Below, in pieces: positions 1 through 64,000 of a DNA stretch of 64,000 nucleotides. Made by a program: the position numbers and the translations under genes. This DNA comes from Allostella vacuolata. Its GTDB lineage: Bacteria > Pseudomonadota > Alphaproteobacteria > ATCC43930 > Allostellaceae. The DNA is taken from the NCBI GenBank assembly GCA_006739055.1, contig AP019702.1, positions 3,001,388 through 3,065,387 of the forward strand. The letters are read 5' to 3'. Below the pieces are notes generated by a model. The model was given only the letters and a program-made list of their open reading frames with translations. It was not told the origin of the DNA and did not search any database. Positions within the stretch are counted from its first letter, which is position 1; the number at the start of each line of letters is the position of its first letter.

Positions 1-292
1 CGCTTCGCCGACCGGCCGGTCACCGGCAGCAGCCACCCGAAGGAGTTCCGCCGCCTGCCGCCGCTCGCCTGGCACCAGGCGCCCGACGGGCCCGTCATCG
101 TCGGTGGATGACGTCGTCACGTCGGGCTGGCATATGGAGGAGGCGCTGGGCATGATCCGGTCGACCGGCCATATGACGGTCGGCTTCGCCTGGATCGGCG
201 GCACGGTGAAGGGCGGCGAGGAGGCTGCCCCATCGGTCCGGGAGAGGGCGGGGACGGAGCCGCGCTCGGCAGGCGCATGGCTCGGTTCATGA
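1..292 (+). pseudogene. Phosphoribosyltransferase-like C-terminal remnant, frameshifted
   Basis: The window opens inside a reading frame that stops at 109-111. Skipping one G at about 103 moves into the frame that runs to 292 and gives PVIVVDDVVTSGWHMEEAL. This is a classic PRPP-binding loop of type I phosphoribosyltransferases: hydrophobic strand, two acidic residues, then T-S-G. The break falls exactly inside this motif, so a one-base insertion (or a sequencing error) is likely. The part after the motif is FAWIGGTVKGG and then low-complexity residues. The N-terminal half lies left of the window. The substrate cannot be told. The family call is moderately sure because it rests on one motif. 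Confidence 0.5.
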
Positions 293-343
293 ACGTCTGC
301 GGTGGCCGGGTTCGTCTGGAAAGGCTCAGGCAGACGCTACGCG

Positions 344-374
344 CAAGATGTGCGCTGTAATACAGCGCATCTTG
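344..374. repeat. Long inverted repeat (hairpin) after the phosphoribosyltransferase remnant
   Basis: The left arm CAAGATGTGCGCTGTA and right arm TACAGCGCATCTTG are complementary over 14 bp, with one two-base bulge (TG) in the left arm and almost no loop. It lies about 50 bp past the broken reading frame and directly touches the stem-loop array that follows. It could be a terminator, a recombination site or the first element of the array. No T-tract follows on either strand. Confidence 0.6.
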
Positions 375-749
375 CCAAGGGAGGCCCGCTGCGCGCCTCC
401 CGTTGGATCCCTCCCGGCCGTTGGCGCTCCGCCGGCATCGAGCCGGCTCCGCACCAATGCACCGGTCTGGTCCGCTGCACCACCAATCAGGGGCGCCTTC
501 GTGCACCCCCGATACCCCCATGACCCAAGGAGACTTCGCTCTCCCTGGACCCATCGAGCCAAGGGGCGATCCCGCGCCCCCTGACAACCCCCGGGCCAGG
601 CGTGCGCCGCCTGGACCTGCGCCAGGGGCTGTCGCGCCCCTGGACCACGACCGGTGTTTCGGCACCGGCTTCGACCATGGGGCAGTTCGTGCCCCTGGAC
701 CGACGACCAGCGTCTCGCCGCTGGACCCGCGACCAAGGAGCGTCCTTGG
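375..749. repeat. Tandem array of about ten stem-loops with covarying stems
   Basis: This stretch has no convincing gene. It holds successive hairpins at 375-406, 490-509, 525-548, 559-584, 596-614, 622-643, 651-668, 675-698, 707-724 and 733-749, plus GCCGGC-ATCGA-GCCGGC at 431-447. Most stems begin CCA and end TGG but differ inside while staying paired: CCAGGCG/CGCCTGG, CCAGGGGC/GCCCCTGG, CCGGTG/CACCGG, CCAGCG/CGCTGG, CCAAGG/CCTTGG. Loops are mostly 5-6 nt and often contain TTCG or TCGC. Most linkers read ACC followed by a CGA-like triplet. Centre-to-centre spacing is 25-29 bp in the right half and 33-37 bp further left. The pattern suggests a structured RNA or a DNA hairpin array. Its function is unknown. 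Confidence 0.65.
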
Positions 750-780
750 ATCCGGAGGGCGTCCGCCTTGATCGAGACGA

Positions 781-809
781 TTGACGTCAGGCGTCATTAT
801 CGCTATAGT
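781..809 (+). promoter_or_regulatory. higBA promoter with operator-like inverted repeat
   Basis: TTGACG at 781-786 and TATAGT at 804-809 are separated by 17 bp, close to the sigma-70 consensus. The palindrome TGACGTCA (782-789) and the larger TGACG-tcagg-CGTCA (782-796) overlap the -35 box and spacer, where a HigA-type antitoxin would be expected to bind. The toxin ATG is at 818, only 8 bp past the -10 box, so the transcript would be almost leaderless. Confidence 0.6.
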
Positions 810-817
810 ATAACAAG

Positions 818-1101
818 ATGATCCGTAGCTATCGAGACAAGCGGACGGCGCAGTTTGCGGAAGGGGCCTTCGTCAAGGCGTCCAGGGCTTCGAGGCCCAG
901 GCGGCGCGTCGGCTGTCCGTCCTCAATGCCGCGACCTCGCTCGACACGCTGCGCGCGCTGCCGAGCAACCGGCTGGAAGCGCTGAAAGGCGATCGTGCAG
1001 GGCAGTATTCCATTCGCATCAATCAGCAATGGCGCATCTGCTTCGAATGGCCGGCCAGCGCGACAGGGCCGGAGAACGTCGAGATCGTGGACTACCACTG
1101 A
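818..1101 (+). pseudogene. higB: HigB-type (RelE superfamily) toxin, frameshifted
   Basis: The first frame gives MIRSYRDKRTAQFAEGAFVKA from the ATG at 818. After about 880 the HigB-like sequence continues one base out of frame: QGFEAQAARRL, then ALKGDRAGQYSIRINQQW and RICFEW, to the stop at 1099-1101. One T appears to be missing at 880-882. Together the two parts make a normal ~94-residue HigB toxin, an mRNA interferase of the RelE fold. As written the reading frame is broken, so the toxin is probably inactive. A sequencing error or a tolerated frameshift cannot be excluded. The antitoxin follows 14 bp downstream, the usual higBA order. Confidence 0.8.
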
Positions 1102-1115
1102 GAAAGGAGAAGACC

Positions 1116-1436
1116 ATGTTTATGAGAGCCGTACATCCCGGCGAGATTCTGAAGGAGGAGTTGGAAGGGCTCGGCGTCAGCGCGGCGGAGTTCGCGCGGC
1201 AGATCGACGTGCCGCCCAACCGCATCAGCCAGATCATCGCCGGCAAGCGCGCCGTGACGGGCGATACGGCCCTGCGGTTCGGGCACTGGTTCGCCACCGA
1301 TCCGCAGTTCTGGCTCAACCTGCAAAGCGCCTACGACATCCGCATCGCGGAGGAAAAGGCCGGCGGTGAAATCGCACGCTTACCGGTTCGCGCAGGCGCG
1401 CCGATGGCAGATGCGCCCGGCCATCAGCCGGGATAG
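1116..1436 (+). CDS. higA: HigA family antitoxin, XRE-type DNA-binding protein
   Basis: This 106-residue protein starts MFMRAVHPGEILKEEL. It carries the HigA signature (HPGEIL, then a helix-turn-helix with NRISQIIAGKRAVTGDTALR and FWLNLQSAYD). HigA antitoxins bind and neutralise HigB and repress their own promoter. The ATG at 1116 has AAAGGAGAAG just upstream, a strong ribosome-binding site. The reading frame is intact although the adjacent toxin is frameshifted. The last ~20 residues (Pro, Gly and Ala rich) are not typical of the family and may be a drifted tail. Confidence 0.9.
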   Translation: MFMRAVHPGEILKEELEGLGVSAAEFARQIDVPPNRISQIIAGKRAVTGDTALRFGHWFATDPQFWLNLQSAYDIRIAEEKAGGEIARLPVRAGAPMADAPGHQPG

Positions 1437-1547
1437 TCGCGAATGAAGCCGCCCGCAGACAGGACCAGAACACGCCAGCGCGAGCGAGAGGCACGGCTTG
1501 ATTCCAATGCGGCGGCCGGAGGCCTCGCCGCAAGCACGGAAGACCCC

Positions 1548-3041
1548 ATGCCCGAACAGACGCCGCAATCACCGTCGCAACGCGCTCGCGGCGCGGCCCC
1601 CGATACAGAAGGCCCGGGATTGATCGAGCCGTGCCGATACAAGCTCCTTTCGCCGATATCCGCTGGTGAGGGCGAGGATCTTCTGGCTGGCAAGTCGCGA
1701 GCGGACGGCCTGCGCCGAATGCAAGCGTTGCTTGCGGACTGGCTCCGCATGGAGAACGTGGTCGTGCTGACCGCGGCCGGCACGTCGGTCAGTGCCGGAG
1801 GCCGCCTGATGGCGGGCCGGCGGACAAACAACCTTGAGTGCCTCGTCCTCGATGCCGTTCAGCGATGCGCGCTGGATCAGCAGACGGCGGCGATCATCCG
1901 TCACCGTATGTCGCGCTGGCCGGTAGAGCCGGACCGGGGGCCGACGGACTTCGAAGCGTGGCTGAGCTACCTGTTCAATGCATCAGAGCTGCCGAAGCCG
2001 GCAATGTCCCCGATCCGCGCCGTGAGATGGCAAGGCAGGGACGCCGGAGGCATCGACTGTGAAGCCAACCCCGACGCGGCGGCCATGCAGAAGCTGCGGA
2101 CACTGATCGAACGCGCGATATTCGCCGAGTGCGCACTGGAAATCGACCGCCGCGAACTGTCCGATCCGGACGGCGACGCGACCTCCGGACATATCCCCTT
2201 CCTGGCAAAGCTGATTGCCCGCGACACCAATCTCGGCCGCACGCACCTCTTCACCCTGAACTACGACACGCTTTTCGAACAGGCGATGGAGGAGCTGGGC
2301 GTCCAGTACTTCGATGGGTTCTCCGGCAAGACGAGCGCGCGGTTCGATCCGGCAGTGTATGGCCTTGATATCTACTATCCAGGGGATGTCGCGGAAGGCC
2401 GCGTTCGCCGCTTCGACAAATTTCTCCAGTTCTACAAGCTGCACGGCTCGATCCACTGGCAGCCGGACGAGAGCGGCGGCGTTCGCGCACACCATCGCGA
2501 TCTCGGCTTCGTCGGGCAGTACCGGAATGCCGACGCCGCGCAGAAAGCCGCGCAACTCGTCTCCCCCCATTTTGGATCGATCGGCCCATTCGGGATCCTG
2601 CCGACGTCACAGAAGTTCACCCAGACGCTGGACATGCCCTACGCGCACCTGTTCCGGCTTTTCCATGCGCGACTCAACCAGCCGCAAACGTTCCTGCTCG
2701 TTCTCGGATATGGCTTCGGTGACGACCATGTCACGCGGATCATCGAGACGGCCCTGATGAACCCGTCCCTGGTGATGCTCGTGGTGGAGCCTAATCCCGG
2801 CAGCCTCATCGTCGAGCGCATCCAGCGCTATCAGAGGCTTGGCCAGCGGGCCTTCGTCCTGACGGAGCGAGTGAAGCCAGGCGAAGGCTGTTCATACAAA
2901 GTGGCCACCTTCGCCGACTTCGCCCAGGACATCATGCCCGATGTGAAATGGCTCGATGACTACAAGCGGCTGCGCAATTTTGAAGAGCAGCTTCGCAAGT
3001 TTGACGCACCGCGTTCCGGCGAGCCGGCAGAGACGGCCTGA
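1548..3041 (+). CDS. SIR2-domain defence protein of a SIR2-HerA system
   Basis: This 497-residue SIR2-like (sirtuin-fold) protein is expected to bind and hydrolyse NAD+. Visible motifs are the nucleotide loop LTAAGTSVSAGG at about residues 73-84, LNYDTLFE near 237, YKLHGSIHW near 297 (putative catalytic His) and GYGFGDDH near 387. Its stop overlaps the start of a HerA ATPase by ATGA. That is the gene order of SIR2-HerA (Nezha-type) anti-phage systems, in which infection triggers NAD+ depletion. The ATG at 1548 has GGAAGA upstream and is preferred; an in-frame ATG at 1443 would add 35 residues. The first loop reads AAGTS where many relatives have GAGAS. Function is inferred from family and context. 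Confidence 0.85.
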   Translation: MPEQTPQSPSQRARGAAPDTEGPGLIEPCRYKLLSPISAGEGEDLLAGKSRADGLRRMQALLADWLRMENVVVLTAAGTSVSAGGRLMAGRRTNNLECLVLDAVQRCALDQQTAAIIRHRMSRWPVEPDRGPTDFEAWLSYLFNASELPKPAMSPIRAVRWQGRDAGGIDCEANPDAAAMQKLRTLIERAIFAECALEIDRRELSDPDGDATSGHIPFLAKLIARDTNLGRTHLFTLNYDTLFEQAMEELGVQYFDGFSGKTSARFDPAVYGLDIYYPGDVAEGRVRRFDKFLQFYKLHGSIHWQPDESGGVRAHHRDLGFVGQYRNADAAQKAAQLVSPHFGSIGPFGILPTSQKFTQTLDMPYAHLFRLFHARLNQPQTFLLVLGYGFGDDHVTRIIETALMNPSLVMLVVEPNPGSLIVERIQRYQRLGQRAFVLTERVKPGEGCSYKVATFADFAQDIMPDVKWLDDYKRLRNFEEQLRKFDAPRSGEPAETA

Positions 3042-5128
3042 TGGAACAGCCGCGCGTCATCGGCCATGTGGTTGCGGTCAACGGGTTCCGGCTGAAGGTC
3101 GAACTCTCACCGGATGCCAAGTCATCCTCCCGCGCCACGCCGGACGGTGTCCAGCGCGCGGTCGCCATCAATGCCTATCTCACCTTCGATCTCGGCGCGG
3201 GAGCACACGCCATCGGCATCCTCAGCGACCTTGAGGCACGGGAGAGCTTCGATCCGACGCAGGACGAGGAGCTTTCGCTGCAACTGACCAAGCCGCGCCG
3301 CATTGCTTCGGTCCAGCTCCTCGGAACCGTCAGACAGTGGGCCAAAAATACCTGGAAGTTCGACACCGGCATCACCGTATTGCCGACCCTCGATACACCA
3401 GCCGAAGTGGCCAGTCCGGAGATCCTGTCTGGCATCTTCGCGCATCCGCCGCAGCGCAATCGCCCGCTTGGCTGGGGCGACAAGCCGTTCGACTACGCGC
3501 TGGAGATCGGCCACCAGACCGGCGACGAAAACACCAGGGTCAAGGCGTCGTTCAACGACTTATTTTCCCGCCCGCTCGCCGTCGTCGGCAATACCGGCTC
3601 CGGCAAGTCGTACACGGTGGCCAGCCTCATCAGGAGCGTTGTGGAGCACCGGGGGTTTGGTGCGGACGCGCAGGCCGACCCTCATATATTCATTCTGGAT
3701 ATCAACGGTGAGTACGCGAACGCCTTCCTGGCCCCGGAGAGGGCAAAGTACCAGCGCCAACCAAACCGGATTTACCTCAATGGGACGGAATTCTGCCTCC
3801 CGGCCTGGCTGATGAACGGGGAGGAAATCTGCGAGTGGCTTCAAGCCTCGGAAGCGACACAGGAACCTGTACTCAAAGACTGGTGGGCAATAGCAAAGTC
3901 CAACTCTCACAGTGAGCTATTCGACCCCCTGCAAACAGCGATAACAAGATTAGATGGTGCAATAAATTGGCTGGATGTTCGTCTGCCACGAAGCAGTTTC
4001 GATCTCCTCTTAGACCATGCATCTCAATATGTTAGAGACATTGATTGGAAGTTAATCAAGAGACTTCCGGTATGGACTACATCACGAGAGCCCGATTGGG
4101 CGAGAATAGTCAATGATATGGAAGTTCGGCAGCAACTTCTTTCCACTCGCGGCATTCTTCTGGAACGTATTTCAGATCGGCAGAATGAAGGAATAAACTT
4201 CGCCAAATCTGCGGATTCACCTCGGTTCGTCACCATGGCCGAGTTCCGAGACCCACGCCTCGTTGATCGCGCCACCGATCAGGAGGCTGGCAGGAGGATC
4301 GACCAGTATCTCACCACGCTGAAACTGCGGCTGCGGACGCGGCTCGACGACCGGCGCTGGCAATCGTTCTTCAGCTATGAGCAGCAGGGCATTCGCAGCT
4401 TCCAGGCCTGGATGGAGAGGCTCGGCATAGGTCGGAAATCCGGCCCGCGCGTCTCAGTCCTCGACTGCTCGATGCTCGCCTCGGAGGTCCTACCCTTCGC
4501 GTGCGCGCTCCTGGGGCGGCTCCTGCTGGAGGCGCGCGAGATGCTCCGTCCCGAAGAACGCAGTCGGTATCCGTGGGTGTTGGTGTTGGAGGAGGCGCAC
4601 AACTACGCCCGTCCGCCAGCGCGTGCGACCGAGGATCGCGGCGCCGCCCTCTCGCGCCGCGCATTCGAGCGCGTGGCCAAGGAGGGCCGGAAGTTCGGCC
4701 TGTCGCTTATCGTGGCCAGCCAGCGGCCGAGCGAGATCAGTCCCACGATCATCAGCCAGTGCGCCAATTTCTTTTCGCACCGCCTACAGAATCCCGACGA
4801 CATCGACCACTTCCGCCGGATCATCCCCAGGCAGGCCCAGCGGCTGCTCGACCAGGTCACGGTCCTCGCGGCCGGAGAGGCGATCGTCTTCGGAAGCGCG
4901 CTGCACGTCCCGGCGCGCGTGCAGATCAAGTTGCCCAAGCACGAACCATGGAGCGCCACGGCGGCGCCCTTCGTCGATTGGGCGACGGACCACGCTTTTC
5001 CGCTTGCCGATGTGGTCGAGAGCTGGGGATTGAGTGTCGCCGAGCATGCGGATGCGGCTGCGCCACCCGAAGGTGCGTCGGCGGCGTCGTCGGACGCTGA
5101 TGAACGCGACGACGAAATTCCGTTCTGA
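3041..5128 (+). CDS. HerA-type DNA translocase/ATPase (DUF87), partner of SIR2
   Basis: This 695-residue HerA/FtsK-superfamily ATPase has Walker A GNTGSGKS near residues 183-190, Walker B WVLVLEEAHN near 515 and the family motif ASQRPSEISP near 560, followed by an arginine-containing segment (FFSHRLQNPDD). HerA proteins form hexamers. In SIR2-HerA systems the ATPase assembles with the SIR2 subunits and controls their NADase. The first ~120 residues look like a HAS-barrel region. Translation is probably coupled to the SIR2 gene through the ATGA overlap. Codons from about 3,860 to 4,210 are visibly AT-richer than the rest of the gene, suggesting exchange of the central segment or a rapidly evolving insert. 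Confidence 0.88.
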   Translation: MEQPRVIGHVVAVNGFRLKVELSPDAKSSSRATPDGVQRAVAINAYLTFDLGAGAHAIGILSDLEARESFDPTQDEELSLQLTKPRRIASVQLLGTVRQWAKNTWKFDTGITVLPTLDTPAEVASPEILSGIFAHPPQRNRPLGWGDKPFDYALEIGHQTGDENTRVKASFNDLFSRPLAVVGNTGSGKSYTVASLIRSVVEHRGFGADAQADPHIFILDINGEYANAFLAPERAKYQRQPNRIYLNGTEFCLPAWLMNGEEICEWLQASEATQEPVLKDWWAIAKSNSHSELFDPLQTAITRLDGAINWLDVRLPRSSFDLLLDHASQYVRDIDWKLIKRLPVWTTSREPDWARIVNDMEVRQQLLSTRGILLERISDRQNEGINFAKSADSPRFVTMAEFRDPRLVDRATDQEAGRRIDQYLTTLKLRLRTRLDDRRWQSFFSYEQQGIRSFQAWMERLGIGRKSGPRVSVLDCSMLASEVLPFACALLGRLLLEAREMLRPEERSRYPWVLVLEEAHNYARPPARATEDRGAALSRRAFERVAKEGRKFGLSLIVASQRPSEISPTIISQCANFFSHRLQNPDDIDHFRRIIPRQAQRLLDQVTVLAAGEAIVFGSALHVPARVQIKLPKHEPWSATAAPFVDWATDHAFPLADVVESWGLSVAEHADAAAPPEGASAASSDADERDDEIPF

Positions 5129-5316
5129 CGGATCAAGGCTCATCAAAACCGGCTACAGGGTGCATCTGTTGCTTCAACCTGTCAGCCTCGACTTCTAGGG
5201 AATGATGGAACAGCTATCTTGATGAAGGCCGCCGTATGATATCAATGCGGCGTTCGTTCAGCCGATGCTGTGATTTCCCACGCTTCAAAATCCCGGGCGC
5301 GAATGAAATCTGGCAG

Positions 5317-6267
5317 TTACTGACGTTGATCGGTGATGAATCGATTTAGACGGATCAGGGCGTCAATGGCAGCGTCAGATGCGGAGGGTTCGCGCGCGTC
5401 ACTTGGCCAGGGGCTTTCCGGATCAATTAAGACCTTAACGATATAGCATAAGATTTCGGACGCGAAGCTGTCCTCGCGAAGTTGAAGAATGCTAATTACC
5501 GATGTCAATCTGGAGACGGCATCGGGGTGTGTTGGGCTGGTTCCGTGTGATATAAGCTCAAACTGAGTCAGCCAGAGAAGTCCACACATCACTCCTAACG
5601 CGCGTCGCTCGAGCGCTATCTCAGCAGAACTTGGTTGCGAACCGGCCGACCGCGAAATGGAAGGCGCAAACAGTCCTTTCATCCAGAGCGTCGCTTTGGC
5701 ATCTGCTTCAAGTTCTGCGCGTTTCTTGTCATCCGGAAGTGTATAGGTGACTGCGTGATGATTCAGAACAATGTGTGCAAGTTCGTGCCTAACAATCCAA
5801 CTTAGCGCATTTAAGAATAGAAAATTGCCCGAGCCATCTGGATCCGAACGAATTTGCGCGTCAGGCACTGGTGCCCATTCTACCCACCGATCAAATCGAT
5901 TTTTGGCAAGACGGACTGAAAGCGTGACCAGATCAATTCCTGTCTCCACGTCGCCGGTTACCGGTATTTCTGGCGGAGCACCATGCGGATCAGCGGCCCG
6001 TTGGGCTTCGAAACAGGGACGTCCGATCCGAATGACAGCTTGAGAAAATGCCCAAAGGCTCGCAATCCCGTTCCAGGTGATCCGCACGAAGGGTGCGGGC
6101 GCGCCGAAGGCAGCAAACTCGGCTTCGTAAGCTGCTTGGGCGTCCGATAGATCTTCGAGCCTAAGGGGGATCATCGTTGCGTCGACCGCAGCATCTTTGC
6201 AGGCGCTCGCATAGACCCGCTGAATGTCGGCGAAAAATGGGCAGAAAAGACGTCCCAGGACGCTCAT
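5317..6267 (-). CDS. HExxH zinc metallopeptidase, Lit-like (peptidase U49 type)
   Basis: This 316-residue soluble protein has a metalloprotease motif, HELAHIVLNHH, at residues 161-171 and a downstream acidic motif, ELEADAKATLW, near 185-195. Size, motif layout and an island full of defence genes fit the Lit/U49 peptidases. E. coli Lit cleaves EF-Tu during T4 infection and kills the host. The target here is unknown. The gene is transcribed against the SIR2-HerA pair and has lower GC than its neighbours, consistent with separate acquisition. Other HExxH island proteases are possible, so the Lit assignment is tentative while the zinc-protease call is firm. Confidence 0.6.
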   Translation of the reverse strand: MSVLGRLFCPFFADIQRVYASACKDAAVDATMIPLRLEDLSDAQAAYEAEFAAFGAPAPFVRITWNGIASLWAFSQAVIRIGRPCFEAQRAADPHGAPPEIPVTGDVETGIDLVTLSVRLAKNRFDRWVEWAPVPDAQIRSDPDGSGNFLFLNALSWIVRHELAHIVLNHHAVTYTLPDDKKRAELEADAKATLWMKGLFAPSISRSAGSQPSSAEIALERRALGVMCGLLWLTQFELISHGTSPTHPDAVSRLTSVISILQLREDSFASEILCYIVKVLIDPESPWPSDAREPSASDAAIDALIRLNRFITDQRQ

Positions 6268-6550
6268 GACGCGCTCTATAAGTGGTGTTCCACGCGACGA
6301 GACTAATTGGGATGGGCAATTTTGCCTATGCTGACTTAAGGCGCAGGCATTGCCCGCCGGTGTTCCAGCAAGGGGCAGAAGAGCGCGCCCGCAGCGGCGG
6401 ACCGGGCTCTACGCGCCGCGCATCGGCGCGGCTTCCGGAGCCCCGATGGATCGGGTCTCCGCCCTGGCGGGTGACGATCCCTCGCGCGAGGTCGCGGCTG
6501 GCGCCGCTCGACCGGCGCGCGGCGGGCCGCGCTGACCATTCAGTGAAGTA

Positions 6551-6730
6551 GGGGGCCTCGCGACCCCCCGGCGGTCAAGGCCAAGCCCTTCGGGCGCCGG
6601 CGGGAGGTATCCCCGCCTTCCGCGGCTTCGCCTTGTGCAGGCGGGTGATGCCCCACCCCCCGCCGGCGGCCTTGACCGCCACCCCCCGCTCATTGGCGCG
6701 GGCCTAGCCCGGGTTGCAACAGCAACCCGG
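6551..6730. repeat. Nested inverted repeats in the ardC leader
   Basis: The 6268-6746 gap has no convincing gene. It contains GGGGG/CCCCC (6551-6568), an outer perfect 13-bp repeat GGCGGTCAAGGCC (6570-6582) with its complement at 6668-6680, an inner 10-bp repeat CGCCGGCGGG (6595-6604) with its complement at 6659-6668, and a tight hairpin CCGGGTTGC-AACA-GCAACCCGG (6709-6730). The last one ends 16 bp before the ardC start codon. The nested arms could form a large cruciform or a leader RNA structure controlling ardC, or mark a transfer-related site. Confidence 0.55.
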
Positions 6731-6746
6731 ATTAGGAAGAAAGCCA

Positions 6747-7637
6747 ATGAAAACCGATATCTACACCCGCATTACCGATCAGATCGTCGCCGACCTGGAG
6801 AAGGGCGTTCGGCCCTGGATGAAGCCGTGGAGCGGCGGGAATACCGAAGGGCGGATCGTCCGGCCGCTGCGCCATAACGGCGAGCCGTATCGCGGCATCA
6901 ACGTGCTGATGTTGTGGAGCGCGGCTATCGAGAAGTGCTATGCCGCGCCCTACTGGATGACCTTCCGCCAGGCGAAGGAGATGGGCGCGCATGTGAGGAA
7001 GGGCGAGCAGGGAACGCTCGTCGTCTATGCCGGCGCGATCACGAAGGTAGAGGCGGACGACGCGACCGGCGAGGAGGCGGAGCGGGAGATTCCGTTCCTC
7101 AAGGGCTACACCGTCTTCAACGTGCAGCAGATCGAGGGCTTGCCGGAGCGGTACTTTCCGGCGCCCGAGCCGACGTCACCGGCGCTGCCGCGGGTCGAGC
7201 GGGCGGAAAGCTTCTTTGCCGCGACCGGGGCCGACATACGCCACGGCGGGCACCGCGCGTTCTATGCGCCCGGGCCGGACTTCGTGCAGATGCCGCCCTT
7301 CGAGGCGTTCCGGGATGCGGACAGCTACTATGCGACGCTCGCGCACGAAGTGACGCACTGGACGTCGCACAAGAGCCGGCTGGATCGCAGCTTCGGGCGC
7401 AAGCGCTTCGGCGATGAAGGCTATGCGATGGAGGAGCTTGTTGCCGAGCTCGGCGCGGCGTTCCTGTCGGCCGACCTGGCGCTGACCCCGGAGGTGCGCG
7501 AGGACCATGCGGCCTATATCGGCTCCTGGCTCAAGGTGCTGAAGGGCGACAAGCGGGCCATCTTCACCGCCGCGAGCCATGCGCAGCGGGCGGCGGACTT
7601 TCTGCATGGGGCGCAGGCGGAAGAGATCGCGGCTTGA
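6747..7637 (+). CDS. ardC: Antirestriction protein ArdC
   Basis: This 296-residue protein begins MKTDIYTRITDQIVADLEKG, the ArdC N-terminal ssDNA-binding domain (about residues 1-125, including GINVLMLW and PYWMTFRQAKEMGA). It ends in a zincin-like domain with AHEVTHWTSH near residue 201 and EELVAELGAAF near 231. ArdC proteins protect incoming single-stranded plasmid DNA from restriction during conjugation, which fits the relaxase genes of this island. The ATG at 6747 follows AGGAAGAAAG. Upstream arms of complementary sequence suggest control at the leader. Confidence 0.92.
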   Translation: MKTDIYTRITDQIVADLEKGVRPWMKPWSGGNTEGRIVRPLRHNGEPYRGINVLMLWSAAIEKCYAAPYWMTFRQAKEMGAHVRKGEQGTLVVYAGAITKVEADDATGEEAEREIPFLKGYTVFNVQQIEGLPERYFPAPEPTSPALPRVERAESFFAATGADIRHGGHRAFYAPGPDFVQMPPFEAFRDADSYYATLAHEVTHWTSHKSRLDRSFGRKRFGDEGYAMEELVAELGAAFLSADLALTPEVREDHAAYIGSWLKVLKGDKRAIFTAASHAQRAADFLHGAQAEEIAA

Positions 7638-7645
7638 ATATCGGG

Positions 7646-7672
7646 CGGGCGGCGGGGCCTTCCTGCCGCCCG
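7646..7672. terminator. Bidirectional hairpin between convergent stops
   Basis: CGGGCGGC (7646-7653) and GCCGCCCG (7665-7672) form an 8-bp GC stem with an 11-nt loop. It fills the gap between the ardC stop (7637) and the end of the convergent glycine-rich gene (7673). There is no strong T-tract, so termination could be inefficient or Rho-assisted. Confidence 0.45.
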
Positions 7673-10282
7673 TCAGTTCGGCTTGATCACGACGCCGCCG
7701 TTGGACCCGGGATAATCCGCGTCGCCTGTATTGGCGGAGCTCGTCCCGGAACCTGCCGTGGTCGACCCGCCGGCAGGAACGAGGGCGCTGCCGCCACCGC
7801 CGCCGCCGCCGTGCCCACCTCTGTTATTATTACCGCCGTCGCCGCCACGGCCGCGCAGAAGTCCACCGCCGCCGCCGCCGCCGCCTCCACCGTAGTAGCT
7901 GCCGCTGCCGCAGTCCCCACTGTTGCCGTCGCCTCCATTGCCGTTCGCAACACCCTTCGATCCCCCGCCGCCGCCGCTTCCTCCATCTGAGTTACTGCCG
8001 CCGCTACTGTCACTGCCATTGGCGCCGATTGTGCCGCCGCCCGCGCCGCCTGCGCCGCCGCCGCCATTACCATCACCACACTCTTCGGTGCTCTCATCGC
8101 CGCCCCTCCCGCCGCCGCCAGCGGCAATCAGAAGATTGGTCACTCCTCGGCGTAGGCCGGATGCGCCGCCGCCATTGCCGCCGTCATCGGCGTTACCGCC
8201 GCGGCCCTCTCCGCCCTCTCCGCCATCCCAGACGCCACCACCCCGCACGATAACGGTCAGGGTTTCACCCGGGGTGACAGCCAGATTGCCGGTGGTGTAG
8301 CCGCCGCCGCCGTGAGCCTTCTGACCCCAAGCCTTGACGTTGATCGAGGTGACGCCGGCAGGAACGACGAAGCTGTGAGCGCCGGCATTGGTGAAGATCG
8401 CTGCGGCACCGGTGCTGACGCTCCAGTCCTCCGCATAGGTGCCGACCGTGACGGTGGCGACATGCGAGGTGCTGAAGGAACCGCTCGTCAGGCGAAGCTG
8501 CAGCCGTTGGTTGTTCTGGATCGTCGCCGGGCCGACCGTCCAGTTGGTCACGACCGAGGAACAGGTGGCGTTGCTGCAGATGCGGAACTCGGGGCTGCCC
8601 TGGCCGGTGATCGAGACGGTGACGTTGCCGTCGATGCCACTGATCTGGAGGATGTTCGAGGTCAGTAGGGTGCTGACCGCTTGGTTCGTCAGGTCGGTGA
8701 AGTTGAAGGCGTTCGGCGTGGTGTCTTGCCAGCCGGCGGCGGTGCCGGAGAGGTTGGCGACGGCGCTGATCGTTCCATCCGAAATGGTGAGGGTGCTGGC
8801 CAAGGCGCCATCCACGGTCGCCTTGGGCCGCACGTCGATGACACAGGTGTCGTCCTTCGCCAGCGTCTTGCCGGCGCAGTCATCCCCGACATAGCCGCCG
8901 CCGCTGTAGAACTCGAAATTGGTGACGTTGGACAGAATCGCGGAGAACAGCGTGGTTTCCATCTCGCCGGTGTTCTGGACGAGGAAGCTGACCGCACTGC
9001 CATAGGCCGGGGCGCCGGGACCGGTCACGTTCATGCCGGATTGCGGCGTGGGGGTGATGGTGAGGGCCGCCGGCGTCGCGTCGCGCGTGGTGATGAGCCA
9101 CGGCCGGACGATGGACCCGAGGGTGAGGGTATAGGTCCGGTCGGCTTCCGGGGTGGGTGCAGCGGTGCCCTTCACCGAGATCATGTCGCCGGCGGCGATG
9201 GACGCGGTTGCGCCGATCTCGACGCCGTTGACCAGGATGACCGCGCCGCCATCAACGCTCACCGTCCGGTTGCCGTTGAACCCGGCGAAGGAGATTTCGT
9301 TGGACGTGTGCTCGCTGCCGAGGACGGCGTTGGGGACGGGGTTGAAGTTGCCCGAAGCGGAGACGACCCCGCCGACCTCGACCCATCCCGTATCAGTGCA
9401 GACCTGCACCGTGCCCGTCTCAAAGCGCATGAGACCGATGGTCGAGGGTGTGCAGGCTTCGTCGGGATATGACTGCAACTGTTCGGAGCCGCCGCCGGCA
9501 AGGATTGCTTCGCCGTAGATCGCCGGCCGCACCACGTCGTCGCTGCCAAGCGGCTTGTCGATCAGCGGCACGTCGGGAGTATCATCGTCGTTGGCATCAA
9601 GCCAGGCATGGCAGGTGGTCTGGAACACCCGGTCGGGTCCGGAGCTGATGACTGCAACAACGGGCTGAGTCGAAAGATCGACGCCGCCGAGCCGCCGCGC
9701 ACTGCCGCCGCCGCAGTCGGCGACATCGTCGGATACGGTTTCGTCGCCGTGATCCCAGACGCAATAGCCGTACTCGTTTTTCCAGGGATCGGCCTTGGCC
9801 GCGCCGATCTGGAGGGGGATCAGGCCCCCTCCAGCCGGCGCTGTCCTGCCCGGGTCGGGGAGACGCCAGGGCAGGGGTTCAATGAAGCCGTCGCCGTCGC
9901 AATCGCCGTTCTGAGCCGTGCGGGCCTGAGCAACGAGGAGGAGAGAGGCCGCCATCATGTCGGCATCTGCCTCGTTGTGCAGGGTGACGTTGGTCATACC
10001 GCGCAGCGGCCCCTTGATATGGGACATGGTGGCGGAGCCGAGCAGGCCAACGACGGCGACCGCGCCGAATAGCATGAAGAAGATGTTGCCAGCGGTGGAC
10101 CGCTGCTTGTCCAAAAACGTTCGCAGCTTGTGCCAACGCAGCCAATGATAGGTAAGGTAGGCGCTCGGCACGATGATCGCGACGATGACGACGGACAGAT
10201 AAAGCACCGCTTGCTCGATCAGGAGAGGGCAGGTGCCGTCCAATAAGCAGTCGAAGAATTTTAAGTGCCTGTCCCGTTCCAT
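7673..10282 (-). CDS. Membrane-anchored surface protein with choice-of-anchor D-like and glycine-rich domains (paralog A)
   Basis: This ~869-residue protein has a hydrophobic segment near residues 14-38 (LYLSVVIVAIIVPSAY) and a second, pilin-like one near 62-83 (FFMLFGAVAVVGLLGSATM). An extracellular-looking region follows with NCDxD-like calcium-type sequence (NGDCDGDGFIEPLPW), a choice-of-anchor D-type beta domain (VQNTGEMETTLFSA, DDTCVIDVRP) and a C-terminal glycine-rich domain led by VVPAGVTSINVKAWG. It ends VVIKPN. The ATG at 10282 is preferred; a TTG at 10303 would overlap the upstream stop. It lies 17 bp behind paralog B and is probably co-transcribed. The exact role is unknown; adhesin or cell-contact is an inference. 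Confidence 0.7.
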   Translation of the reverse strand: MERDRHLKFFDCLLDGTCPLLIEQAVLYLSVVIVAIIVPSAYLTYHWLRWHKLRTFLDKQRSTAGNIFFMLFGAVAVVGLLGSATMSHIKGPLRGMTNVTLHNEADADMMAASLLLVAQARTAQNGDCDGDGFIEPLPWRLPDPGRTAPAGGGLIPLQIGAAKADPWKNEYGYCVWDHGDETVSDDVADCGGGSARRLGGVDLSTQPVVAVISSGPDRVFQTTCHAWLDANDDDTPDVPLIDKPLGSDDVVRPAIYGEAILAGGGSEQLQSYPDEACTPSTIGLMRFETGTVQVCTDTGWVEVGGVVSASGNFNPVPNAVLGSEHTSNEISFAGFNGNRTVSVDGGAVILVNGVEIGATASIAAGDMISVKGTAAPTPEADRTYTLTLGSIVRPWLITTRDATPAALTITPTPQSGMNVTGPGAPAYGSAVSFLVQNTGEMETTLFSAILSNVTNFEFYSGGGYVGDDCAGKTLAKDDTCVIDVRPKATVDGALASTLTISDGTISAVANLSGTAAGWQDTTPNAFNFTDLTNQAVSTLLTSNILQISGIDGNVTVSITGQGSPEFRICSNATCSSVVTNWTVGPATIQNNQRLQLRLTSGSFSTSHVATVTVGTYAEDWSVSTGAAAIFTNAGAHSFVVPAGVTSINVKAWGQKAHGGGGYTTGNLAVTPGETLTVIVRGGGVWDGGEGGEGRGGNADDGGNGGGASGLRRGVTNLLIAAGGGGRGGDESTEECGDGNGGGGAGGAGGGTIGANGSDSSGGSNSDGGSGGGGGSKGVANGNGGDGNSGDCGSGSYYGGGGGGGGGGLLRGRGGDGGNNNRGGHGGGGGGGSALVPAGGSTTAGSGTSSANTGDADYPGSNGGVVIKPN

Positions 10283-12780
10283 AAATGCTTGTCGCGCTCT
10301 CAATTCGGCTTGATCACGATACGGCCGGGCATTCCATCGTCGGAGCCGGAGACGCCGCCGCGTCCGGCATTTCCGCCATAGTCCCCGTCGCCGGTATTGC
10401 CGGCGCTGCTGCCACTTCCTGCCGTCGTTGAACCGCCGGCCGGAACAAGAGCGCTCCCGCCGCCGCCGCCAGCGCTGTCGCCCGAAGGGGTACCAGAACC
10501 CCCGGCGCCGCCCCCATAACGGCCACCACCGCCGCCGCCGCCGCCGCTATTACCGAGCCCAGTGTGAGAGTTTCCGCCCTGCAAGTAGGAGCCAGCTTCG
10601 GCACTCCCGCCGCCGCCGCCGCCGCCCGAACTTTGGGTCGCCCCCCCGCCCTGCATGTTGTCACCCGATGGGTCCGTACCATTAGCGCCAGAGTTTCCGC
10701 CGCCAGCGCCGCCAATGCCGACATACATAGAATGACGTCCGCCACCGCCGCCGCCGCCAGGTGCGATCAGGAGTACGGTGGAGTTGCGCTTCAGTCCGCT
10801 CGCACCGCCGCCGCCGCCGTGCCGGGCACTGTAGGCATTACCTCCCGTCCCACCCGGCGCGATCTCCGATGATCCAGCGGTGCGCGCGGGTGAACCGCCG
10901 CCGCCAACAACCACCCGCAGCGTTTCTCCTGGCGTAACGGCAAGAACGCCCGTGACATACCCACCGCCGCCGCCGTTCCCGCCGCTGTTGCTGCCCCTAC
11001 CGCCGCCGGCTCCCCATACTTTCACTCGAATAGTGGTGAGGTCAGCTGGGACGACGACATCGTATGCGCCGGCGCCGGCAAAGATCGCTGTTGTGCCGGT
11101 GCTGACGCTCCAATTCTCACTGAAGGTGCCGACTGTGACGGTCGCCACATACGAGGTGCTGAATGAGCCGCTTGTCAGACGCAGCTGGAGCCGTTGGTTG
11201 TTTTGAATGGTCGCCGGGCCGGCCGTCCAGTCGGTCACGACCGTTGAGCAGGTGGCGTTGCTGCAAACGCGGAATTCGGGGCTGCCCTGGCCGGTGATCG
11301 AGACGGAGACATTGCCGTCAACACCGCTGATCTGAAGGATGTTCGAGGGTAGCAAGGTACCAATCAGCTGGTTCGTCAGGTCGGTGAAGTTGAACGCGTT
11401 CGGCGTCGTGTCCTGCCAGCCGGCGGCGGTGCCGGAGAGGTTGGCGACAGCGTTGATTGTTCCGTCCGCGACAGTGAGGGTACTGCTCAACGCGCCATCG
11501 ACGGTCGCCTTGGGCCGCACGTCGATGACGCAGGTATCGTCCTTCGCGAGCGTCTTGCCTGCGCAATCGTCCCCGACATAGCCGCCGCCGCTGTAGAACT
11601 CGAAATTGGTGACGTTGGACAGAACCGCTGAGAACAGCGTGGTTTCCATCTCGCCGGTGTTCTGGACGACGAAGCTGACGACATCGCCATAGGTCGGGGC
11701 GCCGGGGCCGGTCACGTTCATGCCGGACGAGGTGGTCGGCGTGATAGTGAGGGCCGCCGGCGTCGAATCGCGGGTCGTGACGATCCAAGGCCGCGCAATG
11801 GCGCCCAGGGTCAGGGTGAAGGTCTGGTCGGTTTCCGGGGTGGGCGCAGCGGTACCCTTCACCGAGATCATGTCGCCGGCGGCAATGGACGCGGTGGCGC
11901 CGATCTCGACGCCGTTGACCAGGATAGCCGCGCCGTTATCAACGGAAACGGTGCGCGTCCCATTAAAGCCCGCGAAGGAAATTTCATTGGAGGTGTGCTC
12001 GCTGCCGAGCACGGCACTGGTGACCGGATCGAAATTGCCTGAGGCGGACACGACACCGCCGACCTCGACCCAACCCGTGTCGCTACAGACCTGCACCGTG
12101 CCCATCTCAAAGCGCATGAGGCCGATGGCAGCAGGGGTGCAGGCTTGGTCGGGATAGGATTGGAGTTGTCCCGAGCCGCCGCCGGCAAGGATCGCCTCCC
12201 CATAGACCGCCAGCCGCACCAAGTCGTCGCTGCCGTCCGGTTTTTCGATCAGCGGCACATCCGGAATATCGTCGTCGTTGGCATCGAGCCAGGCATGGCA
12301 GGTGGTTTGGAACACCCTATCGGGGCCGGAGCTGATGATGGCAATGACGGGTTGGGTCGGGAGATCGACACCACTGAGCCGGCGCGCGCCGCTGCCGCCG
12401 CAGTCGGCGACATCGTCGGACACGGTCTTGTCACCGTGATCCCAGACGCAATAACCGTAGTCGTTCTTCCAAGGGTCCGATTTCGCTGCCCCCACCTGCA
12501 TTGGGATCAAGCCTCCGCCGGAAGGGGCAGGTTGGCTGGCAATCGGTTCACGCCATGGCAGTGGCTCAATTGAGCCGTCGCTGTCGCAATCGCCGGTTTG
12601 TGAGTTGCGGGCATGGCTGACCAGAAGCTGCGAGGCAGCCATCAGGTCGGTGCTGGCCACGTTTCGCTGCGTCACCGTGGCCATGCTGCGTGTTGGACCC
12701 TTGATATTGCTCATCACCGCAGAGCCGAGCAAACCGACGACGGCGACCGCGCCAAACAGCATGAAGAAGACGTTTCCCGC
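8390..12780. repeat. Two ~1.7-kb direct repeats from gene duplication
   Basis: Roughly 8,390-10,085 and 11,070-12,780 align along their length with scattered, mostly synonymous differences, and in the same orientation. They encode the shared core of the two glycine-rich paralogs. The flanking N- and C-terminal coding parts do not align well. Recombination between the copies would delete one gene or create a chimera joining the N-terminus of one to the tip of the other. Confidence 0.75.
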
Positions 12781-13032
12781 TTCGGGGCGCGGCTTGTCCG
12801 CAGATGGCGGGAGCTTGCGGGCGAAGGACTGGATGGGCGGCTCTTGCGGCGCGTCCGGCAGCGGCGGGGTCGGGCGTCTCGGCCAGCACATCCAGATATA
12901 GGCAAGGCAAACGCCGAGCAGGACGCTCGACAGGATGATCGCCGACAGATAGAGCGCTGTCTGCCCGGCCAATGAAGCGCATATCTCGTCGTTCAGACAG
13001 TCCCGTAGTTGCGATCGCCAGTCTTGTTCCAT
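10300..13032 (-). CDS. Membrane-anchored surface protein with choice-of-anchor D-like and glycine-rich domains (paralog B)
   Basis: This 910-residue protein has the same architecture as its downstream neighbour: a membrane segment near residues 24-48, a proline-rich linker, a pilin-like segment near 87-107 (FFMLFGAVAVVGLLGSAVM), then the beta-rich middle and a glycine-rich end (VVPADLTTIRVKVWG, ending IVIKPN). The middle ~560 residues are nearly the same as in paralog A. The first ~60 residues and the glycine-rich tails differ strongly. It is the first gene of a leftward pair, with an AT-rich promoter region upstream that carries an inverted repeat next to a serine recombinase. The function is not known. 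Confidence 0.7.
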   Translation of the reverse strand: MEQDWRSQLRDCLNDEICASLAGQTALYLSAIILSSVLLGVCLAYIWMCWPRRPTPPLPDAPQEPPIQSFARKLPPSADKPRPEAGNVFFMLFGAVAVVGLLGSAVMSNIKGPTRSMATVTQRNVASTDLMAASQLLVSHARNSQTGDCDSDGSIEPLPWREPIASQPAPSGGGLIPMQVGAAKSDPWKNDYGYCVWDHGDKTVSDDVADCGGSGARRLSGVDLPTQPVIAIISSGPDRVFQTTCHAWLDANDDDIPDVPLIEKPDGSDDLVRLAVYGEAILAGGGSGQLQSYPDQACTPAAIGLMRFEMGTVQVCSDTGWVEVGGVVSASGNFDPVTSAVLGSEHTSNEISFAGFNGTRTVSVDNGAAILVNGVEIGATASIAAGDMISVKGTAAPTPETDQTFTLTLGAIARPWIVTTRDSTPAALTITPTTSSGMNVTGPGAPTYGDVVSFVVQNTGEMETTLFSAVLSNVTNFEFYSGGGYVGDDCAGKTLAKDDTCVIDVRPKATVDGALSSTLTVADGTINAVANLSGTAAGWQDTTPNAFNFTDLTNQLIGTLLPSNILQISGVDGNVSVSITGQGSPEFRVCSNATCSTVVTDWTAGPATIQNNQRLQLRLTSGSFSTSYVATVTVGTFSENWSVSTGTTAIFAGAGAYDVVVPADLTTIRVKVWGAGGGRGSNSGGNGGGGGYVTGVLAVTPGETLRVVVGGGGSPARTAGSSEIAPGGTGGNAYSARHGGGGGASGLKRNSTVLLIAPGGGGGGGRHSMYVGIGGAGGGNSGANGTDPSGDNMQGGGATQSSGGGGGGGSAEAGSYLQGGNSHTGLGNSGGGGGGGGRYGGGAGGSGTPSGDSAGGGGGSALVPAGGSTTAGSGSSAGNTGDGDYGGNAGRGGVSGSDDGMPGRIVIKPN

Positions 13033-13046
13033 GAATACCTAAGAAT

Positions 13047-13204
13047 AATGGTTCCTTTTTGCCAGTGTTAATTATGCTCGATAAATGCTTACTGAAAAGA
13101 TAATTCGTCTGCGGATTCGGTGATCTGTGGATATTTTATTGCTTCCCCTATTGCTGCCTCGTTCGGAAATTGCGCGCGCTGCGCAGATGCGAAAGGGAAC
13201 CATT
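13047..13204. repeat. Inverted repeat flanking the promoter region of the paralog pair
   Basis: AATGGTTCCTTTT at 13047-13059 and AAAGGGAACCATT at 13192-13204 are inverted copies (12 of 13 matching). They bracket the AT-rich DNA between the leftward paralog B start (13032) and the rightward recombinase start (13287). Such a layout could let a recombinase invert the promoter segment, or could be a pair of operator sites. Confidence 0.45.
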
Positions 13205-13286
13205 TCAAGCGGTTCTCCACAGGATTTCAATACGTTAATCGGCCCGGAGCTGGAAGCGAGTGCCGCTCCGGCGCAGGATAGTGCGG

Positions 13287-13847
13287 ATGAAAATCGGCTA
13301 TGCACGGGTATCGACGGAAGAACAGAACCTGGACCTTCAACGCGAAGCCCTGCAAAACGCCGGCTGCGCTGAAATATTCGAAGACAAAGTGTCCGGCGCG
13401 CGCCGGGTAGTGCGGACAGGGTTGGCCGCTGCCGTGAACCGCTGCGGAAAGGGCGATGTCCTGGTGGCATGGAAGCTGGACCGCCTCGGGCGCAGCCTGT
13501 TCGACCTTGTCGAGTTGGCCGAGACGCTGACGGCGAAAGGCGCCGGGATGAAGGTGCTGACCGGGCAGGGGGCCAGCATCGACACGACGCGGGCCGAGGG
13601 CCGTCTGATCTTCGGCATATTCGCCGCGCTGGCGGAGTTCGAGCGGGAACTGATCCGCGAACGCACGAAGGCGGGGATGGCGGCGGCCCGGCGGCGCGGC
13701 GTCAAGTTCGGGCGACCGGCGAAGCTTACCCCCCACCAGCTCGCCCACGCGCGCAGCCTCATCGATCGCGGTGAGGAAACCCGGGCCAGCGCCGCTGTGC
13801 TGCTTGGCGTCGATGTTTCGACGCTGAGAAGGGCGCTTCGAAGATGA
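13287..13847 (+). CDS. Serine recombinase (resolvase/invertase family)
   Basis: This 186-residue protein begins MKIGYARVSTEEQNLDLQ with the catalytic serine in RVST (residue 10). It carries DRLGRSLFDLVELAETL, the E-helix FAALAEFERELIRERTKAG and a C-terminal helix-turn-helix (SAAVLLGVDVSTLRRAL). That is the full-length small-serine-recombinase layout of Tn3 resolvases and Hin/Gin invertases. It catalyses strand exchange through a 5'-phosphoserine link. The ATG at 13287 matches the family start. It faces a second recombinase with a 6-bp gap between stops. Its substrate could be the adjacent inverted repeat, or element resolution; this is inference. Confidence 0.93.
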   Translation: MKIGYARVSTEEQNLDLQREALQNAGCAEIFEDKVSGARRVVRTGLAAAVNRCGKGDVLVAWKLDRLGRSLFDLVELAETLTAKGAGMKVLTGQGASIDTTRAEGRLIFGIFAALAEFERELIRERTKAGMAAARRRGVKFGRPAKLTPHQLAHARSLIDRGEETRASAAVLLGVDVSTLRRALRR

Positions 13848-13853
13848 TCCGTG

Positions 13854-14420
13854 TCAGCGGCTACGGGCTTCGGCTCGCCGCATCGACCGGGTCAATGTCC
13901 AGGGCGCGATACCCAGCTCTTTGGCAACGCTGGTGATCGTCACATCGGCCTGTGCCAGCCGCAGGTTGGCATAGGCCAACTGATCGGCATCCAGCTTTGG
14001 CGGTCGGCCGAGCCTGGCGCCTCGCAGCCGGGCCGCCGCCAGTCCTTCGCGCGTCCGTTGGGCCAGCGTGCGCCGCTCGAACTCCGCGAAGGCGCTCATC
14101 ACCGTATAGACAAGCATCCCGGCCGGGCTGGTGGTGTCCACCTGAAGGTTGGCGATCTGAAGATCGACCCCGCGCGAGCGCAGGCGATCGATCTCCGTCA
14201 GGGCGTCGATGACCGACCGGAAGGCGCGATCCAGATCCCAGACGACCAGGGCGTCGCCCGGCGTGAGAAGGGCCAGCACCTCCTCGTAGACGGGCCGCCG
14301 TCGGCTGACGGCGGATAGGCGTTCAATATGGAGTTCGTCGCAGAGCGGCTCCATGCCGACGATCTGTCGGTCGGGCCGTTGCTCGATCGTCGAGACTCGC
14401 AGGTATCCAATCTTCCTCAT
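13854..14420 (-). CDS. Second serine recombinase (resolvase/invertase family)
   Basis: This 188-residue protein begins MRKIGYLRVSTIEQRPDRQ with the nucleophile serine at residue 10. It shows VVWDLDRAFRSVIDALTEIDRL, the helix MSAFAEFERRTLAQRTREGL, the linker ARLGRPPKLDADQL and a C-terminal helix-turn-helix (SVAKELGIAPWTLTRSM). It is clearly different from the convergent neighbour, so this is not a recent duplication. Two recombinases may act on different sites (resolution versus inversion). The ATG at 14420 gives the standard N-terminus. Confidence 0.92.
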   Translation of the reverse strand: MRKIGYLRVSTIEQRPDRQIVGMEPLCDELHIERLSAVSRRRPVYEEVLALLTPGDALVVWDLDRAFRSVIDALTEIDRLRSRGVDLQIANLQVDTTSPAGMLVYTVMSAFAEFERRTLAQRTREGLAAARLRGARLGRPPKLDADQLAYANLRLAQADVTITSVAKELGIAPWTLTRSMRRAEARSR

Positions 14421-14589
14421 TAAATCAGTAGCTTATTACCTTTCTCGCCGTTCCCGGCGTTCAACACAATCGACCCTTTCCGTGAGTCTCCGGGCGGACG
14501 GGTTTGGCGCATCCCAACGATGATGCCGGACCGCCGTCTGCCAATGGTTATGCCTATAGTATGCCATGTTTCGTAAACAATATGGAAAT

Positions 14590-14617
14590 TTCAACAATAA
14601 TGGTCGTTAATGTTGAA
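14590..14617 (+). promoter_or_regulatory. Inverted repeat over the start codon of the small exported protein
   Basis: TTCAACA (14590-14596) and TGTTGAA (14611-14617) are perfectly complementary, and the start codon at 14610-14612 lies in the right arm. As RNA this could hide the start codon; as DNA it could be an operator. It sits in the AT-rich divergent region 14421-14609, which also has TGTTT-CGT-AAACA near 14569. Confidence 0.4.
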
Positions 14618-14969
14618 GAGGAATGGCCGATATGGCCGGGTATTTCCCTTGATATCGGGGGTCGCAGGAGCCGCCATGATTGTTATGGCCGGACCGGGCG
14701 CATCGGCGCAGGAGATGACCGCCGGCGTCGTCATGGAGAGAATGCCCGTGCCCGAGCGCGTTGCCTTCATCGCCGGGATCGTCGAGGGGCTGGCTTATGC
14801 CCGGTATGCTGCCGATAATAAGCAGACTGCCGGCATGGGCTGCATCTACCAGTGGTTTTACGGCAAGCGGGGGCGCAGCCTCGACGTCGAGCAGGCATTC
14901 ACGAGGTTCAAGGATCATATGCCCGGCACCATCGTGGCGGCCATGGTGGCGAAGGAGTGCGGGAAGTAG
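14610..14969 (+). CDS. Small exported protein, Rap1a/Tai-like in size and layout
   Basis: This 119-residue protein has an N-terminal signal peptide: positive residues (KRNGRYGR), a hydrophobic stretch to about residue 32 and an AQE-type cleavage region. The mature ~85 residues contain IAGIVEGLAYARYAADN, two cysteines (GMGCIYQW and AKECGK) and an acidic helix. The layout resembles the secreted Rap1a/Tai-type small proteins that bind effectors or serve as immunity proteins, but similarity is weak and no function is assigned. The next gene begins directly after its stop, so the two are likely one operon. Confidence 0.6.
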   Translation: MLKRNGRYGRVFPLISGVAGAAMIVMAGPGASAQEMTAGVVMERMPVPERVAFIAGIVEGLAYARYAADNKQTAGMGCIYQWFYGKRGRSLDVEQAFTRFKDHMPGTIVAAMVAKECGK

Positions 14970-15728
14970 ATGGAGCTGACGCGCGCACCGCAGTCCTGGA
15001 AGACCGAGTTCGCCCGCCGCGCCGCATGGGAGCGGGCGGACCGCGAGCGCTTCCACGACGAGCAGCGCAAGAAGCAGAAGCAGGAGCAGGAACAGAATCG
15101 GATCGAGGAGCAGGCGGAGCTGATGCTCCTCGGCACGGTGCTGGCGAGCGAGACGAAGATCGAGACCTTCACCGTCCGCCTCGACCAGTACGACACGGCC
15201 ACCGTCGGGGCTTTGATGGAGAACAGTCGCCTGCTGGAGCAGGTGCGCGAACGCATCGACGAGATGCTCCTCGATGCCCACGTCCTGCCCGACGGCCGCC
15301 GGGTGTTCCGCACACGCGACGGCAAGCAGGTCTTCGACGAGCACGGCCAGGAAGTCGACGCCGAGACCGTCCACCCCGATACGATCGACCCGCGCAGACC
15401 GTTCTGGGAAACCTTCAAGGCCGAACTCGACGAACGCGAACGGCTGCTGCAAGAGCGCACGCAGCTGCACGACTACCAGGATCGCCTGGATCAGGCCCGC
15501 GAGCGTGTCCGACAAGGGAACATCACCGAACGTGACCTGGACGACCTCGGTGCCGATCTTGATCAGGCCATGCCGGCCTCGGTCCGCCGTGCGCTGGATC
15601 GCCAAGCGGGCAAGGAACCGGCCGTCGACCGCGACAGCCCTCAATCCAGCAGCCCGTCGTTGTCGGAAGGGGATATCGAGCCGGTCGAGCGCCGAGCCTC
15701 ACGTGCGTCGCTGATTCCGCCGATCTGA
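14970..15728 (+). CDS. Charged coiled-coil protein of unknown function
   Basis: This 252-residue hydrophilic protein has a long charged helix at residues 20-55 rich in Gln, Glu and Lys (KKQKQEQEQNRIEEQAEL), a middle region with DARVLPDGRR-like turns (HVLPDGRRVFRTRDGKQVF) and a second helical region near 145-200, then a disordered Ser/Pro tail. There is no signal peptide or membrane segment. It starts one base after the stop of the small exported protein. I do not recognise the family; similar helical proteins occur in mobile elements next to transfer genes. Confidence 0.65.
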   Translation: MELTRAPQSWKTEFARRAAWERADRERFHDEQRKKQKQEQEQNRIEEQAELMLLGTVLASETKIETFTVRLDQYDTATVGALMENSRLLEQVRERIDEMLLDAHVLPDGRRVFRTRDGKQVFDEHGQEVDAETVHPDTIDPRRPFWETFKAELDERERLLQERTQLHDYQDRLDQARERVRQGNITERDLDDLGADLDQAMPASVRRALDRQAGKEPAVDRDSPQSSSPSLSEGDIEPVERRASRASLIPPI

Positions 15729-15778
15729 GGGGTGGCGATTTGATCTGTAAGGTTTAGTGGGACATAAAAAACCATTCT

Positions 15779-15828
15779 GTATCAGTAAGTTATATCGATA
15801 TGTTGGATTAGGAGCAGTCATCTGATAC
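15779..15828 (+). promoter_or_regulatory. Operator-like repeats in the promoter of the DUF4143 ATPase
   Basis: The 15729-15850 gap is AT-rich. It contains GTATCAG (15779-15785) with its complement CTGATAC (15822-15828), and between them the perfect palindrome ATATCGATAT (15792-15801). AGGAG lies about 10 bp before the ATG at 15851. A repressor site or structured leader is likely, though no matching regulator gene is adjacent. Confidence 0.4.
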
Positions 15829-15850
15829 TATCTCGACAGGAGATTCGCTC

Positions 15851-17287
15851 ATGTTGGAGATAGCCGAAAAAGACGTCCTGCAAAGCCTGCAGCGTGACAA
15901 CCCGTGGTGGGAGTCGGGAGCGCCCACGGCCGGTGCCAGCTTCCAGCACGTCCGGGCTTATTTCCCCGGCTTTCGAACCCTGGCGCTGTCATGGGGCGTC
16001 CGGCGCGCCGTCATCCTCATGGGACCTCGCCGTGTCGGCAAGACGGTCATGCTGGAGCAGCTGGTCGGAGAGGCCATCAAGTCCGGGTTTCCGCCCAAGG
16101 CGATCCTCTTCGCATCCATCGATACGCCGCTCTATAGCGGCATGCCGCTGGAGCGGCTGATAGCCCTCTTCGAGAAGCAGAGCGGGCACGACCCGGCGGC
16201 GCGCCGGATCGTCATCTTCGATGAGATCCAGTACCTGAAAAATTGGGAAATCCACCTGAAGGTGCTGACCGACAGATATCCAAATACCCGGTTCATCGCC
16301 TCGGGATCGGCAGCGGCGGCACTGCGCCTGAAGAGCCAGGAGTCTGGTGCCGGCCGCTTTACCGACTTCTTCCTGCCTCCCCTGACCTTCGCCGAGTTCC
16401 TCGATTTCCGTGGCCTGGAAAAAAGCCTGATCGAGGCGGAACCGGAAGGGCGGTCACGGCGCTTTCGGACACCCGATATCGAAGCTCTCAATCGCGCGTT
16501 TGTGGATTACCTGAACTTCGGCGGCTATCCCGAGGCCGTGTTGAACCCGGAAATCCAGCGGAACGTGCAGCGCTATCTCGGCCGCGACATCGTGGACAAG
16601 GTGCTGCTGCGCGATCTGCCGAGCCTTTACGGCATCCAGGACATTCAGGAGCTCAACCGTCTGTTCACGACGATCGCCTATCACTCGGGCCAGGAGATCA
16701 GTCTGGAAGCCCTGGCTTCCAGCTCCGGCGTCGCCAAGAACACGATCTCGCGCTACCTCGAATATCTGGAGGCGGCGTTCCTCATCGTGCGGGTCCGGCG
16801 TGTCGACGACAGCGGCCGTACCTTCCAGCGGATGCGGCAATTCAAGGTTTATCTGACCAACCCGTCGATGCGTGCCGCGCTCTTCGCGCCTTTGACCGAA
16901 GACCATGAAGCCATGGGCAACATGGCCGAGACGGCGATATTCAGTCAGTGGTTCCATTCCGATCAGCTCGCCAACATCCACTATGCCCGCTGGAAGTCCG
17001 GACGGCAGGAGCGCGAAGTCGACTTGGTGCACGTCGATCCGGCAACCCTGCGGCCAGCTTGGGCGTACGAGGTCAAATGGTCCGATCGCTTCGTCGATCA
17101 CCCGAGCGAGTTGAAAGGCCTTATCGAATTCGCGAAGAGAAACTTGGCCCATCCGGTGCCCGCGGGAGCGTCGACCCGTACGAAGTCCGCGGAGACAATC
17201 GTCGACGGCGTGACCGTGCGGCATTTCCCGTGCGCGCTGCACTGCTATCAGATCGGCCGCAATGTGATCGAGGGGCGGCCCGCCTAA
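15851..17287 (+). CDS. AAA ATPase with DUF4143 domain
   Basis: This 478-residue protein belongs to the DUF4143 family of P-loop ATPases. Walker A is MGPRRVGKTVMLEQL near residues 56-70 and Walker B is RRIVIFDEIQYLKNWE near 118-133. A helix-turn-helix-like segment (ASSSGVAKNTISRYLEYLE) lies near 295 and the DUF4143 part follows. The end carries a PD-(D/E)xK-like pattern: REVDLVHVD near 390 and AYEVKWSDR near 406. These proteins are widespread and mostly uncharacterised. The gene is followed by a SIR2 gene 106 bp downstream in the same direction, so a shared defence role is possible but unproven. Confidence 0.85.
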   Translation: MLEIAEKDVLQSLQRDNPWWESGAPTAGASFQHVRAYFPGFRTLALSWGVRRAVILMGPRRVGKTVMLEQLVGEAIKSGFPPKAILFASIDTPLYSGMPLERLIALFEKQSGHDPAARRIVIFDEIQYLKNWEIHLKVLTDRYPNTRFIASGSAAAALRLKSQESGAGRFTDFFLPPLTFAEFLDFRGLEKSLIEAEPEGRSRRFRTPDIEALNRAFVDYLNFGGYPEAVLNPEIQRNVQRYLGRDIVDKVLLRDLPSLYGIQDIQELNRLFTTIAYHSGQEISLEALASSSGVAKNTISRYLEYLEAAFLIVRVRRVDDSGRTFQRMRQFKVYLTNPSMRAALFAPLTEDHEAMGNMAETAIFSQWFHSDQLANIHYARWKSGRQEREVDLVHVDPATLRPAWAYEVKWSDRFVDHPSELKGLIEFAKRNLAHPVPAGASTRTKSAETIVDGVTVRHFPCALHCYQIGRNVIEGRPA

Positions 17288-17393
17288 TGCCGATCGCCAA
17301 CCGGTTCTCGCAGACAGGCATGGCAGCGGACGCCGCGGCGACATCTCCGGCCCCGACATGCCACTTACATCGACCCCTGGCGGCACGACGCAG

Positions 17394-19163
17394 ATGATCC
17401 ACGATCCCGACACCCAACTGGCTTTTGCCCTCCATGAGAACAAGGGCGTGTTCGCGCTCTTGCTTGGTTCCGGCCTGTCCCGCGCCGCCGCCATCCCGAC
17501 CGGCTGGGAGATCACGCTGGATCTCATCCGACGCGTCGGCCTCGCCCAGGGCGCGGGCGAGCAGGCTGATTGGGCGGAATGGTACCGGGCCAAGACTGGG
17601 ACGGAGCCCAGCTATTCCCGTCTGCTGGAAGAGCTGACCTTGGTGCCAGCCGAACGCCGCTCGATCCTGCATAGTTATATCGAGCCAAGCGACGATGACC
17701 GGGAGGCGGGGCGCAAGTCGCCGACGAAAGCGCACTTCGCCATCGCCGATCTGGTGCGCGCCGGCTACGTGCGCGTTATCGTGACCACCAACTTCGATCG
17801 CCTGATGGAGAACGCGCTGCGGGACCGCGGCGTCGAGCCGACTGTAGTCGCGTCCCCCGACGCTTTGGCCGGAGCGGAGCCGCCGGTCCACAGCGCCTGC
17901 TACCTGCTCAAGCTGCACGGCGACTACAAGGACGCCCGCATCCTCAATACGGATGCTGAACTGGAAACCTACCCCACCGCCTATAACCAGCTTCTCGATC
18001 GCATCATGGATGAGTACGGATTGATCGTTGCTGGCTGGTCCGGCGAGTGGGATCACGCGCTTCGCGCAGTATTCGAGCGTGCACCAAATCGCCGGTACCC
18101 CGTCTATTGGGCGGCACGCGGAGACCTCGGAGCGAAGGCCCAAGAACTCACTGCACATCGGCGCGCCCGTGTCGTTCCTATCGACGACGCTGATGCATTC
18201 TTCCACGGGCTTTGGGAGCGTACCCAGACGCTGGCGGCGAGCCGAAAGCAGAATCCATTGAGCGTCGAGCTGCTGGTCGCCAGCGTAAAGCGGTACCTGG
18301 CGAAACCGGAACATCGCATCCAACTCGCCGAACTATTCGACGACGAGGTTCGCCGCCTCTTCGAGAAACTCAATACGCCCGAGCTCAATCCGCGAGGCTC
18401 CTGGCGCCCGGACGAGTTTCGCGCCCGCGTCGCCCTTTACGAGGCAGCCACCGAACCGCTCGCGAAAATGATCGGAGCGCTCGGCCGTTGGGGTGACGGC
18501 AGCGATCTGCCGATCGTTCTGGACGTTCTGAAGGCGATCATCGCGCATGCAGTCCGGGAGGGCGGTGGCCTGAACGTGTGGTTACACCTCCGGACCTACC
18601 CGGCCGTCCTTGCTTTTACCGCCTATGGCTTGGGTCTCACGCGAGCAGAACGCTGGAAGGTGCTCCACGTTTTCCTATCTGCGCATCTGGCACGAGAGGA
18701 TCGAGAGCCGAAGAGGGTGGTCGAAACGGTGTTCCTTTGGGCATGGAAAGGCTGGGACAACGACGTTTGGCGACATAGCGAAGGCTTGGATCGCCACAAG
18801 ACCGCTCTGAGTGACCATCTCTGCCGATTGTTTGCGGAGTGGGGCGACAGCTTTCTCGGTCTCACTTCCGGGGATGAACTTTTATTCGAGCGCTTCGAAG
18901 TGCTCGCCTCCCTTGGCCACCTGAATGCCACAGATGAATCCGAGTTGGAGCCAGCCGCAACAATGCCTGGATCGAGCGGCAAGATTTGGATGCCGGTTGG
19001 CAGGGCGGGATGGGATTCGCAGAATTGGTCGATCCTCGTCAGTGAACTGGCTGCTCCAGAGTTTCGCAGCGCTATTGTGCGGGCTGGCTTGGCTCCGAGC
19101 GAGCGATACATTGACCTCTTCCGGATGAATTTCGAGAAAATTGCCTCACAAATGCGTTGGTAA
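17394..19163 (+). CDS. Second SIR2-domain protein, candidate NADase defence effector
   Basis: This ~589-residue protein has an N-terminal SIR2 domain: LLGSGLSRAAAIPTGWE near residues 22-38, VTTNFDRLME near 130, LLKLHGDYKD near 172 (putative catalytic His) and AGWSGEWDHAL near 213. A ~330-residue helical C-terminal part follows with no motif I recognise. SIR2 effectors of this layout hydrolyse NAD+ when infection is sensed. It is not closely similar to the SIR2 protein at 1548 and has no HerA next to it; its nearest partner is the upstream DUF4143 ATPase. The ATG at 17394 is preferred over an in-frame ATG at 17358 because the domain begins soon after it. Confidence 0.82.
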   Translation: MIHDPDTQLAFALHENKGVFALLLGSGLSRAAAIPTGWEITLDLIRRVGLAQGAGEQADWAEWYRAKTGTEPSYSRLLEELTLVPAERRSILHSYIEPSDDDREAGRKSPTKAHFAIADLVRAGYVRVIVTTNFDRLMENALRDRGVEPTVVASPDALAGAEPPVHSACYLLKLHGDYKDARILNTDAELETYPTAYNQLLDRIMDEYGLIVAGWSGEWDHALRAVFERAPNRRYPVYWAARGDLGAKAQELTAHRRARVVPIDDADAFFHGLWERTQTLAASRKQNPLSVELLVASVKRYLAKPEHRIQLAELFDDEVRRLFEKLNTPELNPRGSWRPDEFRARVALYEAATEPLAKMIGALGRWGDGSDLPIVLDVLKAIIAHAVREGGGLNVWLHLRTYPAVLAFTAYGLGLTRAERWKVLHVFLSAHLAREDREPKRVVETVFLWAWKGWDNDVWRHSEGLDRHKTALSDHLCRLFAEWGDSFLGLTSGDELLFERFEVLASLGHLNATDESELEPAATMPGSSGKIWMPVGRAGWDSQNWSILVSELAAPEFRSAIVRAGLAPSERYIDLFRMNFEKIASQMRW

Positions 19164-19300
19164 GAAGCAATTATACCCACGCCAAAGGGGTCGCCGGTTC
19201 ATCCTCAAGTGGGGGGCTGTCGGCACAGCTAAACATGTGCATCTCCCTTCTGGAACAGCGGCCCCTGAGTTTCAATCGACCTATCAAGCCTAGGAGAGAA

Positions 19301-20593
19301 CTATTGCGGCCCCTGCGCAGGGGCTTGACGTTGACGTCTTCTACGCACTCGCTCTGGCGGATTGGGCAGTGGGGGCTCTGGTGGCCCCATGGTCAGGTAG
19401 GTGCCGATCTCCAGGTTCAGGCGGCCGGTCTCGACGGTGTGGATACGGCGCGCCTGCCGGATCTCGTGCTGGAGCCGTCGGCGTTCGGCCAGCTGCTGCT
19501 CGATCAGCGCCTGCTTCTCGGCGCGGTCGCGCTTGTCGGCGAGGGCGGCTTCCTGCGCGTTCTGCTCCCGGATTTTTTTGTTGCGGCCGGTGACCCAGTC
19601 CCAGAGGCCGAGCAGCCCCTTGCGCAGGCGACCCGCGCGCTGGCGGCTTTCGAGGACGATGCGGGTTTGCTGGACGGCTTTCAGGTCCTGCCGGGCCGCT
19701 CGCTGCCGCTGGACGAGTTGGACGCGCTTGGCTTCCATCGCGGCCTTCCGCTCGGCGAACTCGGCATCCGCTGCCGCGATGTGTGCTCGCAGCTTTGCCG
19801 TCATGCGCGACGCCAGGTCTGCCTTCATCTGCTCGACGGTCGGCAAGTCCTGCGGGTCGCCGAGCCGGGCGGCGATCTCCTTCGGCTTGATGGCGAGCCA
19901 GCGGGAGAGGGAATAGACCTCGCCTTTGTAATCGATCACCACGAAGCCGCGGCGGTCGCCCTGGGCGAGGTAGTAGCCCTTGGCGGCGAGGGCATTGGCG
20001 AAGGCGGCACGGGAGTCGGAGACCGACCAGCATTCCTGGAGCAGCGCCTTCTGCGCCTTGGGGTCGACCTTGGCCCGGCGCGCCTGCTGCCATTCCTGCC
20101 GGGTGAAGTTGAACGGGTCGCGATTGCGGCTGTCGGCCAGGCCCGCCGGCATCCGCCAGCCATGCTCCAGGTAGAGCTGCCGGGACAGGTCGTGCAGCTT
20201 GCGCTTGAAGTGCGGCAGGTGGACCGCGCGCATGGTTTGTGCGTCGATCCTGGACCAGACGCAGTGCGCATGGCGCCGTCCTTCCTTCTCATGGAAGACG
20301 ATGGCGCGCGGCTGGCCGGTCAGGCCGAGCCGCTCCTCGATCGTGTCGATGGCCGCCTCGAACGCTTCGACAGGGACATTCTCCGTCTCGGGCGGGTTGA
20401 GGCTGAGGGAGAAGAGGAACTGCCGGCACTTCGTGCCACGGCTGACGGCATAGGCTTCGTGGAAGGCGCCGTTCAGGTCGTCGGCGACGAAGCCGCGCAG
20501 TTCGTGGACTTCGACATGGTCGTTCTCATCCATGCGAAGCAGGTGGACGGCAAGCTGCTTGCCGCCCGCGCGCTGGCTGGCCTTGAGGATCAT
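19301..20593 (-). CDS. VirD2/MobA-type relaxase (mobilization nuclease)
   Basis: This 430-residue relaxase nicks oriT and pilots the transferred strand. The N-terminal domain has KASQRAGGKQLAVHLLR, SLNPPE near residue 66 and the metal-binding HUH motif EGRRHAHCVWSRID near 104-117. The rest is a long basic helical region, and the C-terminus is Arg/Pro rich, as expected for a protein recognised by a type IV coupling protein. Its start overlaps the mobC stop by ATGA. No type IV secretion genes are in the window, so the element is probably mobilizable rather than self-transmissible, unless they lie to the left. Confidence 0.88.
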   Translation of the reverse strand: MILKASQRAGGKQLAVHLLRMDENDHVEVHELRGFVADDLNGAFHEAYAVSRGTKCRQFLFSLSLNPPETENVPVEAFEAAIDTIEERLGLTGQPRAIVFHEKEGRRHAHCVWSRIDAQTMRAVHLPHFKRKLHDLSRQLYLEHGWRMPAGLADSRNRDPFNFTRQEWQQARRAKVDPKAQKALLQECWSVSDSRAAFANALAAKGYYLAQGDRRGFVVIDYKGEVYSLSRWLAIKPKEIAARLGDPQDLPTVEQMKADLASRMTAKLRAHIAAADAEFAERKAAMEAKRVQLVQRQRAARQDLKAVQQTRIVLESRQRAGRLRKGLLGLWDWVTGRNKKIREQNAQEAALADKRDRAEKQALIEQQLAERRRLQHEIRQARRIHTVETGRLNLEIGTYLTMGPPEPPLPNPPERVRRRRQRQAPAQGPQ

Positions 20594-21030
20594 GGGCCGG
20601 CGGCCTCGCGAAGACCGAGCGCCCGCATCAGGGCATCACGCATCTGCCGCACGTTCGCGCAGGCGTCGACCAGCTCCTTCTCGGTATCGGGCGTGACGGG
20701 CAGGGCGCCGATGTTCGCCGCCTTGGCCAGCTGGTTCAGGTTGCTGGCGAGCCGCGACTGGCCCAACTCGGCCAGCAGGCCGGCGATCGCCAGCTGATCG
20801 CGGACGACGACACGGCTGCGCGTCGGCCGGCGCTGCTGGCTTTCGCCCAGCAGTCGCTGCCGGATATAGGCGCCGATCGGCACGCTGCCGGCGGCCGCTT
20901 CCAGGTGGCGCCGCTCGTCCTCGGTAAGGCGAATGCTGAAGGGACGGGTCTTCTTGTGTCCGTTCCGCGCCTCGTGCTTGTTATGGAATGGTGGCTTGGC
21001 GTTGCGGTTGAAGCCGTCGGTCAGGGGCAT
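20590..21030 (-). CDS. mobC: MobC-like relaxosome accessory protein
   Basis: This 146-residue basic protein has a ribbon-helix-helix-like start (RPFSIRLTEDERRHLEAAAG, then VPIGAYIRQRLLG) and the MobC-type C-terminal helix AELGQSRLASNLNQLAKAAN. MobC proteins bind oriT and help the relaxase open the strand. It overlaps the relaxase start by four bases, giving a two-gene mob operon. A perfect 8-bp inverted repeat lies 11 bp upstream of its start codon, probably its own binding site. Confidence 0.82.
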   Translation of the reverse strand: MPLTDGFNRNAKPPFHNKHEARNGHKKTRPFSIRLTEDERRHLEAAAGSVPIGAYIRQRLLGESQQRRPTRSRVVVRDQLAIAGLLAELGQSRLASNLNQLAKAANIGALPVTPDTEKELVDACANVRQMRDALMRALGLREAAGP

Positions 21031-21040
21031 GGCGGCACCA

Positions 21041-21113
21041 GGAAATCCGAGGATTTCCGGCGCTCAAGGTAGGTGTTCCAGTCGCCAAGAACGTCGAAAA
21101 GCTGGTTCGACGT
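21041..21113. other. Candidate oriT / mob operator region
   Basis: Two perfect inverted repeats lie upstream of mobC: GGAAATCC-GA-GGATTTCC (21041-21058) and ACGTCGAA-AAGCTGG-TTCGACGT (21091-21113). Origins of transfer in MOBP-type elements usually sit just upstream of the accessory and relaxase genes and contain such repeats near the nick site. I see no clear nick consensus, so the exact site is open. Confidence 0.5.
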
Positions 21114-21285
21114 ATCGTTGTCGAGGCCCACCACCCGCCCTCTGCCGGCCGCCCATCTGCCGGGTCGACCAGGAGCGTGCCCGGCGAACGATTCCGCTGC
21201 CCGCCGCCATTCGGCATGTCCGCTCCCGGAACCCATCTCTCGCCGCGTCGTTGGCCCCTGCAAGACACGGCAGCCCGCGGGAGGC

Positions 21286-21495
21286 AGAATTGCCGCGACC
21301 ACCGACAACGTGATCCGGGCGATCGATATCGAGACTGGCGACACGCTGTGGCAGGATGTCCTGCCGGCGGGCGGCCAGGCGACGCCGATGACCTATGAGG
21401 CGGGCGGGCGGCAGTATCTCGTCACCATGGCGGGCGGCCATCACTTCATGGAAACGCCGATCGGGGACGAGCTCGTCGCGTACGCGTTGGCCTGA
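21286..21495 (+). pseudogene. gcd: 3' remnant of a PQQ-dependent glucose-dehydrogenase-type gene
   Basis: From about 21289 the frame reads AATTDNVIRAIDIETGDTLW, then PAGGQATPMTY and a final VAYAL. This is the C-terminal beta-propeller end of membrane-bound quinoprotein dehydrogenases such as glucose dehydrogenase (Gcd). About 70 codons remain. The sequence to the left (21114-21285) has no homologous coding sense and belongs to the mobilizable island. The rest of the gene is absent from the window. It lies 1.3 kb from a pqq operon, which would have supplied its cofactor. It is annotated as a truncated gene produced by island insertion or deletion. Confidence 0.8.
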
Positions 21496-21558
21496 CGTAG
21501 GCCCTGCCGTGACGACAGGCGCGGGCAGGCGCCGGACGAGGAGGGCAGGCGTGGACGA

Positions 21559-22809
21559 ATGTTGAGCCTGTTCGAGCTCCTGGCGGCGCTGCTCACGCTG
21601 ACCGCCCTCTTCGGGTGGATCAACCACCGCTTCCTGCGCCTGCCCGCCAACATCGGCATGCTGGTGATGGCCCTGGCCGCCTCGCTGATGCTGATCGCCA
21701 CCGAGTTCGCGTTCCCGCGCACGCCGCTGTACGGCCTGCTGGCCGGGGCGGTCGGCCAGATCGATTTCTACGAGGCGGTGATGCACGGCATGCTGGGTTT
21801 CCTGCTGTTCGCGGGCGCCCTGCATGTCGATCTCGAGGACCTGCGGAACCGCGCGGTGACCATCGCGATCCTCGCCTCCCTCGGAGTCGTGATCTCGATG
21901 GTCGTCGTCGCGGTCGGCCTGTGGGCGATCGCGGGGTGGCTTGGCATGCCGATCCCGTTCGCCTGGTGCCTCGTCTTCGGCGCGCTGATCGCGCCCACCG
22001 ACCCGGTCGCGGTGCTGAGCACGCTGCGCCAGGTCCGGGTGCCGCCGGCCCTGCGGACCGACATGACCGGCGAGTCGCTCTTCAACGACGGGGTCGGGGT
22101 CGTCCTCTTCACCCTGGCGGTGTCCGCGGCGGTCCAGGGCCCCGGCGAAGTCGGCGTGCCGGGCATGGTGCGCCTGCTGTTGTTCGAGGCGGGCGGAGGG
22201 GCGCTGCTCGGCCTGGTCACGGGCTATGCCGCCTACCTCGCCATCCGCTCCATCGACGACTACGCGATCGAGACCATGATCTCGATTGCGCTCGTCACGG
22301 GCACCTATGCCGTGGCGGAGCGTCTGCACATGAGCGCGCCGATCTCGGTCGTCGTGGCCGGCGTGCTGATGGGCAATCGCGGCGCCGACCGCGGCATGAG
22401 CGACCAGACGCGGCGATACGTCTTCGGGTTCTGGACGCTCGTCGACGAGATCCTGAACGCGGTGCTGTTCCTGCTGATCGGCCTGGAGGTGCTGGTGCTG
22501 GCCTTTGCCCCCTCGCTGGCCTGGATCGGCCTGGCGGCGATCCCCTTGGTGCTCGTCGCCCGCTTCCTGGCGGTGGCGGGTCCGGTGGCGATCCTGTCGC
22601 GCCGGCAGTCGTTCGCCCCCGGCACCGTGGCGATCCTGACGTGGGGCGGCATCCGTGGCGGCATCTCGATCGCGCTCGCCCTCTCCCTGCCGGAGGGGCC
22701 GGCGCGGGCGCCCATCCTCCATGCGACCTACGCGGTGGTGCTGTTCAGCGTCATCATCCAGGGGCTGAGCCTCGCATGGCTCGCCCGCCGCGTCGCGGTG
22801 ACACGCTAG
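21559..22809 (+). CDS. CPA1-family sodium/proton antiporter (NhaP-like)
   Basis: This 416-residue inner-membrane protein has about 12 hydrophobic segments. It carries the CPA1 hallmarks ALIAPTDPVAVLSTLR, TGESLFNDGVGVVLFTLAV and a final WGGIRGGISIALALSLP. It exchanges monovalent cations for protons and supports pH and salt homeostasis. The length and start are standard. Its stop shares the palindrome CTAG with the stop of the convergent pqqE, so the two genes overlap by three bases. It is the first intact chromosomal gene right of the island. Confidence 0.92.
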   Translation: MLSLFELLAALLTLTALFGWINHRFLRLPANIGMLVMALAASLMLIATEFAFPRTPLYGLLAGAVGQIDFYEAVMHGMLGFLLFAGALHVDLEDLRNRAVTIAILASLGVVISMVVVAVGLWAIAGWLGMPIPFAWCLVFGALIAPTDPVAVLSTLRQVRVPPALRTDMTGESLFNDGVGVVLFTLAVSAAVQGPGEVGVPGMVRLLLFEAGGGALLGLVTGYAAYLAIRSIDDYAIETMISIALVTGTYAVAERLHMSAPISVVVAGVLMGNRGADRGMSDQTRRYVFGFWTLVDEILNAVLFLLIGLEVLVLAFAPSLAWIGLAAIPLVLVARFLAVAGPVAILSRRQSFAPGTVAILTWGGIRGGISIALALSLPEGPARAPILHATYAVVLFSVIIQGLSLAWLARRVAVTR

Positions 22810-23879
22810 AAGCGGCGCGGGCGAAAGTCCTCGTTCCCGGCGGCCGCGACCGCGGCCGCCATCCGGCCGTGCGCCGGGGAGAGGGCGCAGGCGGGGTCGG
22901 TGGCGGCGGCGGCGCCGGCCATCGCCAGGGCCTGGCAGCGGCAGCCGCCCCAGTCGATCTCGCGCCGCTCGCAGGAGCGGCATGGGTCCGGCATCCAATC
23001 GGTGCCGCGGAAGCGCTGGAACGCCTCGGACCGGCCCCATGCCTCCCGCAGCGAGGTGTCGCGGAGGCTGGGAAACACCATGTCGGGAATCGTCGCCGCG
23101 GCGTGGCAAGGCATCGCCCGACCGTCCGGGGTCACGACGAAGAAGCGCCGTCCCCAGCCACCCATGCAGGCCTTCGGTCGCACCGCCATGTGGTCGGGCA
23201 GGACGTGGTCGATCGCCATGCGGCCGCGCAGGCGCGCCGTCTGGGCGGCCACCACCGCCATCGCCCGCCGGACCTGGTCCGGCCGCGGCAGCAGCGCGGC
23301 CCGATTCGCCAGGGCCCAGCCGTGATACTGCGCGTGGGCGATCTCCAGGCGGCCGGCGCCGGCATCGAGCGCCAGCTCGATCACCTCCTCGATCCGGTCG
23401 AGATTGTGCCGGTGGACGACGACGTTCAGCGTCAGTGCCAGCCCCCGCGCCCGGACCGCCGCGGCCGCGCGCAGCTTGCGGGCGTGGGCGCCCTGCATCC
23501 CGGCGACCCAGTCGGCCGCCGGGGCGTCCGCGTCCTGCAGGCTGATCTGGACATGGTCCAGGCCGGCCCCGGCCAGCCGGTCCAGGCGCGCCTCGCTCAG
23601 CGAGACCGCGGCGGTGATGAGGTTGGTGTAGAGGCCGGCCCGGTGCGCGTCGACCAGGATGGTTTCCAGGTCGCGCCGCGCCAGCGGCTCGCCGCCGGAG
23701 AGGTGGACCTGCATGGCGCCCAGCTCGGCCGCCTCGCGCATGATCCGGCCCCAGTCGGCGGTGCCGAGCTCGGACGCCGCGCGGGCGAGGTCGAGCGGGT
23801 TGGAACAGTAGGGGCAGGCGAGCGGGCAGCGGTGCGTCAGCTCGGCGAGGAAGGCGTAGGGCGGATCAACGGCCGGCAT
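22806..23879 (-). CDS. pqqE: PQQ biosynthesis radical SAM protein PqqE
   Basis: This 357-residue radical SAM/SPASM enzyme links the Glu and Tyr side chains of the PqqA peptide, the first step of pyrroloquinoline quinone synthesis. The radical SAM cluster motif CPLACPYC is at residues 18-25 and HLSGGEPLARRDL follows. The SPASM cysteines end the protein (CMGGWG, PCHAA, CRSCERREIDWGGCRC). The ATG at 23879 overlaps the pqqD end by 14 bp and starts directly before the domain. It is the last gene of pqqABCDE. Confidence 0.96.
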   Translation of the reverse strand: MPAVDPPYAFLAELTHRCPLACPYCSNPLDLARAASELGTADWGRIMREAAELGAMQVHLSGGEPLARRDLETILVDAHRAGLYTNLITAAVSLSEARLDRLAGAGLDHVQISLQDADAPAADWVAGMQGAHARKLRAAAAVRARGLALTLNVVVHRHNLDRIEEVIELALDAGAGRLEIAHAQYHGWALANRAALLPRPDQVRRAMAVVAAQTARLRGRMAIDHVLPDHMAVRPKACMGGWGRRFFVVTPDGRAMPCHAAATIPDMVFPSLRDTSLREAWGRSEAFQRFRGTDWMPDPCRSCERREIDWGGCRCQALAMAGAAAATDPACALSPAHGRMAAAVAAAGNEDFRPRRF

Positions 23880-24147
23880 CGACCAGCACCCCGTATTGCT
23901 CCAGCTCGGACAGCAGGGCGCGCACATCGTCGCCGACGGTATCCGGCGTCTCGCCATATTCGCGCGCGGCGTCCTCGATGACGGCGTGCACGGTGCGTTC
24001 GCCATTGCACAGCGCCAGGACCGACATCGCGACCTCGTCCGGATAGACCAGCCGCTCGGGGGCCTGCACCAGCCAGGCATCGCGCGCCTCGTCGCGCTGG
24101 ATCCGCACGCCGGGCGCCAGCCGGGGCCGGGCCTCGGCGGTCAGCAT
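23866..24147 (-). CDS. pqqD: PQQ biosynthesis peptide chaperone PqqD
   Basis: This 93-residue protein binds the PqqA peptide and presents it to PqqE. Family residues are visible: PRLAPGVRIQRDEARDAWLV, LVYPDEVAMSVLALCNGERTV and a C-terminal DDVRALLSELEQYGVL. The ATG at 24147 gives the usual length and overlaps the pqqC end by 7 bp. Separate PqqD and PqqE genes are present here, not the fusion seen in some bacteria. Confidence 0.95.
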   Translation of the reverse strand: MLTAEARPRLAPGVRIQRDEARDAWLVQAPERLVYPDEVAMSVLALCNGERTVHAVIEDAAREYGETPDTVGDDVRALLSELEQYGVLVDAGR

Positions 24148-24890
24148 CCGTCGCCGTCCGGCCGGAACGCCCCCGGCGGCACATGCCCGGGGGCGACATA
24201 GGCGTGGTGCAGGGCGTCGAGCTGGGCCCAGAGGACGTCGCACTTGAAGCGCAGCGCCGCCAGCACCGCCGCCTGCTGGTCCGCCCGGCGCGCATGCTCC
24301 AGCACGTAGCGCAGGGCGAAGCCGGAATCGCGCGGCGCCTGGCTCAGGCGCCGGTCGAAGTAGGCGAGCGCCGACGGGTCGACGAAGGGGTAGTTGGCCA
24401 GCATCCCGGCGACCCGGTCGCGGATGATGGCGGGCGCGAACAGCTCGGTGAGGGACGAGGCGATCGCCTCCAGGATCGGGCGTTCGGCCACGAACCGGAC
24501 ATACGCCTCGACCGCGAAGCGCGTGGCCGGCAGGGCCGCCTCGCCCGTCACGACCATCTCGCGATCCAGGCCCAGCGCGTCGGTCAGGGCCAGCCAGCGC
24601 GCGATCCCGCCTTCGTCGCCGTCCTCCCCGTCATGGTCGACGAGGCGCCGGCGCCACTCCTGGCGCATCGCCGGGTCGTCCAGGCGGGCGATCAGCGCGG
24701 CATCCTTGCGGGGAATGGCGCTCTGATAGCGGAAGCGGTTGAGGGCCCATGCCTGGAGCTGCCCCCGGGTCAGGTGGCCGTCCCGCATCAGCCGGTGGAA
24801 GGGATGCCGGTCGTGGTAACGCTCCCGGCCGATCGCCCGGAGCGCATCCTCCAGCCCGGCGGGCGGGAGCGGCAGGTCGGCGTCGTTCAC
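24141..24890 (-). CDS. pqqC: Pyrroloquinoline-quinone synthase PqqC
   Basis: This 249-residue cofactorless oxidase carries out the final eight-electron ring closure and oxidation to PQQ. Recognisable segments are YHDRHPFHRLMRDGHL, QAWALNRFRYQSAIPRKDAA, HDGEDGDEGGIARWLALT and FVAERPILEAIASSLTELFA. The start is a GTG (24890) whose GTGA overlaps the pqqB stop, implying translational coupling. The all-helical length fits the family. Confidence 0.96.
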   Translation of the reverse strand: MNDADLPLPPAGLEDALRAIGRERYHDRHPFHRLMRDGHLTRGQLQAWALNRFRYQSAIPRKDAALIARLDDPAMRQEWRRRLVDHDGEDGDEGGIARWLALTDALGLDREMVVTGEAALPATRFAVEAYVRFVAERPILEAIASSLTELFAPAIIRDRVAGMLANYPFVDPSALAYFDRRLSQAPRDSGFALRYVLEHARRADQQAAVLAALRFKCDVLWAQLDALHHAYVAPGHVPPGAFRPDGDGC

Positions 24891-25774
24891 AGCGTGATCT
24901 CCATGCCGTCGGCGGCCACGTCCCAGCCCGCGTCCTGGACGGCCAGCCGCTCCGGGGAGCCGGCGACGAGCACCGGGTTGGTGTTGTTGACGTGAAGGAA
25001 GAGGCGCCGGCCGACGGGCACGTCGCGCCAGGCTTCCAGGGCCCCGCCCGCGCCCGCGATGGGGACATGCCCCATGCGCCGGCCGGTCTTCGCGCCCAGG
25101 CCCGCCCGGACCAGTTCGTCGTCCCGCCAGAGCGTTCCGTCGAACAGCAGGAGGTCCGACCCCGCGACCCGGCGGCGCAGCTCGTCCGTCACTTCGGCGC
25201 AAGCGGTGACATGGGCGACCCGCCTGCCTGCCGACTCGATCATCAGCCCGGTCCCTTCCGCGGCGAGGGCATCGGCCGTGCCTTCCATCCATAGCGGCAC
25301 CTTGGCCGCGACCGGGAAGGCCGTGACCTCGAGCCCCGCGATCTCCTGTGGCTCGCCCGGCCGCAGCGGGCGGAAGGCCACCAGTTCACGGTTCAGCACG
25401 CCGAAGATGGGATTGGCGTCGATCTGCGCCAGGACCTGCGGCGGGGCTGCCACGGTCAGCTTCTGCCCCTCGCGCAGCGTCAGCAGCCCCGCCACATGGT
25501 CGACATCCGCGTTGGTGACGACCACGGCCGCGATCGGGCTGTGGCGGCCGTCGCGCGCCGGCCGCAGCGGCGGGTTCTCCAGGATCTGCTGGCGCAGGTC
25601 GGGCGAGGCATTCAGCAGCACCCAGCGCTCTCCGTCGGCGGACACCGCCGTCGAACATTGGGTGCGCCAGGGCACGCGCGAATCGCCGGCCCAGGCCAGC
25701 GCGCACACGGCGCACCGGCAGTTCCACTGGGGCGAGCCGCCGCCGGCGGCGCTGCCCAGGATGCGCACCCGCAA
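24887..25774 (-). CDS. pqqB: PQQ biosynthesis protein PqqB
   Basis: This ~295-residue metallo-beta-lactamase-fold protein acts as a hydroxylase in PQQ formation. It begins LRVRILGSAAGGGSPQWNC with the zinc-site cysteines (NCRCAVC), then NASPDLRQQIL, VVVTNADVDHVAGLLTLREG and LFDGTLWRDDELVRAGLG. No ATG lies at the expected start. A TTG at 25774 fits the family, with a GTG at 25768 as an alternative. It follows pqqA by 19 bp. Confidence 0.94.
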   Translation of the reverse strand: MRVRILGSAAGGGSPQWNCRCAVCALAWAGDSRVPWRTQCSTAVSADGERWVLLNASPDLRQQILENPPLRPARDGRHSPIAAVVVTNADVDHVAGLLTLREGQKLTVAAPPQVLAQIDANPIFGVLNRELVAFRPLRPGEPQEIAGLEVTAFPVAAKVPLWMEGTADALAAEGTGLMIESAGRRVAHVTACAEVTDELRRRVAGSDLLLFDGTLWRDDELVRAGLGAKTGRRMGHVPIAGAGGALEAWRDVPVGRRLFLHVNNTNPVLVAGSPERLAVQDAGWDVAADGMEITL

Positions 25775-25793
25775 GGCGCGGCCGGCGCTGCGA

Positions 25794-25883
25794 CTAGAGC
25801 TCGGCCGAGGCGTAGGCGTTGATTTCCAGCCCGACCGCGATGACCCGCAGGGTCGGCTTCTTCCAGCGCTTGGCATTCGTCAT
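25794..25883 (-). CDS. pqqA: PQQ precursor peptide PqqA
   Basis: This 29-residue peptide starts MTNAKRWKKPTLR and ends with VGLEINAYASAEL. The conserved ExxxY (E21 and Y25) supplies the two residues that are crosslinked and become PQQ. Length, lysine-rich start and position directly before pqqB are typical. It is the first gene of the pqq operon. Confidence 0.95.
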   Translation of the reverse strand: MTNAKRWKKPTLRVIAVGLEINAYASAEL

Positions 25884-25975
25884 GGCATGGCTCCATCGGC
25901 ATCGGTGGTGGATGTCTGGCCAACGGCGGCGGCGGGGGAAGGTTGCATCCGGCGGGCCCGACTCAGCGGGCCGAC

Positions 25976-26455
25976 TCAGGGGGCCGGCCGGCCCGCGGCG
26001 GCTCCGGTGCCCGCAGCCCGCAGGTCGGCGATCAGCCGCTCCATCTCGGCGATCTCCCGGAGCTGCGCCTCGATGATGCCGTCCGCCAGCCGGCGGACCC
26101 GCGGGTCGCGGATGTCCGCGCGCCGGCTGGTCAGCACGGCGATCGAATGATGCGGGATCATCGCCATCATGTAGGAGACGTCGTCGACGGTCCGCTGGCT
26201 GCGGACCAGCCACAGGGCCACCGCGAAGGCCAGGGCGCTGCCGAGCAGTATCGCCAGCTTGATCCCGCGACCGCGATACATCGTCCACATGAACAGCAGC
26301 ATGATGATCGCCATGGTCGCGCCCATGATCACCGCCATCCAGGCGCGGGTCTGGCTGAACCAGATGTGCCCGGCGGCATAGGTGTTGAGGTACATGAGGC
26401 CGAACATGACCAGCGTGGAGGCCGCGATCATGGCGGCGAAGCGCCAGTAGCTCAT
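25976..26455 (-). CDS. DUF305 family membrane protein
   Basis: This 159-residue protein has three hydrophobic segments (about residues 5-25, 38-58 and 66-85) and a C-terminal DUF305 helix-bundle domain with the signature MMAMIPHHSIAVLTS near 100-114, followed by IRDPRVRRLADGII and EIAEMERLI. DUF305 proteins are ferritin-like in fold and often linked with copper handling, but the role is not established. The N-terminal membrane part is common in the alphaproteobacterial subgroup. It lies upstream of pqqA in the same direction with about 90 bp between them. Confidence 0.85.
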   Translation of the reverse strand: MSYWRFAAMIAASTLVMFGLMYLNTYAAGHIWFSQTRAWMAVIMGATMAIIMLLFMWTMYRGRGIKLAILLGSALAFAVALWLVRSQRTVDDVSYMMAMIPHHSIAVLTSRRADIRDPRVRRLADGIIEAQLREIAEMERLIADLRAAGTGAAAGRPAP

Positions 26456-26534
26456 GGTGTCACCTGCGCGTTTCCTGCAAGCGCAAGCGCCCGGGCCGGC
26501 AAAGGTTCCCTGGGTCCGATGGCGGCGCGCCGCC

Positions 26535-27056
26535 TCAGCGGCGGGGGTGACCGGGCAGGGCCGAGCCCGATCCGGCCTTCTCGCGGGACACGACGCTCAG
26601 CGTGCCGTCCGCCTCCAGGACCACGGCGGCCACCGCGGCGACATCGCCCAGGCCGGCCGAGCTGATCGCCGCCAGGATGTCGGCGTGCGTGATGCGCTCG
26701 TCCCTCATGGCTTCATCCTCGAACCGGCCGTCGCGCAGGACGACGCGCGGTGCGGACTTGATGAGCGTCTCGGCGTCCCGATACCGGACGGCCAGCGCCG
26801 CGATGGCGTACTGCAGCGCCACCAGCACCAGGAACGCCAGAAGCCCTTCGACCAGCGCGACCTGCTCGGTCAGCACGATGGTCGCCAGCGTCGAGCCGAG
26901 CGCCACCGTGACGATCAGGTCGAAGGCGCTCATCTTCGCGAGGGTGCGCTTGCCGCTCACGCGCAGAGTGGCGATCAGCGCCAGGTAGGCGGCCACCCCC
27001 AGCACGAGCACCCGGAGCAGGCCGAACCAGTTGTCGAAGAACATGTCGCGGATCAT
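26535..27056 (-). CDS. DUF421 (YetF-like) membrane protein
   Basis: This ~173-residue protein has three membrane segments in the first 90 residues (LRVLVLGVAAYLALIATL, KMSAFDLIVTVALGSTLATIV and GLLAFLVLVALQYAI) and a cytosolic DUF421 domain beginning SAPRVVLRDGRFEDEAMRDE. The conserved R-x-SGKRTLAKMSAFDLI stretch is diagnostic. The function is unknown; relatives are linked to spores or stress in other phyla. ATG codons at 27056 and 27044 are both possible. It is divergent from the PRC-barrel gene with a 166-bp gap. Confidence 0.88.
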   Translation of the reverse strand: MIRDMFFDNWFGLLRVLVLGVAAYLALIATLRVSGKRTLAKMSAFDLIVTVALGSTLATIVLTEQVALVEGLLAFLVLVALQYAIAALAVRYRDAETLIKSAPRVVLRDGRFEDEAMRDERITHADILAAISSAGLGDVAAVAAVVLEADGTLSVVSREKAGSGSALPGHPRR

Positions 27057-27222
27057 TCCTCGTGGGCGGGCTCGGGCGGCGATCGGCCCGGATCCCAACT
27101 CCTGCAACCAACTCCCGCAGCGGCACGGGGTTTCGCGGCACGGCCTGTTCCGGGTGCGACGGGAACCAGCGTCCCGCAGGCCGGTTGTCCGGTCATCCAC
27201 AACCCATCGAACGGAGCAGCTC

Positions 27223-27636
27223 ATGGACATGCGCGAGACGACGGTTGCCGGCGCGCCGACGGACGAGCAGGGCCGGGTCGAGACCGACGAGACCCACCGG
27301 CTCATCGCCTCCGACAAGGTCGAGGGCACCCCGGTCTACGACCGGAGGGGCGAGCGCCTGGGGTCGGTCTACAATTTCATGGTCGACAAGCAGTCCGGGC
27401 AGGTGGCGTACGCCGTCATGTCGTTCGGCGGCTTCCTCGGCATCGGCCGGCAGTACCATCCGCTGCCCTGGAAGGTCCTGACCTACGATCCCCGCCAGGG
27501 CGGGTACGCGGTCGATATCGACGCCGACCGGCTGCGCGGCGCGCCGACCTACGATTCGGATGCCTCGCCCTGGGGCGACCCCGCCTATGGCCGCCGCGTC
27601 CACGACTATTACGGAATCGCCTATCCCTACGTTTGA
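27223..27636 (+). CDS. PRC-barrel domain protein
   Basis: This 137-residue cytosolic protein has a PRC-barrel at about residues 25-105: LIASDKVEGTPVYDRRGERL, SVYNFMVDKQSGQVAYAVM and QYHPLPWKVLTYDP. The tail is rich in Tyr, Asp and Gly. In alphaproteobacteria such proteins are often induced by stress and lie near membrane stress genes, as here with DUF421 and DUF305. GGAGCAG lies just before the ATG at 27223. Confidence 0.85.
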   Translation: MDMRETTVAGAPTDEQGRVETDETHRLIASDKVEGTPVYDRRGERLGSVYNFMVDKQSGQVAYAVMSFGGFLGIGRQYHPLPWKVLTYDPRQGGYAVDIDADRLRGAPTYDSDASPWGDPAYGRRVHDYYGIAYPYV

Positions 27637-27721
27637 TCCCGCCGTCCAGGCCGGCATGGCGAGGGCGTCTGGACGCGCCCCCGCGCCGGCTGGACGTGCC
27701 GTCTGCAGAGGACTTCGATCG

Positions 27722-27971
27722 ATGCGCATCGGGAACACCACGACCGACTGGGGCGCCGTCCAGCAGGTCCTGCACTGGGCGACCTTCCTCCTCGTCCTGG
27801 CCCAGGTGTGGTTCGGCCTGTCGCTCGCCGCCGCCATGCCCGGCGACCCGGACGGCCGCGCTCCGGCATGAACTGGCGCTGGGGGACAATGTGCTGCGCC
27901 GGATGACGCCGCTTGCCCGTCGGCCGGACGCCGCGGATCGGCAGCCGCCGCCGGAGCCAGGCGCGCTCTGA
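27722..27971 (+). pseudogene. Cytochrome b561, internally deleted
   Basis: The first 40 codons from the ATG at 27722 read MRIGNTTTDWGAVQQVLHWA, then TFLLVLAQVWFGLSL, the first helix and heme-ligand histidine of a cytochrome b561-type membrane protein. The frame stops at 27871. In another frame the downstream DNA reads ALRHELALGDNVLRRM and resembles the b561 C-terminal tail, ending at 27971. The central helices are missing, so a deletion of roughly 100 codons joined the two ends out of frame. The intact family is ~180 residues. Confidence 0.65.
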
Positions 27972-28089
27972 AGCCGCGCGCCGATCCGCCGAGGGGCCGA
28001 CGAGGCCGTCGGCCGGGGCGGTCCGGATCACCCGCCCGCGGGGCCGGATCGGCAAGAGCAAATAATCGCATCGAACGTGTTTCGAATTG

Positions 28090-28117
28090 TTGACTTGGGG
28101 GGCCCGAGCCTTTAATT
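28090..28117 (+). promoter_or_regulatory. Promoter of the tRNA-Asp gene
   Basis: TTGACT at 28090-28095 and TTAATT at 28112-28117 are spaced 16 bp apart with a GC-rich spacer, about 40 bp before the tRNA. The 27972-28089 stretch before it holds no gene. Confidence 0.5.
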
Positions 28118-28159
28118 CCCGGGACCTCGTTGCGGCGCGCTTCGAAAGCGTCGGAATGC

Positions 28160-28233
<74 letters not shown>

Positions 28234-28236
<3 letters not shown>

Positions 28237-28260
28237 CCGTCGCAAGACGGTGGCGTTTCT
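28234..28260 (+). terminator. tRNA-Asp terminator overlapping the CCA end
   Basis: CCACCGTC (28234-28241) and GACGGTGG (28246-28253) form an 8-bp stem with a GCAA tetraloop, followed by CGTTTCTCTTT. The stem uses the tRNA's own CCA, so the hairpin must be processed for the mature 3' end. It should also isolate the nuo promoter from tRNA transcription. Confidence 0.7.
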
Positions 28261-28396
28261 CTTTCCGCCTCGGCGGATTCCCTTGGTGGCCGCTTCGGCG
28301 GCCATTTTCATGTGCCGAACGGATGACCCGACCGCCCGTCGCTCCCGCGCCGCCCGCGTGCCTTTCCACCGTACCGTTTGCGCTGCGATGGAAGAC

Positions 28397-28425
28397 TTTG
28401 CTGGTGCAGCAAATGGGACTATGTT
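28397..28425 (+). promoter_or_regulatory. Candidate nuo operon promoter
   Basis: TTTGCT (28397-28402) and TATGTT (28420-28425) are 17 bp apart, in the 28261-28504 gap before nuoA. The -35 box lies in a small perfect inverted repeat TTTGCTG-GTG-CAGCAAA (28397-28413) that could bind a regulator. Support is from sequence resemblance only. Confidence 0.35.
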
Positions 28426-28504
28426 CCTGCCCGCCGGGGCGCGGAGCCTGGGTCGTCGGACGATACCGCCCCGGCACGACCATCTGTTCGAACGGCTAGG
28501 GGAC

Positions 28505-28870
28505 ATGCAAGGCATGCTCCGGGAATACCTGCCTATTCTGCTGTTCATCGGCGTCGCCTTCGCCATTGCCATCGCCATGGTGGCGGCGTCCTACATCGCC
28601 GGTAGACAGCGGCCGGACTCCGAGAAGGTGTCCGCCTACGAGTGCGGCTTCGAACCGTTCGGCGACGCGCGCGGGCGCTTCGACGTGCGCTTCTACCTGG
28701 TCGCCATCCTGTTCATCATCTTCGACCTGGAAGTGGCGTTCCTCTTCCCGTGGGCGGTCGCGCTGGGCGATATCGGCCTGTTCGGCTTCTGGTCGATGAT
28801 CGTGTTCCTGGGCGTGCTGACGATCGGCTTTATCTACGAGTGGAAGAAGGGAGCGCTGGAATGGGACTGA
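28505..28870 (+). CDS. nuoA: NADH-quinone oxidoreductase subunit A
   Basis: This 121-residue membrane subunit of complex I has three hydrophobic helices and the diagnostic loop [39 protein letters not shown] (residues about 44-82), which sits at the quinone entry site. GGGGAC directly precedes the ATG at 28505; the ATG at 28514 is an alternative start. It is the first gene of the 14-gene operon. The 3' end overlaps nuoB by 10 bp. Confidence 0.96.
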
Positions 28871-29403
28871 CAGGCACATCGGGTGCCGTGCTCGGCCCCG
28901 GCGCATCCCAGGACGCGGTGCTCCGCCGCGTCTCCACCGAGATCGAGGAGAAGGGCTTCGTCGTCGCCCAGCTGGACAAGGTCCTGAACTGGGCGCGCAC
29001 CGGCTCCATGTGGCCGATGACGTTCGGTCTCGCCTGCTGCGCCGTCGAGATGATGCACACGGCCGCGGCCCGCTACGACCTCGACCGCTTCGGCATCTTC
29101 TTCCGGCCGAGTCCGCGCCAGTCCGACGTGATGATCGTCGCCGGCACGCTGACCAACAAGATGGCCCCGGCCTTGCGCAAGGTGTACGACCAGATGTCGG
29201 AGCCGCGCTGGGTCATCTCCATGGGCTCCTGCGCCAACGGCGGCGGCTACTATCACTATTCGTACTCGGTGGTGCGCGGCTGCGACCGCATCGTGCCGGT
29301 CGACATCTACGTCCCGGGCTGCCCGCCCACGGCCGAGGCGCTGCTGTACGGAATCCTGCAGCTGCAGAAGAAGATCCGGCGCACCAGCAACTTCGCGCGT
29401 TGA
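28861..29403 (+). CDS. nuoB: NADH-quinone oxidoreductase subunit B
   Basis: This 180-residue peripheral-arm subunit holds cluster N2, the last iron-sulfur cluster before quinone. The ligands are in LACCAVEMM near residue 58-66, [10 protein letters not shown] and [11 protein letters not shown]. The N-terminal ~25 residues are variable as usual. Start and length match alphaproteobacterial homologs, and translation is coupled to nuoA by overlap. Confidence 0.97.
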
Positions 29404-29416
29404 GGGCCACCAGACG

Positions 29417-30052
29417 ATGAACCCTGTCCTGGCCGACCTCGGCTCCCATGTCGAGGCGGCGCTTCCCGGCCATGTGATCCGCGTCGAGCTGCTGCTGGGC
29501 GAACTGGTCGTCCATGTCCGGCGCGAGTCGATCTCGCGCGTCCTGACCTTCCTGCGCGACGACTCGCAGTGCCTGTTCAAGCTGCTGGTCGATGTCTGCG
29601 GCGTCGACTACCCGGACCGGGCGGAACGCTTCGAGGTCGTCTACAACCTGCTCAGCCTCGACCACAACCTGCGCATCCGGGTGAAGACGACGACCGACGA
29701 GGCGACCCCGGTCGCATCCGTGGTCGGCATCTTCAGCGCCGCCGGCTGGTGGGAGCGGGAGGCCTGGGATCTCTACGGCATCTTCTTCTCGGACCATCCC
29801 GACCTGCGGCGCATCCTGACCGACTACGGCTTCGAGGGGCATCCGCTGCGCAAGGACTTCCCGCTGACCGGGTATGTCGAGGTGCGCTACGACGACGAGC
29901 AGAAGCGGGTCGTGTACGAGCCGGTCAAGCTGGTGCAGGAGTTCCGCAGCTTCGACTTCGTCAGCCCCTGGGAAAAGATGACCCCGGCCCTGCCGGGAGA
30001 CGAAAAGGCGACGCGGGATGCCCATCCGGACCGCCCCGTCGGGAGTGCCTAG
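29417..30052 (+). CDS. nuoC: NADH-quinone oxidoreductase subunit C
   Basis: This 211-residue subunit lies beside the quinone site in the peripheral arm. The motif [20 protein letters not shown] and then [27 protein letters not shown] near residues 110-155 are diagnostic. NuoC is separate from NuoD here (fused in some gammaproteobacteria). The stop is directly followed by the nuoD start. Confidence 0.97.
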
Positions 30053-31231
30053 ATGGCCGACGTCGAGCTGAAATCCTTCGCGATGAACTTCGGGCCGCAG
30101 CATCCTGCGGCCCACGGGGTGCTGCGCCTCGTCCTGGAGATGGACGGCGAGGTGGTCGAGCGGGCCGACCCGCATATCGGCCTGCTCCATCGCGGCACCG
30201 AGAAGCTGATCGAGTACAAGACCTACCTCCAGGCGGTGCCGTATTTCGACCGGCTCGACTATGTCGCGCCGATGTCGCAGGAGCATGCCTTCGCGCTCGC
30301 GGTCGAGAAGCTGCTCGGCATCCAGGCGCCGCCGCGCGCCCAGTACATCCGCGTGCTCTATGCCGAGATCAGCCGGATCCTGAACCATCTCCTCAACGTC
30401 ACCTCGATGGCGCTCGACGTCGGCGCGCTGACCCCCTTCCTGTGGGGCTTCGAGGAGCGCGAGCAGATGATGGAGTTCTACGAGCGCGTGTCCGGCGCCC
30501 GGCTCCATGCCGCCTATTTCCGCCCGGGCGGGGTGGCCTCCGACATGCCGGCCGGCCTGGCCGAGGACATCCACGCCTATTGCGACCGGATCTCCAAAGT
30601 CATCGACGACCTCGACAACCTCTTGACCGGCAACCGCATCTTCAAGCAGCGCACGGTCGACATCGGCGTCGTCACCGGCGAGCAGGCCTGCGACTGGGGC
30701 TTCTCCGGCCCCATGCTGCGCGGCTCCGGCTTCGGCTGGGACCTGCGCAAGGCGCAGCCCTACGACGCCTATGCGGACATGGATTTCGACATCCCGGTCG
30801 GCCGCCACGGCGACTGCTACGACCGCTACCTGGTCCGCGTCGAGGAGATGCGCCAGAGCGTGCGCATCATGCGCCAGGCGATCGAGAAGATGCCGTCCGG
30901 CCCGGTGAAGGTGAACGACCGCAAGATCGCACCGCCGCCGCGGGCCCAGATGAAGCGCTCGATGGAAGCCCTCATCCATCACTTCAAGCTCTATACCGAA
31001 GGCTACCACGTGCCCGCGGGCGAGACCTACACGGTGGTCGAGGCGCCGAAGGGCGAGTTCGGGGTGTTCCTGGTCGCCGACGGCACCAACAGGCCCTATC
31101 GCTGCAAGATCCGCGCGCCGGGCTTCGCCTTCCTCCAGGCGCTGGAATTCATGTCGAAGGGGCACATGCTGGCCGACGTGGTGTCGATCATCGGCTCCAT
31201 GGACATCGTCTTCGGTGAGATCGATCGATGA
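30053..31231 (+). CDS. nuoD: NADH-quinone oxidoreductase subunit D
   Basis: This 392-residue, 49-kDa-type subunit forms much of the quinone cavity. It begins with [22 protein letters not shown] and [18 protein letters not shown], which carry the conserved His pair near the headgroup, and ends with [19 protein letters not shown], the family C-terminus. The reading frame is intact and the stop overlaps the nuoE start by ATGA. Confidence 0.98.
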
Positions 31232-31856
31232 GTGGCGACGTTTCCCAACCCGCGAGCTTCGCCTTCAACGCCGAGTACCTGGCGAAGGCCGACCAGATCA
31301 TCGCCCGCTATCCGGAGGGTCGCCAGCAGAGCGCGGTGCTGCCGCTGCTCGACCTGGCGCAGCGCCAGCATGGCTGGCTGCCGCGGGCGGCGATGGACCA
31401 TGTCGCGGCCAAGCTGCGCATGGCGCCGATCCGCGTCTACGAGGTCGCGACCTTCTACACCATGTTCAACCTGCGGCCGGTCGGGCGCTACTTCCTGCAG
31501 GCCTGCACGACCACGCCCTGCTGGCTGCGCGGCTCCGACGCGGTGGTCGGGGCCTGCCGCAAGGTGCTGGGCATCGGCGTCGGCGAGAGCACGCCGGACG
31601 GGCTCTTCTCGCTGGTCGAGGTCGAGTGCCTGGGGGCCTGCGTCAATGCGCCGATCCTCCAGGTCAACGACGACTTCTATGAGGATCTCGACGGGCCGGC
31701 GACCGAGCGCCTGCTGCAGTCCCTGCAGCGCGGCGAAGTGCCGCCGATGGGCTCGGTGACCGGCCGCCAGGCGTCCGCGCCCGCCGGCGGCCCCACCACC
31801 CTGGCCTCGCTGTCGTTCGACCGGGCCCCGAAGACGGCCGCCGAGGGAGCCGAGTG

Positions 31857-31857
<1 letters not shown>
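31228..31857 (+). CDS. nuoE: NADH-quinone oxidoreductase subunit E
   Basis: This 209-residue 24-kDa-type subunit carries the [2Fe-2S] cluster N1a. The ligands are in [12 protein letters not shown] near residue 91-100 and [11 protein letters not shown] near 131-141. The last ~45 residues are Ala/Gly/Pro rich and variable. Its stop overlaps the nuoF start (TGATG). Confidence 0.97.
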
Positions 31858-33164
<1,307 letters not shown>

Positions 33165-33183
33165 GCGGGCAGGGGCAGGGGAC

Positions 33184-35247
33184 ATGCCGAAACTCAAGAT
33201 CGACGGCATCGAGGTCGAGGTCCCGCCCGGGACCACCGTCCTCCAGGCCTGTGAAATCCTCGGCATCGAGGTGCCGCGCTTCTGCTTCCACGAACGGCTG
33301 GAGATCGCCGGCAACTGCCGGATGTGCCTGGTCGAGCAGGAGAAGGCGCCCAAGCCGATCGCGTCCTGCGCGATGCCGGCGGCCGACAACATGGTCATCC
33401 ACACCAACTCGCCGCGCGCTCGCAAGGCGCGCCAGGGGGTGATGGAGTTCCTGCTGATCAACCATCCGCTCGACTGCCCGATCTGCGACCAGGGCGGCGA
33501 GTGCGACCTGCAGGACCAGGCCATGGCCTACGGCTTCGACCGGGGCCGCTACCGCGAGAACAAGCGCGCGGTGAAGGACAAGGAGCTGGGCCCGCTGGTC
33601 AAGACGACCATGACCCGCTGCATTCACTGCACCCGCTGCATCCGCTTCGCGACCGAGATCGCCGGCGTCGAGGAGCTGGGGGCGACGGGCCGCGGCGAGA
33701 ACATGGAAGTCGGCACCTATGTCGAGAAGGCGCTGACCTCGGAGCTGTCCGGCAACATCATCGACCTCTGCCCGGTCGGCGCGCTGACCTCCAAGCCCTA
33801 TGCCTTCACCGCCCGGTCGTGGGAGCTGCGCAAGACCGAGTCGGTCGACGTGCTCGACGCGGTCGGCTCCAGCATCCGCATCGACGCGCGCGGGCCGCAG
33901 GTGATGCGCATCCTGCCGCGCCTGAACGAGGCGGTGAACGAGGAGTGGATCTCGGACAAGACGCGCTTCGCCTATGACGGGCTGCTGCGCCAGCGCCTTG
34001 ACCGGCCCTATGTCCGGCGCGACGGCAAGCTGGCGCCGGCCACCTGGGACGAGGCGTTCCAGGCGATCGCTGAGCGGATGCGCGGGCTGGCCGGCAACCG
34101 CATGGCGGCGATCGCCGGCGACCTCGCCTGCGTCGAATCGATGTTCGCGCTGCGCACGCTGATGGACGGGCTGGGGTCGCCCCACCGCGACTGCCGCCAG
34201 GACGGGGCGGCGATCGACCCCACGGCGCGGGCGGGATACCTCTTCAACACCACCATCGCCGGCATCGAGGATGCCGATTTCTGCCTGCTGATCGGCACCG
34301 ACCCGCGCTGGGAAGCGCCGCTCGTCAATGCCCGGCTGCGCAAGCGCTGGCGACGGGGCGGTTTCCAGGCGGCCCGCGTGGGCGCCCGGACCGAGCTGAC
34401 CTATCCGGTCGAGGAGCTGGGCAACGACCCGTCGATCCTGGCCGCCATCGCGGACGGGGCCCATCCTCTGGCCGAACGGCTGAAGGCGGCGAAGGCGCCG
34501 ATGCTGATCCTCGGCATGGGGGCGATCGCCCGGCCGGACGGCGCGGCCGTGCTGGCGGCCGCGCGGCGGATCGCCGATGCCTGCGGCCTGGTGCGCGACG
34601 GCTGGAACGGCTTCAACCTGCTGCACACGGCGGCCGCCCGCGTCGGCGGCCTCGATGCGGGCTTCGTGCCGGCCTCGGGCGGGCGCGACATGGCGGGCAT
34701 CCTGGCCGGCGCTGCCGGCGGCGAGATCGACCTGGTCTGGCTGCTGGGCGCGGACGAGTTCGACATGGGCCGCCTCGGTCGGGCCTTCGTCGTCTATCAG
34801 GGCCATCACGGCGATGCCGGCGCCCACCGCGCCGACGTCATCCTGCCGGGTGCCGCCTATACCGAGAAGGACGGGCTCTACGTCAACATGGAAGGCCGGG
34901 TGCAGGAAGGCCGCCGCGCGGTGTTCCCGCCGGGCGAGGCGCGCGAGGACTGGCGGGTGCTGCGCGCCTTCTCGGGCGCGCTCGGCCGGCCGCTGCCCTT
35001 CGACACGCTCGACCAGCTGCGCCGCCGCATCGCCGCCGCCTGCCCGGTGCTGGCATCGCGCGAGACGGTGGCGGCGGCCCCCTGGGCGCTGTTCGGCGTC
35101 GCGGCCGCGGTCGCGGCCGCGCCGTTCCGGCTGCCGGTCGCCGACTTCTACATGACCGATCCGATCTGCCGCGCCTCGACGACGATGGCGGAATGCAGCG
35201 AACTCTATGTGCGGGGCGAAGACGCCCGCACCGGCACGCATGGGTGA
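33184..35247 (+). CDS. nuoG: NADH-quinone oxidoreductase subunit G
   Basis: This 687-residue 75-kDa-type subunit has a ferredoxin-like N-terminus with the N1b ligands ([18 protein letters not shown] near residue 36-53), then [15 protein letters not shown] and [10 protein letters not shown] for N4 and N5. A molybdopterin-like, cofactor-free domain fills the rest (from about residue 215). Length fits the alphaproteobacterial form, which lacks the extra N7 cluster of enteric NuoG. It overlaps the candidate early nuoH start. Confidence 0.97.
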
Positions 35248-35254
35248 CCCGGCC

Positions 35255-36268
35255 ATGACCGACGGTTTCTGGCAGGGCTATGCCTGGCCCACGATCATCA
35301 TCCTGGCCCAGATCGTGGCGGTCGTGGTCGTGGTGCTGGTGGCGGTCGCCTACCTGACCTTCGCCGAGCGCAAGGTCCTGGCGGCGGCCCAGCTGCGCAA
35401 GGGCCCCAACGTGGTCGGCCCGTTCGGCCTGCTGCAGCCCTTCGCCGACGGGCTCAAGCTGCTGACCAAGGAGACGATCATTCCCGCCGGGGCCAACCCG
35501 GTGGTGTTCCTGGCCGCCCCCATCCTCACCTTCGCGCTCGCCCTCATGGCCTGGGCGGTGATCCCGTTCGGCGAAGGGGCGGTGATCTCGAACATCAATG
35601 TGGGCGTGCTCTACCTCTTCGCCATCTCCTCGCTCGGCGTCTACGGCGTGATCATGGCGGGCTGGGCCAGCAATTCGCGCTACGCCTTCCTGGGGGCGCT
35701 GCGCTCGGCCGCGCAGATGGTCTCCTACGAGGTGTCGATCGGCTTCGTGATCATCACGGTGCTGCTCTGCGTCGGCTCGCTCAACCTGACCGACATCGTC
35801 ATGGCGCAGAAGACGATCTGGTTCGCGGTGCCGCTGTTCCCGATGTTCGTCGTCTTCTTCATCTCCGCGCTGGCCGAGACGAACCGTTCGCCGTTCGACC
35901 TGCCCGAAGGCGAGTCGGAGCTGGTGGCCGGCTATTTCGTCGAATATTCCTCGATGTCCTTCGCGCTCTTCTATCTGGGCGAGTACGCCCAGATGATCCT
36001 GATGAGCGCGATGACCTCGATCCTGTTCCTCGGCGGCTGGCTGCCGCCGGCCGACATCGCGCCGTTCAACTGGATTCCGGGGCCGATCTGGTTCGCGCTC
36101 AAGATCGCGGCGTGCCTGTTCGTGTTCCTGTGGGTGCGCGCGACCCTGCCGCGCTACCGCTACGACCAGCTGATGCGGCTCGGCTGGAAGGTGTTCCTGC
36201 CGCTGTCGCTGTTCTGGGTGGTGGCGACGGCGGGCGTGCTGGTGGCCTTCGATTGGCTGCCGAAGTGA
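35255..36268 (+). CDS. nuoH: NADH-quinone oxidoreductase subunit H
   Basis: This ~337-residue membrane subunit, with about eight helices, forms the quinone tunnel. The conserved segments are [44 protein letters not shown] and the C-terminal [22 protein letters not shown]. The ATG at 35255 gives the usual start ([12 protein letters not shown]). An ATG at 35240 would overlap nuoG by 8 bp. Confidence 0.96.
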
Positions 36269-36285
36269 CGAAGTTTGCGCATAGG

Positions 36286-36310
36286 GTGCCCGCCGCCTGC
36301 TGGCGGGCAC
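36286..36310 (+). other. Hairpin in the nuoH-nuoI spacer
   Basis: GTGCCCGCC (36286-36294) pairs with GGCGGGCAC (36302-36310) with a 7-nt loop. It sits in the only sizeable spacer of the early operon (60 bp), 18 bp before the nuoI start. No T-tract follows, so an mRNA processing or stability element is more likely than a terminator. Confidence 0.5.
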
Positions 36311-36328
36311 GCCGGACGAGAGGCTGAA

Positions 36329-36817
36329 ATGTCGCTGCTGGATCGCGGGGCGCGGGCCTTCTTCCTGTCGGAGCTGGTCTCCGGCATGGGCCTGACGCTG
36401 CGCTACATGTTCAAGAAGCCCGTCACCTTGAACTATCCGTTCGAGAAGGGACCGATCTCGCCGCGCTTCCGCGGCGAGCATGCGCTGCGGCGCTACCCGA
36501 GCGGCGAGGAACGGTGCATCGCGTGCAAGCTGTGCGAGGCGATCTGCCCGGCCCAGGCCATCACCATCGAGGCCGAGCCGCGCGACGACGGCAGCCGCCG
36601 CACCACCCGCTACGACATCGACATGACCAAGTGCATCTATTGCGGCTTCTGCCAGGAAGCCTGCCCGGTCGATGCGATCGTCGAGGGGCCGAACTTCGAG
36701 TTCTCGACCGAGACCCGCGAGGAGCTCTTCTACAACAAGGAGAAGCTGCTCGCGAACGGCGACCGGTGGGAAGCCGAGATCGCGGCGAACATCGCCGCCG
36801 ACGCGCCATACCGCTGA
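36329..36817 (+). CDS. nuoI: NADH-quinone oxidoreductase subunit I
   Basis: This 162-residue subunit holds two [4Fe-4S] clusters (N6a and N6b) in an 8Fe-ferredoxin fold: [16 protein letters not shown] near residues 60-75 and [16 protein letters not shown] near 99-114. The N-terminal amphipathic helix anchors it to the membrane arm. The ATG at 36329 follows GAGAGGCTGAA. The start is set by family length. Confidence 0.97.
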
Positions 36818-36860
36818 CAACCGGACCGCTGATCGCCATGCAGAGCCTTGGGGGGACGGC

Positions 36861-37469
36861 GTGATCGTCCAGACGCTCGCCTTTTATCTGTTCGCCGGCC
36901 TGACCGTGGCGTCCGCCTTCATGGTGATCGCCGCGCGCAACCCGGTCCATTCGGTGCTGTTCCTGATCCTGGCCTTCGTCAACGCGGCCGGGCTCTTCGT
37001 CCTCCTGGGCGCGGAGTTCCTGGCGATGATGCTGGTCGTGGTCTATGTCGGCGCCGTCGCCGTGCTGTTCCTCTTCGTCGTGATGATGCTCGACATCAAC
37101 TTCGCGGAGCTGCGGCAGGGCGTCCTGCAATACCTGCCGATCGGCGGCCTGGTCGGGCTGATCCTGCTGGTCGAGCTGGTGTTCGTGGTCGGCGTCTGGG
37201 TGGCGGCACCCGGCACGACGCCGGTGGCGCCGGTGCCGCTGGAGGGCGGCATCTCGAACACCGAGGCGCTGGGCCGGCTGCTGTTCACCAAGTACGTCTA
37301 CTTCTTCCAGGCTGCGGGCATGATCCTGCTGGTCGCGATGATCGGCGCGATCGTGCTGACGCTGCGCTCGCGCGAGGGCGTGCGGCGGCAGTCGATCTCG
37401 GAGCAGAATGCGCGCCAGCGGCGGGATACGCTGGAAATCCGCAAGGTCCAGAGCGGGACGGGGGGCTGA
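36861..37469 (+). CDS. nuoJ: NADH-quinone oxidoreductase subunit J
   Basis: This 202-residue membrane subunit has five helices. The family segment [20 protein letters not shown] and then [26 protein letters not shown], with the conserved pi-bulge helix, are clear. It starts with GTG at 36861 after GGGGGGACGGC. It is followed by nuoK after one base. Confidence 0.95.
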
Positions 37470-37470
37470 C

Positions 37471-37782
37471 ATGGCGACCATCGGCCTTGGCCACTACCTC
37501 ACGGTCAGCGCGATCCTCTTCACGCTCGGGATCTTCGGCGTCTTCCTCAACCGGAAGAACGTGATCGTCATCCTGATGTCGGTGGAGCTGATGCTGCTCG
37601 CCGTCAACATCAACCTGGTGGCCTTCTCTTCGTTCCAGGGCGACCTGGTGGGGCAGGTGTTCACGCTCTTCGTGCTGACCGTCGCGGCCGCCGAGGCCGC
37701 GATCGGCCTGGCGATCCTCGTCGTCTACTTCCGCAACCGCGGCTCGATCGCGGTTGAGGACATCAACCTGATGAAGGGCTGA
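37471..37782 (+). CDS. nuoK: NADH-quinone oxidoreductase subunit K
   Basis: This 103-residue membrane subunit has three helices and two buried acidic residues of the proton path: [16 protein letters not shown] near residue 32-47 and [13 protein letters not shown] near 70-82. Length and sequence are standard. It lies one base downstream of nuoJ. Confidence 0.97.
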
Positions 37783-37792
37783 GGCCGGGCCG

Positions 37793-39721
37793 ATGTTTGC
37801 CGCCGCAATATTCCTGCCGCTGCTGGGCGCCATCGTGGCCGGCTTCTTCGGTCGCTGGATCGGCGACCGGGGGGCCCAGATCGTCACCTGCGCCGGGCTT
37901 CTCGCCAGCATGGTGCTGGGCTGGTTCATCCTCTACTCGGTCGGCTTCCGGGGCGAGGCGCGCACGGTCGAGCTGTTCACCTGGATCTCGTCCGGCGCCT
38001 TCGAGGTCAGCTGGGCGCTGCGCTTCGACACCCTGACCGCGGTCATGGTGTTCGTCGTCACCACGGTGTCGGCGATGGTCCACGTCTATTCCGTGGGCTA
38101 CATGTCGCACGACCACTCGATCCCGCGCTTCATGTCCTACCTCAGCATCTTCACCTTCTTCATGCTGATGCTGGTGACGGCCGACAACTTCGTGCAGATG
38201 TTCTTCGGCTGGGAAGGGGTCGGCGTCGCCTCCTACCTGCTGATCGGCTTCTGGTTCGACCGGCCGTCGGCCAACGCCGCGGCGATGAAGGCGTTCATCG
38301 TCAACCGGGTCGGCGACTTCGGCTTCGCGCTCGGCATCATGGCGATCTTCTTCCTGTTCGGGACGGTCTCGTTCGACGCCGTGTTCGCCGCCGCCCCGCA
38401 GATGGCCGGGAAGAACTTCGAGTTCCTCGGCATGCAGGTCGATGCGCTGACCACCGCCTGCATCCTGCTGTTCATCGGCGCCATGGGCAAATCGGCCCAG
38501 CTCGGCCTGCACACCTGGCTGCCGGACGCGATGGAGGGCCCGACCCCGGTGTCGGCGCTGATCCATGCCGCGACCATGGTGACGGCCGGCGTGTTCATGC
38601 TCTGCCGCCTGTCGCCGGTCTTCGAGTACGCGCCGACCGCGCTCGCCCTGGTGACGGTGGTGGGGGCGACGACCGCGATCTTCGCCGCGACCGTCGGCCT
38701 GACCCAGTTCGACATCAAGCGGGTGATCGCCTATTCGACCTGCAGCCAGCTCGGCTACATGTTCTTCGCGATCGGCGTGTCGGCCTACCAGGCGGCCATC
38801 TTCCACCTGATGACGCACGCCTTCTTCAAGGCGCTGCTGTTCCTCGGCGCCGGCTCCGTCATCCACGCCATGTCCGACGAGCAGGACATGCGCCGGATGG
38901 GCGGCATCTGGCGCCTGATCCCGACCACCTACGCGATGATGTGGATCGGCAGCCTGGCGCTGGCCGGCCTGCCGTTCTTCGCCGGCTTCTACTCCAAGGA
39001 CATCATCCTGGAGGCGGCCTACGGCGCGCACAGCGGGGTCGGCCAGTACGCCTTCTGGCTCGGCATCGTCGCCGCCCTGCTGACCGCCTTCTATTCCTGG
39101 CGCCTGCTGTTCCTCACCTTCCACGGCCGCCCGCGGGCGAACGAGAAGGTCATGGCCCATGTGCATGAATCGCCGCTGGTGATGATCGTGCCGCTGGCCG
39201 TGCTGGCCCTGGGCGCGGTCTTCTCGGGCTGGCTCGCCTACGAGGCCTTCGTCGGCCACGACTACAAGGAGTTCTGGGGCGCCTCGATCTTCATCGGCGC
39301 GCATCACGAGCCGCTGGAAGCCGCCCACCACGTGCCGGGCTGGGTGAAGCTGCTGCCGATCGTGGTCGCGGTCGCCGGCATCGCGCTCGCCTGGGTCGCC
39401 TACATCGCGGTGCCGGACCTGCCGGCCCGCGCCGCGGCGGCGTTCCGGCCGGTGCACCAGTTCTTCTTCAACAAGTGGTACTTCGACGAGCTCTATGACC
39501 GGCTCTTCGTGCGGCCGTCCTTCTATCTCGGCCGCGGCCTGTGGAAGACGGGCGACGGGGCGCTGATCGACGGGGTCGGGCCGGACGGGGTGGCGGCGGC
39601 GACGCGGCTGCTGTCGATCCGGGCCAGCCGGCTGCAGAGCGGCTACGTCTACCACTATGCCTTTGCCATGCTGATCGGCGTCGTCGTGCTGGTCAGCTGG
39701 TACCTCTACGTTCGTATCTGA
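37793..39721 (+). CDS. nuoL: NADH-quinone oxidoreductase subunit L
   Basis: This 642-residue antiporter-like subunit is the distal proton pump. [20 protein letters not shown] and [21 protein letters not shown] (key Glu and Lys residues) are present, as is [15 protein letters not shown]. The C-terminal region from about residue 520 forms the long lateral helix and last transmembrane helix ([15 protein letters not shown]). The frame is intact. Confidence 0.97.
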
Positions 39722-39735
39722 GGGGAATCGATCGG

Positions 39736-41250
39736 ATGTCCGGCTTGCCGATCCTCTCGCTCGTCACCTTCCTGCCGCTGGTGGGGGCCGCGCTCATCTT
39801 CGTGGTGCGTGGCGATGCAGAAACCGTCGCCCGCAACGCGCGCAACGTCGCCTTGTGGACGACCGCGATCACCTTCCTGCTGTCGCTCCTGCTGTGGATC
39901 GACTTCGAGCCCGGCCAGCCCGGCTTCCAGTTCGTCGAGAAGGCGGCCTGGATCCCGGACTTCAACATCACCTATCACCTGGGCGTCGACGGCATCTCGC
40001 TGTTCTTCGTCCTGCTGTCGACCTTCCTGACGCCGATCTGCATCCTGTCCTCCTGGGTCGCGGTGCAGAAGCGGGTGAAGGAGTACATGATCTCCTTCCT
40101 GGTCCTGGAGACCATGATGGTCGGCATGTTCTCGTCGCTCGACTTCGTCATGTTCTATATCTTCTTCGAGGCCGTGCTGATCCCGATGTTCCTGATCATC
40201 GGGGTCTGGGGCGGGGCGCGCCGGGTCTACGCGGCGTTCAAGTTCTTCCTCTACACGCTGCTCGGCTCGGTGCTGATGCTGCTCGGCATCCTGGTCATCT
40301 ATTTCCAGATCGGGTCGACCGACATCCCGACGGCGATGGCCTTCGCCTTCACCCGCGACATGCAGATCTGGCTGTGGCTCGCCTTCTTCGCCTCCTTCGC
40401 CGTCAAGGTGCCGATGTGGCCGGTCCACACCTGGCTGCCGGACGCGCATGTCGAGGCGCCGACGGCGGGCTCGGTCATCCTGGCGGGCGTGCTGCTGAAG
40501 ATGGGCGCCTACGGCTTCCTGCGCTTCTCGCTGCCGATGTTCCCGGAGGCGTCGGTCTATTTCGCGCCCTTCGTCTACACCCTCAGCGTCGTCGCCATCG
40601 TCTACACCTCGCTGGTGGCGCTGGCGCAGGAGGACATGAAGAAGCTGATCGCCTATTCGTCGGTCGCCCACATGGGCTACGTGACGCTCGGCATCTTCAC
40701 CTTCACCCAGCAGGGGCTGGAGGGGGCGATCTTCCAGATGCTGAGCCACGGCATCGTCTCGGGCGCGCTCTTCCTGTGCGTCGGCGTGGTCTATGACCGG
40801 CTGCACACGCGCGAGATCGCACGCTACGGCGGGCTCGTCCACCGCATGCCCAAATACGCCGTCATCTTCATGCTGTTCATGATGGCCTCGGTCGGCCTGC
40901 CGGGCACCAGCGGCTTCGTCGGCGAGTTCCTGATCCTGGTCGGCGCGTTCCGGGCCAACACCTGGGTCGCGTTCCTCGCCACCAGCGGCCTGGTGCTGGG
41001 CTGCACCTACATGCTCTTCCTCTACCGCCGGGTGATCTTCGGCAGGCTGACCCGCGACGACCTCAAGACGATGCTCGACCTCGACCGGCGCGAGGTGGCG
41101 ATCTTCGTGCCGCTGGTCGTGCTGGTGCTGTGGATGGGCATCTATCCCAGCTCCTTCCTCGATCCGATGGCGCTGCCGGTGGGCCAGCTCGTCGATCGCC
41201 TGAAGCTCGCCGAGGCCGCCGGCCAGGCGATCTTCCTGGCGCAGCACTAA
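39736..41250 (+). CDS. nuoM: NADH-quinone oxidoreductase subunit M
   Basis: This 504-residue antiporter-like proton-pumping subunit has about 14 helices. [19 protein letters not shown] with the following [14 protein letters not shown] carries the conserved Glu, and [21 protein letters not shown] and [13 protein letters not shown] are the family motifs. The ATG at 39736 follows AGGGGAATCG. Confidence 0.97.
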
Positions 41251-41276
41251 GCCTGCATGCCTTCAAGGATAGTCCG

Positions 41277-42740
41277 ATGACCCCCGTTCCCTTCCCGGAC
41301 CTCCTGCCGGCATTGCCGGAGATCCTGCTCGCCGTCGGCGGCATGGCCCTGCTGATGTTCGGCGTCTTCACCGGCGACCGGTCGTCGCGCCCGATCGCCT
41401 GGCTGGCGGTGCTGCTGATGCTGGTGGCGGGCGCCCTGGTCGCGTTCGGCGGCGGGGCGGAGCGCGTCACCTTCTTCGGCGCCTTCGTCTCCGACGCCTT
41501 CTCGTCCTTCGCCAAGATGCTGATCCTGCTCGGCTCGATCATCGCGGTGCTGCTCGGCGCCGACCAGAACGAGCGGGACGGGCAGGCGCGCTTCGAGTAC
41601 CCGGTGCTGATCGTCTTCGCCACGCTCGGCATGATGATGATGGTCTCGGCCAGCGACCTGATCGCGCTCTATCTCGGCCTCGAGCTGCAGAGCCTGGCGC
41701 TCTACGTCCTGGCCGCGTTCCGGCGCGAGACGGTGCGCTCGACCGAGGCCGGGCTGAAGTACTTCGTCCTGGGCGCGCTGTCCTCGTGCATGCTGCTCTA
41801 CGGCGCCTCGCTGCTCTACGGCTTTGCCGGGACGACCGACTTCGCCGGGCTGGCGACGACGCTCGGCACCGGCGAGCCCGCCATCGGGGTCGTGTTCGGC
41901 ATCGTCTTCCTGGCCGCGGGCCTGGCCTTCAAGGTGTCGGCGGTGCCCTTCCACATGTGGACGCCCGACGTCTACGAGGGGGCGCCGACCCCGGTCACCG
42001 CCTTCTTCGCGATCGCGCCGAAGGTGGCCGCGGTCGCCCTTCTCCTGCGGGTGATGATGGAGCCGCTGGGCGGGCTGGTCGACCAGTGGCGGCAGATCAT
42101 CATCTTCATCTCGATCGGCTCCATGGTCCTGGGCGCCTTCGCGGCCATCAACCAGACCAACATCAAGCGCCTGATGGCCTACAGCTCGATCGGCCATGTC
42201 GGCTATGCGATGGTCGGCCTGGCGGCCGGCACGGCGGCCGGCGTGCGCGGCGTGCTGATCTACATGGCGATCTACCTATTCATGACGGCCGGCACCTTCG
42301 CCATCATCCTGTGCATGCGGCAGAAGGACCGGATGGTGGAGGGCATCGCCGACCTGGCCGGCCTGTCGCGGACCCGGCCGATGCTGGCCCTGGCGCTCGC
42401 CATCTTCATGTTCTCCATGGCCGGCATCCCGCCGCTGTCGGGCTTCTTCGGCAAGCTCTACGTCTTCCTGGCGGCGATCGAGGCGGCGCGTGACTACCCG
42501 GCGCTCTATACGCTGGCGATCGTCGGCGTGCTGTCGAGCGTGGTCGGCGCCTTCTACTACCTGCGCATCGTCAAGATCATGTACTTCGACGAGCCGGCCG
42601 AGGGCTTCGACCGCTCGGTGGCGGGCGAGGTCAAGGCGATCATCGGCGTCTCGGCGGTCGTGACCATGTTCTTCTTCCTGTTCCCGGCGCCGCTGCTGTC
42701 GGCGGCGGCCACCGCCGCCGCGGCGCTGGTCAAGGGATGA
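41277..42740 (+). CDS. nuoN: NADH-quinone oxidoreductase subunit N
   Basis: This 487-residue antiporter-like subunit is the last of complex [40 protein letters not shown] and [17 protein letters not shown] are diagnostic. It overlaps the birA start by ATGA, so the operon continues into biotin and CoA genes as in many alphaproteobacteria. Confidence 0.97.
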
Positions 42741-43489
42741 GTTGCGCCACGGGTGGGCTGCCGCCGGCGGTCCACCTCGTCGCTCTCGATACCGTCGGGA
42801 GCACCAACGACGAGGCGTTCCGCCTCGGCCGGGAAGGGGCCCCGGAGATCACCCTGGTCACCGCCCGGTGCCAGGAGAGCGGCCGGGGCCGTCGCGGCCG
42901 GACCTGGTCGTCGCCGGAGGGCAACCTCTACGCCTCCTTCCTGCTGCGTCCGCCCCTGGCGCTGGCCCGGCTGCCGGAACTGAGCTTCGTGGCGGCCGTC
43001 GCCGCGGGCGAAGCCTGCGGGTCGCTGCTGCCGGCCGACCGCCGGATCGAGCTCAAATGGCCGAACGACGTGCTGGTCGACGGCGCCAAGCTGGCCGGGA
43101 TCCTGACCGAGACCGAGGCCGTGCCGGACGGCGGGCACTTGGTGGCGGTGGGCATCGGCATCAACGTGGGCTCGGTGCCTCCCGACGCCCCCTACCCGGT
43201 GACGAGTCTGTCCGACCGTGCGCCGGTCACGGTCGCAATGGTCCGCGACCGGCTGTCCGACCGGCTGGCGCACTGGTATGGGGTCTGGCTGGCAGACGGC
43301 TTCCGGCCGGTACACGCGGCGTGGAGTGCGGCCGCGCTGCCGCGGGGTCGCGCCCTGGCGGTGCGGATCGGGCAGGAGACGATCGAGGGCGGGTTCGCCG
43401 GCATCGACGAGGCGGGCGCGCTGCTGCTCGACCTTCCGGCCGGCGCCCGGCGGCGCATCCTGGCGGGCGACGTGCTGTTCCCGGCATGA
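42737..43489 (+). CDS. birA: Biotin--[acetyl-CoA-carboxylase] ligase
   Basis: This 250-residue monofunctional BirA attaches biotin to the acetyl-CoA carboxylase carrier protein through biotinyl-AMP. Motifs are [37 protein letters not shown] (the biotinyl-AMP loop) and [20 protein letters not shown] with the catalytic Lys. There is no N-terminal helix-turn-helix, so it should not repress transcription. It begins by ATGA overlap with nuoN. Confidence 0.94.
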
Positions 43490-43516
43490 CCAACTTCGAG
43501 GCGGAGTGACCGGACC

Positions 43517-44290
43517 ATGCTGCTGGCGATCGACATCGGCAACACCAACAGCGTCTTCGCCCTGGCCGAAGGCGAGTCGGTGCGCACCACCTGGCGCTGC
43601 GTCACCGACACCAAGCGCACCGCCGACGAGTACGGCTCCTGGCTCACCCAGCTCATGGGGCTGGAATGGATCGAGCCGCAGCGGGTGACGGGCATCGTCA
43701 TTGCCACGGTCGTGCCCGAATCTCTGTTCAACGTGGTCGGCATGTGCCGCCGCTACTTCCGCTGCGAGCCGCTGGTGGTGGGCAGCCCGACCGTCGACCT
43801 GGGCGTCGAAGCCCGGGTCGAGCGGCCGAAGGAGGTGGGGGCGGACCGGATGGTCAACGCGCTGTCGGCGCATCGGCGTTACGGCGGGCCGGCCATCATC
43901 ATCGATTTCGGCACGGCCACCACCTTCGACGTGATCGACGATGGCGGCCACTACAATGGCGGGGTGATCGCTCCCGGGATCAATCTGTCGCTCCAGGCGT
44001 TGCACATGGCAGCCGCCCGGCTGCCGCGGGTCGACATCCGGCGGCCGGACACCGTGATCGGCCGGACCACGGTCGCGTGCATGCAGTCCGGCGTCTACTG
44101 GGGCTATGTCGGTTTGATCGAAGGCATCGTCGCCCGCATCCGGGCGGAGTGGCCGGCCCCCTTGAAAGTCATCGGTACGGGCGGTCTCGTACCCCTATTC
44201 GCAGAGGCGACCACAGTGTTCGATCATGTCGACGGCGACCTTACCCTGCACGGCCTGATTGCCGTTCATGCCCTGAATTCGGCCCATTGA
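43517..44290 (+). CDS. coaX: Type III pantothenate kinase
   Basis: This 257-residue ASKHA-fold kinase phosphorylates pantothenate, the first step of coenzyme A synthesis. It shows LAIDIGNTNSVFALAEGE (phosphate-1 loop), VGADRMVNALSAHRRYGG, IIDFGTATTFDVIDDGG and GGVIAPGINLSLQALH. It lies between birA and RNase J, and its stop overlaps the RNase J start by one base (TGATG). Confidence 0.96.
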   Translation: MLLAIDIGNTNSVFALAEGESVRTTWRCVTDTKRTADEYGSWLTQLMGLEWIEPQRVTGIVIATVVPESLFNVVGMCRRYFRCEPLVVGSPTVDLGVEARVERPKEVGADRMVNALSAHRRYGGPAIIIDFGTATTFDVIDDGGHYNGGVIAPGINLSLQALHMAAARLPRVDIRRPDTVIGRTTVACMQSGVYWGYVGLIEGIVARIRAEWPAPLKVIGTGGLVPLFAEATTVFDHVDGDLTLHGLIAVHALNSAH

Positions 44291-45981
44291 TGAACGCGCC
44301 GCCATCGGCGAAGGCGTCCGCCACGTTCCCGCCGGGCGCCCCCCAGGACCTGCACTTCCTCGCCCTCGGCGGATCGGGCGAGATCGGCATGAACCTCAAC
44401 CTCTACGCCTATCGCGGCAAGTGGCTGATGGTCGATCTCGGTGTGACCTTCGGGGACGATTCGACGCCGGGCGTGGACGTCATCATGCCGGACATCGCCT
44501 TCATCGCCGAACGGCGGGACGCGCTGTGCGGGCTCGTCCTGACCCATGCGCACGAGGACCATATCGGCGCCGTCCAGTATCTCTGGCCGCGGCTGCAATG
44601 CCCCGTCTACGCCACGCCCTTCACCGCGGCCCTGCTGCGGCGCAAGCTGGCGGAGACCGGGCTGTCGGACATGCCGATCACCGTCATCCCGATGCAGGGG
44701 CACTTCAAGGTCGGCCCGTTCGACCTGGAGCTGATCACGCTGACCCATTCGATTCCGGAGCCGAATGCGGTCGTGATTCGCACCGGCCAGGGCACCATCC
44801 TGCATACCGGCGACTGGAAGCTCGATCCCGACCCGCTGGTCGGCCCGGTGTCCGACGAGGCGGCCCTGCGCGCGCTCGGCGACGAGGGCGTGCTGGCGAT
44901 GATCGGCGACTCGACCAACGCCCTGCGCGACGGCGAGTCCGGCTCGGAGGGGGAGGTGCGGAGCGCGCTGATGTCGCTGGTCGCGCGCTGCAAGAACCGC
45001 GTCGCGGTCGCCTGCTTCGCCTCCAACGTCGCCCGCCTGCAGACGATGATCGACGTCGCCCGGGCGACCGACCGCCAGATCGCGCTGGTCGGGCGTTCGT
45101 TGTGGCGCATCGTCTCGGCGGCGAAGGAGACCGGCTACCTCGATCGCGACACGCCCTTCCTCGACGACCGCGAGGCGGCGTGGCTGCCGCGCGAGCGCGT
45201 CCTGCTGGTGTGCACCGGCAGCCAGGGCGAGCCGCGCGCCGCCCTGCCGCGCATCGCCCGCGGTGGCCATCCGCAGATCACGCTGGAGGCGGGCGACGCC
45301 TGCATCTTCTCCTCCCGCATCATCCCGGGCAACGAGAAGTCGATCGGCCGGCTCCAGGACGACCTGATCCGGCTCGGCGTGGAAGTGCTGACCGAGCGGG
45401 ACCATTTCGTCCATGTCTCGGGCCATCCCTGCCGCGACGAGCTGGTGCGCATGTACCAGTGGGTCCGGCCGGAGCTGGCGATCCCGGTTCATGGCGAGCA
45501 TCGCCACATGGCCGCCCATGCCGAGCTGGCGCTGGCCTGCCAGGTGCCGCAGGCGCTGGTCACCGCCAACGGCTCGCTGATCCGGCTGGCGCCCGGCAAG
45601 CCCGCCATCGTCGCCCAGGTGCCGTCCGGCCGGGTGGCGCTGGAGGGGGACGCCCTGCTGCCGATCGACGGGCCCTCGCTCAAGGCCCGCACCCGCATCG
45701 CCAGCCACGGCGCGGTCGTCGCCACCCTGGTCCTGAACGGCGAGGGCAAGGTCGCCGCACCGGCGCGGGTGACGGCGCCCGGCCTGTTCGACGACGAGGC
45801 GGACGCCGCCGAACTGTCGGCGCTGGGCCGGCTGGCGACCGGGGCGCTGGACCGCCTCAGCCGCTCCGACCGGCGCGACGATGCGACGGTCGAGGCGGCG
45901 GTGGCGTCGGCCATGCGACGCTATGTCCGCGAAGGGCGTGGAAAACGGCCGACGATGTCCGTACATCTGATCCGGGTCTGA
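44290..45981 (+). CDS. rnj: Ribonuclease J
   Basis: This 563-residue metallo-beta-lactamase/beta-CASP RNase has 5'-3' exo- and endonuclease activity on RNA. The N-terminus is LALGGSGEIGMNLNLYAYRG. The zinc motif is LTHAHEDHIGAVQYLWPR near residues 80-97. Beta-CASP residues include GSQGEPRAALPRIARGGH, HVSGHPCRDELVRMYQW and PVHGEHRHMAAHAELA. RNase J is typical of alphaproteobacteria. The ATG at 44290 overlaps the coaX stop. Confidence 0.95.
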   Translation: MNAPPSAKASATFPPGAPQDLHFLALGGSGEIGMNLNLYAYRGKWLMVDLGVTFGDDSTPGVDVIMPDIAFIAERRDALCGLVLTHAHEDHIGAVQYLWPRLQCPVYATPFTAALLRRKLAETGLSDMPITVIPMQGHFKVGPFDLELITLTHSIPEPNAVVIRTGQGTILHTGDWKLDPDPLVGPVSDEAALRALGDEGVLAMIGDSTNALRDGESGSEGEVRSALMSLVARCKNRVAVACFASNVARLQTMIDVARATDRQIALVGRSLWRIVSAAKETGYLDRDTPFLDDREAAWLPRERVLLVCTGSQGEPRAALPRIARGGHPQITLEAGDACIFSSRIIPGNEKSIGRLQDDLIRLGVEVLTERDHFVHVSGHPCRDELVRMYQWVRPELAIPVHGEHRHMAAHAELALACQVPQALVTANGSLIRLAPGKPAIVAQVPSGRVALEGDALLPIDGPSLKARTRIASHGAVVATLVLNGEGKVAAPARVTAPGLFDDEADAAELSALGRLATGALDRLSRSDRRDDATVEAAVASAMRRYVREGRGKRPTMSVHLIRV

Positions 45982-46002
45982 CGCGGAACGGGAGCCTCTC
46001 GG

Positions 46003-46407
46003 ATGATCGGCCGGTTGAACCATGTGGCGCTCGCGGTGCCCGACCTGGATGCCGCCGCCGCCATGTATCGCGACGTGCTGGGGGCCGAGGTGTCGGCACC
46101 CCAGGCCTTGCCGGCGCATGGCGTGACCGTCGTCTTCGTCCAGCTGCCGAACACCAAGATCGAGCTGCTGCAGCCGCTCGGCGACGCCTCGCCGATCGCG
46201 CCCTTCCTGGCCCGCAACCCGTCGGGCGGGATGCACCATGTCTGCTACGAGGTCGACGACATCCTGGCCGCCCGCGACCGGCTGAAGGCCCAGGGCGCGC
46301 GCGTGCTGGGCGACGGCGAGCCGCGCATCGGCGCCCACGACAAGCCGGTCCTGTTCCTGCACCCCAAGGACTTCGCCGGCACCCTGATCGAGATCGAGCA
46401 GGTCTGA
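46003..46407 (+). CDS. mce: Methylmalonyl-CoA epimerase
   Basis: This 134-residue vicinal-oxygen-chelate protein interconverts (2R)- and (2S)-methylmalonyl-CoA in propionate use. It has the paired beta-alpha-beta modules LNHVALAVPDLDAAAAMYRD and GGMHHVCYEVDDILAARDRL, with metal-binding His residues (NHV, HHVC) and Glu near the ends (KIELLQPL, GTLIEIEQ). It follows RNase J by 21 bp and probably shares its transcript. Confidence 0.95.
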   Translation: MIGRLNHVALAVPDLDAAAAMYRDVLGAEVSAPQALPAHGVTVVFVQLPNTKIELLQPLGDASPIAPFLARNPSGGMHHVCYEVDDILAARDRLKAQGARVLGDGEPRIGAHDKPVLFLHPKDFAGTLIEIEQV

Positions 46408-46411
46408 CGCC

Positions 46412-46648
46412 ATGAGCCTGGTGACCGGCATCGCCGTCTATCTGGTCCTGTGGTGGACCGTCCTGTTCGCCGTCCTGCCCTGGGGCGTGCATGTGCCGGA
46501 GAAGGTCGAGCGGGGCTTCGCCGACAGCGCGCCCGAGCGGCCGCGGCTCCTGATGAAGGCCGCGGTGACGACGGTCGTGGCCGCCGTCCTGTGGCTCTTC
46601 GTCGAATGGCTCGCCACGACCGAGCTGATCAGTTTCCGCGGGCCGTAG
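46412..46648 (+). CDS. DUF1467 family membrane protein
   Basis: This 78-residue protein has two hydrophobic helices: IAVYLVLWWTVLFAVLPWGV (residues 6-25) and AVTTVVAAVLWLFVEWLAT (50-68). A short conserved loop with HVPEKVERGFADSAPE lies between them. It is a small alphaproteobacterial family that commonly follows mce. The function is unknown. Confidence 0.9.
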   Translation: MSLVTGIAVYLVLWWTVLFAVLPWGVHVPEKVERGFADSAPERPRLLMKAAVTTVVAAVLWLFVEWLATTELISFRGP

Positions 46649-46653
46649 GTCCC

Positions 46654-47217
46654 ATGTCCGGCATCGACCCGATCAGCGGCTACTGCGCCGCGGCCCCCGG
46701 CCACGAGTGGCACGGGCCCTACCACGACCGCGAATACGGCTTCCCGGTCGCCGACGACCGCGCCCTGTTCGAGCGCATGGTGCTGGAGATCAACCAGGCC
46801 GGCCTCTCCTGGCTGACGATGCTGAAGAAGCGCGCGGCCTTCGTCGCGGCCTTCGACGGCTTCGACATCGACCGGGTCGCCGCCTATGGCGAGGCCGAGC
46901 GCGCCCGGCTGCTGGCCGATGCCGGCATCATCCGCAACCGGCTCAAGGTCGACGCGGCGATCGAGAACGCCCGCCGCCTGCAGGCGATCCGGGCCTCGCA
47001 CGGCTCCTTCGCCGCCTGGCTCGACGCGCACCACCCGCTGCCGAAGGCGGAGTGGGTGAAGCTCTTCAAGAAGACCTTCCGCTTCATGGGCGGCGAGATC
47101 GTCGGCGAGTTCCTGATGAGCACCGGCTACCTGCCGGGCGCCCACCATCCGGGCTGCCCGGTCCAGGCGGATGTCTTGCGCGCCGCTCCGCCCTGGACCC
47201 GGAACCCCCCAGCGTAG
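46654..47217 (+). CDS. tag: DNA-3-methyladenine glycosylase I
   Basis: This 187-residue base-excision glycosylase removes 3-methyladenine from alkylated DNA. It has the HhH-GPD-like Tag fold: YHDREYGFPVADDRALFERM, LEINQAGLSWLTMLKKRAAF and AGIIRNRLKVDAAIENARR. Zinc-site candidates are C8 and the C-terminal H and C in AHHPGC. The start ATG at 46654 follows the DUF1467 stop by 5 bp. Confidence 0.93.
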   Translation: MSGIDPISGYCAAAPGHEWHGPYHDREYGFPVADDRALFERMVLEINQAGLSWLTMLKKRAAFVAAFDGFDIDRVAAYGEAERARLLADAGIIRNRLKVDAAIENARRLQAIRASHGSFAAWLDAHHPLPKAEWVKLFKKTFRFMGGEIVGEFLMSTGYLPGAHHPGCPVQADVLRAAPPWTRNPPA

Positions 47218-47233
47218 TGGGAAGCCGCATCGC

Positions 47234-47247
47234 TGGAAACGTTTCCA
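47234..47247. promoter_or_regulatory. LacI-type operator upstream of the regulator-ABC operon
   Basis: TGGAAACGTTTCCA is a perfect 14-bp palindrome with the central CG and half-sites typical of LacI/PurR family operators. It lies 92 bp before the GTG start of the adjacent LacI-family gene, so auto-repression and control of the downstream ABC genes are likely. Confidence 0.75.
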
Positions 47248-47338
47248 ATCTTCATGGATGCGTTCCGGCTCCGTAACTGCCCTGACATGAAGAGCGGCGA
47301 TCTTGCCGTCCTGGAGGCAACCGGGGCGGGACGACGAC

Positions 47339-48409
47339 GTGCCGAAGAATGCGACCATCCGGGATGTGGCGGCGCGCGCCGCCCTGTCGATCGCCACCGT
47401 GTCGCGGGCGATCACCGGCAATGGCGCGGTCAGCGCGGATAGCCGGCAACGCGTCCAGGCGGCGATCGCCGAACTCGGCTTCCGGCCCAACACCATTGGC
47501 CGCAGCCTCAAGGCGGCCCGCAGCCGCTCGGTCGGCGTGCTGGTTCCCGCACTTGCCAACCCGATCTTCGCCGAGAGCGTCAGCGGCGTGCAGGAGGTGG
47601 CGGCCGAGCACGGATACTCCGTCCTCATCGCGTCGACCGACTACGACCCGGCACGCGAGGCGCGCGCGATCGAGAGCCTCCTGTCCAATCGGGTCGAGGG
47701 ACTGGTCCTGACCGTCGCCGACGGCGACCGCAGCCGGTCGCTGGATACGCTGGATGCCAGCGGCACGCCCTTCGTCCTGGTCTACAACGAGACCTTCACC
47801 AGTGGCCGACCGTTCGTTTCGGTCGACAACGTTGCCGGGGTCGCCGCGATCATCGATCGGATGGCGGCCCTCGGGCATCGACGCATCGCCATGGTCGCAG
47901 GCCGCTTCCACCAGTCGGACCGCTCGCGGCTGCGCCACCAGGGCTTCCGCGCCGCCCTGCGGGCGCACGGTCTGGCGCCGGGGCCGGTGATCGAGGTCGA
48001 TTTCTCCGACCTCCGCTTCGGCGCGGAGCTGGGGCGGATCATGGATTCCGCCAGCCCGCCGACCGCGCTGTTCGCGTCCAACGACATGCTGGCCCTGGCC
48101 ACGATCCGGACCCTGCACGACCTCGGCCTGCGGGTGCCCGAGCACGTCTCCGTCGCCGGCTTCGACGGGATCGACGTCGGGACCCTGGTCGCCCCCAGCC
48201 TCGCCACCCTGGTCCAGCCGGCGCGCCTGATGGGGCGCCGGGCGATGGATCTCCTCTTCTCCGGTCTGGCTGGCGGACCCCGTTCATCGGCCGTCCATCT
48301 TCCGTTCGCCGTCCGGATGGGCGAATCGCTGGCGCCGCCGTCGCGCGGTGTCGGGTCGAGCCGGATCGAACCCCCCACCTTGCAACCGAAGGAACCAACG
48401 CCATGCTGA
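47339..48409 (+). CDS. LacI family transcriptional regulator
   Basis: This ~356-residue regulator has an N-terminal helix-turn-helix, ATIRDVAARAALSIATVSRAITG, the hinge RPNTIGRSLKAARS and a periplasmic-binding-protein-like effector domain (VGVLVPALANPIFAESVSGVQ, then FVSVDNVAGVAAIIDRMAALGHRRIAMVAG and ALFASNDMLALATIRTLHDLG). It starts with GTG at 47339. Its last codons overlap the start of the substrate-binding protein gene by 7 bp, so it is in the same operon. The effector is unknown and probably the ABC substrate. Confidence 0.92.
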   Translation: MPKNATIRDVAARAALSIATVSRAITGNGAVSADSRQRVQAAIAELGFRPNTIGRSLKAARSRSVGVLVPALANPIFAESVSGVQEVAAEHGYSVLIASTDYDPAREARAIESLLSNRVEGLVLTVADGDRSRSLDTLDASGTPFVLVYNETFTSGRPFVSVDNVAGVAAIIDRMAALGHRRIAMVAGRFHQSDRSRLRHQGFRAALRAHGLAPGPVIEVDFSDLRFGAELGRIMDSASPPTALFASNDMLALATIRTLHDLGLRVPEHVSVAGFDGIDVGTLVAPSLATLVQPARLMGRRAMDLLFSGLAGGPRSSAVHLPFAVRMGESLAPPSRGVGSSRIEPPTLQPKEPTPC

Positions 48410-49422
48410 AGCTGACGATGCTCGGCGCCGCCACCCTGGCCGCGCTGGCCACCATCGCCGTGGTGCCGCCGACCGCGCAGGCCCAGGGCAATGCCATCTG
48501 CTACAACTGCCCCCCGGAATGGGCCGACTGGGCCTCGCAGCTGCGCGCGATCAAGTCCGACCTGGGGATCACCGTCCCGTCGGACAACAAGAATTCCGGC
48601 CAGTCGCTGTCGGCGCTAATCGCCGAGAAGGCGAACCCGGTCGCCGACGTCGTCTATCTGGGCGGGCCGGTCGGGATCCAGGCCAAGGCGGCCGGCGTGG
48701 TCGCGCCCTACAAGCCCGCCAGGTGGGCCGACATTCCCGCCGACATGAAGGATCCCGACGGGTACTGGTTCACCATCCATTCCGGCACGCTCGGCTTCTT
48801 CGTCAACACCCAGGCGCTGGCCGGCAAGCCCGTCCCGCAGTCGTGGGCCGACCTGCTGAAGCCGGCCTATTCCGGCATGGTCGGCTACCTCGACCCGACC
48901 AGTGCCGCCGTCGGCTATGTCGGCGCGGTCGCGGTCAACCTGGCACTGGGCGGCGACTACTCCAGCTTCGACAAGGCGATCGGGTGGTTCAAGGCGCTTC
49001 AGAAGAACCAGCCCATCGTGCCCAAGCAGACCTCGTATGCCCGCGTCCTGTCGGGCGAAATCCCGATCCTCATCGACTACGACTTCAACGCCTACCGTGC
49101 CAGGTACACGGACAAGGCGCCGGTCGCGTTCGTCATCCCGGCGGAAGGCACGGTGTCCGTCCCCTACGTCATGAGCCTGGTCCGGAACGCCCCGAATGCC
49201 GAGAACGGCAAGAAGGTCCTGGATTATGTGCTGTCGGACAAGGGCCAGGCGCTGTGGGGCGATGCCTTCATGCGCCCGGTGCGCGCCGGAGCGCTGTCGG
49301 GCGAGATGCAGGCCAAGTTCCTGCCGGCGGCCGACTATGCCCGCGCCAAGGCGGTCGACCTCGCGCGCATGGCGGAAGCCCAGAAGGGCTTCATGGCCCG
49401 CTACCAGGCCGAAGTGCGGTAG
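48403..49422 (+). CDS. ABC transporter periplasmic substrate-binding protein (family 1/AfuA-like)
   Basis: This 339-residue protein has a signal peptide with an AQA cleavage site near residue 27. The mature protein has the type II binding-protein layout (ADVVYLGGPVGIQAKAAGVV, SGTLGFFVNTQALAG, PQSWADLLKPAYSGMVGYLDP). Relatives bind iron, polyamines, phosphonates or sugar phosphates, so the ligand is not fixed by sequence alone. A LacI-type regulator points to a sugar- or sugar-phosphate-like ligand, but this is inference. The unusual CYNCPPEW start of the mature protein carries two cysteines. Confidence 0.85.
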   Translation: MLKLTMLGAATLAALATIAVVPPTAQAQGNAICYNCPPEWADWASQLRAIKSDLGITVPSDNKNSGQSLSALIAEKANPVADVVYLGGPVGIQAKAAGVVAPYKPARWADIPADMKDPDGYWFTIHSGTLGFFVNTQALAGKPVPQSWADLLKPAYSGMVGYLDPTSAAVGYVGAVAVNLALGGDYSSFDKAIGWFKALQKNQPIVPKQTSYARVLSGEIPILIDYDFNAYRARYTDKAPVAFVIPAEGTVSVPYVMSLVRNAPNAENGKKVLDYVLSDKGQALWGDAFMRPVRAGALSGEMQAKFLPAADYARAKAVDLARMAEAQKGFMARYQAEVR

Positions 49423-49482
49423 AGCGGCCCGGCCGTCGCCGACAATCGCCCGGCGACGGCCTGCCCCTTCCGGACCGTCCGC

Positions 49483-50316
49483 ATGCCATCCATCCTGCCC
49501 GCCCGCCGGACCCTGCTGGCCGTCGCCCTGCTTGCGCCGGCGGCGGCGGTCTTCGGCGCGTTCTTCCTGCTGCCGCTGGCCCGGCTGTTCGCACTGGGCG
49601 GCGGCGGGGCGGAAGGATGGGGCGCCTATGCCGCCATCCTGGTCGAGCCGCGGTACTTCGAAAGCCTGATCCAGACCGTGCTGCTGTCGGCCGGCGTCAC
49701 CGCGGTGACGCTGGCGATCTCCTGCGTCTCCGGGCTCTTCCTGGTGCGCAACCGCTTCCCGGGGCGGTCGCTGCTGGTGGCGGTGCTGACCTTTCCGCTG
49801 GTGTTCCCGGGGGTGGTCATCGGCTTCATGGTGATCATGCTGGCCGGGCGCCAGGGGCTGATCGGCACGGTCACCGAAGGCCTGTTCGGCAGCCGGCTGG
49901 TATTTGCCTATTCGATGGCCGGGCTCTTCCTCGGCTATGTCTATTTCTCGGTGCCGCGCGTGATCCTGACGGTGATGGCGGCGGCCGAGAAGCTCGATCC
50001 GCAGCTGGCTGAGGCCGCCCGCTCGCTGGGCGCCAGTCCGTGGCAGGTGACGGCCCACGTCGTGCTGCCCGCCCTCAAGCCGGCCTTCCTCTCGGCCGGC
50101 GCCATCTGCTTTGCGACCGCGATGGGGGCGTTCGGCACCGCCTTCACGCTGGCGACCCGGATCGACGTCCTGCCGATGCTGATCTATACGGAGTTCACGC
50201 TGCAGGCGAACATTGCCATGGCGGCCGCCCTCAGCTTCGTGCTGGGGGCCGTCACCTGGGCGGTGCTGGCGCTGGCGCGGAGCTTCGCCGGGTCGAGCGT
50301 CGCGGCGGCGGGCTAG
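49483..50316 (+). CDS. ABC transporter permease subunit 1
   Basis: This 277-residue inner-membrane permease of the PotB/ModB type has about six helices. The EAA loop that contacts the ATPase is LAEAARSLGASPWQVTAHVVLPALKPAFL (about residues 170-198). It forms a heterodimeric pore with the next gene. It follows the binding-protein gene by 60 bp. Confidence 0.9.
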   Translation: MPSILPARRTLLAVALLAPAAAVFGAFFLLPLARLFALGGGGAEGWGAYAAILVEPRYFESLIQTVLLSAGVTAVTLAISCVSGLFLVRNRFPGRSLLVAVLTFPLVFPGVVIGFMVIMLAGRQGLIGTVTEGLFGSRLVFAYSMAGLFLGYVYFSVPRVILTVMAAAEKLDPQLAEAARSLGASPWQVTAHVVLPALKPAFLSAGAICFATAMGAFGTAFTLATRIDVLPMLIYTEFTLQANIAMAAALSFVLGAVTWAVLALARSFAGSSVAAAG

Positions 50317-50320
50317 GGCG

Positions 50321-51118
50321 ATGGCAGGCGGCAGCCGAGGCCCGGCATTCTGGGGCCAGCTCGCCTTCACGCTGCTGGTCTGCCTGATGCTCGTCAGCCC
50401 GATCGTGCTGTCCCTGCTGGCCGGCGTCACCCAGAACTACTTCGTCGGCATCCGCAGCGGCGTCACCCTGCGCTGGGTGGAGGAGGTGCTGCGGACCTAC
50501 TCCGGCACCATCCTGCTGTCCGTGCAGATCGCCTTCGCCTGCCTGGCCTGCACGCTGCTGCTGGGGGTCCCGGCCGCCTATGTGCTGTCGCGGCACCAGG
50601 GCCGGGCGACGCGGCTGGTGGAGGAACTGCTGGTGATGCCGGTCGCCATCCCCGGCCTGGCGACGGCGCTGGCCCTGATCATCACCTATGGCGGGTTCGG
50701 CGACTTCCGCCGCAGCTGGCTGTTCATCCTGGTCGGCCATGTCCTGTTCACCCTGCCGTTCATGGTGCGCGCGGTGCTGGCGGTCATGAACTCGGTCGAC
50801 CTGGCGACGCTGGAGGAGGGGGCGGCCAGCCTGGGGGCCGGCTTCGTACGCCGCTTCTTCGGGGTCGTGCTGCCCAACTGCATGCCGGGTATCCTGGCCG
50901 GCTCGCTGATGGTCGTCACCCTGTCGATCGGCGAGTTCAACCTGACCTGGCTCCTGCACACGCCGCTCGGCAAGACGCTGCCGGTCGGGCTGGCCGACGC
51001 CTATGCCTCGCTGCGGATCGAGATCGGCAGCGCCTATACGCTGATCTTCTTCGTGATCATCATCCCTTGCCTCGTCCTGATGCAGGCGGTGGCGCGGCGT
51101 GGAGCCGGATCGAAATGA
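50321..51118 (+). CDS. ABC transporter permease subunit 2
   Basis: This 265-residue permease of the PotC type pairs with the preceding subunit. The EAA loop reads LEEGAASLGAGFVRRFFGVVLPNCMPGIL (about residues 162-190), and six helices are evident. It starts four bases after the previous stop and overlaps the ATPase start by ATGA. Confidence 0.9.
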   Translation: MAGGSRGPAFWGQLAFTLLVCLMLVSPIVLSLLAGVTQNYFVGIRSGVTLRWVEEVLRTYSGTILLSVQIAFACLACTLLLGVPAAYVLSRHQGRATRLVEELLVMPVAIPGLATALALIITYGGFGDFRRSWLFILVGHVLFTLPFMVRAVLAVMNSVDLATLEEGAASLGAGFVRRFFGVVLPNCMPGILAGSLMVVTLSIGEFNLTWLLHTPLGKTLPVGLADAYASLRIEIGSAYTLIFFVIIIPCLVLMQAVARRGAGSK

Positions 51119-52185
51119 GCGCGACCGCGAAGTCCGATTCCTTCCGTGTCGAGCCGGTGCCGGTCCGGCTGGAAGGCTGCAGCAAGACTTTCGGCAACGG
51201 CGCCCGGGCGCTGGAGCCGCTCGACCTCACCATCCGCGGCGGCGAGACCATGGTCTTCCTCGGCCCCTCCGGCTGCGGCAAGACCACCACCCTGCGCCTG
51301 ATCGCCGGGCTGGAGAGCCCCGATCCCGGCGGCCGGGTGTTCTTCGGCGACGAGGACGTGACGCGCCTGCCGATCGAGCGGCGCAACGTCGGCATGGTAT
51401 TCCAGAGCTACGCGCTGTTTCCGAACATGAACGTGGCGCAGAACGTCGCCTATGGCCTGCGGGTGCGCAGCGTCGAACGTCGGCAGCGCGACCGGCGCGT
51501 CGACGAGATGCTGGCGATGATGCAGATGGCCGACCTCGCCGGCCGGCGTATCGACCAGCTCTCCGGCGGCCAGCGGCAGCGCGTCGCGCTGGCCCGGGCG
51601 CTGGTCGTGCGGCCGCGCGTCCTGCTCCTCGACGAGCCGCTCACCGCGCTCGACGCCAAGCTGCGCGACGGGCTGCGGCTGGAGATCGACCGGCTGCTGC
51701 GCGGGCTCGGCATCACCGCCGTCTACGTCACCCACGACCAGGGCGAGGCGATGGCGCTCGGCGACCGCATCACGGTGATGGCCAGGGGCCGGGTCGCCCA
51801 GATCGGGACGCCACAGGACATCTACTTCCGGCCGGCCGACGCCTTCGTGGCAGAGTTCATCGGGACGATGAACCGCCTGCCGGCACGGGTCGACGACGGC
51901 ATCCTGCAGATCGGCAGCTTGCAGCTGCCCTGGCAGGGTCCGGCCGGGACGACGACCGTCCTGATCCGCCCCGAGGATGTCCGGCTGCAGGACGACGACG
52001 GCGTGCTGACGGGCATGGTCTCCGTCGCAGTGTTCCTCGGCGACCGGACCCGGGTCGTGGTCGACGTCGCAGACGGCAGCTCCATCATCGTGGATGCGCC
52101 GGGGCGCACCAGCGTCGCCCGCGGCGACACGGTCCGCCTCGGCTTCGACCCGGCGCGGCTCCTCTCGCTGCCCGATCGATCCTGA
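51115..52185 (+). CDS. ABC transporter ATP-binding protein
   Basis: This 356-residue importer ATPase has Walker A FLGPSGCGKTTTLRLIAGLE near residues 48-65, Q-loop VFQSYALFPNM, signature LSGGQRQRVALARAL and Walker B VLLLDEPLTALDAKLRD. The switch histidine is in VTHDQGEAMALGDRI. A C-terminal TOBE-type region (ADAFVAEFIGTMNRLPARV onward) is typical of PotA/FbpC-like ATPases. It is the last gene of the LacI-ABC operon; the facing TRAP gene ends 15 bp away. Confidence 0.94.
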   Translation: MSATAKSDSFRVEPVPVRLEGCSKTFGNGARALEPLDLTIRGGETMVFLGPSGCGKTTTLRLIAGLESPDPGGRVFFGDEDVTRLPIERRNVGMVFQSYALFPNMNVAQNVAYGLRVRSVERRQRDRRVDEMLAMMQMADLAGRRIDQLSGGQRQRVALARALVVRPRVLLLDEPLTALDAKLRDGLRLEIDRLLRGLGITAVYVTHDQGEAMALGDRITVMARGRVAQIGTPQDIYFRPADAFVAEFIGTMNRLPARVDDGILQIGSLQLPWQGPAGTTTVLIRPEDVRLQDDDGVLTGMVSVAVFLGDRTRVVVDVADGSSIIVDAPGRTSVARGDTVRLGFDPARLLSLPDRS

Positions 52186-52200
52186 GCCCGGCGGCCGGCT

Positions 52201-53517
52201 TCAGCTTCCGTAGAGCAGCCGCGGCAGCCACAGGACGATCCCGGGGAAGGCGACGAGCAGCGCCAGGACCAGGAGCTGCAGCCCCATGAACTGGGCCATG
52301 CCGCGATAGATGTCGTCGAGCTCCCACTCGGGCACGACGCTCTTCAGGAAATAGGCCGACAGCGCGACCGGCGGCGACAGCCACGCCGTCTGCAGGTTGA
52401 CCGCGACCAGGATGCCGAACCAGGTCCGGTCGAAGCCCAGCTGGGTCGCCAGCGGCAGCAGGAACGGCACCACGATCAGCACGATCGGGACCCATTCCAG
52501 CGGCCAGCCGAGCACGAAGATCAGGGCCAGCATCGCGGCCAGGAGCAGGTAGCGGTTCAGCTCGAGCGCCAGCAGCGCCTCGCTCAGCATGCCGGGCGTG
52601 CCGAGGCGGGAGAAGACCGCGCCGAAGAAGTTGGAGGCGGCGATCAGGAAGAGGATCAGGACCGATATCTCCAGGGTCCGGACCAGGGCGTCGCGCAGCA
52701 TGGCCAGGCTGAACCGGCGATAGGCGACGGTCAGGACGAGCGCGCCCAGCGCGCCGCAGGCGGCACCCTCGGTCGGCGTCGCCAGCCCGGCGACGATGCT
52801 GCCGAGCGAGGCGAGGAGGATCGCCACCAGCGGCAGCAGCCCCCGGGCCAGCGCCATCCACAGCGACCCGACGTCGCCTGCCTCCACCGGGGGCGGCCGC
52901 GGCGCCAGCGTCGGATCGATCCAGGAGCGCAGCAGGGCATAGCCGGTGAAGACGGTCGCCAGCAGCAGGCCCGGGACGATGGCGGCGACGAACAGCGTAG
53001 TGACGGGGACCTCGATGATCGGCCCCATCACGATCAGCATGACCGAGGGCGGCAGCAGGATGCCGAGCGTGCCGCCGGCGGTGATGAGGCCGGCCGAAAG
53101 GCGGGTGTCGTAGCCCGCCCGCACCATCTGCTTGCCGGCCATGATGCCGAGCAGGGTGACCGACGCCCCGACGATGCCGGTCGCGGCGGCGAGGATCGTC
53201 GCCACCAGCATGACCGCCAGGTAGAGGGCGCCGCGCACCCGGGCCAGCAGCTGCTGGAGGACCGCGAACAGCCGGTCCACCAGGTTCGCCCGCTCCAGCA
53301 GCATCCCCATGAGGACGAACAACGGGATCGACGTCAGCGTCGTCTCCATCATCGTCCCGTAGAACTGCAGGGTCAGCAGGTAGAAGACGAGCTTGCCGAA
53401 CCCCCAGTAGCCGAAGGCCGTGCCGAGGAAGATCATGGTGAAGGCGATCGGGAAGCCGACGAGGATGCCGGCGATCAGCCCGGCGATCATGAGGATGCCG
53501 ATGAGCTCCGGCGTCAC
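52201..53517 (-). CDS. dctM: TRAP transporter large permease (DctM)
   Basis: This 438-residue membrane subunit of a tripartite ATP-independent periplasmic transporter has about 12 helices and is driven by an ion gradient. It carries TSIPLFVLMGMLLERANLVDR, TAAGGTLG-type SAGLITAGGTLGILLPPSVMLIVMG and the central ATPTEGAACGALGALVL motif. It starts with GTG at 53517, overlapping the dctQ stop (GTGA). The gene runs toward the ABC operon. Confidence 0.93.
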   Translation of the reverse strand: MTPELIGILMIAGLIAGILVGFPIAFTMIFLGTAFGYWGFGKLVFYLLTLQFYGTMMETTLTSIPLFVLMGMLLERANLVDRLFAVLQQLLARVRGALYLAVMLVATILAAATGIVGASVTLLGIMAGKQMVRAGYDTRLSAGLITAGGTLGILLPPSVMLIVMGPIIEVPVTTLFVAAIVPGLLLATVFTGYALLRSWIDPTLAPRPPPVEAGDVGSLWMALARGLLPLVAILLASLGSIVAGLATPTEGAACGALGALVLTVAYRRFSLAMLRDALVRTLEISVLILFLIAASNFFGAVFSRLGTPGMLSEALLALELNRYLLLAAMLALIFVLGWPLEWVPIVLIVVPFLLPLATQLGFDRTWFGILVAVNLQTAWLSPPVALSAYFLKSVVPEWELDDIYRGMAQFMGLQLLVLALLVAFPGIVLWLPRLLYGS

Positions 53518-54083
53518 GGGCGGCCCCGCGGTCCGCCGACGGCGGCGTGGATCGCCTTCAGCAGTTCCGAGACGCCCTGGACCAGGAGAAGGAGAATCCC
53601 GAGGGGCAGCGCGGACTTGATCGGGCCCAGCAGCGGCATCCATGCCGAATCCATGCCGCGCTCGCCGCGCACGACCGACACCGCGGCGAAGTCCCAGGAG
53701 ACGGCCAGGAAGATGACCAGCACCGGGAAGTAGAGGGCGAGATAGAGGACTGCGTCGATCGCGCCCCGGGTCCGGCGGCCGAACTTCCGATAGACGAAGT
53801 CTGCCCGCAGGTGCAGGCCCTTGGACAGGGCATAGCCGGCACCCAGCATGAAGTAGGCGCCGTAGAGCATGCGGCTGACGTCATAGGCCCACAGGGTGGG
53901 GGCGTTGAACAGGTAGCGCGCCGCGATCTCCCAGGCCATGGCCAGCATCAGCGGCAGGGCCAGCCAGGCGACGATCCGCCCGACCCAACCGCTGAAGCCG
54001 TCGATGGCCGCCACGACCGCCGCCATCCAGCGCGGCATGTCGTGCGGCAGGGGGGCAGCGGCATCCGCGACCGGCTCGGTCAT
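53514..54083 (-). CDS. dctQ: TRAP transporter small permease (DctQ)
   Basis: This 189-residue four-helix membrane subunit joins the binding protein to DctM. Its segments are FSGWVGRIVAWLALPLMLAMAWEI, ARYLFNAPTLWAYDVSRMLYGAYF, GLHLRADFVYRKF and the final helix. The ATG at 54083 gives standard length. Its stop overlaps the dctM start. Confidence 0.93.
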   Translation of the reverse strand: MTEPVADAAAPLPHDMPRWMAAVVAAIDGFSGWVGRIVAWLALPLMLAMAWEIAARYLFNAPTLWAYDVSRMLYGAYFMLGAGYALSKGLHLRADFVYRKFGRRTRGAIDAVLYLALYFPVLVIFLAVSWDFAAVSVVRGERGMDSAWMPLLGPIKSALPLGILLLLVQGVSELLKAIHAAVGGPRGRP

Positions 54084-54124
54084 GGCCGGCACCGGCTCTC
54101 GCCCCTCTGGCGCGCCGCCCCTGC

Positions 54125-55291
54125 CTATTTCCGGGCGCCGGCGAGCTTGTCGGCGTAGGCGCCGGTGATCGCTGCATTGGCCTTCTGGGCGCTCGCCCAG
54201 AAGGGGATGGCCTGTTCGGCGAACCGCCGCTGGCTGTCCCAGACCTCCTTGAAGAAGGGGTTGCGGTCGGCATGGCCCTGGAACACGCGCTGGGCGGCGT
54301 CCGCGTAGGCCAGGAGGAAATCCTTCGGGGTGTCGTGCAGGACGACGCCGTCCTTCTCGACCAGCTGCTTCAGAGCCCGGCCGTTCTCGATGATGCGGTA
54401 GCTGTGCGCCTTCATCATCGCCGCGTTGGCGGAGACCTCGATCGCCTTCTGCTGCAGGGCGGTGAGCTTCTTCCAGACGTCCTTGTTGATGTAGATGTCG
54501 GCGTTGACGACGTTCTGGTGCAGGCCCTGCAGGTAGTAGTGCTTCAGCACCTTCTGGAAGCCGAACACGCTGTCCGGCTTGGGCCCGGCCCATTCGGCGG
54601 CGTCGATGACGCCCCGTTCCAGCGCCGGCAGGATCTCGCCGCCGGGCAGGGCGACGGCGGCCACCCCGATCGCGTTGTAGATCTGCCCCGGGATGCCGGG
54701 CGGCGCGCGGAAGCGCAGGCCCTTGAAATCGGCCAGGCTCGCGATCGGCTTCCGGAACCAGCCGAGCGGCTCCGGGCCGACCGGCTGCAGGATGAAGCCC
54801 TTCACGTTGACGCCCATCTCGTCCCAGAGACGGTCGTAGAGCGCGGCACCGCCGCCATAGAGATACCAGGACACCCAGGCGAGGTTGTCGAGGCCGACGC
54901 CGGCGCCCGCGGCCGGGGAGCCGAACAGGGTGGCGGCGGGATGCTTGCCGGACCAGTAGTGCGTCCAGGCGAAGCCGGCCTCGATCAGCCCCTTGTCGAC
55001 GGCGTCGAGCGTCTCGTTGACGCCGACCACCGCGCCCGCGGGCAGGACCGTGAACGTCACCTCGCCGCCGGTCAGGTCCGAGACGTCCCGGGCAAAGTCC
55101 TTGAGCATGACGACCTCGTCCGCATGCACCGGAATGACCGACTGGATGCGGATCAGGGTCTTGGCCGGCGCCGGTGCCGGCAGTGCCAGCGCGGCCGCGG
55201 CGAGCGCCAGCGGCGCGGATCGCTTCAGCGCATGGGCCAGCCTCCGCCCAAGCGAATTGCCCGCGGAACGAAGGTCTTGCAGGGCGAACAT
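54125..55291 (-). CDS. dctP: TRAP transporter substrate-binding protein (TakP/DctP type)
   Basis: This ~388-residue periplasmic protein has an N-terminal signal region (SAPLALAAAALALPAPAPAK, cleavage near residue 45). Typical TRAP features are DAVDKGLIEAGFAW, LRFRAPPGIPGQIYNAIGV and GGEILPALERGVIDAAEWAGPKPD. The last one resembles binding proteins for alpha-keto acids and other organic acids. The substrate here is inferred to be a carboxylate. It is the first gene of the dctPQM operon. Confidence 0.9.
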   Translation of the reverse strand: MFALQDLRSAGNSLGRRLAHALKRSAPLALAAAALALPAPAPAKTLIRIQSVIPVHADEVVMLKDFARDVSDLTGGEVTFTVLPAGAVVGVNETLDAVDKGLIEAGFAWTHYWSGKHPAATLFGSPAAGAGVGLDNLAWVSWYLYGGGAALYDRLWDEMGVNVKGFILQPVGPEPLGWFRKPIASLADFKGLRFRAPPGIPGQIYNAIGVAAVALPGGEILPALERGVIDAAEWAGPKPDSVFGFQKVLKHYYLQGLHQNVVNADIYINKDVWKKLTALQQKAIEVSANAAMMKAHSYRIIENGRALKQLVEKDGVVLHDTPKDFLLAYADAAQRVFQGHADRNPFFKEVWDSQRRFAEQAIPFWASAQKANAAITGAYADKLAGARK

Positions 55292-55412
55292 CGGTCGTCT
55301 CGCTTTCCGGGCGGCCGCGGGGCAGGTGCCGACGATCTGGTCAGACCGGCTGGTGCGCGTCAATGCGAATGGACCAGGGCGGATGACCCGGGGCGGATGG
55401 CCCGGGCAGGGC

Positions 55413-55811
55413 TCACCCGCCGAACAGCACTGCGTGCATGACCCGGCCCGGCAGCAGGGTGAACAGCCCGGCGACCACCAGCGCGCCCAGGAAGATGCCG
55501 GTCATGGTCCGCGCGTGGGCCTTGACCCGGTGCTGGCGGGCGCGCATGACGGCCAGCGGCAGCAGGACCAGCACCATGATCGCCAGCAGGTGGATCGGGC
55601 TCCACGGCCCGACCACCCGCAGCCCGTGGATGAAGAAGGCGGTGACGGCCACCACGACCATCAGCCCGACCCAGATCCAGCCCAGCGAGCGGTGGGGCAG
55701 GGTGCCCTTGGGGGCGGCGAGCTGCACCGCGCCCAGCGCGAAGGCGAGCAGCGCCGCGGCGGTGTGGATCTGAGTCGCGAGCGGGGCGGCGTAGAGCGGG
55801 GCAAGGGTCAT
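55413..55811 (-). CDS. DUF2306 family membrane protein
   Basis: This 132-residue protein has four hydrophobic helices (TAAALLAFALGAVQLAAPKG, WIWVGLMVVVAVTAFFIHGL, LLAIMVLVLLPLAVMRAR and IFLGALVVAGLFTLLPG). HRSLGWIWVG and KAHARTMTG are DUF2306-like conserved segments with histidines. The function is unknown, and heme binding has been suggested for related membrane proteins. It is separated from the TRAP operon by 121 bp. Confidence 0.85.
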   Translation of the reverse strand: MTLAPLYAAPLATQIHTAAALLAFALGAVQLAAPKGTLPHRSLGWIWVGLMVVVAVTAFFIHGLRVVGPWSPIHLLAIMVLVLLPLAVMRARQHRVKAHARTMTGIFLGALVVAGLFTLLPGRVMHAVLFGG

Positions 55812-55948
55812 CGCGATTCGTGCCCTGGGGATTTTGCCTATGGATGCAGCACGAGTGGGCGCTGAAGGAATGGGCGAAATCCTGCCCCGTCTGAGGCAAA
55901 TGCCGTTCAGCTAAGCAAGTTATTGATTTTTAATGATATAATTAAAGG

Positions 55949-56091
55949 TGCGACGTCTTCGCCCTTGAAGCCGGGCGCGTTTTTCACCATCCTAAACGTA
56001 ATCGAGCGGCTTGCGCCGCTCGATCCTCGCCTGATGGCGATTCCTCCCTAAACTTGGGGCTGCGTCGATGTGTCGGCGCGGCCCCTTCTTC
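55949..56091 (+). ncRNA. Candidate small RNA with intrinsic terminator
   Basis: The 55812-56174 gap has no protein gene. A TATAAT box at 55937-55942 is followed by hairpins ATCGAGCGGC-TTGC-GCCGCTCGAT (56001-56024) and TCGCC-TGAT-GGCGA (56027-56040). Then comes an unpaired segment with TTCCTCCCT, which resembles anti-Shine-Dalgarno pairing regions of known alphaproteobacterial sRNAs. The final 9-bp stem GGGGCTGCG/CGCGGCCCC (56056-56085, one G-U) is followed by TTCTT. I see no clear -35 box. The order promoter, hairpins, single-stranded CU-rich part, terminator is that of a trans-acting sRNA. The boundaries are estimates. Confidence 0.45.
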
Positions 56092-56174
56092 ACACGCAAA
56101 GAGTAAGCAATCGGCGGCGAGCTGTCATCACCTTTTTGCATGACGGCCTCACGTTCTCGTCATGACATGCGTCC

Positions 56175-57464
56175 CTATGTCACGGCGAACTTGACCAGGA
56201 ACAGGCCCGCCAGGACCCAGACGGTCGCCGATACCTCCGTCCCCCGCCCGCTCAGGAGCTTGATCGCGGCATAGGCGATGAAGCCGAAGGCGATCCCGTG
56301 CGCGATCGAGAAGGTGAAGGGCATCGCGACCGCGGTGACGACGGCGGGCGCGTATTCCGATGCATCCTCCCAGTCCACCTCGGTGATGCCGCGCACCATC
56401 ATGCAGGCGACGAAGAAGAGGGCGGGAGCGGTCGCGAATCCCGGCACCGAGAGGACCAGCGGCGCGAAGACCAGGCTGGCGAGGAAGAGCAGGGCCGTGA
56501 CGCAGGCGGTCAGGCCGGTGCGCCCGCCGGCCTTCATGCCGGCCGCCGATTCGATGTAGGCGGTGGTGGTCGAGGTGCCGAGGGCGGCACCCGCCATGAT
56601 GGCGCTGCTGTCGGCGACCAGCGCCCGGCCGAGCCGGGGCAGGCGGCCGTCGGCGTCGAGCAGCCGGCCGTGCCAGGCGACCCCGATCAGCGTGCCCGCG
56701 GTGTCGAACAGCGAGACGAACAGGAAGGCGAAGACCACCGTCGCCACGCCGAGCTCGAGGGCGCCGCCGATGTCCATCTGCAGCAGCGTCGGCATCAGGC
56801 TGGGCGGCGCGTCGACGATGCCGCGGAACGGCACCAGGCCGAGCGCGATCCCGGCCGCCGTCGCGCCGACGATGCCGAGGATCAGGGCCCCCGGCACCTG
56901 CCGGCGGTCGAGCGCCACGATCGCGAAGAAGGCCAGCGCCGCGATGATCGCCGGCGGTGCCGTCACCCGTCCGACGGTCACCATGGTCGCGGGATGGGCG
57001 GCGACGATCCCGGCGTTCTGCAAGGCGATGATCGCCAGCAGGAGGCCGATGCCGGTCGAGATCGCCATCTTGAGGGCGCGCGGGATGCTGTTGATGATCC
57101 ATTCCCGCACCCGCACCAGGCTGAGCAGCAGGAACAGGACGCCCGACACGAACACCGCGCCCAGCGCCACCTGCCAGGAATGGCCCATGCCCTGGACGAC
57201 GCCATAGGCGAAGTAGGCGTTGATGCCCATGCCGGGGGCGAGCGCGATCGGGTAGTTGGCGTAGAGCCCCATGAAGGCCGAGCCGAAGGCGGCGGCCAGG
57301 CCGGTGGCGACGAAGACCGCGCCCGGGTCCATGCCCGCGTCCTTGAGGATGGCCGGGTTGACGAACAGGATGTAGGCCATGGCGAGGAAGGTGGTGACGC
57401 CGGCCACCACCTCGGTGCGCACCGTCGTCCCGTGCGCCGACAAACCGAACAGCCGCTCCAGCAT
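56175..57464 (-). CDS. NCS2-family purine permease (AzgA-like, hypoxanthine/guanine)
   Basis: This 429-residue membrane transporter starts with MLERLFGLSAHGTTVRTEVVAG and VTTFLAMAYILFVNPAILKDAGMD, diagnostic of the AzgA branch. The motifs GMGINAYFAYGVVQGMG, SLFDTAGTLIGVAWHG and TTAYIESAAGMKAGGRTGLTA follow. It should import hypoxanthine, guanine or adenine with protons. The ATG at 57464 fits the family length. Its start is divergent from the GST gene. Confidence 0.93.
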   Translation of the reverse strand: MLERLFGLSAHGTTVRTEVVAGVTTFLAMAYILFVNPAILKDAGMDPGAVFVATGLAAAFGSAFMGLYANYPIALAPGMGINAYFAYGVVQGMGHSWQVALGAVFVSGVLFLLLSLVRVREWIINSIPRALKMAISTGIGLLLAIIALQNAGIVAAHPATMVTVGRVTAPPAIIAALAFFAIVALDRRQVPGALILGIVGATAAGIALGLVPFRGIVDAPPSLMPTLLQMDIGGALELGVATVVFAFLFVSLFDTAGTLIGVAWHGRLLDADGRLPRLGRALVADSSAIMAGAALGTSTTTAYIESAAGMKAGGRTGLTACVTALLFLASLVFAPLVLSVPGFATAPALFFVACMMVRGITEVDWEDASEYAPAVVTAVAMPFTFSIAHGIAFGFIAYAAIKLLSGRGTEVSATVWVLAGLFLVKFAVT

Positions 57465-57495
57465 TCGCCCCCCTTGTCGGCGCCGCCTCTCCGGC

Positions 57496-57517
57496 GCGCC
57501 CGCGATCTTGCGGGCGC
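57496..57517. other. GC-rich hairpin in the permease leader
   Basis: GCGCCCGC (57496-57503) and GCGGGCGC (57510-57517) pair around a 6-nt loop, 32 bp upstream of the permease start. It could be a leader structure of the minus-strand transcript. It does not match any purine riboswitch pattern I know. Confidence 0.35.
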
Positions 57518-57602
57518 CGCCGGACGCAGGCAATCGCTCTGCCGACCCCCGCGCGGACGCAATCTGCTATTGGTCGTGCGGAATGCCCCCCGAGGTGCCC
57601 GG

Positions 57603-58226
57603 ATGCTGAAGCTCTTCTACGCGCCTTCGACCTGCTCGCTCGCCACCCATATCGCCCTGATCGAAGCCGGTGCCGACTATTCGCTGGTCCGCCTCAGCTT
57701 CGCGAGCGACGACCAGCGCAAGGCGGACTACCTGGCGATCAATCCCAAGGCCCGGGTGCCGGCCCTGGTGACCGAGCAGGGCGTCCTGACCGAGACCCCG
57801 GCGCTGCTCGCCTACGTCGCCCAGCGGTTTCCCGCCGCCCGGCTGGCGCCGTTCGACGACCCGTTCGCGCTGGCGCGCGTCCAGGCCTTCAACAGCTACC
57901 TCTGCTCCACCCTGCACGTCGCCCATGCCCATCGCATGCGCGGCTATCGCTGGGCCGACGAGCCGGAGGCGATCGCCGCCATGCGGCGCAAGGTTCCCGA
58001 ATCCGTCAGCGGCTGCTTCGATGCCGTCGAGCGCGAACTGTCGGGCCCCTGGGTGATGGGCGACGCCTACACCATCTGCGACCCCTATCTCTTCACCCTG
58101 GCGCAGTGGCTGGAGGCCGACGGCGTCGATCCGGCCCGCTTCCCGCGCGTTCTTGCCCACCGCCGGCGCTGCGCCGAACGGCCGGCAGTGCAGCGTGCCC
58201 TGGCGGAGGAATCCGGGGCCGGGTAG
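57603..58226 (+). CDS. Glutathione S-transferase family protein
   Basis: This 207-residue protein has an N-terminal thioredoxin-like domain, [21 protein letters not shown], with the catalytic-region Ser/Cys (STCS) near residues 9-12. The glutathione-binding segment is [23 protein letters not shown], and a helical C-terminal domain follows from about residue 85. The beta-class-like start is common in bacterial GSTs. The substrate is unknown. It shares the divergent region 57465-57602 with the purine permease. Confidence 0.9.
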
Positions 58227-58317
58227 GGGCGTCGGTGGACTCGGGTCCGGGCATCGGCTAAACGGAACCGCCGCCGTACCCACCTCCCGTGCGGCCCAAC
58301 CATCGATCCAGGACGCC

Positions 58318-59643
58318 ATGCGCCTCAGTTCCTACTTCCTGCCGACGCTCAAGGAGAACCCGAGCGAGGCGCAGATCGTGTCGCACCGCCTGATGCTGCG
58401 CGCCGGCATGGTCCGCCAGGCCAGCGCCGGCATCTACAGCTGGCTGCCGCTCGGCTTCCGGGTCCTGAAGCGCATCGAGCAGATCGTCCGCGAGGAGCAG
58501 AACGCCTCCGGCGCCCAGGAAGTGCTGATGCCGACCATCCAGTCGGCCGACCTGTGGCGCGAGAGCGGCCGCTACGACGACTACGGCAAGGAGATGCTGC
58601 GGATCGTCGACCGGCACGACCGCGAGATGCTCTACGGCCCGACCAACGAGGAGCTGATCACCGACATCTTCCGCGGCGCGGCCAAGAGCTGGCGCGACGT
58701 GCCGCGCAACCTCTACCACATCCAGTGGAAGTTCCGGGACGAGGTCCGCCCGCGCTTCGGCGTGATGCGCGGGCGCGAGTTCCTGATGAAGGACGCTTAT
58801 TCCTTCGACCTGACGAAGGAGGCGGCCCGCCACTCCTACAACAAGATGTTCGTGGCCTACCTGCGCACCTTCGCGCGCATGGGCCTGAAGGCGATCCCGA
58901 TGCGCGCCGACACCGGCCCGATCGGCGGCGACCTGAGCCACGAGTTCATCATCCTGGCGGAGACCGGCGAGAGCCAGGTCTATTGCCACCGCGACGTCAT
59001 CGAGCTGGACGTGCTGGGCGCCGACGTCGATTTCGACGATATGGCCGCGGTGCAGGGCGTGGTCGACCGCTGGACGTCGATCTATGCCGCCACCGACGAG
59101 AAGCACGACGAGGCGGCCTACGACGCGATCCCCGAGGGGCGCCGCGTGTCGGCCCGCGGCATCGAGGTCGGGCACATCTTCTATTTCGGGTCGAAGTACT
59201 CCAAGCCGCTGGGCGCCGTGATCGCCAAGCCCGACGGCGAGACGGTGCCGGTCGAGATGGGATCCTACGGCATCGGCGTGTCGCGGCTGGTGGGCGCTAT
59301 CATCGAGGCGAGCCACGACGACCGCGGCATCATCTGGCCCGAATCGGTCGCCCCCTTCCGGGTCGGCCTGATCAACCTCCGGGTCGGCGACGCGGCCTGC
59401 AGCGCGGCCGCGACCGGTATCTACGACACCCTGCGCAAGGCCGGCGTCGAGGTCCTGTATGACGACCGGGACGAGAGCCCGGGCGCCAAGTTCGCCTCCA
59501 TGGACCTGATCGGCCTGCCCTGGCAGCTGGTGGTCGGCCCGCGCGGCCTGGCCCAGGGCGTGGTCGAGCTGAAGGAGCGGCGGACCGGGGAGAAGCAGGA
59601 ACTGCCGATCGACGTGGCGCTCGCCCGCTTCACCAACACCTGA
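58318..59643 (+). CDS. proS: Prolyl-tRNA synthetase
   Basis: This 441-residue class II synthetase charges tRNA-Pro. Motif segments are [74 protein letters not shown] and [17 protein letters not shown]. The C-terminal anticodon-binding domain ([20 protein letters not shown]) is present. The ~180-residue editing insertion of E. coli ProS is absent, the normal short form in alphaproteobacteria. The ATG at 58318 fits. Confidence 0.97.
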
Positions 59644-59650
59644 CCGACCG

Positions 59651-60898
59651 ATGATCTTCTCGGCCTTCGAGCGGATGCTGGCCTTCCGCTATCTGCGGTC
59701 GCGCCGCCAGGAAGGCTTCATCTCGGTGATCGCCGGCTTCTCCTTCCTCGGCATCGCGCTCGGTGTCGCCACCCTCATCATCGTGATGTCGGTGATGAAC
59801 GGTTTCCGGCACGAACTGCTGGGCCGCATCCTCGGCCTGAACGGGCACATGACGGTGCTGGCGACCCAGGGCAACCTGCGCGACTTCGACCGGGTCGCCG
59901 AGACCGTCCGGCGCATCCCGGGCGTGGTCTCGGCGACGCCCCACGTCGAGGGGCAGGTGATGGCGTCCAACCAGGGGCGGGCGTCGGGCGCCATCGTCCG
60001 CGGCGTCCGGCCCGAGGACCTGAAGGCGCGCAAGCTGATCGCCGACAAGATCGAGGCGGGCTTCCTCGGCCAGTTCGGGGGCGAGGACACGGTCGTGGTC
60101 GGCTACCGGCTGGCCCAGAAGCTGGGGCTGCTGCCTGGCGACCGGATCACCCTGATCGCCCCCCAGGGCATGGCGTCGCCGCTCGGCACCCTGCCGCGGA
60201 TCCGCTCCTACAAGATCGTCGCCGTCTTCAACGTCGGCATGTTCGAGTATGACAGCTCGCACATCTTCATGCCGATGGGGGCGGCCCAGCTCTTCTTCCA
60301 GATGCCGGACGCGGCGAGCGGGGTGGAGGTCTTCGCCACCGACGCCGACCAGGTCCGCCGCCTGCGGCAGGAGATCATCGCCGCGGTCGGTCCCGGGGTG
60401 CGCGTCTATGACTGGCAGCAGGCCAACTCCAGCTTCTTCAACGCCCTCCAGGTCGAGCGGAACGTGATGTTCCTGATCCTGACCCTGATCATCGTGGTGG
60501 CCGCCTTCAACATCATCTCCTCGATGATCATGCTGGTGAAGGACAAGGGCCGCGACATCGCCATCCTGCGCACCATGGGGGCCAGCCGCGGCATGGTGCT
60601 GCGCATCTTCTTCCTGACCGGGGCCAGCATCGGCATCGTCGGCACGTTGGCCGGGTTCGGCCTGGGCGTCCTCTTCTGCGAGAACATCGAGTCGATCCGC
60701 CAGGCCCTCCAGGCCCTGACCGGCACGCCGCTGTTCTCGCCGGAGGTCTATTTCCTGTCCCGCCTGCCGGCGATCATCGACTGGCGCGAGGTGAGCCAGG
60801 TGCTGGGCATGGGGCTGGCCCTGTCCTTCGTCGCCACCATCTATCCGGCCTGGCGGGCGGCCCGCCTCGATCCGGTCGAAGCGCTGCGGTATGAATGA
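59651..60898 (+). CDS. Lipoprotein-releasing ABC transporter permease LolC/E
   Basis: This 415-residue inner-membrane protein extracts outer-membrane lipoproteins for LolA. It has one N-terminal helix ([28 protein letters not shown]), a ~240-residue periplasmic domain and three C-terminal helices of FtsX type ([25 protein letters not shown] onward). It contains the [11 protein letters not shown] coupling segment. It is followed by its ATPase. A single LolC/E-type permease gene here suggests a homodimeric Lol system, as in other alphaproteobacteria (LolF). Confidence 0.92.
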
Positions 60899-61616
60899 GC
60901 GGGCGCCAGCAATGAACGGGATCCGGACAAAGGGCGGCGTGGCGCTCGACCTGCAGAAGGTCGTGCGCACCTTCCGGCAGGCCTCGGGCACGCTCGAGGT
61001 GCTGCGCGGCGCCTCGCTGACCCTGCATGCGGGCGAGATCGTGGCCCTGGTCGGCCCATCCGGCGCCGGCAAGTCGACCCTGCTGCACGTGGCCGGCCTG
61101 CTGGAAAAGCCCGACGGCGGCAGCGTGCAGGTGGACGGCCGGGCGGCGGAGAACCTGGACGACGGCGAACGGACCCGGCTGCGCCGCGACACGATCGGCT
61201 TCGTCTACCAGTTCCACCACCTGCTGCCGGAATTCTCCGCGGTCGAGAACGTGATGATCCCGCAGATGGTGGCGGGCGTCGCCCGCGGCGCGGCGCGGAC
61301 GCGGGCGCGGGCGCTGCTCGACCGGGTCGGCCTGCTGCCGCGCGAGAGCCACCGGCCGGCGCGCCTGTCGGGCGGCGAGCAGCAGCGGGTGGCGATCATG
61401 CGGGCGCTTGCCAACGACCCGCGGGTGCTGCTGGCGGACGAGCCGACCGGCAACCTCGACCACACGACCGGCGACCGGGTGATGGGCGAGCTGGTCGGGC
61501 TGGTGCGCGACACCGGCCTGGCGGCGCTCGTCGCCACCCACAACCTGGAACTGGCGCAGCGCATGGACCGCATCGTCGAGCTGCGCGACGGGATCCTGCT
61601 GCCGTACCGCGCCTGA
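60891..61616 (+). CDS. lolD: Lipoprotein-releasing ABC transporter ATP-binding protein LolD
   Basis: This ~241-residue ATPase powers lipoprotein release. Walker A is [20 protein letters not shown] near residues 45-64, the signature is [19 protein letters not shown] and Walker B is [17 protein letters not shown]. The ATG at 60891 overlaps the permease stop by 8 bp; an ATG at 60912 is an alternative start. It forms an operon with the permease gene. Confidence 0.94.
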
Positions 61617-61645
61617 TCCGCCCCGTCCCCAGAGGAGGCTTGCCG

Positions 61646-62794
61646 GTGACCGAGTCCGTCCGCAACGAGCCGCGGATCGATCCGCACGAGATCCTCGACG
61701 GCATCCGCGAGTGGGTCGAGGTGGAGACGCCGAGCGCGGACGGCCAGGCAGTCAACGTCCTGGTCGACCGGGTCCAGGCGCAGGTGGCGCAGCTCGGCAT
61801 GACGGTCGACCGCTTTCCCGGCCGCGACGGGTTCGGCGACACGCTGCGGGCGCGCTCGCCCTGGGGCGGCGAGGGGCCGGGAATCCTGGTGCTGGCCCAT
61901 CTCGACACGGTCTGGGACAAGGGCACGCTCGGCCGCCGGCCGTTCACGGTCGACGGCGACCGGGTCTACGGCCCTGGCATCTACGACATGAAGGGCGGCG
62001 GCCACCTCGCCTACTATGCCTATCGGCACCTCGTGCGGCAGGGCCGGGAGACGCCGCTGCCGATCACCTTCCTGTTCGTGCCGGAGGAAGAGGTCGGCAG
62101 CCCGACCTCGCGTGCCCATATCGAGGCCGCCGCCCGCGAGGCGCGCTACGTCCTGGTGCTGGAGCCGGGCCGCACCGGCAACGGCGTCGTCACCAGCCGC
62201 AAGGCCTGGGGCCGTTTCGTCATGACGGTGACCGGCGTCTCCGCCCATGCCGGGAGCGGCCACGAGCACGGGCGCAGCGCGGTGGTCGAGCTGTCGCGCC
62301 AGATCCTGCGCATCGAGGCGATGACCGACTATGCCCGCGGCATCACCACCAACGTCGGCGTCATCGCCGCCGGCGGCCCCGGCCGCGGCAACGTGGTGCC
62401 GGCGCTGGCCACCGCCGAGATCGACCTGCGCGCGCCGGACGAGGCGACCGCCGACGAGATGGTCGGGCGCATCCTGGCGCTGCAGGCCATCGGCGCCGAT
62501 GTGACCGTGACGGTCGAGGGCGGCCTCAACCGCCCGCCCTTCGTTCGCCACGAAGGCGTGGCCCGCCTCTACGGGCTGGCCCGCCAGGCGGCGGCCGACC
62601 TCGGCATGGACCTGCCCGAGACCGCGACCGGCGGCGTCAGCGACGGCAACTTCGCCGCCGCGCTCGGCGTGCCGACGCTCGACGGGCTGGGGGTGCTGGG
62701 CGCCGGCGCCCATGCCGAGCACGAGCACCTGCTGTTCTCGTCGCTGGAGCCGCGCACCCGGCTCCTGCTGCGTCTCTTCGAATCGCTGACCTGA
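61646..62794 (+). CDS. M20 family metallopeptidase (CPG2-like)
   Basis: This ~382-residue dizinc hydrolase has the metal residues in VLAHLDTVWDKGTLG, GPGIYDMKGGGHLAYYA and VPEEEVGSPTSR. A dimerization domain follows (GVSAHAGSGHEHGRSAVVEL), and the last metal histidine is in GAGAHAEHEHLLF. This is the glutamate carboxypeptidase/ArgE-like branch. The substrate is an N-acyl amino acid or small peptide that cannot be fixed. The GTG at 61646 is preferred: AGAGGAGG lies 8 bp before it. A TTG at 61640 is too close. Confidence 0.88.
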   Translation: MTESVRNEPRIDPHEILDGIREWVEVETPSADGQAVNVLVDRVQAQVAQLGMTVDRFPGRDGFGDTLRARSPWGGEGPGILVLAHLDTVWDKGTLGRRPFTVDGDRVYGPGIYDMKGGGHLAYYAYRHLVRQGRETPLPITFLFVPEEEVGSPTSRAHIEAAAREARYVLVLEPGRTGNGVVTSRKAWGRFVMTVTGVSAHAGSGHEHGRSAVVELSRQILRIEAMTDYARGITTNVGVIAAGGPGRGNVVPALATAEIDLRAPDEATADEMVGRILALQAIGADVTVTVEGGLNRPPFVRHEGVARLYGLARQAAADLGMDLPETATGGVSDGNFAAALGVPTLDGLGVLGAGAHAEHEHLLFSSLEPRTRLLLRLFESLT

Positions 62795-62829
62795 CCCGGT
62801 AGAGTCGCCGGGCGGAGGAACCGTCCCCC

Positions 62830-64000
<1,171 letters not shown>

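Follow-up and report, generated by a model that had tools for sequence, protein, structure and literature searches.

The best-known cases of phase variation by DNA inversion are those of gut and pathogenic bacteria. In the Gin/Hin group (the phage Mu G segment and the Salmonella flagellar switch) the invertible segments are about 1 to 3 kb long, the hix sites are laid out as crossover sites in inverted orientation whose central dinucleotides match, and the Hin gene lies inside its own invertible segment. Mpi acts on many distant sites, and it is the tyrosine recombinase RecV that flips the elements at pdcB and pdcC. One report describes invertons, known from Bacteroides and other gut bacteria, as short segments flanked by inverted repeats and frequently close to surface-related genes (PMC11892184), and another places invertible elements upstream of the c-di-GMP phosphodiesterases pdcB and pdcC in C. 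difficile (PMC9286219). A read-based survey reports no such switch in its 4 alphaproteobacterial samples (PMC5903667).

The window analysed here is a stretch of 64,000 nucleotides of the Allostella vacuolata genome (G000). We regard it as likely, judging from the sequence, that it holds an invertible switch for the expression of two paralogs, B and A, on a mobile island, with a second recombinase and repeat probably doing likewise for the gene at 14610 (as shown in Table 1). That is, recombinase 1 would be a Gin/Hin-like serine invertase acting on two inverted crossover sites before paralog B, and flipping of the 132-base segment would turn on or off the transcription of the B-A pair, which is predicted to encode large membrane-anchored glycine-rich proteins. 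Recombinase 2, with its own less well preserved repeat, would probably switch the gene of a small exported protein, and the whole would form part of a mobile island. Flipping presumably happens at present, and the segment presumably carries a promoter.

Table 1. Features of the putative switch region and its neighbours in the window.
Feature	Coordinates	Strand	Basis or remark
Paralog A, 876 aa	7673..10303	-	ORF; alignment with B; no Pfam match at E up to 1
Paralog B, 910 aa	10300..13032	-	ORF; Gly_rich_2 tail PF21722, E 1.1e-07
Left arm	13047..13059	+	Crossover-like site AATGG-TT-CCTTT at 13047-13058
Putative invertible segment of 132 bases, flanked by the 13-base arms	13060..13191	.	Repeat, sister genome, comparison with 13 other loci
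Promoter-like TTTTCA-16-CATAAT facing paralog B	13071..13098	-	Similar site in sister genome
Right arm	13192..13204	+	Crossover-like site AAGGG-AA-CCATT at 13193-13204; 94 bases before recombinase ATG
Serine recombinase 1 (putative switch recombinase)	13260..13847	+	PF00239, E 8.8e-44; PHROG DNA invertase
Serine recombinase 2	13854..14420	-	PF00239, E 1.3e-34; 38% identical to recombinase 1
Second repeat, left arm	14460..14478	+	15/19 in window; 16/17 in sister genome
Second repeat, right arm	14599..14617	+	Overlaps start codon of 14610 gene
Small exported protein, 119 aa	14610..14969	+	Alignment of 5 members
Partner protein, 252 aa	14970..15728	+	Alignment of 4 members, 25-27% identity outside sister genome

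The two convergent serine recombinases of the sequence-only reading were recovered in their places, and for recombinase 1 the ATG at 13287 is the more likely start. This protein has a Resolvase catalytic domain followed by a C-terminal HTH (the HTH_7 match is under the cut-off) and is nearest to DNA invertases; among solved structures it is best matched by the DNA-invertase chains 4m6f and 3uj3, which we take to be Gin, and the alignment with 4m6f spans 181 residues. Against the Mpi family model it scores 61 of 272 bits, far under the cut-off, and the XisF model scores above Mpi but likewise under its cut-off. When G000 was searched with recombinase 1, only itself and recombinase 2 were matched. 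Recombinase 1 is thus of the same family as Gin and Hin, and two inverted crossover-like sites with an identical central dinucleotide are found beside it, as in those systems; unlike Hin, its gene lies outside its segment, which is much shorter. The window is similar to the invertons in that a short, putatively invertible segment lies between inverted repeats, and it differs from the Mpi system in having its own adjoining recombinase, other hosts and another site sequence.

The inverted repeat, AATGGTTCCTTTT and AAAGGGAACCATT, is present with 12 of 13 positions matching, as had been noticed earlier, and no other of such quality occurs in the 256 intergenic bases before paralog B (48% GC). Among dinucleotide-preserving shuffles, an equally good repeat arose in none of 60 and, in a larger run, in 9 of 1000, so that the window repeat by itself is just mildly unlikely by chance. 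It is judged solid because the sister genome G002 has a perfect 13/13 version, which is reached in 1 of 1000 shuffles. The comparison with related strains that had been suggested bore out the conservation of the putative switch, found in G002 at the same place beside the same recombinase pair; it did not reveal a second state, G000 and G002 (one assembly each) having the same orientation. As for the promoter, one scoring gave a tie between the two directions in the window, 5.80 against 5.75, and over the 14 site-pair loci described below, 3 faced the target, 4 faced the recombinase and 7 were even. Rfam gave no match at E up to 1 between 12900 and 14700.

Between recombinase 2 and the divergent 14610 gene lies a second, weaker inverted repeat that was absent from the earlier note. 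The five members of the small exported protein family are 22-26% identical outside the sister genome and have cysteines and a CGK end in common, and distant homologs adjoin paired-site recombinases elsewhere. The partner protein, whose LPDGR stretch is common to its relatives, is encoded close to the small exported protein in the other mobile elements that were compared, and in the viral contig L283 a single ORF resembles both (by eye). In addition, a protein related to the small exported one is encoded on Methylocystis parvus plasmids, with no recombinase among the genes listed, an IS6 transposase excepted. Upstream of the second recombinase of G176, no 11/12 inverted repeat was found.

The inversion reading is well supported by comparison with related recombinases at the sequence level. 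The loci sampled were the best 80 of 580, the best 80 of 203, two further sets of the best 30 or fewer each, and 12 hand-picked plasmid regions (4 of 25 listed and 8 of 60 listed). Gene repeats (L023, L024, L037, L049, L256, L269 and L270) were excluded before the count, as were 9 of 259 genes with an upstream stretch shorter than 220 bases, and the merging of identical stretches reduced 250 to 238. With a half-site pattern derived from the already-seen loci G176 and G267, two AAGGG-NN-CCCTT-like sites lying 80-200 bases apart were found in 14 of the 238 distinct upstream stretches and were absent from 224; shuffled stretches gave a mean of 0.47 site-pair loci per round over 30 rounds. At all ten loci with one best register the central dinucleotides match in inverted orientation, and the other four have tied registers, each including one inverted match. 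Permutation of partners reached 10/10 matching centres in 3 of 200,000 trials, and none of 12 unambiguous pairs from shuffled stretches had inverted matching centres. These centres vary by locus (TT/AA, AA/TT, AC/GT, AG/CT, GA/TC and GT/AC). As to how the loci came to notice, the window, G002, G176, G267, L080 and L245 came up first in scans that took the dinucleotide into account, G070 was first seen by eye, and dinucleotide-blind scans were the first to pick up L125, L168, L187 and L274.

A 15th locus, L283 (the one new among three returned), was fetched after the 14-locus count and is not part of it; it obeys the same rule with centres TT/AA, and its site pair precedes an ORF resembling the small-protein family (by eye). 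Of 385 genomes from the class, two alone, G176 and G267, matched the exact two-site pattern, in each case at such a recombinase, and an equal-sized genome draw had already brought both to notice; the reversed pattern, run as a control, gave no match. No viral contig matched the exact pattern, the viral loci having mismatched half-sites. On a tree of 151 recombinases (150 rows plus recombinase 2; genes with stops or shorter than 150 residues were left out), the distribution of the site pair requires 10 changes, and well-supported branches force 7 of these; the pair therefore appears to be easily gained or lost. The genes behind the switches include those of large exported proteins, of EAL (c-di-GMP phosphodiesterase) proteins and of a small exported protein. 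EAL genes stand at the relatives in Agrobacterium, Paraburkholderia and two viral contigs, which in this respect resemble the pdcB and pdcC switches of C. difficile. The earlier idea of DNA inversion thus stands in so far as the arms act like crossover sites of the adjacent recombinase and the centres match across loci, and is held back by the single orientation of both genomes.

The same comparison bears on another explanation, in which the mobile island has these recombinases as resolvases of the plasmid type and the arms are half-sites of a res region, bound by the recombinase, that also represses the two divergent genes, with no inversion. It fits the place of the arms in a divergent promoter region, where res sites often lie, and the plasmid relatives, which adjoin partition and toxin-antitoxin genes or an antitoxin gene and have one site rather than two (by eye). 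However, where a plasmid multimer resolvase has a single crossover site with accessory sites, two inverted sites are found here, their centres match in inverted orientation at every unambiguous locus, and a pure binding site needs no matching centre. We consider this explanation unlikely.

A still smaller chance is given to the repeat being a regulator's operator, or a decayed, inactive switch that no longer recombines in this genome. One of the arms in G000 has a mismatch that G002 is without, the second repeat is likewise more degenerate in the window than in the sister genome, and the shared orientation of the two genomes also counts in favour. Other sources of a reversed segment gave the following: comparison of the segments across the 14 loci showed no clear reversed homology; plasmid DNA searches with the Agrobacterium and Paraburkholderia loci returned no non-self record covering 80% of the query; and the viral contigs had no near-identical relative, the best other identity being 62-63% (contig L286, 32% identical, was outside the orientation comparison). 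Against this reading, the window has intact central dinucleotides at both sites and an intact reading frame for each recombinase, and such site pairs with many different centres occur elsewhere.

The putative targets are the two tandem minus-strand paralogs, which were found as first described and are probably co-transcribed, to judge from the reading frames, because the start of A overlaps the end of B; B is the first gene downstream of the putative switch. Both are built of N-terminal membrane segments (by eye), a common core and a glycine-rich end. The first 70-85 residues or so differ between A and B, and so do the ends in the alignment, as had been said; the core, by contrast, had been called nearly identical over 560 residues, which overstates its 84% identity over 566 residues. 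AlphaFold2 modelling of the two paralogs, aimed at the structure of the shared core, reached a mean pLDDT of just 32.8. The proteins may be surface-exposed, but the surface location stated earlier drew no support from the domain searches, in which Pfam matched A nowhere and B in its glycine-rich tail alone, and no prepilin peptidase match was found in the genome.

Part of the core has a relative on a Rhodoferax plasmid, situated after a type II/IV secretion-pilus gene cluster, and this prompted a reading of A and B as type IV pilins or PilV. This was dropped because prepilin peptidase (PF01478) had no match in G000; 12 of 14 control genomes had matches. The constant core and variable C-terminal ends are similar to the PilV shufflon of R64-type plasmids, but the window recombinases are serine, not tyrosine, enzymes and the switch lies before the gene, not in its end. 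The marks of that shufflon (an Rci-type tyrosine recombinase, 3′ recombination repeats and a prepilin peptidase) were not found, the repeats listed at the 3′ ends of A and B being glycine-codon repeats (by eye). No pilus genes were recognised beside A and B. Large proteins with a related N-terminal domain occur in another alphaproteobacterium, G177, with no conspicuous pilus gene among the neighbouring ORFs listed.

The core DNA of A and B is 82.2% identical over 1774 aligned columns, with four exact stretches of at least 30 bases, the longest of 55. G002 has one paralog only, split into two frames in the glycine-rich part, and the three copies form a mosaic: B is closer to the G002 copy in columns 101-200 and 301-500, and A in most of the remaining columns. 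Past recombination is therefore indicated, which lends weak support to the earlier idea of chimeras, but frequent programmed exchange is unlikely since the repeats are just 82% alike. Antigenic variation by homologous recombination between A and B, swapping N-termini and glycine-rich ends with the recombinases incidental, would suit the mosaic and the 1.77-kb direct repeats, but the modest identity with its short exact stretches, the single copy in the sister genome and the site pairs that it leaves unexplained make it very improbable.

The putative switch before B and A may also have a wider meaning. More tentatively, at somewhat short of an even chance, cassettes of a small serine invertase and an 80-135-base segment with a locus-specific centre would travel on proteobacterial mobile elements and be placed before varied lifestyle genes; the window would then have two such cassettes tail to tail, with different recombinases and sites and four expression states. 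The matched central dinucleotides offer a simple sequence rule for finding further switches, and if differing centres do not cross-react, these small invertases would amount to an orthogonal set. Carried along by conjugative or mobilisable elements, such a switch would enable the element itself to diversify the host population in surface or c-di-GMP traits.

Two convergent serine recombinases, whose ends are separated by 6 bases, are located upstream of the tandem glycine-rich paralogs A and B, and the intergenic region upstream of paralog B has 48% GC. The inverted repeat described there in the sequence-only reading was also recovered, with arms agreeing at 12 of 13 positions. Taken alone, this repeat is weak evidence, since one of equal quality occurred in 9 of 1000 dinucleotide-preserving shuffles. 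Sister genome G002 carries these two arms as a perfect 13-base repeat (equalled in 1 of 1000 shuffles), placed between a single paralog copy and the same two recombinases, and the bases between the arms are more diverged from the window than the arms themselves. The orientation is the same in both genomes.

Coordinates of the putative switch locus and of genes of the apparent island in the window
Feature	Position	Strand	Remark
ArdC	6714-7637		island gene
Paralog A	7673-10303	-	ORF
Paralog B	10300-13032	-	ORF, tandem with A
Left arm	13047-13059		AATGGTTCCTTTT
Right arm	13192-13204		AAAGGGAACCATT
Recombinase 1	13260 or 13287 to 13847	+	
Recombinase 2	13854-14420	-	
Second inverted repeat	14460-14478/14599-14617		between recombinase 2 and divergent gene at 14610
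MobA/VirD2-like relaxase and NikA-like protein	19301-21030		

The cut made by serine invertases falls on a dinucleotide flanked by two half-sites; for productive recombination, this central dinucleotide must be the same in both sites. The arms can be read as the sites AATGG-TT-CCTTT and AAGGG-AA-CCATT, and in sequence they look like serine-invertase crossover sites. By analogy with its family, recombinase 1 would pair the two sites, cut at the dinucleotides and rejoin them with the segment 13060-13191 reversed; paralog A, which starts inside the end of paralog B, would follow B. Two promoter-like sequences face paralog B, of which TTTTCA-16-CATAAT lies wholly within the segment and has a counterpart in G002. 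Elsewhere, two of three such sequences in genome G176 face the target, the sole one in G267 faces the recombinase, and the same scan gave none in G070. Under a second scoring, the window has a near-equal candidate facing the opposite way, and the 14 loci with paired sites divide into 3 facing the target, 4 facing the recombinase and 7 even. On its plus strand, the putative invertible segment also carries a terminator-like hairpin (13107-13132; 0.3 expected from shuffles).

Whole genomes, named genome contigs, viral contigs and plasmids supplied the best-scoring relatives of recombinase 1, and at most 300 bases upstream of each gene were searched for the sites. A site pair was defined as two sites 80-200 bases apart, each with at most 2 mismatches over the ten half-site positions, and the centres were ignored in the choice of loci. 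Such pairs were found in 14 of 238 distinct upstream stretches, compared with 0.47 per round of shuffled stretches. In all 10 loci with one best register, the two centres match in inverted form, although the window and G002 are orthologs, leaving at most 9 independent unambiguous loci; permutation of partners reproduced 10 of 10 in 3 of 200,000 trials. The other 4 loci have tied registers, the inverted one standing among the ties beside at least one non-inverted. The centres vary by locus (TT/AA, AA/TT, AC/GT, AG/CT, GA/TC and GT/AC), and in 7 of the 10 unambiguous loci the right-hand site precedes the aligned start of the recombinase by 91-102 bases. Among 385 genomes of the class, the exact two-site pattern matched only in G176 and G267, both at such recombinases and both already known from an earlier search of relatives drawing the same number of genomes, while the reversed control pattern gave 0 matches. 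A further pair, with centres TT/AA at -251 and -101, was found after the count on viral contig L283, the one new contig of three fetched while near copies of another locus were sought.

On a tree of 151 recombinases, the site pair clusters (none of 500 shuffles was as low), but 10 changes are needed to explain it, 7 of them forced by well-supported branches, which counts against the switch reading, as do its restriction to 14 of the 238 best-scoring relatives and the resemblance of several plasmid relatives to ordinary plasmid recombinases. Both orientations of one locus were not seen in G002, in the plasmid and viral-contig relatives or in a cross-locus comparison of segments. In PMC5903667, none of the 4 samples from alphaproteobacteria is reported to show inversions. 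No paper combining invertons and alphaproteobacteria was found, and the titles and abstract openings among the matches listed held no description of this site family, in a literature from which subscription journals were mostly absent.

The second inverted repeat is matched at 15/19 positions in the window (5/1000 shuffles as good) and 16/17 in G002 (0/1000), with arm lengths fixed after the repeats were seen. As a switch it is less certain than the first, because its sequence does not belong to the AAGGG type and, among the loci fetched, recombinase 2 has a close relative only in G002. Distant homologs of the 14610 gene behind paired sites elsewhere speak for it; the second recombinase of G176, which has no such repeat, speaks against it.

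The alignment of A and B confirmed their different N-terminal ends and glycine-rich tails (that of B being the Gly_rich_2 match), but their core, earlier called nearly identical, is only 84% identical over 566 residues. Parts of the core occur in 7 other genomes among 289 of the class, including very large tandem proteins in G177. There, three tandem ORFs (L266:12400 to L267:17742) have an N-terminal domain like the A/B core; the first also has LVIVD repeats and the third, by eye, RCC1-like repeats. A Rhodoferax plasmid protein (L018:9878-13900), akin to part of the core and followed by a stretch that is glycine-rich by eye, lies downstream of a secretion/pilus gene cluster. Assembly of A and B into a pilus is unlikely, as the window's genome gave no prepilin peptidase match. 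As for the suggested chimeras, the two paralogs and the G002 copy are a mosaic of one another, compatible with past exchange, but frequent programmed exchange is disfavoured by DNA repeats of 82% identity whose longest exact run is 55 bases. The G002 paralog (L012:10347-12976) is split into two frames within the glycine-rich portion, close to a GAGGGG run, through a real frameshift or an assembly error.

The window's genome is a single contig of 5.83 Mb, and the 99 relatives searched included 3 further genomes of the same genus. The switch locus looks like part of a mobilisable island, on the basis of low GC (58-67% in the first 20 kb, below the 66-74% after 22 kb), ArdC, the relaxase and NikA-like genes and two SIR2-like proteins in the low-GC part. 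The SIR2-like proteins, a HerA-like ATPase and an AAA_14/DUF4143 protein (1443-5128 and 15851-19163) are possibly defence-type cargo of the same island. The relaxase block 19382-20967 is 95% identical to G002 and the switch region about 83%, so the island is a mosaic of parts differing in age. At the GC step, which may be the island edge, a short ORF (21073-21495) matches the C-terminus of a PQQ beta-propeller and may be a gene that the insertion truncated. Farther on, tRNA-Asp (28160-28236) overlaps the first part of ORF 28130-28870 (matching NADH dehydrogenase chain 3), whose start is therefore likely wrong.

The switch recombinase is accompanied by a second recombinase in the window and in at least 6 of 13 compared loci, G002 included, a lower bound given the short flanks of some loci. 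The genes behind the sites could be grouped except at L093, L125 and L245, where none was assignable. Large exported proteins follow the sites in the window, G002, G070 (L052:7358-8389) and G176 (a contig-end ORF), the last two with a signal-peptide-like start by eye. In G267 and the Hyphomicrobiales MAG L080, the sites are followed by a small exported protein, a distant homolog (22-26% identity) of the 14610-14969 product; by eye, a single ORF in L283 resembles the 14610 and 14970 families fused together, and Kordiimonas L091 has a lipoprotein-like ORF. On Methylocystis parvus plasmids L271 and L272 (6001-6264), a relative of the small protein has an IS6 transposase close by and no recombinase among the genes listed. 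EAL proteins (PF00563) come immediately after the sites on a Paraburkholderia plasmid (gene at L274:1038-3040) and on viral contigs L168 and L187, and on Agrobacterium pAt1 they are separated from the sites by a short hypothetical gene; an Agrobacterium plasmid EAL gene lies at L276:3996-5543. The EAL genes behind the site pairs of L276, L274, L168 and L187 are probable c-di-GMP switches.
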